Origin: Neorhizobium sp. SHOUNA12A
GTDB taxonomy: Bacteria > Pseudomonadota > Alphaproteobacteria > Rhizobiales > Rhizobiaceae
DNA length: 64,000 bases
Reading direction: 5' to 3'
Assembly (NCBI RefSeq): GCF_023006505.1
Contig: NZ_JALBGV010000005.1
Coordinates: forward strand, 1 to 64,000
Part shown: positions 1 to 64,000 of the stretch, piece after piece
Layout of the letters: each line of letters begins with the position of its first letter
How positions within the stretch are numbered: the stretch's first letter is position 1
The notes under the pieces: model-generated
Told to the model about the DNA's origin: nothing
Database searches by the model: none
What the model saw: only the letters and a program-made list of their open reading frames with translations
Program-made: the position numbers and the translations under genes

Positions 1-34
1 CATCGCGATAAATCCCAAAGGGATTTACGCCTTA

Positions 35-111
<77 letters not shown>

Positions 112-120
112 AAATCCCCA

Positions 121-152
121 AACTCCCGAAGCAAGCGCTCCGGGAGTTTTTT
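121..152 (+). terminator. Rho-independent terminator of tRNA-fMet
   Basis: An eight-base stem (AACTCCCG at 121-128 with CGGGAGTT at 141-148) closes a loop of about 12 nt. It runs directly into a T-tract ending at 152, ten bases after the tRNA CCA end. Confidence 0.85.
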
Positions 153-220
153 GTTGTCGAGGGATATTGTACCGTTCCCAACCAGCCCTCGTCCTCCACG
201 AGTGACCTTGCCCCCAAGTT

Positions 221-1129
221 TTATCCAGTTTTGAGTTCGCTCCAGCGGTTTTTGGTTGCTGTATTCGGGGCGGTAGCGGCGGGTTGCGGTGCAGAGCCAT
301 TCCGGCTGCGCAGCACCGCATCACGTCGCGGGTTAATTGTCTGAGCGAACTCGGCAGGTGTCATCCAGCCGAGTCCAGAGTGTGGTCGATGATCGTTGTA
401 ATCGCTGCGCCAGTTTGAAAGCGCTGATCGAGCATGGGTCAGTGACGAGAAGAGAGTTTCATTCAGGAACTCATCTCGCAGCCGCCCATTGAAGCTTTCG
501 ATGAAGGCATTCTGAATCGGTTTGCCCGGTGCGATGTGGTCCGATCCGTCCATTGCAGGATCGCGTTGCTGGTGAACTCGCTGCCATTGTCGCTGACGAT
601 CATCTTCGGCTTGCCGCGTTCTTCGATGATCCGATCCAGCTCACGGGCAACCCGCAGCCCGGAAAGGGACGTATCGGAGACGAGGCCCAGGCATTCCCTG
701 GTGCAATCCAACGACCGTCAGCACCCGGAACCTGCGACCATCGGTGAGTTGATCCGACACGAAGTCCAGTGACCAGCGATCATTGGTGGTAAGCGGGATC
801 AGCATCGGTGCTCGTGTGCCTATCGCTCGCTTGCGACCGCCGCGCTTGCGCACCGTCAGCTTCTCTTCCCGATAGAGCCGGAAGAGCCACTTGTGGTTCA
901 CAACGTGACCCTCGCGCCTGAGCAGAACATGAATGCGTCGATAGCCGAAGCGGCGGCGTTCATGCGCCAACGCCTTCATCCGCTCGCGAAGATCGTGGTC
1001 ATCGCTGCGCCTGGCTTCGTAACGGATCGTCATCCGGCAAAAGCCGATGGCTTTACACGCCCGCCGTTCGCTCATCTGGTGGTGATCCATCAGATGAGCG
1101 ACAGCTTTCCGCCTTGCTGCGGGCGTCAC
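221..1129 (-). pseudogene. IS3-family transposase OrfB, frameshifted
   Basis: This is the DDE integrase-like subunit, broken into three frames. From the GTG at 1129, one frame gives VTPAARRKAVAHLMDHHQMS through the first catalytic Asp region (WSLDFVSD) to FRVLTVV. Near 708-712 the frame changes and continues with DCTRECLGLVSD and the second Asp (VSDNGSEF). Near 540-548 it changes again to [20 protein letters not shown] with the catalytic Glu, ending at 221. At the second break a few residues that normally precede the HIAPGKP motif are missing, so there is a deletion as well as a shift. All three catalytic residues are present but not in one frame, so the protein should be inactive. Confidence 0.88.
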
Positions 1130-1392
1130 CACTTCTTTCCCAAAAGGTCTTTCAAGGCGGCATTGTCGAGCATCGCATCTGCCAGGAGCCGTTTCAGCTT
1201 CGTGTTCTCGTCTTCCAGCGCCTTCAGACGCTTGGCTTCGGATACGTCCATGCCGCCGAATTTGGCCTTCCATTTATAGATGCTGGCATCGTTGACGCCG
1301 TGCTTGCGGCAAAGCTCCGAGACCGACGTGCCAGTCTCGTGCTCCTTCAGAATGCCGATGATCTGTTCGTCTGTGAAACGATTGCGCTTCAT
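1126..1392 (-). CDS. IS3-family transposase OrfA
   Basis: An 88-residue protein with an N-terminal helix-turn-helix (about residues 5-45, with motifs TDEQIIGILKEHE and SELCRKHGVNDASIYKWKAK). A leucine-rich coiled coil follows (about 50-80, LKALEDENTKLKRLLADAML). This is the DNA-binding subunit of HTH_8 / transposase_8 type. Its stop codon overlaps the GTG start of orfB (GTGA at 1126-1129), the usual coupling or frameshift region of IS3 elements. The frame is intact, but without a working OrfB the element cannot be autonomous. Confidence 0.9.
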   Translation of the reverse strand: MKRNRFTDEQIIGILKEHETGTSVSELCRKHGVNDASIYKWKAKFGGMDVSEAKRLKALEDENTKLKRLLADAMLDNAALKDLLGKKW

Positions 1393-1456
1393 TCCCTGGT
1401 CCTCTCAATGGGCCAGAGTTTACTTCAAAATGGATTATTTCAACGGGGCAAGGTCA

Positions 1457-1785
1457 CCCTCGACCTCTTCCCGCCGCCCCTTCCGATATCGATATTGGGT
1501 ATGAATCTATTCTGGCATCCCAGGATTCGAATGGATCCGGCACACTATCTGCAGGGTGCGACACCGGCGGCGCATAGCGTGGCCGAGAACCGCAGGCACG
1601 GGAAACTCGAAAAATCCTACGCCTGGTTAATTCACATAAGCATGATTTTAAGGCACTTGCTCAATCTGCAGCCACCTAAGCACATGAAAAAGCGTGCATC
1701 TTTCAAAAAACTCCCTATAAAAATATCAGTTGACATATTACAGAAGATACCGGAGGCTCGTCGTGATTATCGAGATAGGGTTCTG
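1457..1785. other. Intergenic leader between IS element and catabolic cluster
   Basis: There are 329 bases without a convincing gene. The IS-proximal half is GC-rich. The half next to the racemase gene is much more AT-rich (about 1620-1740), as expected of a promoter or leader for the following plus-strand cluster. A TTGACA hexamer lies at 1730-1735, but no good -10 hexamer sits 16-18 bases after it, so I do not call a promoter. No Shine-Dalgarno-led small ORF and no stable terminator is evident. Confidence 0.5.
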
Positions 1786-2445
1786 ATGAAAATTCTTGTC
1801 CTCAATCCGAATAGTTCGGCGAAGGTGACCGAGGCAATCGCGGCGAGCATCGCGCCGTTGCAGGCGGTGACGAAGCACACGATCGTATGCGATCGCCTAC
1901 CCGATGCGCCGATCGGCATCGAGACCGATGAGGATGTGGCGCTTGTCGCGCCTATGGTCGTCGACGCGATCGCTGCAAGCGATGCGGATGCCTTCGTCGT
2001 AGCCTGCTTTTCCGATCCCGGTGTTGCTGCGTCGCGATCGGCGACGAACCGACCGGTGGTTGGCATCGCGGAGGCTGCATATTATGCCGCGCTGCAGCTT
2101 GCGCCGCGCTTCGGTGTCGTCTCGCTCGGGGCTTCTTCGGTTGCTCGCCATGCGGCCCATATCGAACGGCTGGGCCTGACTGCGCGTCTCGCAGCGGACA
2201 GGGCTGTCAACATGTCCGTGGCGGAAGCGAACGACCTGAACCTGGCCGGCACATCGGTCGCGCGCACCGCCAAGGTCATGGCGGAAACGGACGGCGCCGG
2301 TGTCGTGATCCTCGGCTGTGCCGGCATGGGCGGTCATCGTCCCGTGCTGCAGCAGGAGTTGGGCGTGCCGGTCGTCGATCCCGTTCAGGCGGCCGTTGCG
2401 GCCGCGATCAACGCGCTCGATCTCCAATATTTTGCCAAGGGTTGA
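1786..2445 (+). CDS. Asp/Glu/hydantoin racemase family protein
   Basis: A 219-residue member of the aspartate/glutamate/hydantoin racemase superfamily. It begins MKILVLNPNSS, the characteristic N-terminus of hydantoin racemases, and has the two cysteines that act as acid/base pair: C74 in VACFSDPG and C178 in LGCAGMGG. The start at 1786 was chosen because homologues begin at this motif; upstream in-frame codons run into IS-flanking DNA. It is the first gene of a tight plus-strand cluster, and the amidohydrolase gene starts four bases after its stop. By context it probably epimerises an amino acid or cyclic ureide/amide so that the next enzyme can open it. A second paralogue lies at 16798-17544. 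The exact substrate is unknown. Confidence 0.85.
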   Translation: MKILVLNPNSSAKVTEAIAASIAPLQAVTKHTIVCDRLPDAPIGIETDEDVALVAPMVVDAIAASDADAFVVACFSDPGVAASRSATNRPVVGIAEAAYYAALQLAPRFGVVSLGASSVARHAAHIERLGLTARLAADRAVNMSVAEANDLNLAGTSVARTAKVMAETDGAGVVILGCAGMGGHRPVLQQELGVPVVDPVQAAVAAAINALDLQYFAKG

Positions 2446-2449
2446 TCCG

Positions 2450-3820
2450 ATGGAGCTTGTCGTCAAGGGTCGCGTTGTGGTGCCGGATGGCACCCTTGAA
2501 AACGGCTGGGTAGCAATCTCCGGCGGTCGCATAGCCGCTGTCGGTACGGGCGAAGCGCCCTCAGCCGCGCGCATCGACGACCGTGGGAATGCGCTCATCC
2601 TCCCCGGTGCGGTGGATGGCCAAACCCATGCAACAAGCTACAAGGGCCTCCCCGGCATCGCCGACACGACGCGGTCGGCGATCGCAGGAGGGGTCACCAC
2701 GCTGGTCGACATGCCTTATGACAATCCGGAGCCGCTTGATCGGCCGGAGCGTCTGGATGCCAAGGTCGCAGCGATCGCAGCGCATTCTCATGCCGACATG
2801 GCGCTTTATGGAACGGCGACCCGTGAGACGGGCACGGCCAACCTGGCGGCGCTGATCGAAGGCGGCGTGGTCGCCTTCAAAATCTCGTCGTTCGAGAGCA
2901 ATCCCGTGCGCTTCCCGCGGATCGCCGAGGACCTCACGCTCGACCTGATGGAGTCGCTGGCTTCGACGCACATTCCGCTCGGGCTGCACAATGAGGATCA
3001 GGAGATCGTCATGGCCCGCATCGCACAGGCGAAGGCGGCTGGCCGCAACGGGATCGTCGCGCATGCGCAAGCACGGCCGGAGGCGGCCGAGCTGGCGGCG
3101 ACCGGCCAGTTCCTGGCTCTCGGCCTTGCAAGCGGGGCGCATGTCCATCCGGTCCATCTGACGACGGAAGCGGGCTTTCGCCTGACCGGAGCGGTCGCCG
3201 GACTTGGTGCGGCGGCAACAGGCGAGCTTTGCGTCCATTATCTCTGGCTGGATGCCGCGCGCGACGGCGATCGGCTCGGAGCGAGGATGAAGGTGAACCC
3301 GCCCATCCGTTCGGCTGCGATCGATGGCTTGTGGCAGTCGATTTCCGACGACCTCGTGGCATTCGTTTCCTCCGATCATTCGAGCTGGCCGATCGACAAC
3401 AAGCTGACCGACTCGATCTTTGATGCAGGTGCAGGCGTTCCCGGCCTCGAGACGCTCTTCCCGGCGTTCTTCACGGCCGCCGAAGCGCGTGGCTTCGACG
3501 CTGCGCGCCTTAGTGCTGAATATCTGGCTGAGCGTCCCGCCCGCTTCTTCGGCATCGACGACCGCAAGGGCGCGATCGTCGTCGGCCGCGATGCCGACCT
3601 GGTCGCGCTCGAACAGGGTTCGTTCGTCTGGGACGAGGCGGCCTCTCATGACGGCCTGAACTGGAGCCCCTTCCACGGCGAGACCTTCACGGTCCGCGTG
3701 GCGGCAAGCTGGCTGCGCGGACAGCTCGTCTGGGACGGCAAGGACATTCTCAACAGCCCCGGCAGCGGACAATTCGTACCGCGCGCCACCGCCGGCTGGT
3801 ATGCGACCGAAAAGGACTGA
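2450..3820 (+). CDS. Dihydropyrimidinase/hydantoinase/allantoinase-like cyclic amidohydrolase
   Basis: A 456-residue metal-dependent amidohydrolase of the cyclic-amide (hydantoinase, allantoinase, dihydroorotase) group. Visible metal-site elements are D56-G-Q58-T-H60 near the N-terminus, the likely carboxylated lysine K144 in AFKISS, H180 in LHNED, H236 in the HVHPVHLT segment, and D309 in SSDHSSW. The usual first metal ligand His of DxHxH is Gln (Q58) here, a variant also known in some dihydroorotase-like proteins. The fold should be a TIM barrel with small beta domains at both ends. With the racemase just upstream and a lyase three bases downstream it fits ring opening of an imported cyclic amide or ureide. 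Activity could differ from D-hydantoinase because of the altered site. Confidence 0.82.
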   Translation: MELVVKGRVVVPDGTLENGWVAISGGRIAAVGTGEAPSAARIDDRGNALILPGAVDGQTHATSYKGLPGIADTTRSAIAGGVTTLVDMPYDNPEPLDRPERLDAKVAAIAAHSHADMALYGTATRETGTANLAALIEGGVVAFKISSFESNPVRFPRIAEDLTLDLMESLASTHIPLGLHNEDQEIVMARIAQAKAAGRNGIVAHAQARPEAAELAATGQFLALGLASGAHVHPVHLTTEAGFRLTGAVAGLGAAATGELCVHYLWLDAARDGDRLGARMKVNPPIRSAAIDGLWQSISDDLVAFVSSDHSSWPIDNKLTDSIFDAGAGVPGLETLFPAFFTAAEARGFDAARLSAEYLAERPARFFGIDDRKGAIVVGRDADLVALEQGSFVWDEAASHDGLNWSPFHGETFTVRVAASWLRGQLVWDGKDILNSPGSGQFVPRATAGWYATEKD

Positions 3821-3822
3821 CG

Positions 3823-4749
3823 ATGGCACGTCTTGACGAAAAGGTGCGCGGTGTCTTCGTGATCTCGGTCACGCCGTTCCAGGATGACGGATCGCTCGAT
3901 CTGGATAGCCTCGACCGCGTGACAGACTTCTACCTGGAGGCAGGTGCCGATGGTCTGACCGTTCTTGGTATGATGGGCGAGGCGCCCAAGCTGACGGGCA
4001 CCGAGTCCCGACAAGTCATCCAGCGCGTCATCGCACGGGCGCAGGGCAAACCGGTCGTGGTCGGCGTCTCGTCGCCCGGTCTTGCAGCTCTCGCCGAAGT
4101 CAGCCACGAGGCGATGGCACAGGGTGCTGCTGGCGTGATGATCGCGCCGCCGATGAGCCTTCGCACGGACGCGCAGATCCTGAATTACTACCGCCAGGCC
4201 TGTGGCTTCCTGGGCAGCGACGTGCCGGTCGTGCTTCAGGACTTCCCGCTGGCGACGACAGTGCAGATCAGCGACGAACTGCTTGGCCATCTGATCGACG
4301 ACCTTCCGCAGATCGTCATGCTCAAGCACGAGGACTGGCCGGGCCTGTCGAAAATCTACAAGCTTCGCGATGCGGAAAAGAAGGGTCGTCGGCGTATTTC
4401 CGTGCTTTGCGGCAATGGTGGCGTTTTCCTCCCCGAAGAGGTCGCGCGCGGCGCCGATGGCGCCATGACCGGCTTCGGTTTCCCGGAAATGTTGGTGCAG
4501 GTTACTGATCTGGCGGGCCGCGGCGAGATGGATCGTGCCCAGGACCTCTTCGATGCCTACCTGCCGCTCGTCCGTTACGAGCAGCAGCCGGGCGTCGGGC
4601 TTGCGGTTCGCAAATACGTGCTGGCCAAGCGTGGCGCCATTGCCTCGGCCGCGCAACGCCAGCCCGGTGCTAAATTGGATGCGCTGGCGCAGGCCGAAGT
4701 GGAGCGGCTGCTTCGCCGGCAGGAAAAGCGCCTCGCGGAGCTGGGCTGA
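3823..4749 (+). CDS. DapA/NAL-family class I lyase or deaminase
   Basis: A 308-residue protein of the dihydrodipicolinate synthase / N-acetylneuraminate lyase family (TIM barrel). The Schiff-base lysine is K168 in IVMLKHED, and the phosphate/carboxylate-binding region is GMMGEAPKLTGTE. The tyrosine that normally stacks over the active site (YNxP motif) is replaced: the segment reads VVLQDFP, with Q139 at the Tyr position. True dihydrodipicolinate synthases keep that Tyr, so this is unlikely to be lysine biosynthetic. It more likely cleaves, hydrates or deaminates a keto-acid-type intermediate made by the neighbouring hydrolase. Its start lies two bases after the amidohydrolase stop, implying translational coupling. 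Confidence 0.85.
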   Translation: MARLDEKVRGVFVISVTPFQDDGSLDLDSLDRVTDFYLEAGADGLTVLGMMGEAPKLTGTESRQVIQRVIARAQGKPVVVGVSSPGLAALAEVSHEAMAQGAAGVMIAPPMSLRTDAQILNYYRQACGFLGSDVPVVLQDFPLATTVQISDELLGHLIDDLPQIVMLKHEDWPGLSKIYKLRDAEKKGRRRISVLCGNGGVFLPEEVARGADGAMTGFGFPEMLVQVTDLAGRGEMDRAQDLFDAYLPLVRYEQQPGVGLAVRKYVLAKRGAIASAAQRQPGAKLDALAQAEVERLLRRQEKRLAELG

Positions 4750-4791
4750 TGGACTACGGATTTACCGGACGCAAGGCGCCGGTTCCTGGTG

Positions 4792-4805
4792 CAAGCCGCG
4801 GCTTG
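4792..4805 (+). promoter_or_regulatory. Perfect 14-bp palindrome before the binding-protein gene
   Basis: CAAGCCGCGGCTTG is self-complementary. It lies in the 123-base gap between the DapA-like gene and the solute-binding-protein gene. It could fold as an RNA hairpin that attenuates or protects the binding-protein message, or be a protein operator. No T-tract follows, so it is not a classical terminator. Confidence 0.4.
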
Positions 4806-4872
4806 GGCGCGGCGCGCAATACGTGGAAATAAATCAGCAAGTAAAATCGAACCAACAAAAAAGGGGAATGAC

Positions 4873-5709
4873 ATGATGAAAAAAACACTGTGCCTTGCTT
4901 TCCTTGCCATGACGGCGACCTCCGCGCTGGCGGAACCGACCCTCACCAAGGGAAAGATCTCGTTTGCCGCAGATTTCGCCGCGGCTCCGAACCAGTTCAT
5001 CCGTACCGATGGCCAGAAGGACGGCCTCAATGTGGACATGTGCGGTGAGATCGGAAAACGCCTCGGGCAGGAAGTCGAATGGACCAACCTTGCGTTTCCC
5101 GGCCTGGTCCCCGGCCTCCAGGCAAAGCGCTTTGACAGCCTCTGCACCGCGATCTTCATCAACCCGGACCGCCTGAAGATCATGAACATGATTGCCTACG
5201 TCCAGTGGGGTGAAGGCATGATGGTGCCGAAGGGCAATCCGGGCGGTATTTCGTGCGAAGGCAAGATCGGCATGCCGGCCAGCTACAATGCCTGCTTCGA
5301 TGGCCTGGCCGGCAAAGTCGTCTCCGTCGCAGCCGGCGGCACGACCAACAAGAACCTGCAGGCGCAGAGCGACCGCATGGTCGCCGCCGGAAAGAAGGCG
5401 ATCGACATCCGCGCCTTCGATTCCAACTCGGAAGCCATTCAGGCGGCTGTGACAAAGCAGGTCGATGCGGCCTACCTGAACGACCCGCAGGCAGCCTATT
5501 ACATCTCCACCAGCAAGGCGCCGTTCGAAATGGCGTTCACCGGCAACGCGGCCAACCGCCTTGCGATCACGACGCTGAAGGACAATACCGATCTGGCGAA
5601 CATGATCGTCAAGGCGCTCGAAGCGATGCGCGCGGACGGCACCTATAACAAGATCGTCGAGAAGTGGGGCGTGGCTCCGGTCGATGCCTTCGTCCTCAAC
5701 CCGCAGTGA
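4873..5709 (+). CDS. Amino-acid-type ABC transporter substrate-binding protein
   Basis: A 278-residue periplasmic binding protein of family 3 (SBP_bac_3). A Sec signal peptide is clear (MMKKTLCLAFLAMTATSALA, cleaved before EPTL). The mature part has the two-lobe family 3 pattern, including GLNVDMCGEIGKRLG, the Asn/Asp hinge region and a C-terminal KIVEKWGV helix. The ligand is probably a charged or zwitterionic amino-acid-like compound. The start at 4873 is preceded by AAGGGG six bases upstream. It delivers substrate to the permeases at 5727-6434 and 7562-9058; together with the catabolic enzymes this suggests that the cluster imports its own substrate. Confidence 0.9.
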   Translation: MMKKTLCLAFLAMTATSALAEPTLTKGKISFAADFAAAPNQFIRTDGQKDGLNVDMCGEIGKRLGQEVEWTNLAFPGLVPGLQAKRFDSLCTAIFINPDRLKIMNMIAYVQWGEGMMVPKGNPGGISCEGKIGMPASYNACFDGLAGKVVSVAAGGTTNKNLQAQSDRMVAAGKKAIDIRAFDSNSEAIQAAVTKQVDAAYLNDPQAAYYISTSKAPFEMAFTGNAANRLAITTLKDNTDLANMIVKALEAMRADGTYNKIVEKWGVAPVDAFVLNPQ

Positions 5710-5726
5710 TCTGATATAGGTTGCCG

Positions 5727-6434
5727 ATGCAGTTCTCGGTCGAGACATTCCTGCATTATCTGGCTCAGCCACGGTTTGCCACCGTGGCTGGTGTCACACT
5801 GCTGGTCGCGATCGCAGCGCAAGCGATCGGAACCGTGATCGGGTTGATCCTGGCGTTGTGCGCCCTGTCGCGGCACAGGGCCTTGCGGATACTCTCCGGG
5901 ACCTGGGTCTGGCTTTGGCGCGGCACGCCGCCGCTGGTCCAGCTTTTCCTTCTCTATTTCGGCCTACCCCAGCTCGGCATTCGGCTCGGGGTGCTGGAGG
6001 CGGGGCTGATCGGCCTCGGCTGCTACTCCGGCGCCTACATGTCCGAGATCATACGCGGCGCATTGCAGAGCGTGCCGCCCGACCAGATGCAGGCCGCCCG
6101 GGCAATGGGCATGAGCTGGCTCGGCGCCATGCTGCACGTGATCCTGCCGCAATCGGTGCGGTTGATCCTGCCGCCGTTCGGCAACGAATTTTCCTCGATG
6201 ATGCGCACCACATCGCTTCTTTCGGTCATTTCCTTCAGCGAACTTCTGCGCGTCACGCGAACCGCCATCAACGAAACCTACGCTGTCATCGAACTCTATG
6301 CGGTCGCGGCCTTCTGGTACCTGCTGATGTATTCCGCCTGGATCATCGTGCAGAGCCAACTCGAACGCTACGCCGCAGCAGGCAGCGTCAAACGAAACAT
6401 GACCAACGTCGCGACCCCGGTGGCGAAAGGTTGA
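5727..6434 (+). CDS. Amino-acid ABC transporter permease (HisM/GlnP type)
   Basis: A 235-residue inner-membrane permease of the His/Glu/Gln/Arg family. It has about five transmembrane helices, beginning with VAGVTLLVAIAAQAIGTVIG. The RGTPPLVQLFLLYFGLP signature is present and the EAA-type cytoplasmic loop (ARAMGMSWLGAMLHVILPQ) contacts the ATPase. The ATG at 5727 is preferred over the TTG six bases upstream because GATATAGG sits at a better distance. It should form a heterodimer with the permease half of the fused protein at 7562-9058. It lies 17 bases after the binding-protein stop. Confidence 0.9.
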   Translation: MQFSVETFLHYLAQPRFATVAGVTLLVAIAAQAIGTVIGLILALCALSRHRALRILSGTWVWLWRGTPPLVQLFLLYFGLPQLGIRLGVLEAGLIGLGCYSGAYMSEIIRGALQSVPPDQMQAARAMGMSWLGAMLHVILPQSVRLILPPFGNEFSSMMRTTSLLSVISFSELLRVTRTAINETYAVIELYAVAAFWYLLMYSAWIIVQSQLERYAAAGSVKRNMTNVATPVAKG

Positions 6435-6459
6435 GATACTCGTATTCCGGAGAAACTGA

Positions 6460-7557
6460 ATGAAGACCGCTGTTCTGTTCGGCGTCGGCGCCATGGGCGG
6501 GCGACTGCTGCGCGTACTCGAAGCCGACTACCCGACCGTCGAGATAGTTGCCGCCATCGATACCGATGCCGCGAAGATCGGCCGCACGCTGGCCGACGTC
6601 ACGGGCTACCAGCGTTTCGGCAGCGTAAAGATTGTCGGCGATCTCGCTTCGGCACTCGCCGGAATTTCAGGGAAACCGGACGTGCTGGTGCACATGACGG
6701 AGTCCAAGCCTCACCTTATTAAGGAGCAACTGCTCGATGCCCTGAATGCGGGCCTCAATGTGGTGTCGGCTGCCGAATCCATGTTCTATCCCGGCCTTCG
6801 CTATGGCGAGTTTGCTGAAGCGCTGGACAGTGCGGCGAGGGCCAGCGGCGTGTCGATCACCGGCACCGGCATCAATCCCGGGTTTTCCTACGATGTGCTT
6901 CCGCTGGTTCTGGCACGCGGCACCAGCGCCGTAAAGCGTCTGACCATCCATCGCTGCATTGACGTCACCGGCACGGGGCCGGGGGATATCGAGCATGTCG
7001 GATACGGTCTGACGCCCGAGGAGTTCAACCGCCGCATCGCCAATGGCCGCGTCGAGGGTCACATGGGTGCGCCGGAATCGCTGATCCGCATCGCAGATGC
7101 CCTCAATCTGGAGATCGACGAGATCACCGAGGCATGGGATCTCGAGACGGCCGATTTCGAAGTCGATAGCGGCGATCCGACACTCGGCATCCTGCCGCCC
7201 GGCCGCGTCATCGGCATCACCCAGCGTGCCCGGGCGCTACATCAGGGCAGGGAGGTGCTCAGCACCTCGCTTGCCATGTACTACCAGCCGGAAAAGTTCA
7301 ACCTCGTCGAGGAAGACCGGATCGAGATCGATGGCGCTATGCCTGTCAAAATGTCGATCAAGCCTGCCATGCAGTCGCTGTTCGGCGCGGCCAACATCAT
7401 GGCCAACACGATCGTGCCGCTGGCCGATGCCGAGCCGGGTTTGGTGTCTCCGCTGGATCTGCCTACGGGCGGCACCGTGCGCGGCGTTTCGCGCTACGCG
7501 GTGGATCCGTCGCGCCAGACCAGGCCCGGTTACCTACCGGTTGTGAGAAGGGTCTGA
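6460..7557 (+). CDS. NAD(P)-dependent amino-acid dehydrogenase resembling 2,4-diaminopentanoate dehydrogenase
   Basis: A 365-residue oxidoreductase. Its Rossmann nucleotide-binding motif is GVGAMG (about residues 8-13) and its N-terminal fold resembles dihydrodipicolinate reductase. The motif TGTGINPGFSYD (about 131-142) is typical of the 2,4-diaminopentanoate dehydrogenase group, which oxidatively deaminates diamino acids in ornithine degradation. A good Shine-Dalgarno (GGAGAA) precedes the ATG. It lies between two transporter genes, so it is almost certainly co-transcribed and acts on a product of the imported compound. By context an amino or imino acid intermediate is likely; the precise substrate cannot be read from the sequence. 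Confidence 0.75.
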   Translation: MKTAVLFGVGAMGGRLLRVLEADYPTVEIVAAIDTDAAKIGRTLADVTGYQRFGSVKIVGDLASALAGISGKPDVLVHMTESKPHLIKEQLLDALNAGLNVVSAAESMFYPGLRYGEFAEALDSAARASGVSITGTGINPGFSYDVLPLVLARGTSAVKRLTIHRCIDVTGTGPGDIEHVGYGLTPEEFNRRIANGRVEGHMGAPESLIRIADALNLEIDEITEAWDLETADFEVDSGDPTLGILPPGRVIGITQRARALHQGREVLSTSLAMYYQPEKFNLVEEDRIEIDGAMPVKMSIKPAMQSLFGAANIMANTIVPLADAEPGLVSPLDLPTGGTVRGVSRYAVDPSRQTRPGYLPVVRRV

Positions 7558-7561
7558 TTTC

Positions 7562-9058
7562 GTGGGTTTCGACACCGGCATATTCCTGGATATCCTTCAG
7601 TCGCCTCTGTTGCTGAAGGCGGCCTGGGTGACGATCTGGGTTGCCGTCGTCGCTCAGACGATTGGCACGGGTCTTGGCTTCGTCCTGGCAGGCATGCTGG
7701 CGGCGCCCAGGCTGCTGCGCTGGCCGGCACTCGGCTTCCTTTGGCTGTTCAAGGGCACACCGCTGCTCGCGCAGATCCTGTTCTTTTATTCCGCGCTGCC
7801 GCAGATGGGCGTTCCCTTGAGCCTGATCGCCACCGGCCTGCTGTCACTGGGCCTGAACGAAGGGGCTCGCATGGCCGATATCGTGCGCGGCGGCCTGATG
7901 TCCGTCTCGCGCGATCAGCGCGAGGCAGGCCTGGCGCTGGGGCTCCATCAGTGGCAGATTTTCCTCAAGGTGGTGTTCCCGCAGGCAATAAGGGCAATCA
8001 TACCGCCGCTCGGCAACAATTTCAGTTACATGATCAAGGCCACGTCGCTGCTCGCTGCCATCTCTTTCGCCGAGCTCCTGCGCGTCTCCCAGCAACTCGC
8101 CCAATCGACCACCCGCGCGCTGGAAGTCTATCTGGCCGTCGCGCTCTGGTATCTCGTCATCCTGACGATCTGGACGCTCATACAGCACCGGATCGAAAAG
8201 GCCGTCGCGCTGAAGACCTCCAGTCACGTATCCGCACCGCCGCCGATCGTCGAGCGCAGCGTGGTGCGAGGCGGCCTGGGACCGGATGCGCCTTCTCGTC
8301 GCGACCCGGTGCTCGAGGCGCGCAACCTCACCCGCAGCTTCGGGCCGATCAAGGGACTGGACGATGTCTCGCTTTCCGTCGGCAGGGGCGAAGTCGTGGT
8401 GGTCCTCGGTCCGTCGGGGTCGGGCAAAAGTACGTTGCTGCGCGCGCTGAACTGGATCGAGCCTGCGGATAGCGGCGATGTCCTGCTTGCGGGCGAAAGT
8501 CTGCCTTGGGCCGATGCGGTCCGTCGTATCGCTCGCCCGGAGCACATGCTGGACAAGCGTCGCCGTCGCCTCGGCATGGTGTTCCAGAGTTTCGCGCTGT
8601 TTCCCACGATGACGGCTCGGCAGAACGTGGCTTTAGGCCCTCGCAGGCTGCTCGGCATTCCGAAGACGGAGGCGCTTGCTGCCGCGGACAGACTGCTCGA
8701 CAAGGTCGGGCTCAAGGACAAGCTGCACTCCTATCCCGTGGAATTGTCCGGTGGACAGCGCCAGCGCGTCGCCATTGCGCGGGCGTTGTCGATGAAGCCC
8801 GATGCCGTGCTCTTCGATGAACCGACATCCGCTCTGGACCCGGAATCCGTGGGAGGCGTCCTGGGCGTGATGGCGGATTTGGCCGGACAAAGTTTGACGA
8901 TGGTGATCGTGACACACGAGATTGGATTTGCCCGACGAATCGCCGACCGCATCGCCTATATGGAGCGCGGCCGCCTGTTGATGGATTTGCCGCGCGATCA
9001 GGCTTTTGGCGATGATGCGCCGGATTACTTCCGCGCTTTTCTGTCTCGCGAAGGATAA
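7562..9058 (+). CDS. Fused amino-acid ABC transporter permease-ATPase
   Basis: A 498-residue single-chain fusion. Residues 1 to about 220 are a HisM-type permease with the FKGTPLLAQILFFYSALPQ signature and the coupling loop EAGLALGLHQWQIFLKVVFP (about 121-140). A linker of about 30 residues follows. Residues from about 253 are a PAAT-type ATPase with Walker A GPSGSGKS (283-290), Q-loop FQSFALFP, signature LSGGQRQR (from about 395), Walker B AVLFDEP and the switch His in VTHEIG. These are normally separate proteins. The GTG start at 7562 is preceded by GAGAAGGG. With the 5727-6434 permease it would give a dimer with only one ATPase per permease pair unless two fused chains assemble. Confidence 0.9.
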   Translation: MGFDTGIFLDILQSPLLLKAAWVTIWVAVVAQTIGTGLGFVLAGMLAAPRLLRWPALGFLWLFKGTPLLAQILFFYSALPQMGVPLSLIATGLLSLGLNEGARMADIVRGGLMSVSRDQREAGLALGLHQWQIFLKVVFPQAIRAIIPPLGNNFSYMIKATSLLAAISFAELLRVSQQLAQSTTRALEVYLAVALWYLVILTIWTLIQHRIEKAVALKTSSHVSAPPPIVERSVVRGGLGPDAPSRRDPVLEARNLTRSFGPIKGLDDVSLSVGRGEVVVVLGPSGSGKSTLLRALNWIEPADSGDVLLAGESLPWADAVRRIARPEHMLDKRRRRLGMVFQSFALFPTMTARQNVALGPRRLLGIPKTEALAAADRLLDKVGLKDKLHSYPVELSGGQRQRVAIARALSMKPDAVLFDEPTSALDPESVGGVLGVMADLAGQSLTMVIVTHEIGFARRIADRIAYMERGRLLMDLPRDQAFGDDAPDYFRAFLSREG

Positions 9059-9189
9059 TCAGGGATAAGCCATGTGGAATTGGCCATCGGGTAAAAACGC
9101 CGCCTTTCGATTGTGTTTTGTACATGCATATCTGCCGGAGCGATCGTCGGATTGCGGGCTGAAAGGCCGACTTACAGATAGGAGAGCCC

Positions 9190-9906
9190 ATGGCTGAGAT
9201 ATCAGCAATCAGGAAGAAGCGTCGGGTGGTGCAGCCGGCAAAGCCGGCATCGCTGATGGAACAGGTTCACGATGCGCTGCGAACCCAGATTCTGACATGC
9301 GCAATCCGTCCAGGTCAGGAACTGAACGAAGCTGAAATCGCGGAGCGCTTCAATATATCCAAGACGCCGGCCCGCGAAGCGTTGGCCGCCTTGCGGCAGG
9401 AGGGACTGGTCAGATCTTTTCCGCGCCGCGGCTACCAGGTCACGCCGATCACGTTTGCCGACATGGACGAACTGTTCGACGTGCGAACCATTCTGGAAGC
9501 AGGCGCCGCCGAACTCGCCTGCACCCGGCTGACGGGGGAGCAGATAGATCGTCTGAACTCCCTTGCAGATGCCACCTATAATCAAGGCGAGCAGCTCAGC
9601 CTCGCTACGTTCATAAGGTCCAACCGTGAATTCCATCTGGCGATTGCGGAAGCGACCGGCAATGGAAGGCTCGTCCAGCTACTGACCCATCAGATCGATG
9701 CGCTTGAACGTTTCTTCTATCTCGGCGCCCAGCTGCGGGACGTGAACAACGAGACCAGCGTCTCGCACCACCAGATCGTCGAAACCCTGGCCCGTCGTGA
9801 CCAGGCGGCTGCACGGGAAATCATGATCCGTCACAACGAGCAGACCCGCCAGGGACTGTTCCAGGCGCTTGCGACAGGGCGGGGATACGATCTGATTAAC
9901 CTCTAG
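9190..9906 (+). CDS. GntR/FCD-family transcriptional regulator
   Basis: A 238-residue regulator. The N-terminal winged helix (about residues 18-80) includes ELNEAEIAERFNISKTPAREAL, the classic GntR recognition helix. The C-terminal FCD all-helical ligand domain (about 90-225) has metal-site residues in FHLAIAEATGN and a late SHHQIVETL histidine region. This FadR subgroup usually binds carboxylic or amino acid effectors. It sits in the middle of the catabolic cluster, 131 bases after the transporter and before the oxidase, so it is the likely local repressor. GGAGAG precedes the ATG. No operator palindrome could be assigned with confidence. Confidence 0.9.
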   Translation: MAEISAIRKKRRVVQPAKPASLMEQVHDALRTQILTCAIRPGQELNEAEIAERFNISKTPAREALAALRQEGLVRSFPRRGYQVTPITFADMDELFDVRTILEAGAAELACTRLTGEQIDRLNSLADATYNQGEQLSLATFIRSNREFHLAIAEATGNGRLVQLLTHQIDALERFFYLGAQLRDVNNETSVSHHQIVETLARRDQAAAREIMIRHNEQTRQGLFQALATGRGYDLINL

Positions 9907-9941
9907 CGCTGGGCCAAGGTCCCGCATGAACAGGAATGATG

Positions 9942-11231
9942 ATGGAAATCGGGTCATTGTGGGAGGCGATCACGCCAGCCGCGCCCAAATGCGCAAAGCT
10001 GACGGACGCGATCACCGCCGATGTGGTGATAGTGGGTGCCGGGTTCCTCGGCCTTTCATCCGCCCTGCACGCCGCCGAGGCGGGGCTCGACGTGGTTCTG
10101 CTCGAAAGTCATCAGCCTGGCTTCGGCGCATCCGGGCGCAATACCGGCTTCGTGGTTCCGAGCCTCAAGACATCGCTGGGACCTGACGAGGTCGTGGCGG
10201 CGCTCGGCGCCGATCATGCCGGGCGCCTGCTGAAACTGGTGGCGGGCTCTGGCCGGGCGGTGTTCGATCTGATTAGTCGCTACGATATCGATTGCGATGC
10301 AGTCCAGAACGGCTGGTTGCAGCCCGCACATTCGCGCGCGGCAGAGGAGGTGCTTCATGGCCGTATGCCGCGGCTGCTGGACGCCGGCGTCGACGCCGAA
10401 TGGCTCGATCGCGAAGCCATGCTGAAGCGGACCGGGCTGCCGTCGCTGCATGGCGGAATCCGCGTGGCGTCCGGTGGCCAGATCACGCCGCTGGCCTATG
10501 CGTACGGGCTCGCGCGCGCTGCCATATCAGCGGGAGTACGACTGTTCGGCGACAGTCCCGCAAAGAGCATCGAACCCCATGGGCAGAGTTGGCGCGTGCG
10601 GACTGCCGCTGGCGAGGTTCGCGCCCGCCGCGTGCTCATGGCCACCAACGCGCTGATCGGCAACCTGTTGCCGGAGTTGCGTGCGTCGATCATTCCCGCT
10701 CGTGTGTTCCAGATCGCTACCCAGCCGCTGCCGCTGCCTCTTCGCGAGACACTGTTGCCTGACATGGCCCCGGTTGCCGATACGCGCCGTCATACGTTCG
10801 CATTGCGCTGGTCTCCAGACGGCCGACTGGTGACCGGGGGCATGGTGCCACCGCTGCCCGGACGAATGGCATTGGCCCGCAGGCTTTTTGCAAATCGTCT
10901 TCGCCGCATGGTTCCGGATCTCCCGGAAGTCAGAGTGGAATATTCATGGACCGGGATGATTGCCGGTACACCGGATTTCCTGCCGCGGATGATGCGCATC
11001 AAGCCGGGCATCGATGCGGTGATCGGCTGCAACGGCCGCGGCGTAGCGCTGACGACGGCTTTCGGACGAGAAATTGGTCCCTGGCTTGCCGGCCGGATGG
11101 CGGATGCGGACCTGACCTTGCCGCTGACCGCGCCGCGACCGATTCCCTTCAGCCGCATATCCGGACTAGGACCGCATCTCATCCTGCCGGTCTGGGAGGC
11201 CCGGGACGCTTTCGAAGCGCGGTTCCGATAG
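9942..11231 (+). CDS. FAD-dependent amine/D-amino-acid oxidase family protein
   Basis: A flavoprotein of about 429 residues of the DAO (glycine oxidase, sarcosine oxidase, gamma-glutamylputrescine oxidase) family. The dinucleotide-binding motif is DVVIVGAGFLGLSSALHAAE with the acidic strand end in VVLLES; GASGRNTGFV is the usual flavin-contact segment after it. The C-terminal motif GCNGRGVALTTAFGR closes the FAD site. It should oxidise an amine or amino acid to the imine, giving H2O2 or passing electrons on. Three consecutive ATGs occur at 9936, 9939 and 9942; the last is best spaced from AGGA. It follows the GntR gene by 35 bases. Confidence 0.85.
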   Translation: MEIGSLWEAITPAAPKCAKLTDAITADVVIVGAGFLGLSSALHAAEAGLDVVLLESHQPGFGASGRNTGFVVPSLKTSLGPDEVVAALGADHAGRLLKLVAGSGRAVFDLISRYDIDCDAVQNGWLQPAHSRAAEEVLHGRMPRLLDAGVDAEWLDREAMLKRTGLPSLHGGIRVASGGQITPLAYAYGLARAAISAGVRLFGDSPAKSIEPHGQSWRVRTAAGEVRARRVLMATNALIGNLLPELRASIIPARVFQIATQPLPLPLRETLLPDMAPVADTRRHTFALRWSPDGRLVTGGMVPPLPGRMALARRLFANRLRRMVPDLPEVRVEYSWTGMIAGTPDFLPRMMRIKPGIDAVIGCNGRGVALTTAFGREIGPWLAGRMADADLTLPLTAPRPIPFSRISGLGPHLILPVWEARDAFEARFR

Positions 11232-11282
11232 AGCCGCCACACGTCTGGAAATTCAATTTTCTGCGAACCAAGGAGTCATGAC

Positions 11283-11663
11283 ATGAGCGAAGAAGCGGTT
11301 GGCGGCAAGATCAAGTGGTCGCGCCAGGAACAGGTCGCGCTGACCTGGGTGCATCCGGGCCAGGAGTTCAGCCACCGGCTGGTCACAAAGAAGCTGCACG
11401 GCTCGTCGATTTCCTTCCACATCACCACTTACATGCCGCACTTCGACACCATGGTCGAGGGTGATGGCGTGCATGAGGTGATCCTCTATTGCCTGCATGG
11501 CTGGTCCAAGCAGATCGTTGAGGAGACCGGCGAGGAGCACATCTTCAAGCCTGGCGATGCGATGTACCTGCCCGTCAATTACCGCTACCGCCACATCATC
11601 GGCGAGGCCGGCCTCGTGATCGCCGTCTGCGCCAACCCTTCGAAAGAAGCGGGCGACATGTAA
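11283..11663 (+). CDS. Small cupin-domain protein
   Basis: A 126-residue single-domain protein with a cupin-like pattern: acidic and His residues in EGDGVHEVILYCLHG, a turn at FKPGDAMYLPVNYRYRH, and a C-terminal strand LVIAVCANP. It may be a metal-binding isomerase, hydrolase or dioxygenase-type accessory enzyme of the cluster. Only some of the canonical His/Glu ligands are obvious, so a structural or sensor role is also possible. It lies 51 bases after the oxidase gene, with AAGGAG upstream, and is followed by a GC-rich hairpin. Confidence 0.65.
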   Translation: MSEEAVGGKIKWSRQEQVALTWVHPGQEFSHRLVTKKLHGSSISFHITTYMPHFDTMVEGDGVHEVILYCLHGWSKQIVEETGEEHIFKPGDAMYLPVNYRYRHIIGEAGLVIAVCANPSKEAGDM

Positions 11664-11670
11664 TTTCCGT

Positions 11671-11696
11671 GCGGGCGGGGATAAGCTGCCGCCCGC
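11671..11696 (+). terminator. GC-rich hairpin after the cupin gene
   Basis: GCGGGCGG (11671-11678) pairs with CCGCCCGC (11689-11696) around a 10-base loop, starting 8 bases after the cupin stop. No T-tract follows, so it may be a partial or Rho-assisted terminator, or an mRNA-stabilising hairpin before the creatininase gene. Confidence 0.45.
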
Positions 11697-11721
11697 TACT
11701 CCAGCCGCGAGGGTTCCGGAC

Positions 11722-12603
11722 ATGACAGGCATTGCACCCAGGCATTTTGCGCCGTCTTCATTCATATGGGCCGAATTGACGCGTGCAGAGCTGGCGGCGA
11801 AGCGGGATGCCGGTGCTTTGGTCGTCGTGCCGACGGGTGCGATCGAGCAGCACGGCGACTTCCTTCCCGTGGAGACCGATACGCTGCTTTCGGCCGCGGT
11901 TGCCGAACTCGCGGCAAGCCGCGTAACCAGGGTGGAAATTGTCGTGGCGCCCGCTGTTTCCGTTGGCTTCTCGCCGCATCACCTCAGCCATCCGGGCACG
12001 ATCAGCCTACGGCTGGAAACCTATCTGGCAGTTCTTTCCGATACCGCGCGATCAATCCTGGATTCCGGATTTCCGCGCGTCGTCTTCGTCAACGGTCATG
12101 GGGGCAACTCGGCGCCGTTGCGCTCGCTCTGCGCCCAGATGGTGACCGATGGATATGCGGTTGGCATGGTCGATTATTTCGCACCGGGCGAGAGGGACTG
12201 GTTGCCGCTTCTGAAGGGCGCACTGCCGCGCACCGGCCATGCCTGCGAACAGGAGGCGGCGTTGACGATGGCATTGACCTCTCCGGAAGCGAGCGAACGG
12301 GTCCGATCGGCGATCGAAGGGCTTCCGGCGCGCCTGGTGCAGCCCTGGATCGCGCCGGGCCACACGGGCGATCCGATCACCGCGTTCGGGGCAGGCTGGC
12401 CGCCGATCTTCCAGGCGGACGACTGCGGTTATTTCGGCGATCCGGCAAAGGCTACCATGGAAAACGGCGCCTTGATCCTCGAAGCGACGGTTGCGGGTCT
12501 GGCGGCATTTTTGGAAGCATTCGCCCGTACACCGTTGCGGCTGGGAATCGCTCGTGACGCCGCCTCGCCGAGGCTGGCGAGAGAAATTCGAGAGCGGACG
12601 TAA
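11722..12603 (+). CDS. Creatininase-family amidohydrolase
   Basis: A 293-residue member of the creatinine amidohydrolase superfamily, which also includes enzymes acting on formamides and cyclic amides. The metal-binding signature GAIEQHGDFLP gives E42, H44 and D46-type residues. VNGHGGN around residues 123-129 supplies H126 and the glycine-rich loop, and HACEQEAA contributes another His/Glu pair. It is the last gene of the plus-strand cluster, 58 bases after the cupin gene. Two different amidohydrolases in one cluster (this and 2450-3820) suggest stepwise hydrolysis of a cyclic amide and a second C-N bond. I cannot tell whether creatinine itself is the substrate. Confidence 0.85.
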   Translation: MTGIAPRHFAPSSFIWAELTRAELAAKRDAGALVVVPTGAIEQHGDFLPVETDTLLSAAVAELAASRVTRVEIVVAPAVSVGFSPHHLSHPGTISLRLETYLAVLSDTARSILDSGFPRVVFVNGHGGNSAPLRSLCAQMVTDGYAVGMVDYFAPGERDWLPLLKGALPRTGHACEQEAALTMALTSPEASERVRSAIEGLPARLVQPWIAPGHTGDPITAFGAGWPPIFQADDCGYFGDPAKATMENGALILEATVAGLAAFLEAFARTPLRLGIARDAASPRLAREIRERT

Positions 12604-12758
12604 GCAAGAATGACCGGGTCAATATCGCGGCCAGACGTGGTAGTCGCTTGACAGTCGTCGCGCACGCGGTCACCATTTCACAATGGGGTTGCGATCACCC
12701 CACGAGGCGTCAGCCGAAGAATCGCGTCCATTCAACCCAAAACCAGGGAGGACGCGCT

Positions 12759-13574
12759 ATGCCGTCATTTCTCGAAATTTCTCCTGAAAAACTCAACCGC
12801 CTTGTCGGTACGCCCGGCGCACCGCTCATCATCGACGTCCGCACGGACGAAGACTTCGCGCTCGATCCGCGGCTGGTACCGGGATCCGTCCGCCGCAAGC
12901 ACGAGAATGTCACAGAATGGAGCGGAGCCGTCGACGCTGAATCTGTCGTTGTCGTCTGCCAGAGGGGTGGCAAGCTTAGCCACGGCGTCGCCGCCTATCT
13001 CAGGCACGAAGGGGTGGCGGCCGAAAGCCTGGAAGGCGGCTTCGAGGCCTGGGCCGCCGGAGGGATGGCGGTTCCGGAGGACAAGTTGCCTCCCCGCGAC
13101 GGCCAAGGTCGAACCGTCTGGGTTACGCGCGTCCGGCCGAAGATCGACCGTATCGCCTGTCCCTGGTTGATCCGGCGTTTCATCGATCCGGACGCAGTGT
13201 TTCTTTATGTGCCGGCTTCCGAAGTTTCGATGGTTGGCAGCCGGTTCGGTGCGACACCCTTCGATATCGAGGATGTATTCTGGAGCCACCGGGGCGAGCT
13301 CTGCACGTTCGACGTCATGGTCGAGGAATTCGGGCTGACCTGTGATGCGTTGCTGCGTCTTGCAACCATCGTCAGGGCGGCCGACACCGCGCGACCCGAT
13401 CTTGCCCCAGAGGCGCCAGGGTTGCTGGCGGCGTCGCTCGGTCTGTCGCGGATGTATAACGATGACCTTGAGCAGCTTGAGGCTGGCATGCTTCTCTACG
13501 ACGCCTTCTATCGCTGGTGCCGCGATGCTACCGAGGAGACCCATAACTGGCCTTCGGTGAAGAAGGGAGCTTAA
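12759..13574 (+). CDS. Rhodanese / ChrB C-terminal domain fusion (chromate resistance)
   Basis: A 271-residue protein with two parts. Residues 1 to about 105 are a rhodanese-like domain containing IIDVRTDEDF and the active-site loop VCQRGGKLS with C67. From about 118, VWVTRVRPKIDRIACPWLIRR and FDIEDVFWSHRG match the C-terminal domain of chromate-resistance protein ChrB. Its stop lies one base before the chrA start codon and a strong GGGAGGA precedes its own start, so it is chrA's partner. ChrB-type proteins sense chromate or help ChrA-mediated resistance; the rhodanese half could handle thiol or sulfur chemistry. This is not the classical ChrB N-terminal DNA-binding form. Confidence 0.85.
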   Translation: MPSFLEISPEKLNRLVGTPGAPLIIDVRTDEDFALDPRLVPGSVRRKHENVTEWSGAVDAESVVVVCQRGGKLSHGVAAYLRHEGVAAESLEGGFEAWAAGGMAVPEDKLPPRDGQGRTVWVTRVRPKIDRIACPWLIRRFIDPDAVFLYVPASEVSMVGSRFGATPFDIEDVFWSHRGELCTFDVMVEEFGLTCDALLRLATIVRAADTARPDLAPEAPGLLAASLGLSRMYNDDLEQLEAGMLLYDAFYRWCRDATEETHNWPSVKKGA

Positions 13575-13575
13575 A

Positions 13576-14979
13576 ATGGCCGAGGTCATCAGAGATGCGT
13601 CCGCGGATCGCGAGAAAAGCGAATATATCCATGGAGTCTCCTTCGGCGAGGCCTTCAAGGTTTGGGTCCGTATCGCCGCTCTCAGTTTCGGTGGACCGGC
13701 TGGACAAATCGCCGTCATGCATCGGATCATTGTCGACGAGAAGCGGTGGATCGGCGAAAACCGCTTCCTTCATGCCCTCAACTACTGCATGCTTCTGCCC
13801 GGACCGGAAGCCCAGCAGCTCGCGATCTATATCGGCTGGCTGATGCATCGGACCGCGGGCGGACTGGTTGCAGGCATCCTGTTTGTGCTCCCCGGATTTC
13901 TGGCCATCCTTGGCCTGAGCTACATCTACGCGGCCTTCGGAAGCGTAGGCGTTGTCGCCGGACTGTTCTTTGGTCTGAAGGCGGCCGTTCTCGCGGTCGT
14001 TGTCCAAGCCGTCTTCCGGATCGGCAGCCGGGCTCTCAAGAACAATGCCATGGTGACGATCGCTGCTGCCGCCTTCGTCTCGATCTTCTTCCTGCATGTC
14101 CCGTTTCCATTGATCGTTCTGACTGCGGGCATCGTCGGTTATTGCGGCAGCAGGTTCGGTCTTGCGTCTTTCAAGGTCGGGGGCGGCCACAAGACGGCCG
14201 GTGGCCCTACACTTTCAGACGCCGACTCGCTCCTCGGAGAGGGGACGCCGGCTCACGCACGCTCCAACCTCTCATGGTCGCTTCGCATCTCGGCGATCCT
14301 TCTCGCACTCTGGATCATACCCATCGGCTTATTGTGGTGGGTCCTGGGTTCGAATGACGTCTTCACCCAAATCGGGTTTTTCTTCAGCCAGATGGCAGTC
14401 GTCACCTTTGGCGGGGCCTATGCGGTTCTCGCTTATGTGGCGCAGGAGGCCGTCCAGCATTATGGATGGCTGAAACCTGGGGAGATGCTCGATGGCCTTG
14501 GCATGGCAGAGACGACACCCGGACCGCTGATCATGGTGGTGCAGTTTGTCGGCTTCATGGGCGCCTTTCGCGATCCCGGAGCGCTCAACCCGATGATCGC
14601 GGCGACCCTCGGCGCGATCCTGACCACATGGGTCACCTTCGTTCCATGCTTCCTCTGGATATTCCTCGGCGCGCCGTTCATCGAAAAGCTGCGTGGCAAC
14701 ATCGCGCTTGCCGGAGCGATGTCGGCGATCACCGCGGCGGTGGTCGGGGTGATCCTCAACCTCGCCATCTGGTTTGCGTTGCATACGCTGTTTGAAGAAG
14801 TCCACGTGGTCCGTCTGGGAGCGTTTTGGCTCGACATACCGGTCCTCGGTTCGATCGTCCTTCCGGCCGCTATCCTTTCGACCGCGGCCGCAGTTGCGAT
14901 CTTTCGGTTCAGAGTCTCGGTGATTACCACGCTGCTCGCCTGCGCACTCGCTGGCATGGCGTGGACGCTCGCGACATGA
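13576..14979 (+). CDS. chrA: Chromate transporter ChrA
   Basis: A 467-residue polytopic membrane protein of the CHR family, long-chain form with two homologous halves. The N-terminal half has FGGPAGQIAVMHRIIVDEKRW and LLPGPEAQQLAIYIGW; the second half repeats the pattern with FGGAYAVLAYVAQ and ETTPGPLIMVVQFVGF. About ten membrane segments are visible. It exports chromate, a sulfate analogue, using the proton gradient. It follows the rhodanese-ChrB gene with no gap and AAGGGAG as ribosome site, so the two form an operon. A weak hairpin (15035-15070) follows. Confidence 0.95.
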   Translation: MAEVIRDASADREKSEYIHGVSFGEAFKVWVRIAALSFGGPAGQIAVMHRIIVDEKRWIGENRFLHALNYCMLLPGPEAQQLAIYIGWLMHRTAGGLVAGILFVLPGFLAILGLSYIYAAFGSVGVVAGLFFGLKAAVLAVVVQAVFRIGSRALKNNAMVTIAAAAFVSIFFLHVPFPLIVLTAGIVGYCGSRFGLASFKVGGGHKTAGGPTLSDADSLLGEGTPAHARSNLSWSLRISAILLALWIIPIGLLWWVLGSNDVFTQIGFFFSQMAVVTFGGAYAVLAYVAQEAVQHYGWLKPGEMLDGLGMAETTPGPLIMVVQFVGFMGAFRDPGALNPMIAATLGAILTTWVTFVPCFLWIFLGAPFIEKLRGNIALAGAMSAITAAVVGVILNLAIWFALHTLFEEVHVVRLGAFWLDIPVLGSIVLPAAILSTAAAVAIFRFRVSVITTLLACALAGMAWTLAT

Positions 14980-15034
14980 GCGGAAATATCGGAGCCGTGG
15001 CATCCGAGGTCGAGTTTTTAGTTGCTTAGAGATG

Positions 15035-15070
15035 CGCGGCGCTTAAAGCATATGCGTATCAGACGCCGCG
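15035..15070 (+). terminator. Possible hairpin between chrA and the ureidoglycine gene
   Basis: CGCGGCG (15035-15041) is complementary to CGCCGCG (15064-15070) across a 22-base loop. It could end the chrA transcript, but no T-tract follows and the loop is large. Confidence 0.3.
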
Positions 15071-15093
15071 AAATTGGACCGCAAAACAGACCC

Positions 15094-15915
15094 ATGACCA
15101 ACAGAGATTATTATTCGAAACTCGGTGGCCTGCCGCCGCAGACCGAACTGCTTTCCAGCAAGGCTGTTTTCACGACATCCTACGCCGTCATCCCCCGAAG
15201 CGTCATGTCAGACATCGTGGCCAGCCTGCTTCCCCATTGGCAGGGAACCCGGGCATGGATCATCTCCCGCCCGATGACGGGGTTTTCGGAGACGTTCTCG
15301 CAATACATCATGGAGGTTCAACCTGGAGGCGGAAGCGACCGGCCGGAACCCGATACCCGCGCCGAGGCGGCGATCTTCGTCGTCGAGGGCGAGATGTCGA
15401 TCGAGTTCGCCGGAAGCGATCATGCGCTGAGGGCCGGTTCCTTTGCATATATCCCGGCCGGATCGCCATGGAAGCTGCGCAATCGGGCCACGGCGCCCGT
15501 CAAGTTCCATTGGGTCCGCAAGGCCTTCCAGGCGGTCGAGGGGCTGGATGCTCCGCCGGCGGTCTTCACCCATGAAGACGAACATCCGATTTCCTGGATG
15601 CCGGACACGGGCGACCGCTGGGGAACCACCCGTTTCCTCGATACGTCCGACGTCCGTTACGACATGCATCTCAACATCGTCACGTTGGAGCCGGGCGCGA
15701 CCATCCCCTTCATGGAGACCCATGTCATGGAGCACGGCCTCTACGTGCTCGAAGGCAAGGCGGTCTATCGGCTCAATCAGGATTGGGTCGAAGTGGAGGC
15801 CGGCGACTACATGTGGCTGCGCGCCTTCTGCCCGCAGGCCTGTTATGCGGGTGGTCCGGGACGTTTCCGTTATCTGCTCTACAAGGATGTCAACCGGCAC
15901 ACCCAGCTCTGGTAG
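15094..15915 (+). CDS. (S)-ureidoglycine aminohydrolase
   Basis: A 273-residue bicupin. Both halves carry the cupin pattern: EAAIFVVEGEMSIEF and SFAYIPAGSPWKLRN in the first, and IPFMETHVMEHGLYVLEGKA with GDYMWLRAFCPQACY in the second. The second half contains the E/H/H/Q-type Mn site expected of ureidoglycine aminohydrolase (AllE/YlbA/UGHY). The enzyme removes ammonia from (S)-ureidoglycine, giving (S)-ureidoglycolate, after allantoate hydrolysis in purine degradation. The ATG at 15094 fits homologue N-termini (NRDYYSKLGG); longer in-frame starts give an implausible basic leader. It stands alone here, without allantoate amidohydrolase next to it. Confidence 0.9.
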   Translation: MTNRDYYSKLGGLPPQTELLSSKAVFTTSYAVIPRSVMSDIVASLLPHWQGTRAWIISRPMTGFSETFSQYIMEVQPGGGSDRPEPDTRAEAAIFVVEGEMSIEFAGSDHALRAGSFAYIPAGSPWKLRNRATAPVKFHWVRKAFQAVEGLDAPPAVFTHEDEHPISWMPDTGDRWGTTRFLDTSDVRYDMHLNIVTLEPGATIPFMETHVMEHGLYVLEGKAVYRLNQDWVEVEAGDYMWLRAFCPQACYAGGPGRFRYLLYKDVNRHTQLW

Positions 15916-15937
15916 TCGCTGGTTTTCGTGAACGCGA

Positions 15938-15963
15938 GCGGCGTCCGGGCGTTGGGACGCCGC
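15938..15963. terminator. Hairpin between convergent genes
   Basis: GCGGCGTCC (15938-15946) pairs perfectly with GGACGCCGC (15955-15963) around an 8-base loop. It lies between the stop codons of the convergent ureidoglycine gene (plus) and GNAT gene (minus), the position of a shared terminator. T-tracts are poor on both sides. Confidence 0.5.
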
Positions 15964-15964
15964 C

Positions 15965-16801
15965 TCAGCCGAGTTCGAGAGTGGTAATTCCGAACACGCC
16001 CGGCATACGCACCGCCGGCGCCGTACCGCGATACATCCGCGCGGTCGTGAAGCCTTTCACGAAACGATGCGCCTCCAGATAGGTGGAAAATTCCGTCTGC
16101 GAGGCGGGTACGTCGACGTGCAGCATTTCGTCGCCGATCTCCGCGGCGCAGGCGTTCAGCAGCGTTTGCGCGTCGTCAGCGGTCTGCGCAAACAATGGGC
16201 CGATCTTATAACCGTCATGGCATTTGCGGCAGACTGCATAGCCGCGGATATCGCTGTCGCGGACGAGGACCTTGGCGGCACGCGGCGGCTTCAGCCAGGC
16301 GGTCAGGAAAGCATCGCGCTGTGCAGGGAAGAAAGCTTGGTCATAGCCAAGAATGGCAGGCACGAGATCATCGGTAATCGCGGCCACATCGGCATTGCGG
16401 CATCCAGCAAGGCTGCCGCTCCAGCGAAACGTCTCGTAGGCCGGCTCGAAGCCCATGCTGCGATAGTTTGCCTGCTGTTCCGGCACGCCGTCGAGGCCGA
16501 TCGTCCGACCGTCGAGATGCGCCATGCCGGCATCCCAGACCTTTCTGCCCAGACCCCTGCCGCGAAAATTCGGGTGGGCGATATAGAGGCCGATGAAGCC
16601 GAAATCGGAACCGTAGCGGACTGCGGATATGCCGGCTGCCATCTGGCCGTCCACGAAACAGCCGATGAAACCTTGAGGATCGGCGGCATGCAGAGCCGGC
16701 GCATCGGCGAGGCCCGGATTCCAGCCCTCGATCCGCGCCCAGTCGACGAGCTGTTCGACCTCGAAGGAGGTGAGCGCGCGAATGGTGGGATGGGTTTTCA
16801 T
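15965..16801 (-). CDS. GNAT-family N-acetyltransferase (YitH-like two-domain form)
   Basis: A 278-residue protein. The N-terminal half (about residues 5-140) is a GNAT domain with the acetyl-CoA pyrophosphate loop in NFRGRGLGRKVWDAGM. The C-terminal half (about 150-275) matches the second domain of YitH/DUF1248-type acetyltransferases and ends with a segment containing RFVKGFTTARMYRG. It would transfer an acyl group to an amine; the substrate is unknown. Its ATG overlaps the stop of the upstream racemase (ATGA, 16798-16801), so it is translationally coupled and last in the polyamine-type ABC operon. Acetylation of the imported amine is a reasonable inference. Confidence 0.8.
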   Translation of the reverse strand: MKTHPTIRALTSFEVEQLVDWARIEGWNPGLADAPALHAADPQGFIGCFVDGQMAAGISAVRYGSDFGFIGLYIAHPNFRGRGLGRKVWDAGMAHLDGRTIGLDGVPEQQANYRSMGFEPAYETFRWSGSLAGCRNADVAAITDDLVPAILGYDQAFFPAQRDAFLTAWLKPPRAAKVLVRDSDIRGYAVCRKCHDGYKIGPLFAQTADDAQTLLNACAAEIGDEMLHVDVPASQTEFSTYLEAHRFVKGFTTARMYRGTAPAVRMPGVFGITTLELG

Positions 16802-17544
16802 TTGGCGATGAGTTTCCCGGGCTCGAAATCTTCGAGCAGACCTATATAGGGCTTGCGGACCGGCGAAGCATAAGCGCCTCGCTTGGCCGTCGACAAGCCC
16901 AATGTCACCAGCGCCTCGGCCTGTTTCACCGCTGCCGCGACGCCGTCGACCACAGGCACGCCGAATTCGCGGCGCAGTTCGGCTGTCAGATCGGCCATGC
17001 CGGCACAGCCGAGCACGATCGCCTCCGCCTTGTCGTCGCGCAGCGCCGTCGCGATCTCGCTGCGCAGCCGGTCGCGGGCGTTGGAATTCGGATCTTCCAG
17101 CGAGAGGACGGGAATATCGGCGGCCCGTACCTTGCATCGCCCGGACATGCCGTAGCGATGAACAAGATGTTCGAGCGGCAGGCGCGAGCGTTCCATGGTG
17201 GTGACGATGGTGAAACGCTGAGCGATGAAGGCGGTCGTGGCCAGAGCCGCTTCGCAGATGCCGACCACAGGAATATTGGCCAGCGCCCGTGCGGCGTCGA
17301 GGCCGGTATCGTCGAAGCAGGCGATGATCGCCGCATCGGCACCGGCCTTTTCGCCCTTGGTAATCTCGATCAGCAGACCGGGTACTGCGAAGACCTCGTC
17401 ATAATAGCCCTCGATCGAGACCGGGCCCATCGAAGAGGTGACGGCAAGGATTTCAGTGCCGACATTGGCGACGCGGGTTGCGGAATCGGCGATCGTCGCC
17501 GTCATGCTGGCGGTGGTATTCGGGTTTACGACAAGGATGCGCAT
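16798..17544 (-). CDS. Asp/Glu/hydantoin racemase family protein (second copy)
   Basis: A 248-residue racemase-superfamily protein starting MRILVVNPNTTASM, with the paired catalytic cysteines in IIACFDDTG and VLGCAGMADL. A GTG three codons further upstream (17553) would overlap the permease stop as GTGA and give 251 residues; both starts are plausible, and the ATG matches homologues and the paralogue at 1786. It is embedded between an ABC permease and the GNAT gene. The transported solute or a product of it is therefore probably chiral and amino-acid-like. Sequence identity with the first copy is only moderate, so this is not a recent duplication. Confidence 0.85.
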   Translation of the reverse strand: MRILVVNPNTTASMTATIADSATRVANVGTEILAVTSSMGPVSIEGYYDEVFAVPGLLIEITKGEKAGADAAIIACFDDTGLDAARALANIPVVGICEAALATTAFIAQRFTIVTTMERSRLPLEHLVHRYGMSGRCKVRAADIPVLSLEDPNSNARDRLRSEIATALRDDKAEAIVLGCAGMADLTAELRREFGVPVVDGVAAAVKQAEALVTLGLSTAKRGAYASPVRKPYIGLLEDFEPGKLIAK

Positions 17545-17549
17545 TCTGT

Positions 17550-18368
17550 TCACGACCGCAGGCGGCGGCGATTGAGGTGGACGATCAGGCCGAGCGTGCC
17601 GGCGATGACGAGGAAGGAGAATACCGTCGTCACCGTGCCGAGCGCGTAGAGCACCGGCGTCGTGACATTGGTCGTCATGCCGTAGATCTCGAGCGGCAAC
17701 GTGTTGAACGAACCTGCCGTCATCAGCGTGCGGGCGAATTCGTCATAGGACAGCGTGAAGCCAAACAGGCCGACGCCGATGAGGCTCGGCGCGATCATCG
17801 GCAGCACGACATGGCGGAAGGTCTGCCAGGGCGAAGCGCCGAGATCGCGCGCGGCTTCCTCGTAGGCCGGCGAAAAGCGGTTGAAGACGGCGAACATGAT
17901 CAAGACGCCGAAAGGCAGCGTCCAGGTGAGGTGGGCGCCGAAAGCCGAGGTATACCAGGACGGCTGGAAACCGAGCTGCTGGAAGACGACCCCGATGCCG
18001 AGCGAGATGATGATCGACGGCACGACGAGGCTGGCGACTGCGAGATAGAACAGCGCGGTAGAGCCGATGAAGCGGCGGCGGAAGGCGAGGCCCGCCAGCA
18101 GCGAGACGACGACGGTGACGATCATCACCATAATGCCGAGCATCGCGGAACGGCGGAACGATCCGCCGAAATCGCCGACCGCCTGCGTCTCGAACAGGTT
18201 GGCGAACCAGCGCAGCGAAACGCCGTTCAGCGGGAAGGTGAGGCCGCCGTTCGGTCCCTGGAAGGAGAGGATCAGGATCGCCGAAAGCGGGCCGTAGAGG
18301 AACAGCACGAAAATGGCGAAGAAGATGGCGAGGATGTAGAATTCGCGGCCGCGCTTGTCGCTGTGCAT
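17550..18368 (-). CDS. ABC transporter permease, PotC-like
   Basis: A 272-residue inner-membrane permease of the spermidine/putrescine (PotC) type. It has six predicted helices, beginning FYILAIFFAIFVLFLYGPL. The coupling loop is EEAARDLGASPWQTFRHVVLP, and the conserved TLSYDEFARTLMT segment follows. It pairs with the PotB-like permease at 18387-19301, whose stop lies 18 bases upstream. AAGGGGAA is a good ribosome site. Confidence 0.9.
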   Translation of the reverse strand: MHSDKRGREFYILAIFFAIFVLFLYGPLSAILILSFQGPNGGLTFPLNGVSLRWFANLFETQAVGDFGGSFRRSAMLGIMVMIVTVVVSLLAGLAFRRRFIGSTALFYLAVASLVVPSIIISLGIGVVFQQLGFQPSWYTSAFGAHLTWTLPFGVLIMFAVFNRFSPAYEEAARDLGASPWQTFRHVVLPMIAPSLIGVGLFGFTLSYDEFARTLMTAGSFNTLPLEIYGMTTNVTTPVLYALGTVTTVFSFLVIAGTLGLIVHLNRRRLRS

Positions 18369-18386
18369 CTCAGAGTTCCCCTTTTC

Positions 18387-19301
18387 CTAAAGTTCTTTGC
18401 GGATGTCGACGATGCGAAGAATGCCTGCGACCATCAGGAGAACGAGGACAAGCAGCACGACCGCGTTGGCGGCGGCTGCCGGGTATTGGAGCAGCGACAT
18501 CTGGTTTTTCATCATCAGCGCCACCGAAGCGCTCTGGCCGCCCGACATCACCTGCACGGTCGAAAAGTCGGCCATGACCAGCGTCACGACGAAGATGGTG
18601 CCGATCGCCATGCCGGGCTTGGCAAGCGGAATGATGACGTTGGTGAGGATCTGGGTGCTGGTGGCACCGGCGTCGCGCGCCGCCTCGACCAGCGATTTGT
18701 CGATACGCATCAGCGTGTTGAAGATCGGCGTCACCATGAACAGCGTATAGAGATGCACCATGGCGAGCACGACGGCAAAATCCGAATAGAGCAGCCATTC
18801 GACCGGCTCTGGGACGATGCCGGCATTGATCAGCGTCGTGTTGACGAGGCCGTTGCGCCCGAGAACCGGGATCCACGAGATCATGCGGATGATGTTCGAC
18901 GTCAGGAACGGCACCGTGCAGACGAGGAAAAGCACCATCTGCATTGCGGTGGTGCGGATGTGAAAGGCCAGAAAATAGGCGACCCAGAAGCCGACGAACA
19001 GCGTGATCGCCCAGACCAGCAAGGCGAATTTCAACGTGTTCAGGTAGGTCTTCCAGGTCACCCACGAACCGAGCGTCTCGGCATAGTTCATCGACAGGAA
19101 GTCCGGATACATCTGGGCGAAGTCGTAGTCCCAAAAGCTGACGGCTGTAATCATCAGGATCGGCAGCAGCAGGAAGGCGCCGAGGATCAGCGCCAACGGC
19201 GTCGCCTGGAGATAGGAGATCAGCGCCGGCGACAGACGAAAGCTTCTGGGCTTTGTGTTCTCTTCGGCCGTTTCCGGCTCGGATGATGCGATCGTCGCCA
19301 T
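18387..19301 (-). CDS. ABC transporter permease, PotB-like
   Basis: A 304-residue permease with a cytoplasmic N-terminus of about 35 residues rich in Glu/Thr, then six helices. The coupling loop reads VEAARDAGATSTQILTNVIIP, typical of PotB-type subunits. It forms the channel with the PotC-like subunit. The gene is separated from the binding-protein gene upstream by a RIME repeat (19323-19467), which may set the relative expression of the two. Confidence 0.9.
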   Translation of the reverse strand: MATIASSEPETAEENTKPRSFRLSPALISYLQATPLALILGAFLLLPILMITAVSFWDYDFAQMYPDFLSMNYAETLGSWVTWKTYLNTLKFALLVWAITLFVGFWVAYFLAFHIRTTAMQMVLFLVCTVPFLTSNIIRMISWIPVLGRNGLVNTTLINAGIVPEPVEWLLYSDFAVVLAMVHLYTLFMVTPIFNTLMRIDKSLVEAARDAGATSTQILTNVIIPLAKPGMAIGTIFVVTLVMADFSTVQVMSGGQSASVALMMKNQMSLLQYPAAAANAVVLLVLVLLMVAGILRIVDIRKEL

Positions 19302-19322
19302 GTCTTGATGTCTCCCTGGGTT

Positions 19323-19467
19323 TGCCCCTCATCCGCCCTGCCGGGCACCTTCTCCCCGTCGGGACGGGGAGAAGGAGACTAGTGGTAAGCCGCTCGGTCC
19401 TCTTCAGTGCCTGCTCGGGGCACGTCCCCTCCCCCCGCGAGCGGGGAGAGGGCTAGGGTGAGGGGCA
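19323..19467. repeat. RIME-type intergenic mosaic element
   Basis: The element begins TGCCCCTCATCCGCC and ends with the complementary GGGTGAGGGGCA, so it is bounded by inverted ends. Inside are a perfect 13-bp stem (19348-19360 with 19363-19375, around CCTTCTCCCCGTC) and a second C-rich/G-rich inverted pair near 19424-19450. This is the pattern of the Rhizobium-specific intergenic mosaic element (RIME), a dispersed non-coding repeat of Rhizobiaceae. It lies inside an operon, between the binding-protein and permease genes, and can form strong RNA hairpins there. Confidence 0.88.
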
Positions 19468-19474
19468 ACTTTGT

Positions 19475-20764
19475 TTACGCAGCGATGAACTCGTTCCAGC
19501 GGCGGACCATGTAGCGGTCCTCGTCCATCACCGAGTTCCAGCAGGCCACGTGGCCCATGCGTTCCTCGAAAGAGCCGCCATCGCGCACGGCGCCTGCCTT
19601 TTCCATGATCTTGCCGTCCGGAGCGACGATATCGCCCTTGGCCGGCTTGCCTTCGATCCAGTAGCCCCATTCGTCGGCGGACATGTGTGCCTTGGCGGTT
19701 TCCATCGCGGCCGAGTAGTAGCCCTGACGGTTGAGATAGGCGCCGACCCAGCCGGACGTGTACCAGTTGATATATTCATAGGCAGCGTCGAGCTTGGCGC
19801 CCGAGAGATGGGCGGCAAGGCCCAGACCGCCGCCCCACGAGCGGTAACCTTCCTTGAGCGGCTGATATTTGCAGGCGATGCCCTTGGAACGGACGGCGGC
19901 GACGGCCGGCGACCACATGGACTGGATGATGACCTCGCCGGAGGCCATCAGGTTGACGCTCTCGTCGAACGACTTCCAGAAGGCGCGGAACTGGCCGGCC
20001 TGCTTGGCCTTGATCAGGAAGTCGATCGTCTTGTCGATTTCCGCCTTGGTCATGTTGCCCTTGTCGGCATACTTGATGTTGCCCATGGCTTCCATGATCA
20101 TCGCGGCATCCATGATGCCGATCGATGGGATGTTAAGGATCGATGCCTTGCCCTTGAACTTCGGGTCCATGATGTCGGCCCAGGTCGAGATCTCGCGGCC
20201 GACCAGGTCCGGACGGATGCCGAGCGTGTCGGCGTTGTAGATGGTCGGAACCATCGTGAACCACTTGGTTTCTTCCTTGGCGAACGTCTTGTCGCCGGGT
20301 TTTGCGACGTAACCCACCGTGTGCGGCGCGGTCCCTTGCGCGATCACGCTGTCCGGCTTCAGCTTGCCGTTTTTGAACAGCGGCACGATCTTGTCGTAGT
20401 ATTTCAGCTTGGTCGTATCCATCGGCTGGATGACGCCGGCCGGATAGACCTTCTTCAGGATCCAGTATTCGATATCGGCGATGTCGTAGGAGTTCGGCTG
20501 AGTGACGGCGCGCTGGGCGGCGGCATCGGAGTCCGTCGCGGTCATTTCGAGCGTGATGCCGAGGTCGGCCTTGCACTTCTCGGCGATCGCGTTGAGGTTC
20601 GAAACGCCGGTGCCGAACTGGCGAAGCGTGATCGGGTTCTGCGCCCAGATGGTCGGGAAGCCGGTGATGGCGCCGGAGCCGGCGGCAAGACCGGCCGCAG
20701 CGGACGCCGTCTTCAGAAGCGTGCGGCGCGAAATGCCCTTTGTTGGTTTCTTGGTCTCAGTCAT
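19475..20764 (-). CDS. Polyamine-type ABC transporter substrate-binding protein (Tat signal)
   Basis: A 429-residue periplasmic binding protein of the spermidine/putrescine-like family (SBP_bac_8/PotD superfamily). The N-terminus contains SRRTLLKTASAAAGLAAG, a twin-arginine signal, so it is probably exported folded. FPTIWAQNPITLRQFGTG starts the mature region. Around its middle are KGKASILNIPSIGIMDAAM and SGEVIIQSMWSP, typical of the family. The length exceeds PotD (about 350), so the ligand is not necessarily a polyamine. GAGGAG precedes the start. It is second in the minus-strand operon, after the ATPase. Confidence 0.88.
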   Translation of the reverse strand: MTETKKPTKGISRRTLLKTASAAAGLAAGSGAITGFPTIWAQNPITLRQFGTGVSNLNAIAEKCKADLGITLEMTATDSDAAAQRAVTQPNSYDIADIEYWILKKVYPAGVIQPMDTTKLKYYDKIVPLFKNGKLKPDSVIAQGTAPHTVGYVAKPGDKTFAKEETKWFTMVPTIYNADTLGIRPDLVGREISTWADIMDPKFKGKASILNIPSIGIMDAAMIMEAMGNIKYADKGNMTKAEIDKTIDFLIKAKQAGQFRAFWKSFDESVNLMASGEVIIQSMWSPAVAAVRSKGIACKYQPLKEGYRSWGGGLGLAAHLSGAKLDAAYEYINWYTSGWVGAYLNRQGYYSAAMETAKAHMSADEWGYWIEGKPAKGDIVAPDGKIMEKAGAVRDGGSFEERMGHVACWNSVMDEDRYMVRRWNEFIAA

Positions 20765-20800
20765 TGCCTTGTTCTCCTCTGGTTGAGTTTTTTGGTGGCA

Positions 20801-21892
20801 TCAGTTCTTGAGGCGGCCGAGGACGATGGCGTCCTCGCGGCCCCAGGAAAGCGGGATCGCTTCTCCGACCTTGACCGGATTGGCGAAAAATTCGGCGTCG
20901 GTCAGGATCGCGGTGAAATCCTCGATGCCCGCGCCGTTGACCGAGAGCTTTACCGAAGAACCACGGTATTCGACGTTGGAAACCGAGCCGGTGAAGCCGA
21001 GGCCTTTTTCAGAAGGCTGGCCGATACGGACATGGTCCGTGCGGATGGCGATATCGGCCACGTCGGTCAGCCCGGCGGCTCCATCGTCGGTGGCGAGGAA
21101 ATCGCCGCCTGCGGGCACTGACAGCATCAGCTTGTCGCCGGAACTCTGCGTCACCCGGCCGAAGATGACGTTGTGGTCGCCCATGAACTTGGCGACGAAG
21201 GCGGTCGCGGGTTTTTCGAACACCACGCGCGGATGGGCGGCCTGTTCGATACGGCCATCGTTCATCACGACGATCAGGTCGGCGAGCGCCATCGCTTCTT
21301 CCTGGCTGTGCGTCACGTGCACGAAGGTAATGCCGAGCGAGGTCTGCAGCTTCTTCAGTTCCGCGCGCATGCGGATCTTCAGGAACGGGTCGAGCGCCGA
21401 AAGCGGCTCGTCGAGAAGCAGCGCTTCCGGATCGGTGATCAGCGCCCGGGCAAGCGCCACGCGCTGCTGCTGGCCACCGGAGAGCTGGGCCGGGCGGCGG
21501 GTCGCATAGGCTTCGAGCTGCATCAGCCGCAACATGTCCATCGCCTTGGCGCGCCGTTCGTCCTTGTCGACGCCCTTCATCTTGAGGCTGAAGGCGACAT
21601 TGTCGACGAGGTCGAGATGCGGAAAGAGGGCGTAGGACTGGAACATCATCGCCGTGCCGCGTTTCGCCGGCGGCAGGTCGGTGACGACGGTATTGCCGAG
21701 GCGGACGTCGCCCGAGGAGATGCTCTCGTGCCCGGCGATCATCCGGAGCGTCGAGGTCTTGCCGCAGCCGGAAGGGCCGAGCAGGCAGCAATAGGTTCCG
21801 GCGGGAATCTTCAGGCTGATCGCATGAACGGCAGTGGTTGTTCCGTAGATCTTAGAGACTGAAGCGATGTCGATTTCGGCGGCTTTGCTCAT
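20801..21892 (-). CDS. ABC transporter ATP-binding protein, PotA-like
   Basis: A 363-residue ATPase. It has Walker A GPSGCGKT (39-46), Q-loop MFQSYALFPH, signature LSGGQQQR, Walker B ALLLDEP, D-loop SALD and switch His in HVTHSQEEA. From about residue 245 there is a TOBE/regulatory domain with RTDHVRIG. The architecture matches PotA and other polyamine/iron/thiamine-type importers. It is the promoter-proximal gene of the minus-strand operon that continues through SBP, two permeases, racemase and GNAT. It is divergent from the GntR gene at 22133, separated by 240 bases. Confidence 0.92.
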   Translation of the reverse strand: MSKAAEIDIASVSKIYGTTTAVHAISLKIPAGTYCCLLGPSGCGKTSTLRMIAGHESISSGDVRLGNTVVTDLPPAKRGTAMMFQSYALFPHLDLVDNVAFSLKMKGVDKDERRAKAMDMLRLMQLEAYATRRPAQLSGGQQQRVALARALITDPEALLLDEPLSALDPFLKIRMRAELKKLQTSLGITFVHVTHSQEEAMALADLIVVMNDGRIEQAAHPRVVFEKPATAFVAKFMGDHNVIFGRVTQSSGDKLMLSVPAGGDFLATDDGAAGLTDVADIAIRTDHVRIGQPSEKGLGFTGSVSNVEYRGSSVKLSVNGAGIEDFTAILTDAEFFANPVKVGEAIPLSWGREDAIVLGRLKN

Positions 21893-22132
21893 CAGGCGCT
21901 CCCTTGCGTCTGATATTGTTATGCATCAGCCATGCCAACTGGATTAAACCTCTAGAAAGACTTGCGTTTACCTGAAAGGGTCAGCGGCGGGGTTTTGCCG
22001 GTGCGCAAAAATCAGGCGATCGTTTTCGATCCCTTGGGCAAATCGTATGCAATCTTGGCATTGGATCAAAAACAAGTCGCTTGGCATCCTGTAGACACTC
22101 GGGTTACAAAGGCCGTACATTGGACCGCAGCA
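21893..22132. promoter_or_regulatory. Divergent promoter region, ABC operon / GntR gene
   Basis: A 240-base gap between divergent genes. TGATATTGTTATGCATCA (21911-21928) has matching TGAT/ATCA ends and lies just upstream of the ATPase gene, a possible half-symmetric operator for the GntR protein. The rest is more AT-rich than the coding DNA around it. No promoter hexamers are assigned with confidence. Confidence 0.4.
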
Positions 22133-22861
22133 ATGAATATCAGCGAAAAGATCAATCTTACCGATACGACGCCCGAGGATCGCTCCCCGGAAGATCGCTC
22201 CATGGCGATCCGGGAGACTTTACGCAACGCTATTATCGATCGGCGTCTTGCGCCCGGCACCAAGCTGTCGGAAAGCGAAGTCGGCTCTCTTTTCGACGTC
22301 AGCCGCACGGTTGCCCGCGCCGCGCTGCAGATGCTCGCGTTCGAAGGCCTGGTGAAGACCGAGCGTAATCGCGGCGCTTTTGTTTCCAATCCGTCACCGG
22401 AAGAAGCGCGTCAGATTTTTGCCTCCCGCCGGCTGATCGAACCCGGCATCGTCGCAAGCGCGGTCGAGCGCATCACGCCCGAGGATATCGCGGAATTCCG
22501 CCGTCAGCTCGATGAGGAAGAGCGTTATCTGAACGAACGGGGTCCGGCTGCGCGGCGCGCCGAGATCAAGGCGTCCGGCGATTTCCACCTGATGCTGGCT
22601 TCCGTTGCCGGCAATGTCATCCTGCAGCGTTTCATGGATGAACTGGTTGCACGTTCGTCGCTGGTGATCGCGCTTTACGGCCGTTCCGGCGTGTCGAGCT
22701 GTGGGCATGCCGAGCATAGCGCCGTTCTCGACGCCCTGGAAAAGGGCGATGGCGAGCGCGCCGCCAAGCTCATGATCCACCACATCGACCATATCGAAGC
22801 CGATCTCGATCTTCAGCTGAAGCAGGGTCTTGGCCTTAAGGACGCCTTGTCGCTCGCCTAA
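22133..22861 (+). CDS. GntR/FCD-family transcriptional regulator
   Basis: A 242-residue regulator with an N-terminal winged helix (about 20-85, including KLSESEVGSLFDVSRTVARAAL). A C-terminal FCD ligand domain follows (about 95-230, with FHLMLASVAGN and AEHSAVLDAL). The ATG at 22133 gives the usual family length; longer frames upstream lack a ribosome site and homology. It is divergent from the PotA-like operon and should control it. Its stop codon overlaps the stop region of the convergent deoxyribosyltransferase gene by four bases. Confidence 0.88.
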   Translation: MNISEKINLTDTTPEDRSPEDRSMAIRETLRNAIIDRRLAPGTKLSESEVGSLFDVSRTVARAALQMLAFEGLVKTERNRGAFVSNPSPEEARQIFASRRLIEPGIVASAVERITPEDIAEFRRQLDEEERYLNERGPAARRAEIKASGDFHLMLASVAGNVILQRFMDELVARSSLVIALYGRSGVSSCGHAEHSAVLDALEKGDGERAAKLMIHHIDHIEADLDLQLKQGLGLKDALSLA

Positions 22862-23415
22862 CCGCGCAAGTGTCGCAAGGCCTCGGTATAAGCGGCCAGG
22901 TCCCTTTCGGGATCGGCTGGCAGTGCCGCGGCGCGAATGACCCGGCCGCCACCTTCCTCGATGCCGACATCGATCATCAGGTTGTCGGCCTTGCCATGGT
23001 TCTCGATCGACAGCCCGTCCGGGCCGCGAGGACGACCGCTGCTCTCGTCGATATCGAGCCCGGAATACCAGATCGACCGCACCCGAGTGCCATAGTCGTC
23101 GGGATGGTTGGTATAGGCCCAGACCCGTTTGCCGAGCGCGATCATGAAGCCGATTTCATAGACGGTGCCGGGATCGGCACTGATGCCGCGAAACGGCGTG
23201 ATATTGGCGAGGCAGACATCCGCGCGTCGCATCGCGCCGTCGTTGCGCTGGTAGATCGCGGCTGCCGTCAGCTGGCCTACGGGCGCCTGGTTCTCGTCGC
23301 TGCCGGGACCGGTCGGCTCAAAACCGAAGCTGCGAGCAAGCCGGCGTTTTTCGCCCATCACGGTCTGGGCATCGGGCAAAAATACTTCGGGGCCGGCGAG
23401 ATAGATGGTGGGCAT
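22858..23415 (-). CDS. Nucleoside 2-deoxyribosyltransferase family protein
   Basis: A 185-residue protein with the family's N-terminal strand IYLAGPEVFLPDA. The catalytic/binding segments are CLANITPFRGISADPGT and VYEIGFMIALGKRVWAY, where Asp and Glu form the nucleophile and base positions. The enzyme swaps or hydrolyses the base of 2'-deoxynucleosides. The start at 23415 has AAAGGA six bases upstream. It ends tail to tail with the GntR gene (4-base overlap). It fits the purine-salvage theme with the adenine deaminase gene nearby, though the OYE gene lies between them. Confidence 0.88.
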   Translation of the reverse strand: MPTIYLAGPEVFLPDAQTVMGEKRRLARSFGFEPTGPGSDENQAPVGQLTAAAIYQRNDGAMRRADVCLANITPFRGISADPGTVYEIGFMIALGKRVWAYTNHPDDYGTRVRSIWYSGLDIDESSGRPRGPDGLSIENHGKADNLMIDVGIEEGGGRVIRAAALPADPERDLAAYTEALRHLRG

Positions 23416-23530
23416 GAAAATCCTTTGATGAATCGGTCAGCACCAATGTTCCATAGCGTCCTGTCCGGCGCATTGCGAGCATGAATGCGCCGGTCGACTG
23501 GCTTGAACCGCCGAAGAGGCCTGAGTCCCT

Positions 23531-24634
23531 TCAGGAGGTAAACAGGTTCCTGAGTTGCGATGGCTGGCAGCGGAGATATTGCGGTGCGGGCTTCACCTGG
23601 GCGCCGAGTTCCGCCGCGGCATGCCAGGGCCAGCGCGGATCGTAGAGCACCGCACGGGCGATCGCGACGATATCCGCGTCGCCGGTCGAAACGATCGCTT
23701 CCGCCTGCGTCGGTTCGGTGATCAGCCCGACCGCCACCACCGGCATCTTCACCGCAGCCTTGACGGCGCGTGCCAAGGGCACCTGATAATTCGGGCCGAG
23801 CGGGATTTTCTGCTCGATATGCAGCCCGCCGCTCGACACGTGAATTGCATCACAGCCCTTCTCGTCCAGCATCTGGGCAAACGCGATGGTCTGGTCGATG
23901 TCCAGGCCGCCCTCGACCCAGTCGGTCGCCGAGACGCGCACCGTCACCGCTTTGTCGGACGGGAAGGCCTGACGCACGGCATCGAAAACTTCCAGCGGAA
24001 AACGCATGCGGTTCTCGAGCGAGCCGCCATATTCGTCGGTCCGCTGGTTGGAGAGCGGCGACAGGAACTGGTGCAGCAGGTAGCCATGCGCTGCGTGGAT
24101 CTGGATCGCATCGAGGCCGATCCTTGCCGCCCGTACGGCGGAAGCCGCAAACGCGTCGCGCACCTCGTTCAGGCCTTGCCTGTCGAGCGCGACGGGGGCC
24201 ACGTATTTCGGATTGAAGGGGATCGCCGAAGCCGATTGGGTCTGCCAGCCGTTCGCGTGGTCCGGGGCGATCTGGCTGCCGCCGAGCCAGGGCTTGTCGG
24301 TCGAGGCCTTGCGGCCGGCATGCGCCAGCTGCACGGAGATCGGCATGTCCGACCATTTGCGGATGCTGTCGAGCGTGCGGGCCATCGCCGCCTCGGTCGC
24401 ATCGTCATAAAGCCCGACATCCGCATAGGTGATGCGGCCTTCCGGGGTGACCCCGGTCGCCTCGATCGTCAGAAGCGCTGCGCCGGAGAGCGCGAGCTGG
24501 CCGAGATGGATAAGGTGCCAGTCGGTCATGCAGCCGTCCTCGGCCGAATATTGACACATGGGCGCGATGACGATGCGGTTCGAGAGTTCGAGATTGTGGA
24601 CGCGGATCGGAGTGAAGAGGGCAGGCTGGGCCAT
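23531..24634 (-). CDS. NADH:flavin oxidoreductase, Old Yellow Enzyme family (YqjM-like)
   Basis: A 367-residue FMN enzyme in the TIM-barrel OYE family. Diagnostic segments are IVIAPMCQYSAEDG, with the Cys of the YqjM class; QLAHAGRKAS; and QIHAAHGYLLHQFLSP, containing the substrate-binding His pair. NQRTDEYGGSLENRMRF and VRVSATDWVEGG are also conserved. It reduces activated C=C bonds with NAD(P)H. The ATG at 24634 starts MAQPALFTP as in homologues. It is a separate minus-strand gene, 120 bases downstream of adenine deaminase; its physiological substrate is unknown. Confidence 0.93.
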   Translation of the reverse strand: MAQPALFTPIRVHNLELSNRIVIAPMCQYSAEDGCMTDWHLIHLGQLALSGAALLTIEATGVTPEGRITYADVGLYDDATEAAMARTLDSIRKWSDMPISVQLAHAGRKASTDKPWLGGSQIAPDHANGWQTQSASAIPFNPKYVAPVALDRQGLNEVRDAFAASAVRAARIGLDAIQIHAAHGYLLHQFLSPLSNQRTDEYGGSLENRMRFPLEVFDAVRQAFPSDKAVTVRVSATDWVEGGLDIDQTIAFAQMLDEKGCDAIHVSSGGLHIEQKIPLGPNYQVPLARAVKAAVKMPVVAVGLITEPTQAEAIVSTGDADIVAIARAVLYDPRWPWHAAAELGAQVKPAPQYLRCQPSQLRNLFTS

Positions 24635-24754
24635 GATTAGGTTCCTTGCGCAAGCGACGCCGAGGCGGGAGGATCGGTGGCGCCGAAAAATCAATCCCAG
24701 CGGTTTTGGCAAATCAACCGGACCTCATCAAGTCACGCTGACGAGAGCGGCCTA

Positions 24755-26629
24755 CTACCAGACGACCGGGTGCGTTTCGCCGGTCAGCACGTTGACGAAC
24801 CCCTCAGGCGCCCGCTCCGATGGCGCCACCAGCACCCAGCGCCAGGGCGAACAGGTCAGTGTCGCAAACGACAGCCGCTCCGGGAAGCCCGGCCACCAGC
24901 GCGGCGAAAAGGTCGGCTCGTACATCCAGTCGATCGTCTCGCCGGCTTTGTAGAGCGCCTGCATTTCCGCATCCAGTTCCTCCGCCGAGCGCGCCGTCAT
25001 CAGCCCGCCGACTTCGTAGTGGACGCGGGCGATCACCTTGCCGCCGGAGACCAGCACCCAGCCGCCCTGCTGTTCGGCGAGCGCATTGGCCACCATCGCC
25101 ATCGCCTCGTCCGAGGAGCCAACCACCCAGATATTGTGCTTGTCATGCCCGAGCGTCGAACCGAGCGCGGTATCCGGCGTGCGCGGTCCGGTGCCGAGCC
25201 AGAACATTTTTGACACTTTCGCCTCACCCGAAAACCGGTCGACGATCGAGAATTTCGTGACGTTGCGGTCATGGTCGCGCTGGACTGCGCCATCCCTGAC
25301 CGGCAGTTCCATGGTGATGAAATCGTCCGACCAGTGGAAGGGCCGCAGCAGGGCGGCATTCGCCGCGGCGCGATCCGCCGGCGCCTCGATGCGGAAATCG
25401 GCGGCGGTCACCTGTCGATCGATTTTCACCGTCTTGGTCGCCCATTCCGGCCAATCGATCTTCGGACGCGCGCCGGTAAATGTCCTGCCTTCCGAAACCG
25501 GCGTGCCATCCGCCCAGACCTTGGCGATAGACAGCTTTTCGACGTCGTCGAGCAGCACGATATCCGCAAAACGGCCCGGTGCGATCGACCCGACCCAGGG
25601 CGTCAGCCGCATATGCCGCGCAGGGTTGAGCGTCACGCACTGGATGGCGATTTCCGGCGAAAGGCCGTTCTCGATCGCAAGGCGGACATTGTAGTCCGTC
25701 GCGCCCATCTTCAGCGTATCGGAGGCGCTGCGGTCGTCGGTAACGAAAGCCACCTGCGACCAGTCGGCGAGGTTCTTCTCGATGAGGCCCTTGATCACCT
25801 CCGGCAGCGAATGCGGCCGAAGCTCGATGAACAGCCCGTGCTGCAGCTTCTGCCAGATCTCCTCCAGGAACCAGCCTTCGTGATCGGAGGCAAGGCCGGC
25901 GGCGGCGAAGGCATTGATCGAGGCCAAGTCGCGCAGGCCTGCGCCATGACCCTCGACCACGCCGCGCTGTTCGAAGGTCGCGCCGATCATGCCCCAGAGC
26001 CGGTCGTAGGAGGGGTTTGAGGGATCCGAGATCGACGGCCAGTCCATTACCTCGTCGAGGCCGGCGACCATCAGGCTTTCGCTCATGAACCGCTTCTGCT
26101 CGTCATAACCGAAATAGCCACCGCCCCATTCATAGGCCGTCGGAGGCACGGCCGAGCCCGGCAGCGGGAAGACCTTCATCGGCGAGCCGCGGCGGCGGGC
26201 CTCAAGCCAGAATTCCAGATTGCGGGCGCCGTTGACGTTCGAGAATTCGTGGCTTGCCTCACAGGTCCAGGTGACCCCGTGCGGCATGACGAGCGCCGCT
26301 TCCCATTCCGGCGTCAAATGCGAGCTCTCGATATGCTTGTGCGCCTCGCCGAAACCCGGCACCGCGAAGAGATCGGGCTCGTGACTACGTTCCGCCACCT
26401 CCCCTGCAAAACTGCCCGCCGGTCCCACATAGGCGATCCGCCGTCCCTTGATGACGATCTCCTGGTCCTCGAGCCAGGTCCTGCTGTGGACATCGAGCAA
26501 TCTGCCAACCCTCAGCAGCCGGTCGGCCGGCCGTTTGCCGAGCGCGGTCAGCACCAGGTCCTGGCGGATGCGGACCTCGTCGGCCGCGTTGATCAGCAGG
26601 TCGTCGGGGAGGGGGGCGGAAACTGTCAT
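24755..26629 (-). CDS. ade: Adenine deaminase
   Basis: A 624-residue amidohydrolase-superfamily protein. It has the Ade signature AVPGFGEAHKHIESSHLTP (HxH metal site followed by ESS), the later DDRSASD region, and LNPARHMRL with GSIAPGRFADIVLL. The length and C-terminal domain fit the adenine deaminase family (about 550-620 residues). The enzyme converts adenine to hypoxanthine and ammonia. The Asp that usually precedes HxH is Glu here (GEAHKH), a small departure. The ATG at 26629 fits family starts, but no strong Shine-Dalgarno is visible. It is divergent from the ABC operon beginning at 26898. Confidence 0.85.
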   Translation of the reverse strand: MTVSAPLPDDLLINAADEVRIRQDLVLTALGKRPADRLLRVGRLLDVHSRTWLEDQEIVIKGRRIAYVGPAGSFAGEVAERSHEPDLFAVPGFGEAHKHIESSHLTPEWEAALVMPHGVTWTCEASHEFSNVNGARNLEFWLEARRRGSPMKVFPLPGSAVPPTAYEWGGGYFGYDEQKRFMSESLMVAGLDEVMDWPSISDPSNPSYDRLWGMIGATFEQRGVVEGHGAGLRDLASINAFAAAGLASDHEGWFLEEIWQKLQHGLFIELRPHSLPEVIKGLIEKNLADWSQVAFVTDDRSASDTLKMGATDYNVRLAIENGLSPEIAIQCVTLNPARHMRLTPWVGSIAPGRFADIVLLDDVEKLSIAKVWADGTPVSEGRTFTGARPKIDWPEWATKTVKIDRQVTAADFRIEAPADRAAANAALLRPFHWSDDFITMELPVRDGAVQRDHDRNVTKFSIVDRFSGEAKVSKMFWLGTGPRTPDTALGSTLGHDKHNIWVVGSSDEAMAMVANALAEQQGGWVLVSGGKVIARVHYEVGGLMTARSAEELDAEMQALYKAGETIDWMYEPTFSPRWWPGFPERLSFATLTCSPWRWVLVAPSERAPEGFVNVLTGETHPVVW

Positions 26630-26897
26630 CGGAGGAATGCCTGTCGGTTCTGATCGCCGGACCCTAAAGACGATGCCCGGATGTGTAAACCATCGCAAAC
26701 CGTGCATCGGCCGCCACGTGAGGCCCGAAATCAACCTCCAGTATGAGATGGTTCAAGCCTAAAGAAATTTGGTTCTTGACTGCATATGCCTAATAATTGG
26801 GCTTGCGGCCGGGCCGTTCAAAAAATAGTATCACCCCCAATTCCCGGGGGTGTCCCAGGGGAGCATCAACGCCGCTTTCGCAAAAGGACCCCGCCTC
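26630..26897. promoter_or_regulatory. Divergent promoter region with a 5'-UTR hairpin
   Basis: A 268-base gap between adenine deaminase (minus) and the ABC operon (plus). On the plus strand TTGGTT and TAATAA are spaced by 16 bases around 26770-26797, a plausible promoter. At 26832-26852, CACCCCC and GGGGGTG form a 7-bp stem with a 7-base loop in the presumed leader, 45 bases before the start codon. This could modulate translation. No known riboswitch consensus is recognisable. Confidence 0.45.
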
Positions 26898-27938
26898 ATG
26901 AAGGCCACTCGTTTCACCCAATTGGCAACCCTTGCTCTCCTGGCGACGCTCGGCGGCACGGCAACGGCAAGTGCCCAGTCGAAGACTCTCACCATTTCCT
27001 GGTGGGGCTACAACGGCGAGAAGATGACCGCCAACATCATCGACCCGTTCAAGAAGATCTGCGGCTGCGACATCGTTTTCGAAACCGGCAACAATGCCGA
27101 CCGCCTCAACAAGCTGAAGCTGCGCGACGGCAAGGGCGTCGATGTCATCTATCTGACCGACAGCTTCTCGCAGCTTGGCATCGAGCAGGGCCTCTTCCAG
27201 CCGGTCGATTCCGCGAAGATCCCGAACCTCTCCGAGATCTACGAACTCGGCCGCGCGCCGCAGGGCAAATACGGCCCGGCCTATACGATCGGCCGTATCG
27301 GCCTCGTCTACGATTCGGCCAAGGTGAACCCTCCGGTCACCTCCTGGAACGATCTGTGGCGCCCGGACCTGAAGAGCTCGGTTTCGCTTCCGGGCATCAC
27401 CACCACGGCCGGCCCGATGGTCGTGGTGCAGGCCGGCAAACATGCCGGCGTCGATCCCTATGCCAGCACCGACAAGGCGTTCGAAGCCGTCGAAACCCTG
27501 AAGCCGAACGTCGTCAAGAACTACAATACCGGCTCCGAACTGGTGAATTTGATCTCGACCGGCGAAGTGCGCGTCGCAATCGGCCAGGATTTCACGCTCG
27601 CCTCCATGCAGGCGGCGGTGAAGACCATGACCTGGGCGAAGCTCAAGGATGGCGATATCGCCACGTTGAACACCGTCAACATTCCGAAGGGTTCAACAAA
27701 CGTCGAACTGGCTCACCAGTTCATCAACTTCATCCTGTCGAAGGACGTGCAGCAGAAGGAAGCCGAGCAGGGCGTCGATGCGCCGATCTCCACCAAGGTC
27801 CAGCTCACGCCGGACCAGGCGAAGATCTGGACCTACGGTGCCGATCAGGTTTCCAGCCTGAGCCGTGTCGACTACGCCAAGATGAACGCCGCGAAGACCG
27901 ATTGGATCGACCGCTGGAACGAGGTTTTCGGCAAGTAA
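26898..27938 (+). CDS. ABC transporter substrate-binding protein (polyamine/thiamine/iron type)
   Basis: A 346-residue periplasmic binding protein. It has a Sec signal (MKATRFTQLATLALLATLGG to ATASAQ) and a mature start KTLTISWWGYNGEK. Features such as YTIGRIGLVYDSAKV, SWNDLW and AHQFINFILS are typical of the PotD/ThiB/FbpA-like superfamily. AAAGGA lies nine bases before the ATG at 26898. A strong stem-loop follows the gene (27981-28007), probably raising its expression over the permeases. The ligand is not determinable; divergence from adenine deaminase is suggestive only. Confidence 0.88.
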   Translation: MKATRFTQLATLALLATLGGTATASAQSKTLTISWWGYNGEKMTANIIDPFKKICGCDIVFETGNNADRLNKLKLRDGKGVDVIYLTDSFSQLGIEQGLFQPVDSAKIPNLSEIYELGRAPQGKYGPAYTIGRIGLVYDSAKVNPPVTSWNDLWRPDLKSSVSLPGITTTAGPMVVVQAGKHAGVDPYASTDKAFEAVETLKPNVVKNYNTGSELVNLISTGEVRVAIGQDFTLASMQAAVKTMTWAKLKDGDIATLNTVNIPKGSTNVELAHQFINFILSKDVQQKEAEQGVDAPISTKVQLTPDQAKIWTYGADQVSSLSRVDYAKMNAAKTDWIDRWNEVFGK

Positions 27939-27980
27939 TCCCGGATGTCGCCTGACCGGCCACATGGTTGAAATGAAAAC

Positions 27981-28007
27981 GGAGCGCCGCTATCAACGCG
28001 GCGCTCC
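27981..28007 (+). promoter_or_regulatory. Intra-operon mRNA hairpin after the binding-protein gene
   Basis: GGAGCGCCGC (27981-27990) pairs perfectly with GCGGCGCTCC (27998-28007) around the 7-base loop TATCAAC. The short following TGCCTTT gives a weak terminator-like tail. Such hairpins between SBP and permease genes typically stabilise the SBP message and cut read-through. Confidence 0.7.
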
Positions 28008-28028
28008 TGCCTTTGAGAGAGACTGTCG

Positions 28029-28853
28029 ATGAACAAGTTTGCCAGATGGAGTTTGACGTTGCCGGCGACGATCGCCGTCGTCCTGCTTCTGGTCATCCCC
28101 GTCGTTCTGACGATCGCCACCACGTTCGGCGAGGCGGGCGGGCCGTTCTCCACTTATGCGGCCTTCTTCAAGAGCGGCTTCCGCATGGCGGTTCTCTACC
28201 GCACCCTTCAGATCGCATTGATCACCACGGGCATCTCGCTCGTGGTCGGTTTCATCACAGCTTACGTCATCGCCCAGATGCCGGGACGGTTGAAGAGCAT
28301 CATGATCGTCGCCGCAGTCTTTCCGCTGCTGACCGGCGTCGTCGTCCGCTCTTTCGCCTGGCTGATCATCCTCGGCAAGAACGGCATCATCAACAATGTC
28401 CTGATGTCGGTCGGACTGATCAGCGAGCCCCTGTCGATGCTCTACACGCAAGGCTCGGTCATCGTTGCGATGGTCTATCTGTTCGTACCGCTGATGATCC
28501 TGACACTGGTCGGTGTGCTTGAGGGAATCCCGCGCGACCTCATCGAGGCGGCCACCTCGCTCGGCGCCCGGCCGATCCCGACCTTCCTCCAGGTCATCCT
28601 GCCGCTCGCAGCTCCTGGCCTCATTGTCGGCGCGGTGCTGGTCTTTACCGGCAGCTTCACCTCCTATGCGACACCGCAGCTTCTCGGTGGCGAAAAGCAG
28701 ATGATGATGGGCACGTTCCTCTATCAGCGCGCCATGGTGACCTTCGATTGGGTCGGCGCCTCGACGATCGCCGCCATCATGGTGGTCATAACCATCGGCG
28801 TCGTGCTCATCATGAGCCGCATGGCACGCCGTCTCAACCCGATGGCAGTCTGA
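28029..28853 (+). CDS. ABC transporter permease, PotB-like
   Basis: A 274-residue permease with six predicted helices, starting WSLTLPATIAVVLLLVIPVV. It has a coupling loop IEAATSLGARPIPTFLQVILP. It forms the membrane channel with the next gene product. Its stop overlaps the next start codon (TGATG, 28851-28855), so the two permeases are translationally coupled. Confidence 0.9.
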   Translation: MNKFARWSLTLPATIAVVLLLVIPVVLTIATTFGEAGGPFSTYAAFFKSGFRMAVLYRTLQIALITTGISLVVGFITAYVIAQMPGRLKSIMIVAAVFPLLTGVVVRSFAWLIILGKNGIINNVLMSVGLISEPLSMLYTQGSVIVAMVYLFVPLMILTLVGVLEGIPRDLIEAATSLGARPIPTFLQVILPLAAPGLIVGAVLVFTGSFTSYATPQLLGGEKQMMMGTFLYQRAMVTFDWVGASTIAAIMVVITIGVVLIMSRMARRLNPMAV

Positions 28854-29641
28854 TGGCGACGCGTATTCATCCCCTGCTCGGCGCTTTCGCCATTCTCGTC
28901 TTTTTCTTCCTGCTCGCGCCGCTGGTGATCATCGTCGGCGCGGCCCTCAGCGACACGACATTCCTCACTTTCCCGCCACAGGGACTGACGTTGCGCTGGT
29001 TCGCCAACATCTTCCAGATCGAGGCTTTTCGGCGCACGGCGATTACCAGCCTGCAAGTCGCCATCCTCGGCACCGGCCTATCGCTGCTGATCGGCATTCC
29101 GGCGGCCTATGCGCTGAACCGTTATAGGGTCGAGCTGCCGCGCTGGCTCTCGACGCTGTTCGTGCTGCCGATCCTGGTGCCGGAAATCGTCTTCGGCTTC
29201 GCGCTCTTGAAGTCGATCACGATAGGCCTCGGCCTGCCGGTCTTCATCAGCCTCGTCGTCGGCCATGCGTTACTCATCCTGCCCTATTCGGTGCGCGTCG
29301 TCGGCGCCAGCCTCGCCTCCTTCGATTTCTCGATCGAGGAGGCCGCGAGAAGCCTCGGCTGCCCGCCGCTCAAGACCTTCATGACCGTGGTGCTGCCGAA
29401 CATCCGTGCCGGGGTCATCGCCGCCTTCATCCTGGCCTTCATTACCTCCATCAACGACGTCTCGGTCTCGGTCTTCCTGACCGGACCCGGCATTTCGACG
29501 CTGCCGATCCAGATTCTCGCGCATATGGAGCAGTTCTTCGACCCGACGATCGCTTCCGTTTCCGTGCTTCTGATGCTGGTGACCGTCGGCGTCATGGCGA
29601 TCGTCGAAGCGACGCTCGGCCTCACATTCCTCACCAAGTAG
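28853..29641 (+). CDS. ABC transporter permease, PotC-like
   Basis: A 262-residue permease. The first helix is AILVFFFLLAPLVIIVGAA, and the coupling loop is EEAARSLGCPPLKTFMTVVLP. ITSINDVSVSVFLTGPG matches the conserved PotC/FbpB-like membrane region. The ATG at 28853 follows from the overlap with the upstream stop; a longer frame upstream would read through the other permease gene. Partner of 28029-28853. Confidence 0.9.
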   Translation: MATRIHPLLGAFAILVFFFLLAPLVIIVGAALSDTTFLTFPPQGLTLRWFANIFQIEAFRRTAITSLQVAILGTGLSLLIGIPAAYALNRYRVELPRWLSTLFVLPILVPEIVFGFALLKSITIGLGLPVFISLVVGHALLILPYSVRVVGASLASFDFSIEEAARSLGCPPLKTFMTVVLPNIRAGVIAAFILAFITSINDVSVSVFLTGPGISTLPIQILAHMEQFFDPTIASVSVLLMLVTVGVMAIVEATLGLTFLTK

Positions 29642-29647
29642 GTTCCC

Positions 29648-30706
29648 GTGACCGTATCTCTGACCATCGAAAACCTCTCCGCCCACTACGGAACCACCCA
29701 GGTTCTGAAAGACCTGTCGATTTCCGTTGCCGCCGGTGAACTGGTGTCGCTGCTCGGCTCCAGCGGCTGCGGCAAGACGACGACGCTGCGTCTGGTGGCG
29801 GGTTTCCTGCAGCCGACCAGCGGCCGGATCAGGCTCGGCGACCGCGATCTGACGACGCTCCCCGCTCATGCACGCGATATCGGCCTCGTGTTCCAGAACT
29901 ATGCGCTTTTCCCGCACCTGACCGTGCTCGATAACGTCGCCTTCGGCCTGAAGCAGCGTGGCCTTTCCAAACCGGACCGGGCCAAGCGGGCGATGGCGAT
30001 GCTGGAGCGCGTCGGTCTCGCGCCGCTCGCCGACCGCCTGCCTGCAGCGCTGTCCGGCGGCCAGAAACAGCGCGTCGCGCTCGCCCGGGCTCTCGTCATT
30101 GAGCCGCCGCTCCTGATGTTCGACGAGCCGCTCTCCAACCTCGATGCCAAGCTCAGGATCGACATGCGCGTCGAGATCCGCCAGCTGCAGCGCGCCAACG
30201 GCACCACATCGCTCTACGTCACCCACGATCAGGAAGAAGCGTTTTCGATCTCCGATCGCGTCGCGATCATGAATGCCGGCCGCATCCTGCAGCTCGACAC
30301 GCCGGAGGTGCTCTACCAGAAGCCGGCCAGCGCCTTCGTCGCCCGCTTCGTCGGCTTCGAAAACCTGATCCGCATGAAGGTCATTGAGCGCCAGTCGGCC
30401 ATCGTCGCCGCCGAGGCTGCAGGCGGCACGCGGCTTCATCTTTCCCAGGACCTGTTCGGCCCGATCAAGGACGATTTCATCCTGGCCTGCCGCGCCGATG
30501 GGCTTGCGGTCCGCCGCGAGGGCGAAGGCATTCCGGCGGTGCTCGGGACGCGCACCTATCTCGGTCGTGCCTATCAATACAAATGCGAAACCGCTGCCGG
30601 CGAAATCACCGCCAATGGCCCGCTTTCCGACCCGCTGGATGCCGGCGCAAGGGCAGTCCTCGCGCCGCTGCCGGAACAGTGCTGCATCCTCGATCCGGAA
30701 GACTGA
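29648..30706 (+). CDS. ABC transporter ATP-binding protein
   Basis: A 352-residue ATPase with Walker A GSSGCGKT (37-44), Q-loop VFQNYALFPHL, signature LSGGQKQR, Walker B LLMFDEP, SNLDAKLR and switch His in YVTHDQEEA. The C-terminal TOBE-like region runs from about residue 240. It starts with GTG at 29648, six bases after the permease stop. It energises the importer whose other parts are at 26898-29641. A short gap then leads to the FNR box of fixN. Confidence 0.92.
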   Translation: MTVSLTIENLSAHYGTTQVLKDLSISVAAGELVSLLGSSGCGKTTTLRLVAGFLQPTSGRIRLGDRDLTTLPAHARDIGLVFQNYALFPHLTVLDNVAFGLKQRGLSKPDRAKRAMAMLERVGLAPLADRLPAALSGGQKQRVALARALVIEPPLLMFDEPLSNLDAKLRIDMRVEIRQLQRANGTTSLYVTHDQEEAFSISDRVAIMNAGRILQLDTPEVLYQKPASAFVARFVGFENLIRMKVIERQSAIVAAEAAGGTRLHLSQDLFGPIKDDFILACRADGLAVRREGEGIPAVLGTRTYLGRAYQYKCETAAGEITANGPLSDPLDAGARAVLAPLPEQCCILDPED

Positions 30707-30746
30707 GCCGGTAATAACATAAGCATGGAGCCGTTTGGGCGGGGCG

Positions 30747-30760
30747 TTGACGCAGGTCAA
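30747..30760 (+). promoter_or_regulatory. FNR/FixK box upstream of fixNOQP
   Basis: TTGACGCAGGTCAA matches the anaerobox TTGAT-N4-ATCAA with one symmetric change in each half-site (TTGAC/GTCAA). It lies 84 bases before the fixN ATG. FixK or FnrN should bind here and activate the operon under low oxygen. Confidence 0.88.
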
Positions 30761-30843
30761 ACCCCCGGCGCGGTCCGTATGTCAGCACATCATGGTCACA
30801 ATCCTTCAACCGGCAGCGCATTTGCGCTGTGAGGCCAAAGACC

Positions 30844-32469
30844 ATGAATTACGTCTCAGAAACACTCTGGCTGGCAATCGGCACCTTCCTGGCGTTGCTC
30901 GCCGCCGCTTATACCCATGACAGCCTGTTTGCAGCCCATATGTGGGTCCTGTTCTTCGTGCTGTTGATCAGCACGGTCGTTTTGACGCGCAGGATTTCCT
31001 TCGCGCCGCGGGCGTCTGCGATAAGCCTGCCGTCAAAATCCGAATATTTCGACGAGGTGGTGAAATACGGCACCATCGCCACGGTTTTCTGGGGTGTCGT
31101 CGGTTTTCTGGTCGGCGTCGTCATCGCCCTCCAACTTGCCTTTCCGGACCTGAACATCGAACCCTGGTTCAATTTCGGCCGCCTGCGGCCGCTGCACACA
31201 TCCGGTGTCGTCTTCGCCTTTGGCGGCAATGCGCTGATCGCCACGTCCCTCTTCGTGGTCCAGCGCACCTGTCGGGCCCGCCTTTTCGGCGGCAATCTCG
31301 CCTGGTATGTGTTCTGGGGCTATCAGCTCTTCATCGTCATGGCCGCGACCGGCTATCTGCTCGGCATCACGCAGGGTCGAGAGTATGCCGAACCGGAATG
31401 GTATGTGGACCTCTTCCTGACCGTCGTCTGGGTCGCTTATCTCGTCGTTTTCCTCGGCACGATCCTGAAGCGCAAGGAGCCGCATATCTACGTGGCCAAC
31501 TGGTTCTATCTCGCCTTCATCGTGACGATCGCCATGCTGCATGTGGTGAATAACCTCGCGGTCCCGGTCTCCTTCCTCGGCGTGAAGAGCTATTCGGCCT
31601 TTTCGGGCGTGCAGGATGCGCTGACCCAGTGGTGGTACGGCCATAACGCTGTCGGGTTCTTCCTGACCGCGGGCTTCCTCGGCATGATGTACTATTTCGT
31701 GCCGAAGCAGGTCAATCGTCCGGTCTATTCCTACCGGCTGTCGATCATCCACTTCTGGGCGCTGATCTTCCTCTATATTTGGGCAGGCCCGCACCACCTG
31801 CATTACACCGCGCTGCCCGACTGGGCGCAGACGCTCGGCATGGTCTTCTCGATCATGCTCTGGATGCCCTCCTGGGGCGGTATGATCAACGGCCTGATGA
31901 CGCTCTCGGGCGCCTGGGACAAGATCCGCACCGACCCGATCGTCCGCATGATGATCATCGCCATCGCCTTCTATGGCATGTCGACCTTCGAGGGTCCGAT
32001 GATGTCGATCAAGGCCGTCAATTCGCTCAGCCACTATACGGACTGGACGATCGGCCACGTGCATTCCGGCGCACTCGGCTGGGTCGGCATGATCACCTTC
32101 GGCGCCGTCTATTACATGACGCCCAAGCTCTGGAACCGCGAGCGTCTCTATAGCCTCGACCTCGTCAACTGGCACTTCTGGCTCGCCACCCTCGGCATCG
32201 TCGTCTACGCCGCCGTCATGTGGGTCGCGGGCGTGCAACAGGGCCTGATGTGGCGCGAATACGACAACCAGGGTTTCCTCGTCTATTCCTTCGCGGAAAC
32301 CGTCGCGGCGATGTTCCCCTACTACCTGCTGCGTGCGGTCGGCGGCGCCATGTATCTCGCTGGTGGGCTCATCATGGCCTTCAACGTCACCATGACCATC
32401 CTCGGTTACCAGCGGCAGGAGAGGGTTCGGGGCGGTATATCCCCCGCCGCTCTCCAGCCGGCCGAATAA
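30844..32469 (+). CDS. fixN: cbb3-type cytochrome c oxidase subunit I
   Basis: A 541-residue polytopic protein with about 12-14 helices, the catalytic subunit CcoN/FixN carrying low-spin haem b and the haem b3-CuB centre. Conserved segments include [20 protein letters not shown] with a haem-ligand His, [20 protein letters not shown] with a CuB-ligand His, [17 protein letters not shown] with the His pair, and [17 protein letters not shown] with the haem ligands. It reduces O2 at high affinity in microaerobic cells. The ATG at 30844 opens fixNOQP, preceded by an FNR box at 30747. Confidence 0.97.
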
Positions 32470-32481
32470 GGAGGGATACCC

Positions 32482-33213
32482 ATGTCCATTCTCGACAAAC
32501 ATTACTTCATCGAACGCAATGCGACCCTGCTTCTGGTCGGTTCGCTGCTCGTCGTCTCGATCGGCGGCATCGTGGAAATCGCACCGCTCTTCTATCTCGA
32601 AAACACCATCGAGAAGGTGGAAGGCATGCGGCCCTATTCGCCGCTCGAACTGGCCGGGCGCGACATCTATATCCGCGAAGGCTGTTATCTCTGCCACAGC
32701 CAGATGATCCGCCCCTTCCGCGACGAGGTGGAGCGTTACGGTCACTACAGTCTGGCGGCCGAATCCATGTACGACCACCCGTTCCAGTGGGGATCGAAAC
32801 GCACAGGGCCAGACCTTGCCCGCGTCGGCGACCGTTATTCGAACGAATGGCACGTGCAGCATCTGACCGAACCGCGCGACGTCGTCCCGGAATCGGTGAT
32901 GCCGAGCTATTCCTTCCTCAAGACGACGCCGCTCAAGGTTACGGATGTTTCCATGAATCTGAAGGCGAACCGTGCCGTCGGCGTTCCCTATTCGGACGAG
33001 ATGATCGCAAGCGCCAAGGCGGATCTGGCCGCCCAGGCGGATCCGAATGCGGATACATCCGGTCTGCTTGCCCGCTATCCCAAGGCTAAGGTCGGCGATT
33101 TCGACGGCAACGCCCAGAGCCTCACCGAAATGGACGCGCTGGTCGCCTATCTGCAGATGCTCGGCACGCTGGTCGATTTCTCGACCTATGACGATGCCGC
33201 CGGTTACCGCTGA
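32482..33213 (+). CDS. fixO: cbb3-type cytochrome c oxidase subunit II, monohaem cytochrome c
   Basis: A 243-residue membrane-anchored cytochrome c (CcoO/FixO). One N-terminal helix ([21 protein letters not shown]) precedes the periplasmic domain. A single haem-binding motif CYLCH spans residues 68-72, followed by [15 protein letters not shown], characteristic of the family; a Met ligand follows further on. It passes electrons from FixP to FixN. It starts 12 bases after fixN with GGAGGG as ribosome site. Confidence 0.97.
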
Positions 33214-33225
33214 AGGGACAAGATC

Positions 33226-33378
33226 ATGGAATTCTACACGGCCATGCGCCACTTCGCCGATAGCTGGGGTCTGCTCGCCATGACCCTGTTCTTCCTCGGC
33301 GTTCTCGTCTTCACCTTGCGCCCCGGCGGAAAAGCCTCTGCAGACGAGGCCGCGCAGATCCCTCTGAAGGAGGATTGA
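33226..33378 (+). CDS. fixQ: cbb3-type oxidase small subunit FixQ/CcoQ
   Basis: A 50-residue protein, MEFYTAMRHFADSW at the start, one transmembrane helix (LLAMTLFFLGVLVFTLRP) and a short acidic cytoplasmic tail ending LKED. Length and topology match CcoQ, which stabilises the cbb3 complex under oxygen exposure. It lies between fixO (12 bases) and fixP (2 bases). It was found by direct translation because it is short. Confidence 0.95.
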   Translation: MEFYTAMRHFADSWGLLAMTLFFLGVLVFTLRPGGKASADEAAQIPLKED

Positions 33379-33380
33379 AC

Positions 33381-34244
33381 ATGGCGGAAAAACATATCGA
33401 CGAATTGAGCGGCATAGAGACCACCGGCCACGAATGGGACGGCATCCGCGAACTCAACAACCCGCTGCCGCGCTGGTGGCTCTGGACCTTCTACGCCTGC
33501 ATTCTTTGGGCGATCGGTTATGCGATCGCCTATCCGTCCATTCCTCTCCTCACCAATGCGACAAAAGGCCTGCTTGGATATTCGAGCCGCGCCGAGTTTG
33601 CAGCCGATCTCAACGGTGCGAAGATTGCCCAGGGCGGCATCCTGGAGAAGATCTCGACCTCTTCGCTGGAAGACATCGTCGCCGATCCGCAGCTCAACCA
33701 GTTCGCAACGGCCGGCGGCGCCGCGGCTTTCCGCGTCAACTGTACCCCGTGTCACGGCACGGGTGCGACCGGCGGACGGGGTTATCCTAACCTCAACGAC
33801 GACGACTGGCTTTGGGGTGGCGATATCAACGCCCTCTACCAGACGATCGCCCATGGCATCCGTGATCCTGCCGACGGGGAGACCCGCATCTCCGAAATGC
33901 CGGCCTTTACCGACATGCTGAAGCAGGACGAGGTGCGCCAGGTCGCCGCCTACGTGGTGAGCCTTACCGGAACCCCGCGCGATCCATCGATGGTCGAGCC
34001 CGGAAAACAGCTCTTTGCCGACAATTGTGTCGCGTGCCACGGTGAAAAGGCCGAGGGCAAACGGGACCTCGGCGCGCCGAGCCTTGCCGACGCCATCTGG
34101 CTGAAGGTTCACGGAGAAGCGGAGATTGCCAGACAGATCCAGACCCCGAAACACGGCGTCATGCCAGCCTGGCAAGGCCGCTTGGGCGACGTGGCCGTGA
34201 AGCAGCTCACGGTCTACATCCACTCGCTCGGCGGCGGGGAATAA
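33381..34244 (+). CDS. fixP: cbb3-type cytochrome c oxidase subunit III, dihaem cytochrome c
   Basis: A 287-residue CcoP/FixP subunit. The N-terminus (HEWDGIRELNNPLPRWW) leads into one membrane helix (about residues 33-53). Two cytochrome c domains follow with haem motifs CTPCH (121-125) and CVACH (216-220). It takes electrons from the bc1 complex via soluble cytochrome and hands them to FixO. It has a GGAGG ribosome site and is last in fixNOQP, followed by a terminator at 34274. Confidence 0.97.
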   Translation: MAEKHIDELSGIETTGHEWDGIRELNNPLPRWWLWTFYACILWAIGYAIAYPSIPLLTNATKGLLGYSSRAEFAADLNGAKIAQGGILEKISTSSLEDIVADPQLNQFATAGGAAAFRVNCTPCHGTGATGGRGYPNLNDDDWLWGGDINALYQTIAHGIRDPADGETRISEMPAFTDMLKQDEVRQVAAYVVSLTGTPRDPSMVEPGKQLFADNCVACHGEKAEGKRDLGAPSLADAIWLKVHGEAEIARQIQTPKHGVMPAWQGRLGDVAVKQLTVYIHSLGGGE

Positions 34245-34273
34245 GAATAACCGTTGCTCCATTCGATCTGACG

Positions 34274-34310
34274 AACGGCCGCCTGTCTGTCATCAGCGGG
34301 CGGCCGTTTT
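34274..34310 (+). terminator. Rho-independent terminator of fixNOQP
   Basis: AACGGCCGCC (34274-34283) pairs with GGCGGCCGTT (34299-34308) around a 15-base loop and ends in TTTT. It begins 30 bases after the fixP stop and just before the FNR box of the next operon. Confidence 0.85.
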
Positions 34311-34325
34311 GTCACATCGGCGCGG

Positions 34326-34339
34326 TTGACTTGCGTCAA
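34326..34339 (+). promoter_or_regulatory. FNR/FixK box upstream of fixGHIS
   Basis: TTGACTTGCGTCAA is a perfectly symmetric FNR-type palindrome (TTGAC-N4-GTCAA), 50 bases before the fixG ATG and downstream of the fixNOQP terminator. It gives fixGHIS an independent low-oxygen promoter. Confidence 0.9.
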
Positions 34340-34389
34340 GGAGTGGGCGTCGCCGAGATGAGAAAACATGGACCAAAGGAACTGGTCCC

Positions 34390-35979
34390 ATGAATCTCTA
34401 TACGTCTCCCGCGCTTGGCCCCAGCGACGCCTCCGTTGAGCGCATCGATGTCCAGCCCGTGCATTCGCCGGGCGCATCGAACAACCCGCTTTACGAGAAG
34501 CGCAAGAAGATATTTCCAAAACGCGCCGAAGGGCGCTTCCGCCGCTTCAAGTGGTTGGTGATGCTGATAACCCTCGGCATCTATTACCTCACTCCCTGGA
34601 TCCGCTGGGACCGCGGTCCCTTCGCGCCCGATCAGGCGGTACTCGTCGATCTTGCGAGCCGTCGTTTCTATTTCTTCTTCATCGAGATTTGGCCGCAGGA
34701 ATTCTTCTTCGTCGCGGGACTTCTGGTCATGGCCGGTTTCGGCCTTTTCCTGGTGACGTCGGCTGTCGGTCGCGCCTGGTGCGGTTATGCCTGTCCGCAG
34801 ACGGTCTGGGTCGATCTTTTCCTGGTCGTCGAACGGTTCTTCGAGGGCGACCGCAATGCCCGCATCAAGCTCGACGCCGCACCGTGGAGCCTCGACAAGT
34901 TGTGGAAGCGCGTCGCCAAACACGCCACATGGCTGGCGATCGCAGTGGCGACCGGCGGCGCCTGGATTTTCTATTTTGCCGATGCGCCCTCGCTCGCCTT
35001 CGATTTCGTCACCGGCCAGGCGGCGCTGGTCGCCTATTCGACCGTGGCCACCCTGACGGCCACGACCTACGTGCTCGGCGGGCTGTTGCGCGAACAGGTC
35101 TGCATCTACATGTGCCCCTGGCCGCGTATCCAGGCCGCCATGCTCGACGAGAGCTCGCTGGTCGTCACCTATAACGACTGGCGCGGCGAGCCGCGCAGCC
35201 GGCATACCAAGAAGGCGGCGGCAGCCGCGCAGCCGGTCGGCGATTGCGTCGACTGCAATGCCTGCGTGGCCGTCTGTCCCATGGGTATCGACATCCGCGA
35301 GGGGCAGCAGTTGGCTTGCATCACCTGCGCGCTCTGCATCGATGCTTGCGACGGCGTGATGGACAAGATCGGCAAGCCGCGTGGCCTGATCGCATATGCG
35401 ACACTCGACGAATACGACGCCAACATGGCGCTTGCGACAAACGGCAGCACGACGGCGATCGACCCGGTACGGGTGCGCAATCCGGACGGTTCCTTCATCG
35501 ACAAGATCCGCCACTTCGACTGGAGGGTGATCTTCAGGCTCCGCACGCTGATCTATTTCGGCGTCTGGTCGGCCGTCGGTCTCGGCCTCGTTTTCGCGCT
35601 GCTGTCGCGCGACCGGCTGGAGGTCAACGTGCTGCATGATCGCAACCCGCAATTCGTGCTGGAATCGGACGGTTCCATCCGCAACGGCTACACGATCCGG
35701 CTGCTCAACATGATCCCGGAGCCGCGCACGATCCTGGTTTCGATGGAAGGCTTGCCCGAAGCGACGATGAAAATTTCCGGCATCACGGATGTTCCGGGCC
35801 GTCTCTTCGCGGTGCAGGTGGAGCCCGACAAGACGCTCGCCCTGAAAGTCTTCGTGACCCTGCCCAAGGGTGCAGTTTCCGCCGAGGCCGCCGATTTCCA
35901 CTTCATCGCCGAAGATCGGTCGAGCCACGAAAAGGACAGCTATTCAGCGGTCTTCAACACGCCGGGAGCCAGAAAATGA
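34390..35979 (+). CDS. fixG: Cytochrome oxidase accessory protein FixG/CcoG (4Fe-4S)
   Basis: A 529-residue membrane protein with about five helices. It has NapH-like C(G)YACPQ and YMCPWPR motifs and two ferredoxin-type clusters: CVDCNACVAVCP (C286, C289, C292, C296) and CITCALCIDAC (C310, C313, C316, C320). The C-terminal periplasmic Ig-like domain is typical of CcoG. It is known as a cupric reductase needed for cbb3 oxidase assembly. AAGGA lies nine bases before the start; the stop overlaps fixH by four bases. Confidence 0.96.
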   Translation: MNLYTSPALGPSDASVERIDVQPVHSPGASNNPLYEKRKKIFPKRAEGRFRRFKWLVMLITLGIYYLTPWIRWDRGPFAPDQAVLVDLASRRFYFFFIEIWPQEFFFVAGLLVMAGFGLFLVTSAVGRAWCGYACPQTVWVDLFLVVERFFEGDRNARIKLDAAPWSLDKLWKRVAKHATWLAIAVATGGAWIFYFADAPSLAFDFVTGQAALVAYSTVATLTATTYVLGGLLREQVCIYMCPWPRIQAAMLDESSLVVTYNDWRGEPRSRHTKKAAAAAQPVGDCVDCNACVAVCPMGIDIREGQQLACITCALCIDACDGVMDKIGKPRGLIAYATLDEYDANMALATNGSTTAIDPVRVRNPDGSFIDKIRHFDWRVIFRLRTLIYFGVWSAVGLGLVFALLSRDRLEVNVLHDRNPQFVLESDGSIRNGYTIRLLNMIPEPRTILVSMEGLPEATMKISGITDVPGRLFAVQVEPDKTLALKVFVTLPKGAVSAEAADFHFIAEDRSSHEKDSYSAVFNTPGARK

Positions 35980-36485
35980 GCACGACGAAAATGGATACGA
36001 TCCCAGCAAAACCTTTCGTTTTCACCGGCTGGCATATGCTCGGTGTGCTGGTGCTCTTTTTCGGCACCATCATCTCGGTCAATTTCTACATGGCCTACAA
36101 CGCGGTTACGAGCTGGAGCGGGCTGGTGGCGGAAAATACCTATGTCGCCAGCCAGCAGTTCAATGGCAAGGCGGCCGAGGCGCGGATGCTGACGGCGACC
36201 GGCGTCACCGGGCGCATCACCGTCGACGGCTCCGATATCCGATACGAGGTCTTTCACCCGAAGAACGGGCCGGTCGCGGCCGATACGCTGACGCTCAAGT
36301 TCAAGCGGCCGGTCGGCGAACACCAGGATTTTGAACTCGATCTCGTTCCCGTCACCAAGGGTGTCTTCGCCGCCACCCATGAAATCCTGCCCGGCCATTG
36401 GATCGTCGATGCGAGCGCCATCAGGAACGGCAAGCGCATCCTGCATCAGGCCGAGCGGATCGCGGTTTTGAGGAGAGCGGAATGA
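35976..36485 (+). CDS. fixH: FixH/CcoH, cbb3 oxidase assembly protein
   Basis: A 169-residue protein with one N-terminal membrane helix (MLGVLVLFFGTIISVNFYMAY) and a periplasmic beta-rich domain ending before LHQAERIAVL. This matches FixH/CcoH, which is required for stable cbb3 oxidase assembly. Its start overlaps the fixG stop (ATGA) and its own stop overlaps the fixI start (ATGA, 36482-36485), a fully coupled series. Confidence 0.94.
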   Translation: MSTTKMDTIPAKPFVFTGWHMLGVLVLFFGTIISVNFYMAYNAVTSWSGLVAENTYVASQQFNGKAAEARMLTATGVTGRITVDGSDIRYEVFHPKNGPVAADTLTLKFKRPVGEHQDFELDLVPVTKGVFAATHEILPGHWIVDASAIRNGKRILHQAERIAVLRRAE

Positions 36486-38773
36486 GCTGCTGCGCGCCCG
36501 GAGCCGAAGGATATTCGGACCATTCGCTTCCGTCCTCCGAGGAGTTGACGCTGTCCAGCCGGATGATCGGGCCCGGCCTGCGCCAGACCGATCTCAGCGT
36601 TCCACAGGTCCATTGCGGCACCTGCATCGCGACGATCGAAAAGGCGCTCAATGCGTTGCCGTCCGTCGAGCGGGCACGGGTCAATCTTTCCACCAAGCGC
36701 GTTTCGATCGTCTGGAGGGAGAAGGCCGGAGACGACGCCACGGATCCGGTCGAACTGGTCAGGGCCATCGTCGATGCCACCGGCTACGAAGCACATCTTT
36801 TCTCGAATGCCGAGGAGGTCGGCGAAAAACTGCAGCGCGATCTGATCCGCGCCGTCGCCCTTTGTGGCTTCGCGGCAGCGAACATCATGCTGCTCTCGGT
36901 CTCCGTATGGTCGGGCGCCGATGCCTCGACCCGCGACATGTTCCATTGGATATCGGCACTGATCGCCGCGCCGGCGCTGATCTATGGCGGCCGTTTCTTC
37001 TATCAGTCGGCCTGGAATGGGCTACGCCGCGGCCGCACCAATATGGACGTGCCGATCGCGCTCGCCATCACGCTCTCTTATGCGGTGTCGCTGTGGGAAA
37101 CCATGCATCACGGCGAACAGGCCTGGTTCGATGCGACTGTCTCGCTCCTGTTCTTCCTGCTGATCGGCCGCACGCTCGACCATGTCATGCGCGACCGTGC
37201 CCGCGCCGCGATCAGCGGTCTTGCACGCCTGTCGCCTCGCGGCGCCACGGTCATCGGTCCGGACGGCTCGCGTGAGTATCGTCCCGTGGACGAAGTCCGG
37301 CCGGGCGACCGGGTGGCGATTGCCGCCGGTGAGCGGGTGGTGGTCGACGGCACCGTCGAAAGCGGCGCAAGCGACATCGACGTCTCGATCGTCAACGGCG
37401 AAAGCGCTCCAAGGCCGGTCCGTGTTGGGGATATGATCCAGGCAGGAACGCTCAGCCTCACCGGTTCGCTGGTGCTGAAGGCGACGGCTGCCGCCAAGGA
37501 TTCCTTCCTGTCCGAAGTCATTTCGCTGATGGAGGCGGCCGAGGGTGGACGGGCGCGCTACCGTCGGATTGCCGATCGGGCGGCGCGATATTACTCTCCG
37601 GCCGTCCATCTTCTGGCGCTCACCGCCTTTCTTTCCTGGGGTTTCATCGGCGGCGACTGGAAGCACGCCATGCTGGTCGCCATCGCCGTGCTGATCATCA
37701 CCTGCCCCTGTGCCCTCGGCCTTGCGGTGCCGGTGGTGCAGGTGGTCGCGGCCGGCCGGCTGTTCCGCAACGGCATCATGGTCAAGGATGGTTCGGCCAT
37801 GGAACGGCTTGCCGAAATCGACACGGTGTTATTCGACAAGACCGGCACGCTGACCCTCGGCCGGCCTCGACTGCTGGAAGTCGAGCGGTTCGACAGGAAG
37901 CTGCTCGCCTTGGCAGCCGGCCTCGCCGCCCATTCGCGCCACCCTCTCTCCCAGGCGCTCGCGATGGCGGTATCCGGTCCGGTTGCGGTCTTCGAGACGG
38001 TCACCGAAATCCCGGGGCGGGGCCTCGAAGCGGTGACGCCCGCCGGCATTTACCGCCTCGGCAGCCGTCGCTTCGCCTTGTCTGTGCCGGGCGACGGAAG
38101 CCCGGGCAATAGCGTGACTGAAACGGTTCTCTCGCTCGACGCCGAGGAGATTGCCACCTTCCGCTTCGACGATTCGCTTCGTCCCGGCGCCCCGGCCGCC
38201 ATGGCATCCCTCGCGGCCAGCGGTTTCGAGACGGGCATATTGTCCGGAGACCGGCGCCGGGTGGTTGCCGATCTCGCCATTCGCCTCGGCCTCGAACATT
38301 GGCAGGCGGAGCTTTCGCCGAAACAGAAGGCGGAGTTCTGCACCTCGCTTGAGGCAAGCGGCCGCAAGGTGCTGATGGTCGGCGACGGCATCAATGACGC
38401 CCCGGCGCTCGCCGCAGCGCATGTCTCGATCGCGCCGGCGACGGCGGCGGATGTCGGCCGTCAGGCCGCCGACTTCGTGTTCATGCACGACAGCCTCGAA
38501 GCAGTGCCGCTGGCGATCGATATTTCGCGGCGCGCTGGCCGGCTGATCCGCGAGAATTTCGCACTCGCCATCGGCTACAATGTCATCGCCGTGCCGATCG
38601 CGCTGGCCGGTTATGCGACGCCTCTGATTGCCGCCGTTGCCATGTCCACATCCTCGATCATCGTCGTCGCCAACGCCCTGCGGCTCAGTGGATCGGGACG
38701 CGCCGCCGAGGCCGATGCGGCGGAGAGTAACGGCGGAGCAAAAATTCCTCCCGGTGAGGCTCGCGTCGCATGA
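36482..38773 (+). CDS. fixI: Copper-transporting P1B-type ATPase FixI/CcoI
   Basis: A 763-residue P-type ATPase. It has a short Cys-rich N-terminus (MSCCAPGAE), then a heavy-metal-associated domain with C45-x-x-C48 in VHCGTCIATIE. Eight membrane helices include C408-P-C410 (TCPCALGLAVP). The phosphorylation site is D452 in FDKTGTLT, the ATP-binding HP motif is in HSRHPLSQ, and GDGINDAPALA lies near the C-terminus. It exports Cu to the periplasm for CuB insertion into FixN. The start overlaps fixH and the stop overlaps fixS (ATGA in both cases). Confidence 0.97.
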   Translation: MSCCAPGAEGYSDHSLPSSEELTLSSRMIGPGLRQTDLSVPQVHCGTCIATIEKALNALPSVERARVNLSTKRVSIVWREKAGDDATDPVELVRAIVDATGYEAHLFSNAEEVGEKLQRDLIRAVALCGFAAANIMLLSVSVWSGADASTRDMFHWISALIAAPALIYGGRFFYQSAWNGLRRGRTNMDVPIALAITLSYAVSLWETMHHGEQAWFDATVSLLFFLLIGRTLDHVMRDRARAAISGLARLSPRGATVIGPDGSREYRPVDEVRPGDRVAIAAGERVVVDGTVESGASDIDVSIVNGESAPRPVRVGDMIQAGTLSLTGSLVLKATAAAKDSFLSEVISLMEAAEGGRARYRRIADRAARYYSPAVHLLALTAFLSWGFIGGDWKHAMLVAIAVLIITCPCALGLAVPVVQVVAAGRLFRNGIMVKDGSAMERLAEIDTVLFDKTGTLTLGRPRLLEVERFDRKLLALAAGLAAHSRHPLSQALAMAVSGPVAVFETVTEIPGRGLEAVTPAGIYRLGSRRFALSVPGDGSPGNSVTETVLSLDAEEIATFRFDDSLRPGAPAAMASLAASGFETGILSGDRRRVVADLAIRLGLEHWQAELSPKQKAEFCTSLEASGRKVLMVGDGINDAPALAAAHVSIAPATAADVGRQAADFVFMHDSLEAVPLAIDISRRAGRLIRENFALAIGYNVIAVPIALAGYATPLIAAVAMSTSSIIVVANALRLSGSGRAAEADAAESNGGAKIPPGEARVA

Positions 38774-38916
38774 ACATGCTGATCTATCTCATCCCGATTG
38801 CGCTTTTCCTCGGCGGTCTTGGCCTCTTCGCCTTTCTCTGGTCGCTGAAGAGCGGCCAATATGACGACCTCGAAGGCGCCTCCTGGCGTGTGCTGCAGGA
38901 CGACCCGCCGGAATGA
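38770..38916 (+). CDS. fixS: cbb3 oxidase maturation protein FixS/CcoS
   Basis: A 48-residue protein starting MNMLIYLIPIALFLGGLG, one membrane helix followed by FLWSLKSGQYDDLEGA, the strongly conserved FixS/CcoS signature. It is needed for cofactor insertion in cbb3 oxidase. The start overlaps the fixI stop (ATGA at 38770-38773). It was found by direct translation because it is short. A bidirectional terminator follows at 38991. Confidence 0.96.
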   Translation: MNMLIYLIPIALFLGGLGLFAFLWSLKSGQYDDLEGASWRVLQDDPPE

Positions 38917-38990
38917 ATCGGGAATCTTGGACAAACGCCGGCCCCGATGCTGGTGCCACCAGCCACTCAGGCATTTCTTGAGCGATTATC

Positions 38991-39019
38991 AAAAAAAGGG
39001 CTGCAGATGCAGCCTTTTT
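38991..39019. terminator. Bidirectional terminator between fixS and the fixL-like gene
   Basis: An A-tract (38991-38997), a GGCTGC/GCAGCC stem (38999-39004 with 39009-39014) and a T-tract (39015-39019). The symmetric A/T flanks let it end transcripts from fixS (plus) and from the convergent kinase gene (minus). Confidence 0.85.
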
Positions 39020-39029
39020 GAAATCTAAC

Positions 39030-40952
39030 TCAGTCCAGCAGTTCCCGAAGCCGCACCGCGAGCTCTCGGGCGGTATACGGCTTCTTTAGCCAGCTACCGG
39101 ATTGGGCGAGCTCGCGCCCGGCGATCGCCGGCTCCGCGTAGCCGGAGGTGAACAGCACTTTCATGCCGGGCCGTCTTGCGCGCACTTCGGCCGCCAGTTC
39201 GTCGCCCGTCATTCCGCCTGGCATCACGATATCGGTGAAAAGAAGGTGGATGCCGTCGTGTTGGCCGAGCTGGTCCAGCGCTTCCCGGCCGTTCGAGGCC
39301 TCGATGACGCCGTAACCGAGCTGCGTCAGCCGGGACACGGCGATGCGCCGGACCCGCGGGTCGTCCTCGACGACGAGGATCTTTTCGTTGCCGCCGGGAA
39401 TGGAGGCTTGCTTCGAGCCAGCCTCGACGGCAAGCGCACCCGCCGCCTCCGCCTTGTGCGCCACCGGCAGGAAAATTCTGACGCTCGTGCCCTGTCCCGG
39501 CTCGCTGTAGAGCTGGATGTGCCCGCCGGACTGTTTGGCGAAGCCATAGACCATGCTGAGGCCGAGGCCTGTTCCGGCGCCCAGGCCCTTGGTCGTGAAG
39601 AAGGGCTCGAAGGCTTTGTCCTTGACGTCGGGAGGCATGCCGATGCCCGTGTCGGTGACGGAAATCAGCACGAAATCGCCGGTGCGGACATCAGGATACA
39701 TCTGCGCATAGTCGACATCCAGCCTGACGCGGGAGATCTCGATCGACAGCTTGCCGCCACGCGGCATCGCGTCTCGGGCATTGAGCGTCAGGTTGAGAAG
39801 CGCGTTCTGGAGCTGCGATGCATCTACCAGCGCTTCGTTGGAGACACCGGTGACGGTTGTGCGAAGCTCGATCGTTTCGCCGAGCGTGCGCCTGAGAAGC
39901 TCCGAGAAACCGGACACGAGATTGCCGACATCCGCGAGCTTCGGGTTGAGCGGCTGGCGCCGTCCGAAGGCGAGAAGCTGGCCCGTCAGTTTGGCACCGT
40001 CTTCCGCGGCGCCCTGGGCCTCGTGCAGCAGTTCGAGCAGTCCCGCATCCGCGAGCTTGTTCTCCATCATCTCGAGATTGCCGCTGATGACGGTGAGAAG
40101 ATTGTTGAAATCGTGCGCCAGGCCGCCTGTCAGCTGGCCGATCGCTTCCATCTTCTGGGCCTGGCGCAGCTCTTCTTCGATCTTGTGACGGCTGGTTAGG
40201 TCGCGGACGAAGCCGGTAAAGATGCGTTTTCCGTTGGTGACGGCCTCGCCGACCGAAAGCTCCATGGGAAATGTGCTTTTGTCCTTGCGCTGCCCGGTCA
40301 CGACGCGGCCGTAACCGATGATCCGGCGTTCGCCGGTGGTGAGGTAGCGCGAGATATATCCGTCATGGGCTTCGCGATCGGGGGATGGCATCAGCATCTT
40401 GACATTCTGTCCGCAGACTTCATCGGAAGAGTAGCCGAACAGCTGCTCGGCCGCGGTGCTGAAGGAGGAAATGCAGCCGACCTCGTCGATGACGATCATC
40501 GATTCCGGCACGGTGTCCAGAATGGAGCGCAGATGCGCTTCGCGTCCGGCAAGATCGTTCTGCACCCTTTTCATCTCGGTGATATCGTTGTTCGTTTGAA
40601 TGATGATCGAAGGCCCGTCGCTCGACGGATTGACTGCCACCCAGCGGCTCGCCACGACGACCGTGTGGCCATTCTGGTGCCGATGGACGACTTCCCCTTG
40701 CCAGGCATGATAGGTCTGGACGTGACGACGGATCTCGTCGAGCGGCTCGGGAAACTGCGTCGCCAGAAGATCGTGGACGACCTTTCCGAGAGCTTCCTCC
40801 CGGCGCCAGCCGTAAAGCTGCTCGCAGCCGCTCGTCCAGCGGCTGATGATGCCGTCCACGCCATGGACGATGAGATTGGCATCGTCGAGAAGAAGAGTGA
40901 CGGCATCGAGCTGGCTTTCCGTCGTGGCTTCGGATCCTGTATTGCCGATCAT
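39030..40952 (-). CDS. fixL: Hybrid FixL: haem-PAS sensor histidine kinase with receiver domain
   Basis: A 640-residue protein. PAS 1 spans about residues 15-130. PAS 2 (about 135-255) is the FixL haem pocket, with the proximal His at H196 in HDGYISR, R202 and R216 (in GYGRVVTG) conserved as in known FixL proteins. The kinase core has H280 in [14 protein letters not shown]-box NARDAM, G1 DTGIGMP and G2 [11 protein letters not shown]. The C-terminal receiver domain (from about 523) has its phosphoacceptor D574 in LLFTDIVMP. The attached receiver and lack of membrane helices make it a soluble hybrid FixL, as in R. etli, rather than the S. meliloti type. It is immediately downstream of fixK (11 bases). 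Confidence 0.93.
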
Positions 40953-40963
40953 GTCTATTCCGT

Positions 40964-41719
40964 CTAATGGCGCCGTCGCTCGCCGAGAGCGATCAGGTCG
41001 CGCCGCATGTCTCCACAGTCATCGTCGTCTCCGGCAAGTTGCGCAAGCATTCCCGGCCGTTCGATTCTTATGGAATGACGGGCGGCCGGGTCCAGAACAT
41101 TCAGCACGCCCTTGCCGATGAGCCTGGTGATCGTACGCGAAACGGTCTCGATCGTCAGGCCGAGATAGTCGGCCATGTCCTGTCGGCTCATGGAGAGTTC
41201 GACGATCGGTTGCGCATTGCCTTCGGCCATCGCACGTTTCAGGTATTTCAGCAGGAACGTGCAGATCCGTTCCTCCGCGCTCTTGCTCGACAAGAGCACC
41301 ATCTGGTCCTGGGCTGCGGCCATTTCGTCGCAGACCCGGGCAAAGACCTTGGGCCTCAGGCTCTCGGAATTGATGATCGCCGCTTCGAACTGTCGGCGCG
41401 ACAGCCGACGGACTTTCGCCGTCGTGATGGCCTCTGCGGTGTAGATATAATTGTCCCGGAGCGAAACGCCGATCATATCGCCGGCGTGCAGAAATCCGGT
41501 AATCACCCGCCGTCCTTCCGAAATGATCCGGAAAACCCGCAAATTCCCTTCGATGACTTCGAAAATATGCCTGGCCTCGTCACCTTCGAAAAAGAGGGGC
41601 TGGCCGGCCGCGAGATATTCGACAGGCTGCTTTGCAAACAGCGAATGCAGGCAGTCCGGCTCGTCTAGCGGTCTTGCTGCTGCCGAGTTGAAGGTCTTCG
41701 CATTATCCGTGACAAACAT
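40964..41719 (-). CDS. fixK: Crp/Fnr-family regulator FixK
   Basis: A 251-residue CRP/FNR-family activator. A cyclic-nucleotide-binding-type beta roll (about residues 35-150) precedes a long dimer helix and an HTH containing SRQDMADYLGLTIETVSRTI, the E-x-x-S-R motif that reads TTGAT/TTGAC half-sites. The N-terminus has a single cysteine (DEPDCLHSL), not the Cys cluster of FnrN/FNR, so it is FixK-like and not itself an oxygen sensor. The ATG at 41719 was chosen by family length and the GGGGCAG ribosome site. It should activate fixNOQP and fixGHIS through the boxes at 30747 and 34326. A K-box lies 86 bases upstream. Confidence 0.92.
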   Translation of the reverse strand: MFVTDNAKTFNSAAARPLDEPDCLHSLFAKQPVEYLAAGQPLFFEGDEARHIFEVIEGNLRVFRIISEGRRVITGFLHAGDMIGVSLRDNYIYTAEAITTAKVRRLSRRQFEAAIINSESLRPKVFARVCDEMAAAQDQMVLLSSKSAEERICTFLLKYLKRAMAEGNAQPIVELSMSRQDMADYLGLTIETVSRTITRLIGKGVLNVLDPAARHSIRIERPGMLAQLAGDDDDCGDMRRDLIALGERRRH

Positions 41720-41805
41720 GAAACTGCCCCTATCCGTTTGGTTGAGGCAGTTGACCGAATCCCGGTAACGCGCGAATGCTAGTCGTGTGAAAGACGGTTC
41801 TAATT

Positions 41806-41822
41806 GGTAACAATCTGTAACA
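41806..41822 (-). promoter_or_regulatory. K-box-like direct repeat upstream of fixK
   Basis: On the minus strand the sequence is TGTTACAGATTGTTACC: two direct half-sites, GTTACA and GTTACC, separated by four bases. This matches the K-box (GTTACA-N4-GTTACA) reported for FxkR-dependent fixK activation in R. etli. It lies 86 bases before fixK and 16 bases before the divergent response-regulator gene. A lone third half-site occurs at 41764-41769. Confidence 0.82.
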
Positions 41823-41838
41823 CGCCGGTTCCCTGTTG

Positions 41839-42564
41839 ATGTCATCCCCCGCCAGTTCCGCAAATATCCTCGTCGTCGACGACGACCCTCGAATCCGTCA
41901 GATGCTGACGCGATATTTCGAGGGCGAAGGATATGCCGTCAGCGCGGTGTCCGACGGGCAGGAAATGCGCGTTCAGCTGAAAAGGCAGGAGATCGACATC
42001 ATCCTTCTCGATCTCTCGCTTCCCGGTGGCCAGGACGGCTTCGATCTTGCGCGGGAAATCCGGATGCAATCGGACATTCCGATTATGATGCTGACCGGCC
42101 GCGACGACGTGGTCGACCGGATCATCGGCATCGAGATCGGCGCTGACGATTACATCGCAAAACCGTTTCACCTGCGCGAAGTGCATGCGCGGCTGAAATC
42201 GATCCTCAGGCGGCGCCAGCCGGCTCAGCCGAAGCCGGAGGAGAACGAGGAGAAGATCGTCCGTTTCGAAGGATGGACGCTCAATCTTTCCAGACGCCAG
42301 CTGCTGTCTGCCGGAGATGGCGAAGTCGAACTGACAACCGGCGAATTCGACATGCTGGCGGCCTTCGTCCAGCACGCCGGCCGCGTGCTGACGCGCGATT
42401 TCCTGATGGATGAGACAAGGGGACGGCAGCTCGACGCCTTCGACCGCACGATCGACGCCCAGATCGTCCGGTTGCGCCGCAAGATCGAGGCGGATGCCAA
42501 GCATCCCCAGCTGATCAAGGCCGTCCGCGGCGTCGGTTACATTTTCACCGGCAAGCTTGGTTGA
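41839..42564 (+). CDS. fxkR: OmpR/PhoB-type response regulator FxkR
   Basis: A 241-residue two-component regulator. The receiver domain (about 8-125) has acidic residues VVDDD, phosphoacceptor D58 in LLDLSLPGG and the lysine in YIAKPFHLREVHAR. The winged-helix DNA-binding domain (about 140-238) includes LTTGEFDMLAAFVQHAGRVL and AVRGVGYIF. It is OmpR-type, not the LuxR-type of FixJ. Its position next to hybrid fixL and fixK, with a K-box between, identifies it as FxkR, the partner of hybrid FixL. ATG 41839 is preferred over the TTG three bases upstream. Confidence 0.87.
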   Translation: MSSPASSANILVVDDDPRIRQMLTRYFEGEGYAVSAVSDGQEMRVQLKRQEIDIILLDLSLPGGQDGFDLAREIRMQSDIPIMMLTGRDDVVDRIIGIEIGADDYIAKPFHLREVHARLKSILRRRQPAQPKPEENEEKIVRFEGWTLNLSRRQLLSAGDGEVELTTGEFDMLAAFVQHAGRVLTRDFLMDETRGRQLDAFDRTIDAQIVRLRRKIEADAKHPQLIKAVRGVGYIFTGKLG

Positions 42565-43716
42565 TCAGACGACGCGTTGCCGGTCTGCAGCCGGAAGCCC
42601 GGCGAGCGCTCTTTCCCTGATCTCGTCTGCATCGGAACCCTGCAGCGGAACCGGGCCTGGAGGCAGACCTTGGTCCACCGGCCTGCCGACGGAAATCGGC
42701 AGCAGTTCAAGTCTCTCGCACGTACCGTCATCGGCAAGCGTCAGCCGGATTGCGGCGCTGCGCCAGACATCGACACCTTTTTGGTCATAGGTCGCCGGCC
42801 GCCGCGTATGGAAAACGAAGTTGCCGAGACCGGCGATGATCGCTCGCCCGCGATGAAAGGTGATCGGCTGCATGACCGGTGCGCCGGTGCCGAGAACCAG
42901 GTCCGCGCCGCTGTCGATCAGGCCGCGGCACAGATCGAGCAGCCAGTCGGGCGTCGTTTTCCAGTTCGCATCCCAATGATGGCCGTGGATTGCAACCGCG
43001 ACCAGGTCGCCGATCGCCTTCGCGGCATCGACGCCGTCGACGAGCCGCTGCATGTCCTTTTCGTCGGCAGTCCAGCGGGCGCCGATCGCGTCGCCGGCAA
43101 CGACGGGCGTACCGAAGACGTCCAACTCCGGGCGTTCGCCGAGGTCATAACCGACCGCAGCACGCGCCGCGCCGCGCTTGTCGTCACCGAGCGTCCCGAC
43201 GATCCGTTTGAGCGTCTCGAATTCCGCAGGCGGCGCGGTTACCGTCCGCCTCATCCGCAAGGGTGTTATGCCGCTGCGATCGACCGAGGCGTAGTTGATG
43301 TCCGGCTGAGGTCCGAGATCGACGGAGAAGATAGCGAGCGATCTATGAGGTCCTGGCACGATCGCCGGCGCTGCGGCCTGCTCGATATCCGACCCGCTGC
43401 CGGCAAGCTTCAGCCCGGCCGCTTCCACGGCGGCGCGCGTCGATGCGATGCCCGGCGGGCCGAGGTCGAAGGCGTGGTTGTTGGCATGCGTCACCGCATG
43501 AAAGCCGAGTTCCCGTACCGAGACGAGAGCATCCGCCGAGGCCAGATGCAGCGTTTTCGTCTTGGTCGGCCATGCCCCTGCAGTCTCCACCGTCGCTTCG
43601 AGATTGCCGAAGGCCACATCCGCCTCGAGGAAATCCCGAACCTCGGCCTGCCCCTCGCCACAGAGGTCGAGGGGGCCGTGGATCAGGATTTGGCCGGTAA
43701 CGGCGACGGTCAGCAT
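42565..43716 (-). CDS. CapA-like protein (metallophosphatase fold, degenerate site)
   Basis: A 383-residue protein of the CapA / poly-gamma-glutamate synthesis (PGA_cap) family. Recognisable blocks are FGNLEATVE, VTHANNHAFDLG and IIAGLGNFVFHTRRP. Two metal-site blocks are altered. The usual TGDV/IM at the start reads VTGQILI, with Gln for the metal-binding Asp. The usual GHHPHVLQP reads GTGAPVMQP, losing both His. Catalysis may therefore be lost or changed. It is the last gene of the LysR-linked peptide ABC operon, eight bases after the CocE-like gene. No signal peptide is visible, whereas CapA itself is membrane-anchored. Confidence 0.82.
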   Translation of the reverse strand: MLTVAVTGQILIHGPLDLCGEGQAEVRDFLEADVAFGNLEATVETAGAWPTKTKTLHLASADALVSVRELGFHAVTHANNHAFDLGPPGIASTRAAVEAAGLKLAGSGSDIEQAAAPAIVPGPHRSLAIFSVDLGPQPDINYASVDRSGITPLRMRRTVTAPPAEFETLKRIVGTLGDDKRGAARAAVGYDLGERPELDVFGTPVVAGDAIGARWTADEKDMQRLVDGVDAAKAIGDLVAVAIHGHHWDANWKTTPDWLLDLCRGLIDSGADLVLGTGAPVMQPITFHRGRAIIAGLGNFVFHTRRPATYDQKGVDVWRSAAIRLTLADDGTCERLELLPISVGRPVDQGLPPGPVPLQGSDADEIRERALAGLPAADRQRVV

Positions 43717-43724
43717 GGCCTAGT

Positions 43725-45635
43725 TCATTTCGCGATGGGCATCAGCCCCACCATTGCCGCTCCACCGACGATCGGCAGGCGGATGGCAGATGCACGCGTA
43801 CCATCGCAGAAAACTGTGTTGCGGGCCACTTGGCTTGTGCGCCCCCGGCCCTCCGGCGCATAGCTATTTGGATTTATATCGTACTTCGGGAAGTTGGATG
43901 ATGAGATATCAACCCTGATGCGGTGGCCCTTGGCGAACAGGTTGGCGGTCGCGAACGGTTCGATCGTCACCTTGAACACCTCGCCCTCGACGATCGGTTC
44001 AGGCTTTTCGAAGGAATTGCGGTAGCGGCAGCGGATAATCCCGTCGGTGATGTTGAGCGCATACCCGGTCGGGTAATCCTTGCTCGGCGGATAGACATCG
44101 ACGAGTTTCGCGGTGAAATCCGTGTCCGGCGCATCGGACGAGACGTAGAGCTCGACCGTGATCGGCCCGACTACGGCGACATCTTCGGCGAGCGGCTCTG
44201 TCTCGAAGGAGAGCACGTCGGCACGCGCCGAAAGTGGCAGGCCCGGATGTTTCGAGCCGTAGAATTTCTCTCCCTCGCGCTGGTCGAAACCGCCGCCTTC
44301 GAAAATCGGCTGGCCGCTTGTCAGCGATCCGCCGATGGTCGGAACCGGGTTCTTAGGGTCGAAATCGTAGGTGAAGGGCGCGGCACTCGTTTTCGGCTTC
44401 TCGGTCGAAAGCGAGCCGTTCTCATGGATGTAATAGTTGCGGAATTCCGTTCCCGGCAGCGGCCAGTCGCTTGCTTCGATCCAGCGTCCGCCGTGATCCA
44501 GGCGCCCGTCCGGATTGCGCATGCCGGACCCGCCGCCCATCACGAAGGCGCGCACCATCGGTTCCTGAGCAACCGTATTGTCGTTGGCCTTCAGCCAATG
44601 GTCGAACCAGTTGCGGCGGAAGGATAGCCAGCTTTCCACGACGTTCCCGCCGAGCGGCGCAGTCGGCCCGAAAGATGTATCGCCGGCGAGCGTCGTGTTG
44701 CGGTTGCCGTGCAGCCACGGTCCCATGATCAGCTGTAGCGGTCGGCTGTCCTTGCCGGAAAGGCCGCGATAATTGTCGAGCGTCGACTTCACATAAGCGT
44801 CGTACCAGCTCGACATCAGCACGATGGGCACTTCCGGAAAAGTCTCGTAGAAACCCTCCATATAAAGGCCGACACGACGCCAGCTTTCGTCGAACGTGCC
44901 GCTGCGCCACTGGTCGAGCAGGTAGCTTTCGTATTCCGGCATCCAGCGCACCGGAGAATTGCCTTCGCTCCAGGGCATGACGTTGAACCATGCGTGAAGA
45001 TCCTCCGCTTCGATCGCCGCACGGGCAAATTCGTTGCCTTCGCCGATCGCCTGGTTGTAGGCCCAGGTCGCCTGCTTCAGCTCGAATGCGCCGCCCTGGC
45101 GGATGCCGCACTGATAGGCGTTCGAGAATCCCCCCGAGTCCATCACCATGCAGGCCAGCCCCGGCGGGTTGAGGCAGGCGAGCGCCGCTTGCGTATGCGC
45201 CGCGTAGGAAAGGCCCATCGTCCCGAACTGGCCGTTTGACCACGCCTGTTCCACCAGCCAGCAGGCGGTATCGTAGCCGTCCGCAGCTTCTGAAATGTAT
45301 TTGCTGAATTCGCCCTCGGAATTGTAGCGGCCGCGGCAATCCTGGTAGATCACGGCATATCCGGCCCGGACGAAATAGCTTGCAACCTCATGGCGCTTCA
45401 TCGGCTCGGTCATGCCCACCTCGATCTCGGAACGCGAGCGCTCCGCCTTGCCGTAGGGCGTGCGTTCCATGATCGCCGGCAGTCGGCCGTCGATCACCTT
45501 GCCGTCCTTGGCCGGTCGGTAGACGTCGGTCGCGAGCTTTATGCCGTCGCGCATCGTCACCATCACATCGCGTTCGACGATCACGTCGTCAGCAATCACC
45601 TCGAAGCGCGATGGCGTCAGGGTATCCATGTCCAT
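43725..45635 (-). CDS. CocE/NonD-family alpha/beta hydrolase
   Basis: A 636-residue serine hydrolase of the X-Pro dipeptidyl-peptidase / cocaine-esterase family. The N-terminal domain has VMVTMRDGIKLATDVYRP, YQDCRGRYNSEGEF and the nucleophile motif GTMGLSYAA. A C-terminal jelly-roll domain includes VELYVSSDAPDTDFTAKLVD and HRIRVDISSSNFPKYDINPN, as in CocE. There is no signal peptide, so it acts in the cytoplasm. It lies 103 bases downstream of the peptide-type SBP gene and should hydrolyse an ester, amide or peptide brought in by that importer. Confidence 0.9.
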   Translation of the reverse strand: MDMDTLTPSRFEVIADDVIVERDVMVTMRDGIKLATDVYRPAKDGKVIDGRLPAIMERTPYGKAERSRSEIEVGMTEPMKRHEVASYFVRAGYAVIYQDCRGRYNSEGEFSKYISEAADGYDTACWLVEQAWSNGQFGTMGLSYAAHTQAALACLNPPGLACMVMDSGGFSNAYQCGIRQGGAFELKQATWAYNQAIGEGNEFARAAIEAEDLHAWFNVMPWSEGNSPVRWMPEYESYLLDQWRSGTFDESWRRVGLYMEGFYETFPEVPIVLMSSWYDAYVKSTLDNYRGLSGKDSRPLQLIMGPWLHGNRNTTLAGDTSFGPTAPLGGNVVESWLSFRRNWFDHWLKANDNTVAQEPMVRAFVMGGGSGMRNPDGRLDHGGRWIEASDWPLPGTEFRNYYIHENGSLSTEKPKTSAAPFTYDFDPKNPVPTIGGSLTSGQPIFEGGGFDQREGEKFYGSKHPGLPLSARADVLSFETEPLAEDVAVVGPITVELYVSSDAPDTDFTAKLVDVYPPSKDYPTGYALNITDGIIRCRYRNSFEKPEPIVEGEVFKVTIEPFATANLFAKGHRIRVDISSSNFPKYDINPNSYAPEGRGRTSQVARNTVFCDGTRASAIRLPIVGGAAMVGLMPIAK

Positions 45636-45738
45636 ATCCTCAAAATTGGCAAATCAATACCCGGGCCGGCCCCACCACACGTCAGGCCGGCCCAGGATGT
45701 TGCGGCTCCGGAAAGAGGGGCCGCAGCAAAGACCAGGC

Positions 45739-47313
45739 CTACTTGGCGATGCCGGCAAGCGTCGCGCTGGTGTCTTCCGTCATGTTGGCGACATAGGAGA
45801 CGTTCGCCTTGCCGGCCCAGTGAACCTTCTGCCAGTAGAGCGGGATGACCGGCACGTCGGCGAACACCATCTTGGTCGCCTTCTGCAGCAGCTCCACGCG
45901 CTTCTTGACGTCGAATTCGGCGGTGGCGGCACGCATCGCATCGTCAAAGGCCGGGTTCGAATATTTCGTCCGGTTGAACGAGCCGGTACCGGCATCTTTG
46001 TTGGCCGTCATCAGCAGGTTGCGAAGACCGGTTGCCGAGGTCGGCGTAGAGTTGCCGAGCGAGAAGATGAAGGCGGAGAATTCGCCGGCTCCGGCGCCCT
46101 TGGTGTAGACGTTATAGGGCTGGGCGACGACGCCGTTGACCTTCAGGCCGCCGCGCGCAAACATCTGGCCGAGGGCCTGTGCCACTTCCGAGTCGCCCGG
46201 GAAGCGATCATTGGAGGTGTGGATGGTGATGCCGAAACCGTCCTTGTAGCCGGCTTCCGCCAGCAGTTTCTTGGCGTCCTCGGCGTTCATGGCCGGGGCC
46301 TTGATCGACGGATCGTTGCCGGCGACGCCGTTTGGCACCAGCTGGCCAGCGGCTTCCGCCGAGCCGTCGAGAATGCGGTCGATGATCAGCTGGCGGTTGA
46401 CCAGTTCCGAGAGCGCCTGGCGGACCTTGACGTCCTTCAGCGGGTTCTTGTCGAGCGGCTTGCCTTCCTTGTCGGTGATGAAGGGGCTCTTGTCGCGGGC
46501 GCTGTCGAGCGCAAGGTAGATCATGCGGGACGAGGCGATCGAGAAGACCTTGAGGCCGGAGATCCCCTGGAGGGTCTTCACATCGCCCGGCGGCACGGCG
46601 TCGATCAGATCGACGGCGCCGGAGCGAAGCGCGGCGACGCGCGATGCATCGTTGGAGATGAACTTTATCGTGACGTTTTCGAAATCCTGTTTCTTGCCCC
46701 AGAAGGCATCGTTGCGGGTGAGTGCCAAGTTGTCGCCCGGGGTCCAGGACTTGAACTTGTAGGCGCCGGTGCCGATCGCCGCCTTGCCGCTGTTGAAGTC
46801 CTCGATCGAGGCGCCTTCCGCGACCTTCTTCTCGACGATGTAGACGAAACCGACCTGTTCGATGAAATCGGGCGTCGGCTTCTTGGTCTTGAATTCGACG
46901 GTCAGGTTGTCGATCGCCTTCATGCTGTCGATCGCCCCGACATTGCCGGAAAACGGCGCCGGGCTGTTCGGGATGTCCTTGGCGCGGGTGAGCGAGAAGA
47001 TCACGTCCTCTGATGTCAACGGGTTGCCGTCATGGAATTTGACACCGTCGCGCAGTTTGATCTGCCAGGTCAGCGGATCGGTATTGGTCCAGGAGACGGC
47101 AAGCGCCGGCTCGACATTGATTGCCGGGTCGGTCTGCACCAGGCGGTCGAAGACCTGCATGGCAATGTTCTGGTTGTTGCCGGTGCGCGAAAACTGCGGA
47201 TCGATCGCCGAGGGCTCGGTGGCGCTGCCGAGTATCAGGTTCGCGGCCTGAGCCGAGCTCAGCGCGAGGACCGAGGCCGCAACCCCGGCCAGGAAAAATT
47301 TCATCGGTTTCAT
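45739..47313 (-). CDS. Peptide-type ABC transporter substrate-binding protein (family 5)
   Basis: A 524-residue SBP_bac_5 protein. The Sec signal is MKPMKFFLAGVAASVLALSS with cleavage after AQA. Family hallmarks are the LTWQIKLRDGVKFHDGNPLT segment and FNRTKYSNPAFDDAM near the C-terminus. It binds di/oligopeptides or chemically related solutes for the DppBCDF-type transporter encoded upstream. AAGGAAGGG precedes the start. The SBP gene comes after both ATPases, the reverse of the common dpp order. Confidence 0.92.
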   Translation of the reverse strand: MKPMKFFLAGVAASVLALSSAQAANLILGSATEPSAIDPQFSRTGNNQNIAMQVFDRLVQTDPAINVEPALAVSWTNTDPLTWQIKLRDGVKFHDGNPLTSEDVIFSLTRAKDIPNSPAPFSGNVGAIDSMKAIDNLTVEFKTKKPTPDFIEQVGFVYIVEKKVAEGASIEDFNSGKAAIGTGAYKFKSWTPGDNLALTRNDAFWGKKQDFENVTIKFISNDASRVAALRSGAVDLIDAVPPGDVKTLQGISGLKVFSIASSRMIYLALDSARDKSPFITDKEGKPLDKNPLKDVKVRQALSELVNRQLIIDRILDGSAEAAGQLVPNGVAGNDPSIKAPAMNAEDAKKLLAEAGYKDGFGITIHTSNDRFPGDSEVAQALGQMFARGGLKVNGVVAQPYNVYTKGAGAGEFSAFIFSLGNSTPTSATGLRNLLMTANKDAGTGSFNRTKYSNPAFDDAMRAATAEFDVKKRVELLQKATKMVFADVPVIPLYWQKVHWAGKANVSYVANMTEDTSATLAGIAK

Positions 47314-47333
47314 TATGTTCGTTCCCTTCCTTT

Positions 47334-48385
<1,052 letters not shown>

Positions 48386-48389
<4 letters not shown>

Positions 48390-49357
48390 GCGGCGCTCCA
48401 GAGATGGGGGTGGAAACAGCGGAACTCGCGATCGGCGGCGATTTCCAGCATAGGCTCAGTGGCGCAGACATCGGTGGCCCGGGCGCAGCGGTCGCGGAAG
48501 GCGCAGCCGGAGGGGCGCGACAGCGGCGAGGGCGCGAAACCCGGGATCGGTCGGAGTGGTTCGCCGCGCGGCACCGCCGCAGGCACGGCGCTGAGCAGGC
48601 CGGACGTGTAGGGATGGCGTGGCGCGGTGAGCACCCCATCGACCTGTCCCGCCTCGACGATGCGGCCCGCATACATGACCATGATCCGGTCCGCGAGCGC
48701 CGCGACGACGCCGAGATCGTGGCTGATCCAGATCAGCGCCATGCCGAACTCGCCGGCCAGCCGTTTGATCTCGAACAGGATCTGCGACTGGATCGTCACG
48801 TCGAGCGCCGTCGTCGGTTCGTCGGCGATGATCAGGTCCGGCCGGTGCAGCAGCGCGATGGCGATCGCCACGCGCTGGCGCATGCCCCCGGAAAACTGGT
48901 GCGGATAGGAATCCAGCCGCTCCTCCGGCGAAGGAATGCCGACGAGGCCGAGGGCATCCCGAGACCGGGCGCGGGCTTCCGCACGGGAAACCCGGTCATG
49001 CGCCTGCACGGTCTCGATCATCTGGGTGGCCACCGAGAGAACCGGGTTCAGCGTCATCATCGGATCCTGGAAGATCATCGCGATGCGTTTGCCACGGATG
49101 GCCCGCATCGCTGTCGGCGATTTCGTCAGCAGGTCTTCGCCGTTGAACAGGATCTGGCCGCTCACCACCCGACCCGGCGGATCGACGAGGCCGAGAATCG
49201 AGAAGCCGGTGATCGATTTGCCGGAGCCGGATTCGCCGACAAGCCCGACGATCTCCCGCTGACCGACCGTGAAGCTCACGTCGTCGACGGCCTTCAGCAC
49301 GCCGCGACGGGTCATGAAATGGGTGGAAAGGTTCTTGACTTCGAGGACGGGTGTCAT
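48386..49357 (-). CDS. Oligopeptide ABC transporter ATPase, DppD-like
   Basis: A 323-residue ATPase with Walker [10 protein letters not shown]-loop [11 protein letters not shown], signature FSGGMRQRV, Walker [13 protein letters not shown] and the C-terminal oligo_HPY motif with [15 protein letters not shown]. It forms the nucleotide-binding heterodimer with the DppF-like protein. The start at 49357 ([10 protein letters not shown]) fits homologues. It begins five bases after the DppC stop. Confidence 0.93.
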
Positions 49358-49362
49358 CGCGC

Positions 49363-50262
49363 TCACCTTTCGCCAAGTCGGGGATTGAGGACTTCGCGCA
49401 ACCGGTCGCCGACGATGTTGATCGAGAACACCAGCACGAGCAGCAGCACGCCCGGATAGACGCTGATCCAGTATTCGCCGGACATCAGAAGCTGGTAGCC
49501 GTTGGCGATCAAAAGCCCGAGCGACGGTTCGGTGATCGGAAGGCCGATACCGAGGAAGGAAAGCGTCGCTTCCGCCGAGATGGCGTTCGCCACCTGCAGC
49601 ATGCCGATGACGATCAGTGGCGGCAGACAGTTGGGCAGGATATGGCCGATCAGGATACGCGGTGTGCCGATGCCGAGCGTCACCGCCGCCTCGACATAAT
49701 CCTTGTTCTTCTCGACCAGTGCTGCACTCCTGACGGCGCGGGCAAATGTCGCCCACTGCACCAGGATCAGCGCGAAGATCACCTTCCAGAGGCCCTGGCC
49801 GAGAAGCGCCAGCAGCATCAGCGCCACGAGGATGGTCGGAAAGCCGAGCATCAGGTCAACGACGCGCATGATCAGCGTGTCGATGCGCCCGCCGAAATAA
49901 GCGGCGATCAAGCCAAGCACGGTGCCGACGATGAGCGCGACGAGACCGGAAAAAACACCGACGCCGAGGCTGGTGCGCAGGCCGTAGATCATCGCCGAAA
50001 ACATGTCGCGGCCCTGGCCGTCGGTGCCGAGCCAGTAGTTCATGCCGTCCATGCTCTGCGAGCCGGGCGGCAGCTTGGAATCGAGGATGTCCAGGACCGC
50101 GAGATCGAACGGGTTCTGGGGTGTCAGATAGGGCCCGATGACTGCGGCAAACAGCAGGATGATGCAGACGACGGCGGCAACGACCGCCTTCGGGCTGCGG
50201 CCGATGCCGGTAAACAGTCTGCCGAGCAGCATGTCTTCAGCAAAAAGGGCTCGAACGGTCAT
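49363..50262 (-). CDS. Peptide ABC transporter permease, DppC-like
   Basis: A 299-residue permease. It has an N-terminal cytoplasmic/TM1 segment (VVAAVVCIILLFAAVIGPYL), the DppC-type periplasmic LGTDGQGRDMFSAMIYG motif, and the coupling loop VEAAVTLGIGTPRILIGHILP. It pairs with DppB. Its start overlaps the DppB stop (ATGA at 50259-50262). Confidence 0.93.
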   Translation of the reverse strand: MTVRALFAEDMLLGRLFTGIGRSPKAVVAAVVCIILLFAAVIGPYLTPQNPFDLAVLDILDSKLPPGSQSMDGMNYWLGTDGQGRDMFSAMIYGLRTSLGVGVFSGLVALIVGTVLGLIAAYFGGRIDTLIMRVVDLMLGFPTILVALMLLALLGQGLWKVIFALILVQWATFARAVRSAALVEKNKDYVEAAVTLGIGTPRILIGHILPNCLPPLIVIGMLQVANAISAEATLSFLGIGLPITEPSLGLLIANGYQLLMSGEYWISVYPGVLLLVLVFSINIVGDRLREVLNPRLGER

Positions 50263-51233
50263 TGAGCGCCTCCCAGCCGGACGCGGGGATCGACGAGCGA
50301 ATAGAGCACGTCGACGACGAAATTGATGAAGATGAACAGGCTGACGATGACCAGCAGGTAGGCGACCACGACAGGCCGGTCGAGCCGCATGATGCTGTCG
50401 ATCAAAAGCTTGCCGATCCCCGGCCAGGCGAAGATCGTCTCCGTCACCACCGCAAAGGCGAGCATGCTGCCGAGTTCCAGGCCGATCACGGTGATCAGCG
50501 GGATCAGGATGTTCTTGAACACATGCACGAAGACGATGCGCCGTTCGGAAATGCCCTTGGCGCGCGCGAACTTGACGAAATCGAGCGGCATGGTCTCGCG
50601 CACCCCGGTGCGGGTGAGGCGGATGACCAGAGAGAGCTTGAACAGCGACAGGTTGATTGCCGGCAGGATGAGATGCGTCAGGCCGTCCAGCGTGAAGAGG
50701 CTTGAATGGAGCCCAAGAAATTCGCCCATCTGGCCGCGTCCGGTGGAGGGCAGCCAGCCGAGCCAGACGGAGAAGATCATGATCAGCATCATGCCCTGCC
50801 AGAAGCTCGGCAACGAGAAGCCGAAGATAGAGCCGGTCATGATCACTTCGTCGGTGGCGCTGTTCGGCTTCAGGCCGGACAGCAGGCCGAGCGGAATGCC
50901 GAGCAGCAGCGCGAAGACGAGGCCGGTCAGCGTCAGCTCCAGCGTCGCCGGCAGGCGTTCGAAGATCAGGCTGATGGACGGACGGTTGAAGACGAAGGAA
51001 CGGCCGAGATCCCCATGCAGCGCATTCCAGGCGAAGGTGAAGAACTGTTCCCAGAGCGGCTTGTCGAGGCCGAGCGAGGCGACCACCTGGGCGCGTTCCG
51101 CAGGGCTGGCATCCGGAGCGATCAGCATTTCGGCTGGGTCGCCGATCGCGTAGATGCCGATGAAGACGATGACCGCGGTCAGGATGAGGACGGCGATGCT
51201 CTGCAGGAAGCGGCGAATGACGAAAACCGTCAT
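50259..51233 (-). CDS. Peptide ABC transporter permease, DppB-like
   Basis: A 324-residue permease with the BPD_transp_1 N-terminal segment FVIRRFLQSIAVLILTAV. Further features are PLWEQFFTFAWNALHGDLG, the coupling loop KFARAKGISERRIVFVHVFKN, and a C-terminal helix ending LYSLVDPRVRL. It is the first gene of the minus-strand operon 51233-42565, with GGGAG nine bases upstream. Divergent from the LysR gene at 51443. Confidence 0.93.
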   Translation of the reverse strand: MTVFVIRRFLQSIAVLILTAVIVFIGIYAIGDPAEMLIAPDASPAERAQVVASLGLDKPLWEQFFTFAWNALHGDLGRSFVFNRPSISLIFERLPATLELTLTGLVFALLLGIPLGLLSGLKPNSATDEVIMTGSIFGFSLPSFWQGMMLIMIFSVWLGWLPSTGRGQMGEFLGLHSSLFTLDGLTHLILPAINLSLFKLSLVIRLTRTGVRETMPLDFVKFARAKGISERRIVFVHVFKNILIPLITVIGLELGSMLAFAVVTETIFAWPGIGKLLIDSIMRLDRPVVVAYLLVIVSLFIFINFVVDVLYSLVDPRVRLGGAQ

Positions 51234-51337
51234 AGCATGCGCTCCCGCTTATCCTTCGTCCCGCAGGGACAGAGAATTTTCATGAAAGACGTTCCCTTTT
51301 CTCTTTGTTGACGCAGACGATAGCGGTCCGGGAAGGA

Positions 51338-51373
51338 TGCGCAATATTATGCGCGGAACGCATGGTCCTATGC
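51338..51373. promoter_or_regulatory. Tandem palindromes in the dpp-lysR divergent promoter
   Basis: Two inverted repeats: GCGCA-N6-TGCGC (51338-51353) and CGCAT-N6-ATGCG (51358-51373), whose centres are 20 bp apart, two helical turns. A related TTTTGCGCG follows. They lie about 105-140 bases from dppB and 70-105 from lysR. The arrangement is typical of binding and activation sites for a LysR-type tetramer. Confidence 0.65.
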
Positions 51374-51442
51374 GTTTTGCGCGTGGAAACCTTGTTCGAT
51401 GTCTTTGCTTGTGTTCGCCGTCGCCTTCCGTAGGATCGCGAC

Positions 51443-52339
51443 ATGAATTTCAAGCAACTCGAAATCTTCAAGACGATCATGGATACCGGCTCGACGATGG
51501 CAGCCGCTGCCCAGCTCGGCCTGTCGCAGTCGGCGATCAGCCGTCAGCTCGCGTCGCTGGAAGAGGAGATCGGGCGCGAACTTTTCCTGCGCGACAAGGG
51601 TCGTCTGATCCCGCGGCCGGAAGCGCATCTCTTGGTCGACGAGGTGGATGATGTCGCCGAGAGCGTTGCCCGGTTGCGCGTCAAGGTCGGAGACGTCCGC
51701 TCCGGCGCCTTCGGCGAGGCGCTGATCCGGGTGGCCTTCCCGCACAGCCTCGCGACCACCATGCTGCCGCCGATCCTCGCCCGCTTCAAGGCCGATCACC
51801 CGCGCGTCACGGTGGAAATCCTGAGCGGCCCCTATGATGCGATCGAGCGGATGGTGCGCGGCCGCGTCGCCGATCTCGGCTTTGTCCGGCTGCCACCGGA
51901 GGAACATTCCTTCGACGCCCGCCCGCTCTTTGCCAGCGGCACGACCTGCGTGATGCCGGCCGGCCATCCGCTGGCCGCCAAGCAAGCGATCGACGTCAAC
52001 GATCTCGCCCGCAACGACCTGATCCTGCTCGGTCGACAGCGCGTCAACCGCAACGAGCTGGAACACGAACTGCGCCGTATGGTGCCGACCTACCGCTGCA
52101 GCCTCGAAGTCCATTCGGTCGAAACGGCCTGCGCCTGCGCAGCCCAGGGCCTCGGCATCGCCATCGTGCCGTCGCTGATCGCCGAATTCTTTCGCAGCGA
52201 TGCGCTCGCCATGCGGCCCTTCGTGCCGGACAAGATCGCCGATTACGGGATCATCACCATGCCCGGCGCGCCGCTGTCCTGGACGGCCGAGGCCTTCATC
52301 AACATCATCAAGACGAATTCGGGCGAAACCGCGCTCTAA
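51443..52339 (+). CDS. LysR-family transcriptional regulator
   Basis: A 298-residue LTTR. The N-terminal winged HTH (residues 1-60) reads MNFKQLEIFKTIMDTGSTMA then QLGLSQSAISRQLASLEE. The periplasmic-binding-like effector domain (about 90-295) includes RVAFPHSLATTMLPPIL and AAQGLGIAIVP. AGGA sits eight bases before the ATG. It is divergent from the peptide ABC operon and probably activates it and represses itself through the tandem palindromes at 51338-51373. Confidence 0.93.
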   Translation: MNFKQLEIFKTIMDTGSTMAAAAQLGLSQSAISRQLASLEEEIGRELFLRDKGRLIPRPEAHLLVDEVDDVAESVARLRVKVGDVRSGAFGEALIRVAFPHSLATTMLPPILARFKADHPRVTVEILSGPYDAIERMVRGRVADLGFVRLPPEEHSFDARPLFASGTTCVMPAGHPLAAKQAIDVNDLARNDLILLGRQRVNRNELEHELRRMVPTYRCSLEVHSVETACACAAQGLGIAIVPSLIAEFFRSDALAMRPFVPDKIADYGIITMPGAPLSWTAEAFINIIKTNSGETAL

Positions 52340-52473
52340 TTGCCGTCGTATGTTTTCCGGCGTTTTGCATTTTCCGGTTCACGCTCTTATCAATTCGTAT
52401 AGATGCGCGTTCCGCGGTTTCCCGTCGGGGCGCAAGACGCTAAGTAATGCCTAATGGAATACCGGGAGCAGAC

Positions 52474-54006
52474 ATGCGGGCAGTTCTGGGTGAAGTCGAA
52501 AAACGCCGTGCGGAGGCAAGGCTTGGCGGTGGGAGCAAGCGTATCGAGGCGCAGCATGCCAAGGGCAAGCTGACGGCGCGTGAACGCATCGAAGTTCTGC
52601 TCGACGAGGGCTCGTTCGAGGAGTTCGACATGTACGTGACCCACCGCGCGGTGGATTTCGGCATGGCCGAACAGAAGGTCGCGGGCGACGGCGTCGTCAC
52701 CGGTTGGGGGACGATCAACGGCCGCCAGGTCTATGTTTTCTCCCAGGACTTTACCGTTCTCGGCGGCTCGCTCTCCGAGACCCATGCGCAAAAAATCTGC
52801 AAGATCATGGACATGGCGGTGCGCGTCGGCGCCCCAGTGATCGGGCTCAACGATTCCGGCGGTGCCCGTATCCAGGAAGGCGTCGCGTCGCTCGCCGGTT
52901 ACGCCGAAGTTTTCCGCCGCAATGCCGAGGCCTCCGGCGTCGTGCCGCAGATTTCCGTCATCATGGGGCCCTGCGCCGGCGGCGCGGTCTATTCGCCGGC
53001 CATGACCGACTTCATCTTCATGGTGCGCGACAGTTCCTACATGTTCGTCACCGGTCCGGACGTGGTGAAGACCGTCACCAACGAGATCGTCACCGCCGAA
53101 GAACTCGGCGGGGCGGGCACCCACACGAAGAAGTCGTCGGTCGCCGATGCCGCCTTCGAGAACGACATCGAGGCGCTCGAAGCCGTCCGCCAGCTCTTCG
53201 ATTTCTTACCCGCCAACAATCGCGAAAAGCCCCCTGTCCGCCCCTTCCACGACGATCCCGCCCGCGTCGAGAGCCGCCTCGACAGCCTGATCCCGGATAG
53301 CGCCGCAAAACCTTACGATATGAAGGAACTGATCTATGCGATCGCCGACGAGGGCGATTTCTTCGAGATTCAGGAAGCCTACGCGCGAAACATCATCACC
53401 GGCTTCATCCGCCTCGAAGGTCAGACGGTCGGCGTCGTCGCCAATCAGCCGATGGTGCTGGCCGGCTGCCTGGACATCGACAGCTCCCGCAAGGCGGCCC
53501 GCTTCGTGCGTTTCTGCGACGCTTTTTCGATCCCGATCCTGACGCTCGTCGATGTTCCCGGCTTCCTCCCCGGCGTCGCGCAGGAATATGGCGGCGTCAT
53601 CAAGCATGGTGCCAAGCTTCTCTTTGCCTATTCCGAAGCGACTGTCCCGATGGTCACGCTGATCACGCGAAAAGCCTATGGCGGCGCCTATGACGTCATG
53701 GCCTCGAAGCATATCGGCGCCGACTTCAATTATGCCTGGCCGACAGCCGAAATTGCCGTGATGGGCGCCAAGGGCGCGACCGAAATCCTCTATCGCTCAG
53801 AACTCGGCGATGCGGGCAAGATCGCAGCGCGGACCAAGGAATATGAGGAGCGTTTCGCCAATCCGTTCGTGGCGGCCGAGCGCGGCTTCATCGACGAGGT
53901 GATCATGCCCCATTCGTCGCGCCGCCGCATTGCCCGGGCGTTTGCCTCGCTGCGCAACAAACAGGTGACGACGCATTGGAAGAAACACGACACGATCCCG
54001 CTGTGA
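52474..54006 (+). CDS. pccB: Propionyl-CoA carboxylase, beta subunit
   Basis: A 510-residue carboxyltransferase. It starts [20 protein letters not shown], and [19 protein letters not shown] is the standard PccB N-terminus. The acyl-CoA carboxyltransferase oxyanion segments are [13 protein letters not shown] and [13 protein letters not shown], and later [15 protein letters not shown] and [11 protein letters not shown]. It carboxylates propionyl-CoA to (S)-methylmalonyl-CoA together with PccA. The ATG at 52474 has GGGAG just upstream. First gene of the propionate operon. Confidence 0.96.
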
Positions 54007-54058
54007 CGCCCCCTGTGACAAGAGCGGCCGCAGCCATGAAATATTCCAGGAGTCTATG

Positions 54059-54432
54059 ATGCCCAAAATCCCCGAAATGACCAAGCATCGTGGCTTTCCG
54101 TCGGGTTTAAGTGGAACGCAGTGGCAGTTCACCATTCGCCGGGCGAATCCCAAGGTGACGGTGCTGGGACAATGGCCGCGCCATCTCAGCCGGGATCAGA
54201 CGGTCGCTCTGGCCGATACCGCCTTCATGCATTCCCTTTGGCATTATTTCGGAGCGGAACCCTTTGAGCGCGGCAATCTCGATGGCGAACGCTTGTCGCG
54301 TTTGCTGGGGCGGGAAGTGATCCCCGCAGATCGCTCGTTCGACCCCGCCTCCTACCAGGCGATGTTGCGTATCAACGAAAGCCTGGCGCGGAAAAACTTT
54401 CCCCAGGCTTTCGAAGACGTCCTGGAGGTTTG

Positions 54433-54433
<1 letters not shown>
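54059..54433 (+). CDS. Conserved hypothetical protein within the pcc operon
   Basis: A 124-residue soluble protein of unknown function, with no signal peptide or membrane helix. It contains GLSGTQWQFTIRRANPKVTV and a Trp/His-rich segment FMHSLWHYFGAEPF, and ends AFEDVLEV. AGGAG lies six bases before ATG 54059 (an ATG at 54056 is too close). Its stop overlaps the pccA start (TGATG, 54431-54435). Tight coupling suggests a role linked to PccA/PccB or methylmalonyl-CoA metabolism. I recognise no domain and infer no activity. Confidence 0.8.
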
Positions 54434-58598
<4,165 letters not shown>

Positions 58599-58601
58599 GG
58601 G

Positions 58602-59540
58602 TTATTTCGCCGCCAGCATCGCCTTGGCGCTGTCGGCATCTGTGATCAGCACGTTGATCAGCCCGTTCTGCGCCACCGCCTGCAGGATCTTGTGCTTGTG
58701 CGGCCCGCCCGAGGCGACGATGCGGCAGCCGATGCGGCGAAAATCCTCCATCTCGGGGGCCAGCACCTGGCGGTTCAACGGATGATCGATCTCCTTGCCC
58801 GCAGCGTCGAGATAACGGCCCATCAGGTCGCCGACCGCCCCGGCTTGTCTGAGGATCTGTTCGGTCATGCCTTCCGGCAGGCCGTAGCGCACCTGTAGCG
58901 ACTGCTGCGACACGTCGCCGACGCTGAGGTAAGCGACATCCACCTCGCAGATCTGCTTGAACGTCCGCTGGAACACCGCCTGCGAAATGATCGCATCGCG
59001 CGATTCCGGGCTCTCGGCATAGATCGGCGCCACGAAATAGCGGCACTGGGCGTTCAGCACTTGCGCGAAGCCGCGCACGATCTCGAACGTGTTGATTTCG
59101 GAGCCCTGCGTCAGTCCGCCCATCATCGAGCGCACCTTGATCTGCGGTTCGTTGAGCGAGGGGATGTGCTGGATCGTCTCGCGCAGCGTCGAGCCCCAGC
59201 CAACGCCGATCGAGGCGGGTTTCTGCGTCTGGATCAGCCGGCCGAGAAAGCCGGCGGCCCCGCGTCCAAGCACCGAATGCAGAAGCGCCGGATCCGTCGG
59301 CGTCGGCACCACGACGGCATCCTGCAGACCGAATCGCTTGCGCAATTTCGCCTCCAGCTCGACGCTTTCGGCCAGCACGGAATCGAAGCTGATCCTGACG
59401 ACGCCCGCTTCCAGCGCCTCCGAGAGGATCTCGTTAACACGCCGCCGCGTGATGTTCATCCGTTCGGCGATCTGCTGCTGGGTAAGGCCTTCCACGTGAT
59501 AGAGCCACGCGGCCCGCACCATCAGCTCACGATATTCCAT
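58602..59540 (-). CDS. SorC/DeoR-family sugar-binding transcriptional regulator
   Basis: A 312-residue regulator. The N-terminal HTH is LTQQQIAERMNITRRRVNEI (about 19-38). A C-terminal sugar-binding domain (about 55-310) includes IGVGWGSTLRETI, VRSMMGGLTQGSEINTFEI and CRIVASGGPHKHKILQAV, as in SorC/CggR/DeoR-type effector domains that bind phosphosugars. The frame continues far upstream through ugpB, but ATG 59540 is the real start by homology. It is divergent from ugpB with operator-like repeats between, and convergent with mcm (3-base gap). Confidence 0.92.
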   Translation of the reverse strand: MEYRELMVRAAWLYHVEGLTQQQIAERMNITRRRVNEILSEALEAGVVRISFDSVLAESVELEAKLRKRFGLQDAVVVPTPTDPALLHSVLGRGAAGFLGRLIQTQKPASIGVGWGSTLRETIQHIPSLNEPQIKVRSMMGGLTQGSEINTFEIVRGFAQVLNAQCRYFVAPIYAESPESRDAIISQAVFQRTFKQICEVDVAYLSVGDVSQQSLQVRYGLPEGMTEQILRQAGAVGDLMGRYLDAAGKEIDHPLNRQVLAPEMEDFRRIGCRIVASGGPHKHKILQAVAQNGLINVLITDADSAKAMLAAK

Positions 59541-59560
59541 TGTCCCCACCTTTGAAGTAT

Positions 59561-59590
59561 CATATGTCACATGTGTGTAACATGTGTAAC
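59561..59590. promoter_or_regulatory. Repeated ACATGTGT operator in the sorC-ugpB divergent region
   Basis: Two exact copies of ACATGTGT start at 59569 and 59580, 11 bp apart (one helical turn). The related CATATGT at 59561 precedes them. Each contains a self-complementary core (ACATGT or CATATG). They lie 20-50 bases upstream of the regulator start codon and about 100 bases before ugpB, so the SorC-type protein is the likely ligand, controlling both itself and the transport operon. Confidence 0.6.
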
Positions 59591-59690
59591 CTAACCCATC
59601 CAAGTCATGGCTAACCCAGACTGATGGAGATGGCCAGAACCGAAACAGGGCGGGTCGCGTGAAAGACCCGATTATGGAGGGATCCGAAAC

Positions 59691-61016
59691 ATGGCTTCGA
59701 CATATGTGAAATCGATAACCGGCCTTCTTGCCGCCGGCGCGCTGCTGGTGGGCGCGGCGGGTGCGACTGCCGCCGACCGAGTCAAGATCGAATGGTGGTA
59801 TGCGATCTCCGGCAAGCTCGGCGATACCGTCCAGCAGCTGATCTCCGACTTCAACAAGTCGCAGGACAAGTACGAGCTCGTCGGCACGTTCAAGGGCAAT
59901 TACGAAGAGACCATGGCCGCCATGGTCGCCGCATACCGCGTCAATCAGCAGCCGGCTATCCTCCAGTCTGCCGAGCGCGGGTTCATGACCATGCTGAATT
60001 CCGGCGCCGTCATCCCGGTCGATCAACTGATGGCCAAGCAAGGCTACAAGATCGACTGGAACGATTTCGTCAAGCCGGTCGCAGGCTTCTACATCGTCAA
60101 CGGCAAGCCGGCAGCACTTCCCTTCAACTCGTCGACGCCGATCCTCTGGTACAATGCCGATGCCTTCAAGGCCGCCGGCTTCGACGCGCCGTCCGACACC
60201 TGGCAGGGCCTCGAAAAGCAGCTTTATGCACTGAAGGAAAAGAAGATCACCGATTGCTCGATGGCGCTGCCGGGTGATTTCCAGTGGAGCCTGATCGAGA
60301 ACTATTCGGCGATCAACAACTATCCCTTCGCCACCAGGGCCAATGGGTATGCCGGCCTCGACACCGAATTTGTCTACAACAAGACCGGCGTCGTCGGCCA
60401 GGTTGCCCGTCTCAAGAAGTGGGTTGATGACGGCGTGCTGAAAATCGCCGGCCAGGGCGTCGCCCCGATCAGCCTCTTCACCTCCGGCACTTGCGCGACG
60501 ATCATCAATTCCACCGCCAGCCATTCCGGCGTCGAAGCCGACGCGAAGTTCAAGTGGAGCGCCGCGGTCATGCCGCATGAGGAAGGCGCCGATGTCAGGA
60601 ACGGCACGATCGGCGGCGCCTCGCTCTGGGCGGTCAAGGGCAAGTCGGAAGAGGTTCAGGCCGGTGTCGCCGCCTTCTTCAACTTCGTCGCCCAACCCGA
60701 TACCCAGGAATGGTGGAGCAAGGCGACCGGCTACGTTCCGGTCACCAATGCCGCCTATCAGAAGATGAAGGCCGAAGGTTATTTCAAGGATCACCCGACC
60801 CGCGAAATCGCCATCGAACAGCTGTCGCGTGGCGAGCCGACCGATAACTCCCGTGGCTTCCGTTTCGGCAACCACAACCAGTCGACCGCCATCCTGATCG
60901 AGGAAATCCAGGCCGTGTGGACCGGCAAGAAGACCCCGCAGGAAGCGCTCGACAGCTCCGTCAAGCGCGGCAACGAAATCTTGCGCCAGTACGAGAAGCT
61001 CCATGCCGGCAAGTGA
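59691..61016 (+). CDS. ugpB: Glycerol-3-phosphate-type ABC transporter substrate-binding protein
   Basis: A 441-residue family 1 binding protein. A signal peptide (ITGLLAAGALLVGAAGA, ending ATAA) precedes DRVKIEWWYAISGKLGD. UgpB features include FNSSTPILWYNADAFKAAGF, TSGTCATIINSTASHSGVE and a C-terminus with RGNEILRQYEKLHAG. It captures glycerol 3-phosphate or glycerophosphodiesters in the periplasm. GGAGGG lies upstream of the ATG. The downstream permeases and diesterase support the ligand assignment. Confidence 0.88.
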   Translation: MASTYVKSITGLLAAGALLVGAAGATAADRVKIEWWYAISGKLGDTVQQLISDFNKSQDKYELVGTFKGNYEETMAAMVAAYRVNQQPAILQSAERGFMTMLNSGAVIPVDQLMAKQGYKIDWNDFVKPVAGFYIVNGKPAALPFNSSTPILWYNADAFKAAGFDAPSDTWQGLEKQLYALKEKKITDCSMALPGDFQWSLIENYSAINNYPFATRANGYAGLDTEFVYNKTGVVGQVARLKKWVDDGVLKIAGQGVAPISLFTSGTCATIINSTASHSGVEADAKFKWSAAVMPHEEGADVRNGTIGGASLWAVKGKSEEVQAGVAAFFNFVAQPDTQEWWSKATGYVPVTNAAYQKMKAEGYFKDHPTREIAIEQLSRGEPTDNSRGFRFGNHNQSTAILIEEIQAVWTGKKTPQEALDSSVKRGNEILRQYEKLHAGK

Positions 61017-61995
61017 TGCCATCATGATGGAGAACGAGGGCGTGGGGACACGCCCCCGTTTGCCCTTGCGGCGAAGCCTCCGCTCCCTGGTCGGGACGTC
61101 GGAAGCGGGGCTGAAGGCCTCGCATTTCCGGCGGCCCTGGCTGGCCGCCGGCCTTCTCGCGCCGCAGCTGCTGATCCTGCTCTTCTTTTTCTTCATCCCC
61201 ACCTGGAAGGCTCTATCGCTCGCCTTCGTGCAGGTGGATCCGTTCGGTGGCACGATGATCTTCGTCGGCTTCGAGAATTTTACCACCCTGTTTTCGAGCC
61301 CCGAATATCGAGACAGCGCAATCCTGACGCTGTGGTTCACAGTTGTGCAATGTATCGCCACGCTCGCCATCGCCGGGCTGTTGGCCTTCGCCACCGACAA
61401 CGTCATGCGCGGCCGGGCGATCTACAAGGGCGTCATCCTTCTGCCTTATGCGATCGCGCCGGCCATATCCGGCGTGCTCTGGGCTTTCCTGTTCAACCCG
61501 ACCGTCGGCCCGCTCGCCCAGATGCTGCATCAGTTGGGCTTCGCCTGGGACCCGAACCGCCGGCCGTTCGACGCGCTGCTGCTGGTCTCGGTCGCGGCGG
61601 TCTGGAAACATGTCTGCTACGACTACATCTTCCTCGTCGCGGCCTTCCTTGCCGTGCCGGCCTCGGTGATGGAAGCGGCCGCGATCGACGGCGCCCGTCC
61701 GGTCCGCCGCTTTTTCACGATGACGTTGCCAATGGCGGCGCCTACCATTTTCTTCCTGATCGTCATGAACTTCGTCTACGGGCTGTTCGAGACCTTCGGC
61801 ATCATCGACACGGTGACGCGCGGCGGACCCGCCGGCAGCACCAACACCCTGGTCTACAAGGTTTACCAGGACGGTTTCCGCCAACTCGACCTCGGCTCGT
61901 CCGCCGCCCAGTCGGTGATCCTGATGGTGATTGCCGTGCTCTTCACCATTCTGCAGTTCCGCGCCGTCGAGCGCAAAGTCAATTATCAGGTGTGA
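61003..61995 (+). CDS. ugpA: Glycerol-3-phosphate-type ABC transporter permease UgpA
   Basis: A 330-residue permease. The first 45 residues are a basic cytoplasmic extension (LRRSLRSLVGTSEAG), longer than in E. coli UgpA (about 295 residues). Six helices follow from AAGLLAPQLLILLFFFFIP. The coupling loop is MEAAAIDGARPVRRFFTMTLP and the family motif FGIIDTVTRGGPAGSTNTLVY is present. An ATG at 61003 overlaps ugpB by 14 bases; ATGs at 61024 and 61027 are alternative starts. Confidence 0.9.
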   Translation: MPASDAIMMENEGVGTRPRLPLRRSLRSLVGTSEAGLKASHFRRPWLAAGLLAPQLLILLFFFFIPTWKALSLAFVQVDPFGGTMIFVGFENFTTLFSSPEYRDSAILTLWFTVVQCIATLAIAGLLAFATDNVMRGRAIYKGVILLPYAIAPAISGVLWAFLFNPTVGPLAQMLHQLGFAWDPNRRPFDALLLVSVAAVWKHVCYDYIFLVAAFLAVPASVMEAAAIDGARPVRRFFTMTLPMAAPTIFFLIVMNFVYGLFETFGIIDTVTRGGPAGSTNTLVYKVYQDGFRQLDLGSSAAQSVILMVIAVLFTILQFRAVERKVNYQV

Positions 61996-61997
61996 CC

Positions 61998-62918
61998 ATG
62001 GTTGAACGTCACACGGGCCTGTCGATCTTCTGCCACGTCGTTCTGCTGATAGGCGCGGCAATCGTCTGCATGCCGCTCTATTTCGCCTTCGTCGCCGGTT
62101 CGCTGACGGTCGGCGAGGTGCAGCAGGTGCCGTTTCCGCTGGTTCCAGGCGGCCATTTCGTCGAGAACACCGTCCTTGCCTGGAACGAAGGCCAGTTCAG
62201 CCGGCTCTATGTCAATTCCGTCATCGTCACGGTCGGCATTGTCGTCGGCAAGCTCACGGTCTCGCTGATAGCCGGTTTCGCGGTCACCTATTTCCGCTTT
62301 CCCTTCCGCATGACCGCTTTCTGGCTGATCTTCATCTCGCTGATGCTGCCGGTCGAAGTCCGCATCATCCCGACCTATGAGGCGGTGGCCGACGCCGGCG
62401 GGCCGCTGCGGTCGTTGTTCGACGCTATCGGCCTGACGGGCTTCATTGCCGACAGGACCGGCTATCAGCTCGACGCGGCGCTGCAATGGAACATGATCAA
62501 CAGTTATGGCGGCCTCATCCTGCCGCTGATCGCCTCGGCGTCCGCGACCTTTCTGTTCCGCCAGTTCTTCCTGACCGTGCCGGACGAACTCTGCGAGGCG
62601 GCCAAGCTCGATGGCGCCGGTCCGTTGAAATTCTTCTGGGATGTGCTGTTGCCGCTGTCTCGCGCCAATATCGCGGCGCTGTCGATCATCCTCTTCCTCT
62701 ACGGTTGGAACCAGTATCTGTGGCCGCTCCTCTTCACCACCGAGAAGACGATGGCGACGGCGATGATCGGATTGAAGGACCTGATCCCGGTTGCCGACGC
62801 CCAACCAGCCTGGAACATCGCCATGGCCGCCTCTTTTTTTGTGATGGCGCCGCCCGCGCTCGTCATCCTTCTGATGCAACGCTGGTTCACCAAAGGTCTG
62901 GTAGACTCCAGCAAATAG
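61998..62918 (+). CDS. ugpE: Glycerol-3-phosphate-type ABC transporter permease UgpE
   Basis: A 306-residue permease, about 25 longer than E. coli UgpE. Extra sequence around ADRTGYQLDAALQWN lies in a periplasmic loop. Conserved parts are MLPVEVRIIPTYEAV, the coupling loop CEAAKLDGAGPLKFFWDVLLP and YGWNQYLWPLLFTTEKTM. It starts two bases after ugpA with AGGTG. The cognate ATPase UgpC is not in the window; it may lie downstream or elsewhere. Confidence 0.91.
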   Translation: MVERHTGLSIFCHVVLLIGAAIVCMPLYFAFVAGSLTVGEVQQVPFPLVPGGHFVENTVLAWNEGQFSRLYVNSVIVTVGIVVGKLTVSLIAGFAVTYFRFPFRMTAFWLIFISLMLPVEVRIIPTYEAVADAGGPLRSLFDAIGLTGFIADRTGYQLDAALQWNMINSYGGLILPLIASASATFLFRQFFLTVPDELCEAAKLDGAGPLKFFWDVLLPLSRANIAALSIILFLYGWNQYLWPLLFTTEKTMATAMIGLKDLIPVADAQPAWNIAMAASFFVMAPPALVILLMQRWFTKGLVDSSK

Positions 62919-62934
62919 AAATGAGGTATTTCCA

Positions 62935-63687
62935 ATGACCAGTCCCATCATCGTCGGCCATCGCGGCGCCCGCAATCTCTGGGCGGAGAACAGCCTGACC
63001 GGCTTTCGCAACCTTCTCGACCTCGAAGTCGAATCGGTCGAATTCGACGTGCACCTGAGCGCCACCGGCGAACTCCTCGTCATCCATGACGCGACGCTCG
63101 ACCGCACTACCGAACGCTCTGGCCGGGTAAGCGAACTTGCCGCCGGCGAATATCGCTCGGTGATCCTCAAGGGCACCGATGAGCACATCCCGACGCTTGA
63201 AGACGTGCTCGAAATCTACGCTCCGACCGGCCTCGAACTGCATGTGGAACTGAAGGCCGACGCCGACGGCAAGCCCTATGAAGACCTCGAAGCCAGGGCC
63301 GCGGCGATGCTCGATCGTTTCGGCGTGGCCGACAACTCCTTCCTGACCAGCTTCAGCAGTGAAGTCCTGAAGACGATCGGCGAGGTCGCGCCGCATATCC
63401 GCCGGCTGTCGTCGCTCAATCACAAATCCGTCCAGGCTCTCGGCTTGCGCCAGTCCGTCGAAGCCATGCTGCGGGTCTCCGACGTGCTGGCGATCGAAAA
63501 GGCGCTGCTTCTGGAGGAATGGGAATTGCTCTCCGCGCTTGTCCCACCCGAAAAGCTCGGCGTCTGGGTTCCGAACGAATTGGAAGACCTGTCCTTCTGG
63601 CTTAAGCGCCCGCTCCGCCAGATTACCACTGACCGCCCGGACCTTGCGGTCAAGGCTCGCGAAGGACTGTTCGATGCCGCTCATTGA
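62935..63687 (+). CDS. Glycerophosphodiester phosphodiesterase
   Basis: A 250-residue GDPD-family TIM barrel. The catalytic His are in VGHRGARNLWAENS, with the following Glu, and in VIHDATLDRTTERSG; VEFDVHLSATGEL supplies the metal-binding acidic pair, and LHVELKADADG another Glu. It cleaves glycerophosphodiesters to glycerol 3-phosphate and an alcohol. It has no signal peptide, so it acts after uptake. It lies 16 bases after ugpE in the same operon, as ugpQ does in E. coli. Confidence 0.94.
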   Translation: MTSPIIVGHRGARNLWAENSLTGFRNLLDLEVESVEFDVHLSATGELLVIHDATLDRTTERSGRVSELAAGEYRSVILKGTDEHIPTLEDVLEIYAPTGLELHVELKADADGKPYEDLEARAAAMLDRFGVADNSFLTSFSSEVLKTIGEVAPHIRRLSSLNHKSVQALGLRQSVEAMLRVSDVLAIEKALLLEEWELLSALVPPEKLGVWVPNELEDLSFWLKRPLRQITTDRPDLAVKAREGLFDAAH

Positions 63688-64000
63688 TCGTCGAGGCCTG
63701 CTACTGGGCGGATTGGCGGCGGCTGCCATCTGGCGGCCGCTCGGCTCCGCACGGGCGGCGAGCTTCAGCACCGATCCTTTCGCTCTCGGTGTCGCCTCCG
63801 GCGCGCCGAGGGCCGACAGCGTCGTCCTCTGGACGCGGCTGATCCTGGAGAACGCATCGCCCGCCGCCGCCGATCCCTTTGCCCCGGCGCCGAAGCAGAA
63901 CCTCGATCCGATCGACGTGGAGTGGACGGTCGCCGAGGACGAGGCTTTTTCAAAGCCGGTCCGGTCAGGCCTATTCCGTGCAGTCCCCGAATTCGCCCAT
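63674..64000 (+). CDS. Alkaline phosphatase D family protein (partial, runs off the window)
   Basis: The first 109 codons of a gene cut by the window end. MPLIDRRGLLLGGLAAAAIW is a twin-arginine-type signal peptide ending RAA, followed by FALGVASGAPRADSVVLWTR, the characteristic N-terminal segment of PhoD-type phosphatase/phosphodiesterases. The ATG overlaps the diesterase stop by 14 bases, so it is coupled to the ugp operon. An exported phosphodiesterase next to glycerophosphodiester uptake fits phosphate scavenging. It was found by direct translation. Confidence 0.85.
   Translation, partial: MPLIDRRGLLLGGLAAAAIWRPLGSARAASFSTDPFALGVASGAPRADSVVLWTRLILENASPAAADPFAPAPKQNLDPIDVEWTVAEDEAFSKPVRSGLFRAVPEFAH

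Follow-up and report, generated by a model that had tools for sequence, protein, structure and literature searches.

An apparently undescribed uptake and breakdown cluster, probably for a ring-shaped amide or urea compound, in Neorhizobium

Eleven plus-strand genes stand in succession at 1786–12603 of a 64,000-nucleotide stretch of DNA from Neorhizobium sp. SHOUNA12A, called the window below. Do these genes form one functional unit, and if so, what kind of compound would they take up and degrade? A sequence-only reading had proposed a catabolic cluster for a cyclic amide or amino-acid-like compound that is imported, epimerised, ring-opened, cleaved by a lyase and oxidised. Our analysis supports this reading in part: the unit itself stands, the identities of several enzymes had to be revised, and the substrate class and the order of the steps are what we infer.

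A gene set that recurs in distant genomes

Open reading frames and profile searches recovered all eleven genes in the order and in the families first described (Table 1). The start given there for the amidohydrolase is a possible one, with which its frame overlaps the stop of the racemase gene. The three-part importer that had been proposed does consist of three genes, but one permease is fused to the ATPase and the amine dehydrogenase gene is interposed. There is also a stub of a twelfth gene, encoding a short-chain dehydrogenase (SDR). Beyond the set lies a bicupin gene (15022–15915), presumably ureidoglycine-aminohydrolase-like; a link to the cluster was rejected, as no relative of at least 35% identity was found in 35 stretches.

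Table 1. Features of the cluster in the window
Feature	Position	Strand	Basis or remark
Conserved block ATATCARTTGACATATYAC upstream of racemase	1723..1741	+	Proposed GntR/FCD operator overlapping promoter
Asp/Glu/hydantoin racemase (Rac)	1786..2445	+	PF01177, 177.5 bits
Cyclic amidohydrolase (AmH), related to ErtD	2441..3820	+	NF058538, 474.3 bits (cut-off 600); tree
DapA-superfamily Schiff-base lyase or dehydratase	3823..4749	+	PF00701, 100.7 bits
5' stub of deleted SDR dehydrogenase gene	4749..4832	+	27-codon frame, first 22 codons match
Periplasmic substrate-binding protein (SBP), polar amino-acid type	4873..5709	+	PF00497, 96 bits for longer frame 4789–5709
ABC permease	5721..6434	+	PF00528, 74.8 bits; TIGR01726, 94.2 bits
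Native amine dehydrogenase-like NAD(P)-dependent enzyme (DAPDH)	6460..7557	+	PF19328 DAP_DH_C; native AmDH fold
Fused ABC permease and ATPase	7562..9058	+	PF00528 and PF00005
GntR/FCD regulator	9190..9906	+	PF00392 and PF07729
FAD-dependent amine oxidase, DAO family, nearest L-pipecolate oxidase	9936..11231	+	PF01266, 216 bits
Ectoine-synthase-like cupin	11283..11663	+	126 aa; marker gene of cluster
Creatininase-family amidohydrolase	11722..12603	+	PF02633, 173.9 bits (cut-off 31.3)

In a comparison of gene neighbourhoods, eight Neorhizobium-type loci carried all the genes in the same order, and four distant loci carried them all in a changed arrangement. Such recurrence in distant genomes goes far beyond chance, and the eleven genes are one functional unit. 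We searched 296 other genomes of the order for the cupin (E 1e-15), the creatininase (1e-40) and the DAPDH (1e-60); the genomes with a match (6, 5 and 5, respectively) all also have AmH, nearly always within 14 kb. All of these (6/6, 5/5 and 5/5), together with 4/4 of those having a DAO of at least 50% identity, fall within the nine genomes in which AmH is at least 54% identical. The p-values for co-occurrence range from 9.5e-11 to 4e-7, with relatedness ignored and with the 54% limit for AmH and the 50% limit for DAO set after the tables had been seen. Weaker relatives of AmH (49–51%) occur in three genomes (G293, G278 and G250). It is scarcely credible that the genes are chance neighbours of unrelated functions: the DapA-like and DAO families are indeed common individually (94 and 110 of 297 genomes) and not specific to the cluster, but the co-occurrence and the rearrangements contradict this explanation. 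Separate conservation, which was to refute the first reading, does not hold for the set as a whole, although DapA and DAO genes also occur apart.

The distribution is patchy. The cupin was found in only 6 of the 296 other genomes, and it was not seen in many loci that have the AmH core; in the only genome of the same genus that was searched, none of AmH, DAPDH, cupin and creatininase had a match within the limits applied. Of 35 stretches, 4 have the module of DAPDH and transporter but no AmH, two of these being at contig ends, and in one genome (G050) this module and AmH lie 2.9 Mb apart. The neighbourhood table has 35 rows, from which the ErtD-type loci L056 and L057 were left out; L043, L047 and L050 are identical in location to L068, L070 and L069, the AmH of L006 is only a fragment, and part of the SBP and neighbourhood tallies include near-identical loci of one clade. 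The earlier statement that no pathway with this exact set was known agrees with our literature searches, in which no title or abstract described the cluster, either for the gene combination or for the structure 7xdu. We conclude that the cluster is a real, widely shared and apparently undescribed uptake and breakdown kit, whose substrate is probably a cyclic amide or urea compound.

Proposed ring opening and exchangeable amide hydrolases

A racemase next to a cyclic amidohydrolase is also found in hydantoin utilisation (hyu) operons. The two conserved cysteines of Rac are kept in 16 of 16 rows, near-copies having been left out. AmH belongs to PF01979, with ErtD, allantoinase and hydantoinase as relatives, and for none of the equivalogs listed does it reach the cut-off: 161 bits for D-hydantoinase (TIGR02033, cut-off 393), 247.4 bits for the allantoinase AllB (TIGR03178, cut-off 357.85) and, as its nearest curated family, the score in Table 1 for ErtD, the hydantoin-5-propionate amidohydrolase. 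When the ErtD profile was applied to five relatives at 41–44%, four (L019, L020, L022 and L034) passed and L030 failed, and five closer relatives of AmH scored 465–503 bits. In the tree, the cluster enzymes form their own clade, separate from ErtD; the ErtD rows have long branches and only the cluster clade was used. The proposal of a cyclic amidohydrolase stands, ErtD being nearer than the classical hydantoinases by profiles and tree.

AmH also shares with ErtD, which acts in ergothioneine utilisation, an RFPRI stretch and a Gln where the metal motif HxH has its first His. However, AmH falls short of the ErtD cut-off and out of its clade, and no ergothioneine-specific family was matched by the other ten genes. 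Unlike hyu operons, the cluster lacks a carbamoylase and adds a lyase, an amine dehydrogenase, a DAO, a cupin and a creatininase. A genome-wide search bears out this absence, which had been noted before: there were seven matches of the TIGR01879 type, none on contig C173, and the two genes over the cut-off are on other contigs, C143 and C144. An ordinary hydantoinase or dihydropyrimidine operon was rejected, the genome's own dihydropyrimidinase and carbamoylase being on C143.

The last gene had been guessed to replace the carbamoylase. Its product scored 84 bits for the creatininase equivalog (TIGR04448, cut-off 235), on which ground creatinine degradation was rejected. In relatives, a DUF2817 protein, a CN-hydrolase or an amidase often takes the place of the creatininase. 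This exchange supports the guess, and with it the view of the creatininase-family protein as one of several exchangeable amide hydrolases. None of the four extra hydrolases was found in the stretch read for 12 of 39 AmH loci, some of which are cut by contig ends.

The ErtD-like hydrolase and the hydantoin-type racemase would also suit a role in which the cell detoxifies or salvages damaged metabolites, such as the hydantoins of amino acids that have been carbamoylated or oxidised, and does not grow on a compound from outside. We consider this very improbable, given that the importer in the same operon and the patchy distribution fit nutrient capture better. In the SBP of this importer both the Arg of carboxylate type and the GTT motif are retained, and the protein scored 65.7 bits for the ectoine importer EhuB (TIGR02995, cut-off 190.9).

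DapA-like protein, putative amine-removing enzymes and cupin

The DapA-like protein matched 3dz1 with 347 bits and L-KDA dehydratase with 111 bits. It belongs to the DapA superfamily, whose lysine forms a Schiff base, and this lysine is present in 20 of 20 rows. The Tyr that is catalytic in 4-hydroxy-tetrahydrodipicolinate synthase, and that the genome's own enzyme of this kind has, is replaced by Gln in all 20 rows; the score for that equivalog was 89.4 bits (TIGR00674, cut-off 206). The Gln-Asp site is as in L-KDA dehydratase, and therefore the carbon-carbon cleavage proposed earlier stands on a par with dehydration or deamination, as one option within a family that was correctly named. A further DapA-like relative on contig C137 has no other cluster relative in the surrounding stretch read. 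The same applies to an SDR relative on C3, where the stretch read ends at the contig end. The SDR stub itself aligns over 22 aa with the SDR of L060, which is intact, at 86% identity (E 6.5e-6); N. petrolearium is another example with an intact gene. Four deletion junctions occur across six loci of the clade and, together with the lost SDR, suggest that the last step is altered or defective.

The enzyme first called diaminopentanoate-dehydrogenase-like has the PF19328 C-terminal domain, so that the family holds; its predicted structure (best of five models, mean pLDDT 78.3 against 58.4–70.5 for the others) has a native amine dehydrogenase fold, and specificity for 2,4-diaminopentanoate found no support. 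It differs from the native amine dehydrogenases AmDH4 of Petrotoga mobilis and TtherAmDH, to which it is 27% and 32% identical. Its Glu106, a candidate for the catalytic Glu at P3, occurs in 16 of 16 rows. Its partner genes differ from those of ornithine fermentation. Groups of native amine dehydrogenases have been described, among them G2, the 2,4-diaminopentanoate dehydrogenases with pocket residues specific to the group, and G1, for which neither a substrate nor a clear genomic context is reported (PMC11164908).

The DAO scored 273.2 bits for the L-pipecolate oxidase AmaA (NF050086, cut-off 600). Hydroxyproline (hyp) clusters likewise carry ABC import, epimerisation, a DAO, a DapA-family enzyme and GntR, the textbook set being epimerase, DAO and DapA-family deaminase. 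One could thus imagine an opine- or pipecolate-like substrate, either a lactam or an N-substituted cyclic amino acid, that is epimerised, oxidised by the DAO and deaminated by the DapA-like enzyme, with the amidohydrolase opening the lactam; the nearness to L-pipecolate oxidase and the dehydratase-like DapA site agree with this. However, such a scheme is quite unlikely, since the racemase is of PF01177 and not of the proline racemase family PF05544, the amine dehydrogenase has no role in it, and the cluster differs from hyp clusters in adding this enzyme and a ring-opening amidohydrolase. A hydroxyproline cluster proper was rejected because the only PF05544 match of the genome is on contig C137.

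The cupin, named only as such before, had no Pfam match and scored 20.6 bits for the ectoine synthase EctC (NF009806, cut-off 128); its assignment comes from this weak NCBIfam match, a marginal PDB profile match and the predicted fold (best of five models, mean pLDDT 79.0, the others being poor at 58.2, 40.6, 40.4 and 39.8). The nearest fold is ectoine synthase, with the next folds at 13.6 and 13.5, within 1 Z unit, and a nearly equal second match by Foldseek. Glu-Tyr-His are the iron ligands of ectoine synthase (PMC6344544), and all three positions are kept in the cluster cupin (Glu65 and His104 in 12/13 rows, Tyr95 in 13/13), with the match to 5bxx being a marginal alignment. By its predicted fold the cupin is EctC-like, although no ectoine-biosynthesis family was over its cut-off among the other cluster genes. 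If it opened a ring in the reverse of ectoine synthase, the substrate could be an ectoine-like cyclic amidine or a 2,4-diamino-acid ring, with the amine dehydrogenase removing the 4-amine and the amidohydrolases the acyl groups. This is unlikely, given the near-tied folds, the missed EctC cut-off, the many AmH loci in which the cupin was not seen, and a racemase and ErtD-like hydrolase that ectoine would not need.

Proposed regulation and pathway, and significance

The block ATATCARTTGACATATYAC is matched exactly in the window and in 7 of 8 clade relatives, L002 being without it. A related palindrome, ATATYACGTRATAT, precedes the racemase or transporter genes in many more-distant relatives. 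In 22 stretches, some of which supplied the pattern, we counted 20 sites against 0.8 expected from shuffles of two-base blocks; 15 of these sites lie upstream of a cluster gene, at most 400 bases away, and eight further held-out loci gave 5 against 0.4. The palindrome is missing from 9 of the 22 stretches and 5 of the 8 held-out loci, and its strict form (12/14 or better) does not occur in the first 16 kb of the window. A generic promoter and terminator scan did no better than shuffles.

We propose, at somewhat less than even odds (about 0.45), that the cluster is a catabolic operon that has moved horizontally and is probably under the control of its own GntR/FCD regulator, and that it degrades a small chiral cyclic ureide or amide bearing a carboxylate, hydantoin-like and amine-bearing. 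The importer would take in the substrate, Rac would interconvert its enantiomers and AmH would open the ring to give an N-carbamoyl or N-acyl amino acid, from which the creatininase-family enzyme (elsewhere the DUF2817 protein, CN-hydrolase or amidase) may remove the acyl or carbamoyl group. Oxidation of amine carbons to carbonyls would then fall to the native amine dehydrogenase and the DAO flavoenzyme, and the DapA-like enzyme, via its Schiff-base lysine, may dehydrate, deaminate or cleave the resulting 2-oxo acid. In relatives the SDR would finish the oxidation, and the iron-cupin might close or open a cyclic amidine intermediate.

We also considered a possible but doubtful alternative, namely an undescribed pathway, horizontally exchanged mainly among Alphaproteobacteria, for a cyclic ureide or amidine derived from a diamino acid. 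In it the EctC-like iron cupin would serve catabolism and the native amine dehydrogenase would have a role outside ornithine fermentation. Interchangeable modules would surround a racemase-amidohydrolase-DapA-SDR core: amine-removing enzymes (native amine dehydrogenase, DAO, PLP C-S-lyase-type), four kinds of amide hydrolase and several importers.

The cluster offers a testable setting for orphan families: an AmH subfamily next to ErtD, an EctC-like cupin within a cluster of catabolic appearance, and the native amine dehydrogenases. The candidate operator and the binding protein make ligand discovery direct. In addition, pSymA, the symbiosis plasmid of Sinorhizobium meliloti Rm41, carries the AmH-DapA core, and thus the substrate may be a metabolite of plants or soil with a bearing on competition in the rhizosphere.

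Gene set and distribution of the cluster

Translation and family searches bore out the sequence-only reading, which had placed eleven plus-strand genes in the cluster listed in the table. The genes are tightly spaced: the reading frames of the Asp/Glu/hydantoin racemase (Rac) and the ErtD-related cyclic amidohydrolase (AmH) overlap, two bases separate AmH from the DapA-superfamily lyase or dehydratase (DapA), and four separate the native amine dehydrogenase-like gene (DAPDH) from the fused permease/ATPase gene. The longest gaps are the 123 bases between DapA and the substrate-binding protein (SBP), which contain a dehydrogenase (SDR) stub, and the 131 bases ahead of the GntR/FCD regulator (GntR).

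Features of the window in and around the cluster
Feature	Position	Strand	Remark
tRNA-Met	35-111		left of cluster
frame with HTH_21 domain	641-1273		left of cluster
eleven-gene cluster	1786-12603	plus	
chrB-a RNA motif	12680-12761		Rfam RF03078, 79 bits; directly 5' of ChrB-like gene
chromate-transporter-like gene (by eye)	13576-14979		next after ChrB-like gene
second, separate Asp/Glu/hydantoin racemase gene with SBP_bac_8-type ABC importer	16798-21892	minus	
amidohydrolase with adenine-deaminase C-terminal domain, adjoining FMN oxidoreductase	23531-26734	minus	

The same set occurs on a 2.1-Mb plasmid of N. galegae, which matches the query at 88% DNA identity with 99% coverage. An amine-dehydrogenase profile scan of the named-genome collection gave 20 loci, and the eleven genes are colinear in seven of these as well as on that plasmid. 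DNA similarity to these eight loci ends at the cluster edges (about 1645-1787 and 12548-12642), which suggests that the block moves as a cassette. The tRNA-Met and the HTH_21 frame, which we take to be an IS3-type fragment, are consistent with a mobile insertion site on the left. Complete but rearranged sets were found in genomes G183, G029 and G231 and on a Martelella sp. NC18 plasmid, the FAD-dependent amine oxidase (DAO) showing only 35-36% identity in G029 and G231. Partial sets extend to further lineages, such as Prosthecomicrobium (Kaistiaceae) and Lichenicola (Acetobacteraceae). AmH with DapA is the most frequent core, and Rac, SDR and GntR often accompany it. The N. galegae plasmid record (L002, CP090555.1) has several of the cluster genes split, possibly through sequencing errors.

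Co-occurrence of the genes was compared over 297 genomes of the order, the window's own included. AmH was found in 10 genomes (at least 54% identity), DAPDH in six (E 1e-60), the ectoine-synthase (EctC)-like cupin in seven (E 1e-15), creatininase in six (E 1e-40) and close DAO in five (at least 50% identity), both identity limits having been chosen after the tables were viewed. With the own genome excluded, all genomes with cupin, creatininase, DAPDH or close DAO fall among the nine with AmH (p 9.5e-11, 6.9e-9, 6.9e-9 and 4e-7, respectively, ignoring relatedness). For each co-occurring gene, the best match shares a contig with AmH and is no more than 14 kb from it; the exception is DAPDH in G050, which is 2.9 Mb away. 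DapA (94 genomes) and DAO in general (110) are not specific to the cluster. Judged from these sequence comparisons, the eleven-gene set forms a unit.

Lost dehydrogenase gene and candidate operator

A twelfth gene, a 254-codon SDR gene whose start lies in the DapA stop codon, is present in N. petrolearium, Oryzicola and Corticibacterium, and only a 27-codon frame of it remains in the window and in N. tomejilense. Three other junctions were found, in N. vignae with Rhizobium CF080, in N. galegae DS1978 and in N. galegae VafX2; thus, six loci show four SDR deletion junctions. Many distant loci hold an SDR relative, and the best one in the own genome (50% identity) is on a different contig.

GntR belongs to the conserved set. 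In relatives, the palindrome ATATYACGTRATAT has 20 sites at 12/14 or better across 22 stretches, where shuffles predict 0.8, and 15 of the 20, as counted from the scan output, precede Rac, GntR, SBP, cupin or DapA by no more than 400 bases. Nine of the 22 stretches, including the window's first 16 kb, have no site at that threshold. Eight previously unused loci gave five sites against 0.4 expected; these are confined to three loci, and three stand directly ahead of Rac. A related block, ATATCARTTGACATATYAC, precedes Rac in the window and in seven of eight clade relatives, L002 being the one from which it is absent. The palindrome and this block may represent an operator.

Proposed pathway, substrate and exchangeable parts

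Our best reading joins the observed family membership and linkage to reactions that we infer at each step. The substrate would be taken up, racemised, ring-opened and deacylated by an exchangeable hydrolase; amine oxidation would follow, then Schiff-base dehydration, deamination or cleavage, and a last oxidation by SDR. The strongest hints to the substrate are the kinship of AmH with ErtD (hydantoin ring, carboxylated side chain) and the cupin with the amine dehydrogenase (2,4-diamino-acid chemistry), and these would be compatible if the compound were a diamino-acid-derived cyclic urea or amidine. A survey of native amine dehydrogenases reports that group G1 has no known substrate and that genomic context gave no clear evidence (PMC11164908). 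Our literature search, whose coverage left out most subscription journals, found no title or abstract describing the gene set. We see the cluster as a new pathway variant within an established kind of system, the catabolic operon.

We tallied four kinds of hydrolase over 39 AmH loci, counting the same places once. Creatininase without DUF2817 occurs in 14 (the eight Neorhizobium-type loci, G183, G250, G029, G050, G231 and Martelella), five (L051, L072, L075, L076 and L112) have DUF2817 but show no creatininase over the stretch read, and L073 has both. CN-hydrolase occurs in L052-L055 and amidase in L004, L107 and L111; none of the four was found in the remaining 12 (L003, L005, L006, where AmH is a fragment, L044, L045, L066, L067, L071, L105 and L108-L110).

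Other parts vary as well. In L004, L106 and L111, AroM-family genes lie within an amino-acid importer, and DAPDH is placed similarly in the window. A PLP C-S-lyase-type gene occurs in L003 and L045, and in G250 and G050 the neighbourhood of the set also includes an ene-reductase-type FMN oxidoreductase, a third DAO and a GMC oxidoreductase. Some relatives' clusters encode an ene-reductase-type protein to which the FMN oxidoreductase right of the window's cluster shows 31% identity. The largest version seen is that of the Martelella plasmid (L106, 6789-25371), with two importers, one enclosing the amine dehydrogenase and the other AroM, and with SDR, a second DAO, a second AroM and a saccharopine-dehydrogenase-like gene. 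In L052-L055, the AmH core is accompanied by Rieske oxygenase and CN-hydrolase genes, which points to a related, possibly oxygenase-initiated pathway.

At L051 7910-9034 and in relatives, DUF2817 proteins are encoded near Rac in five loci where creatininase was not seen, and in G225, the genome of L051, creatininase was not found genome-wide at E 1e-40. The position of DUF2817 near Rac provides a lead to the function of the DUF2817 family.
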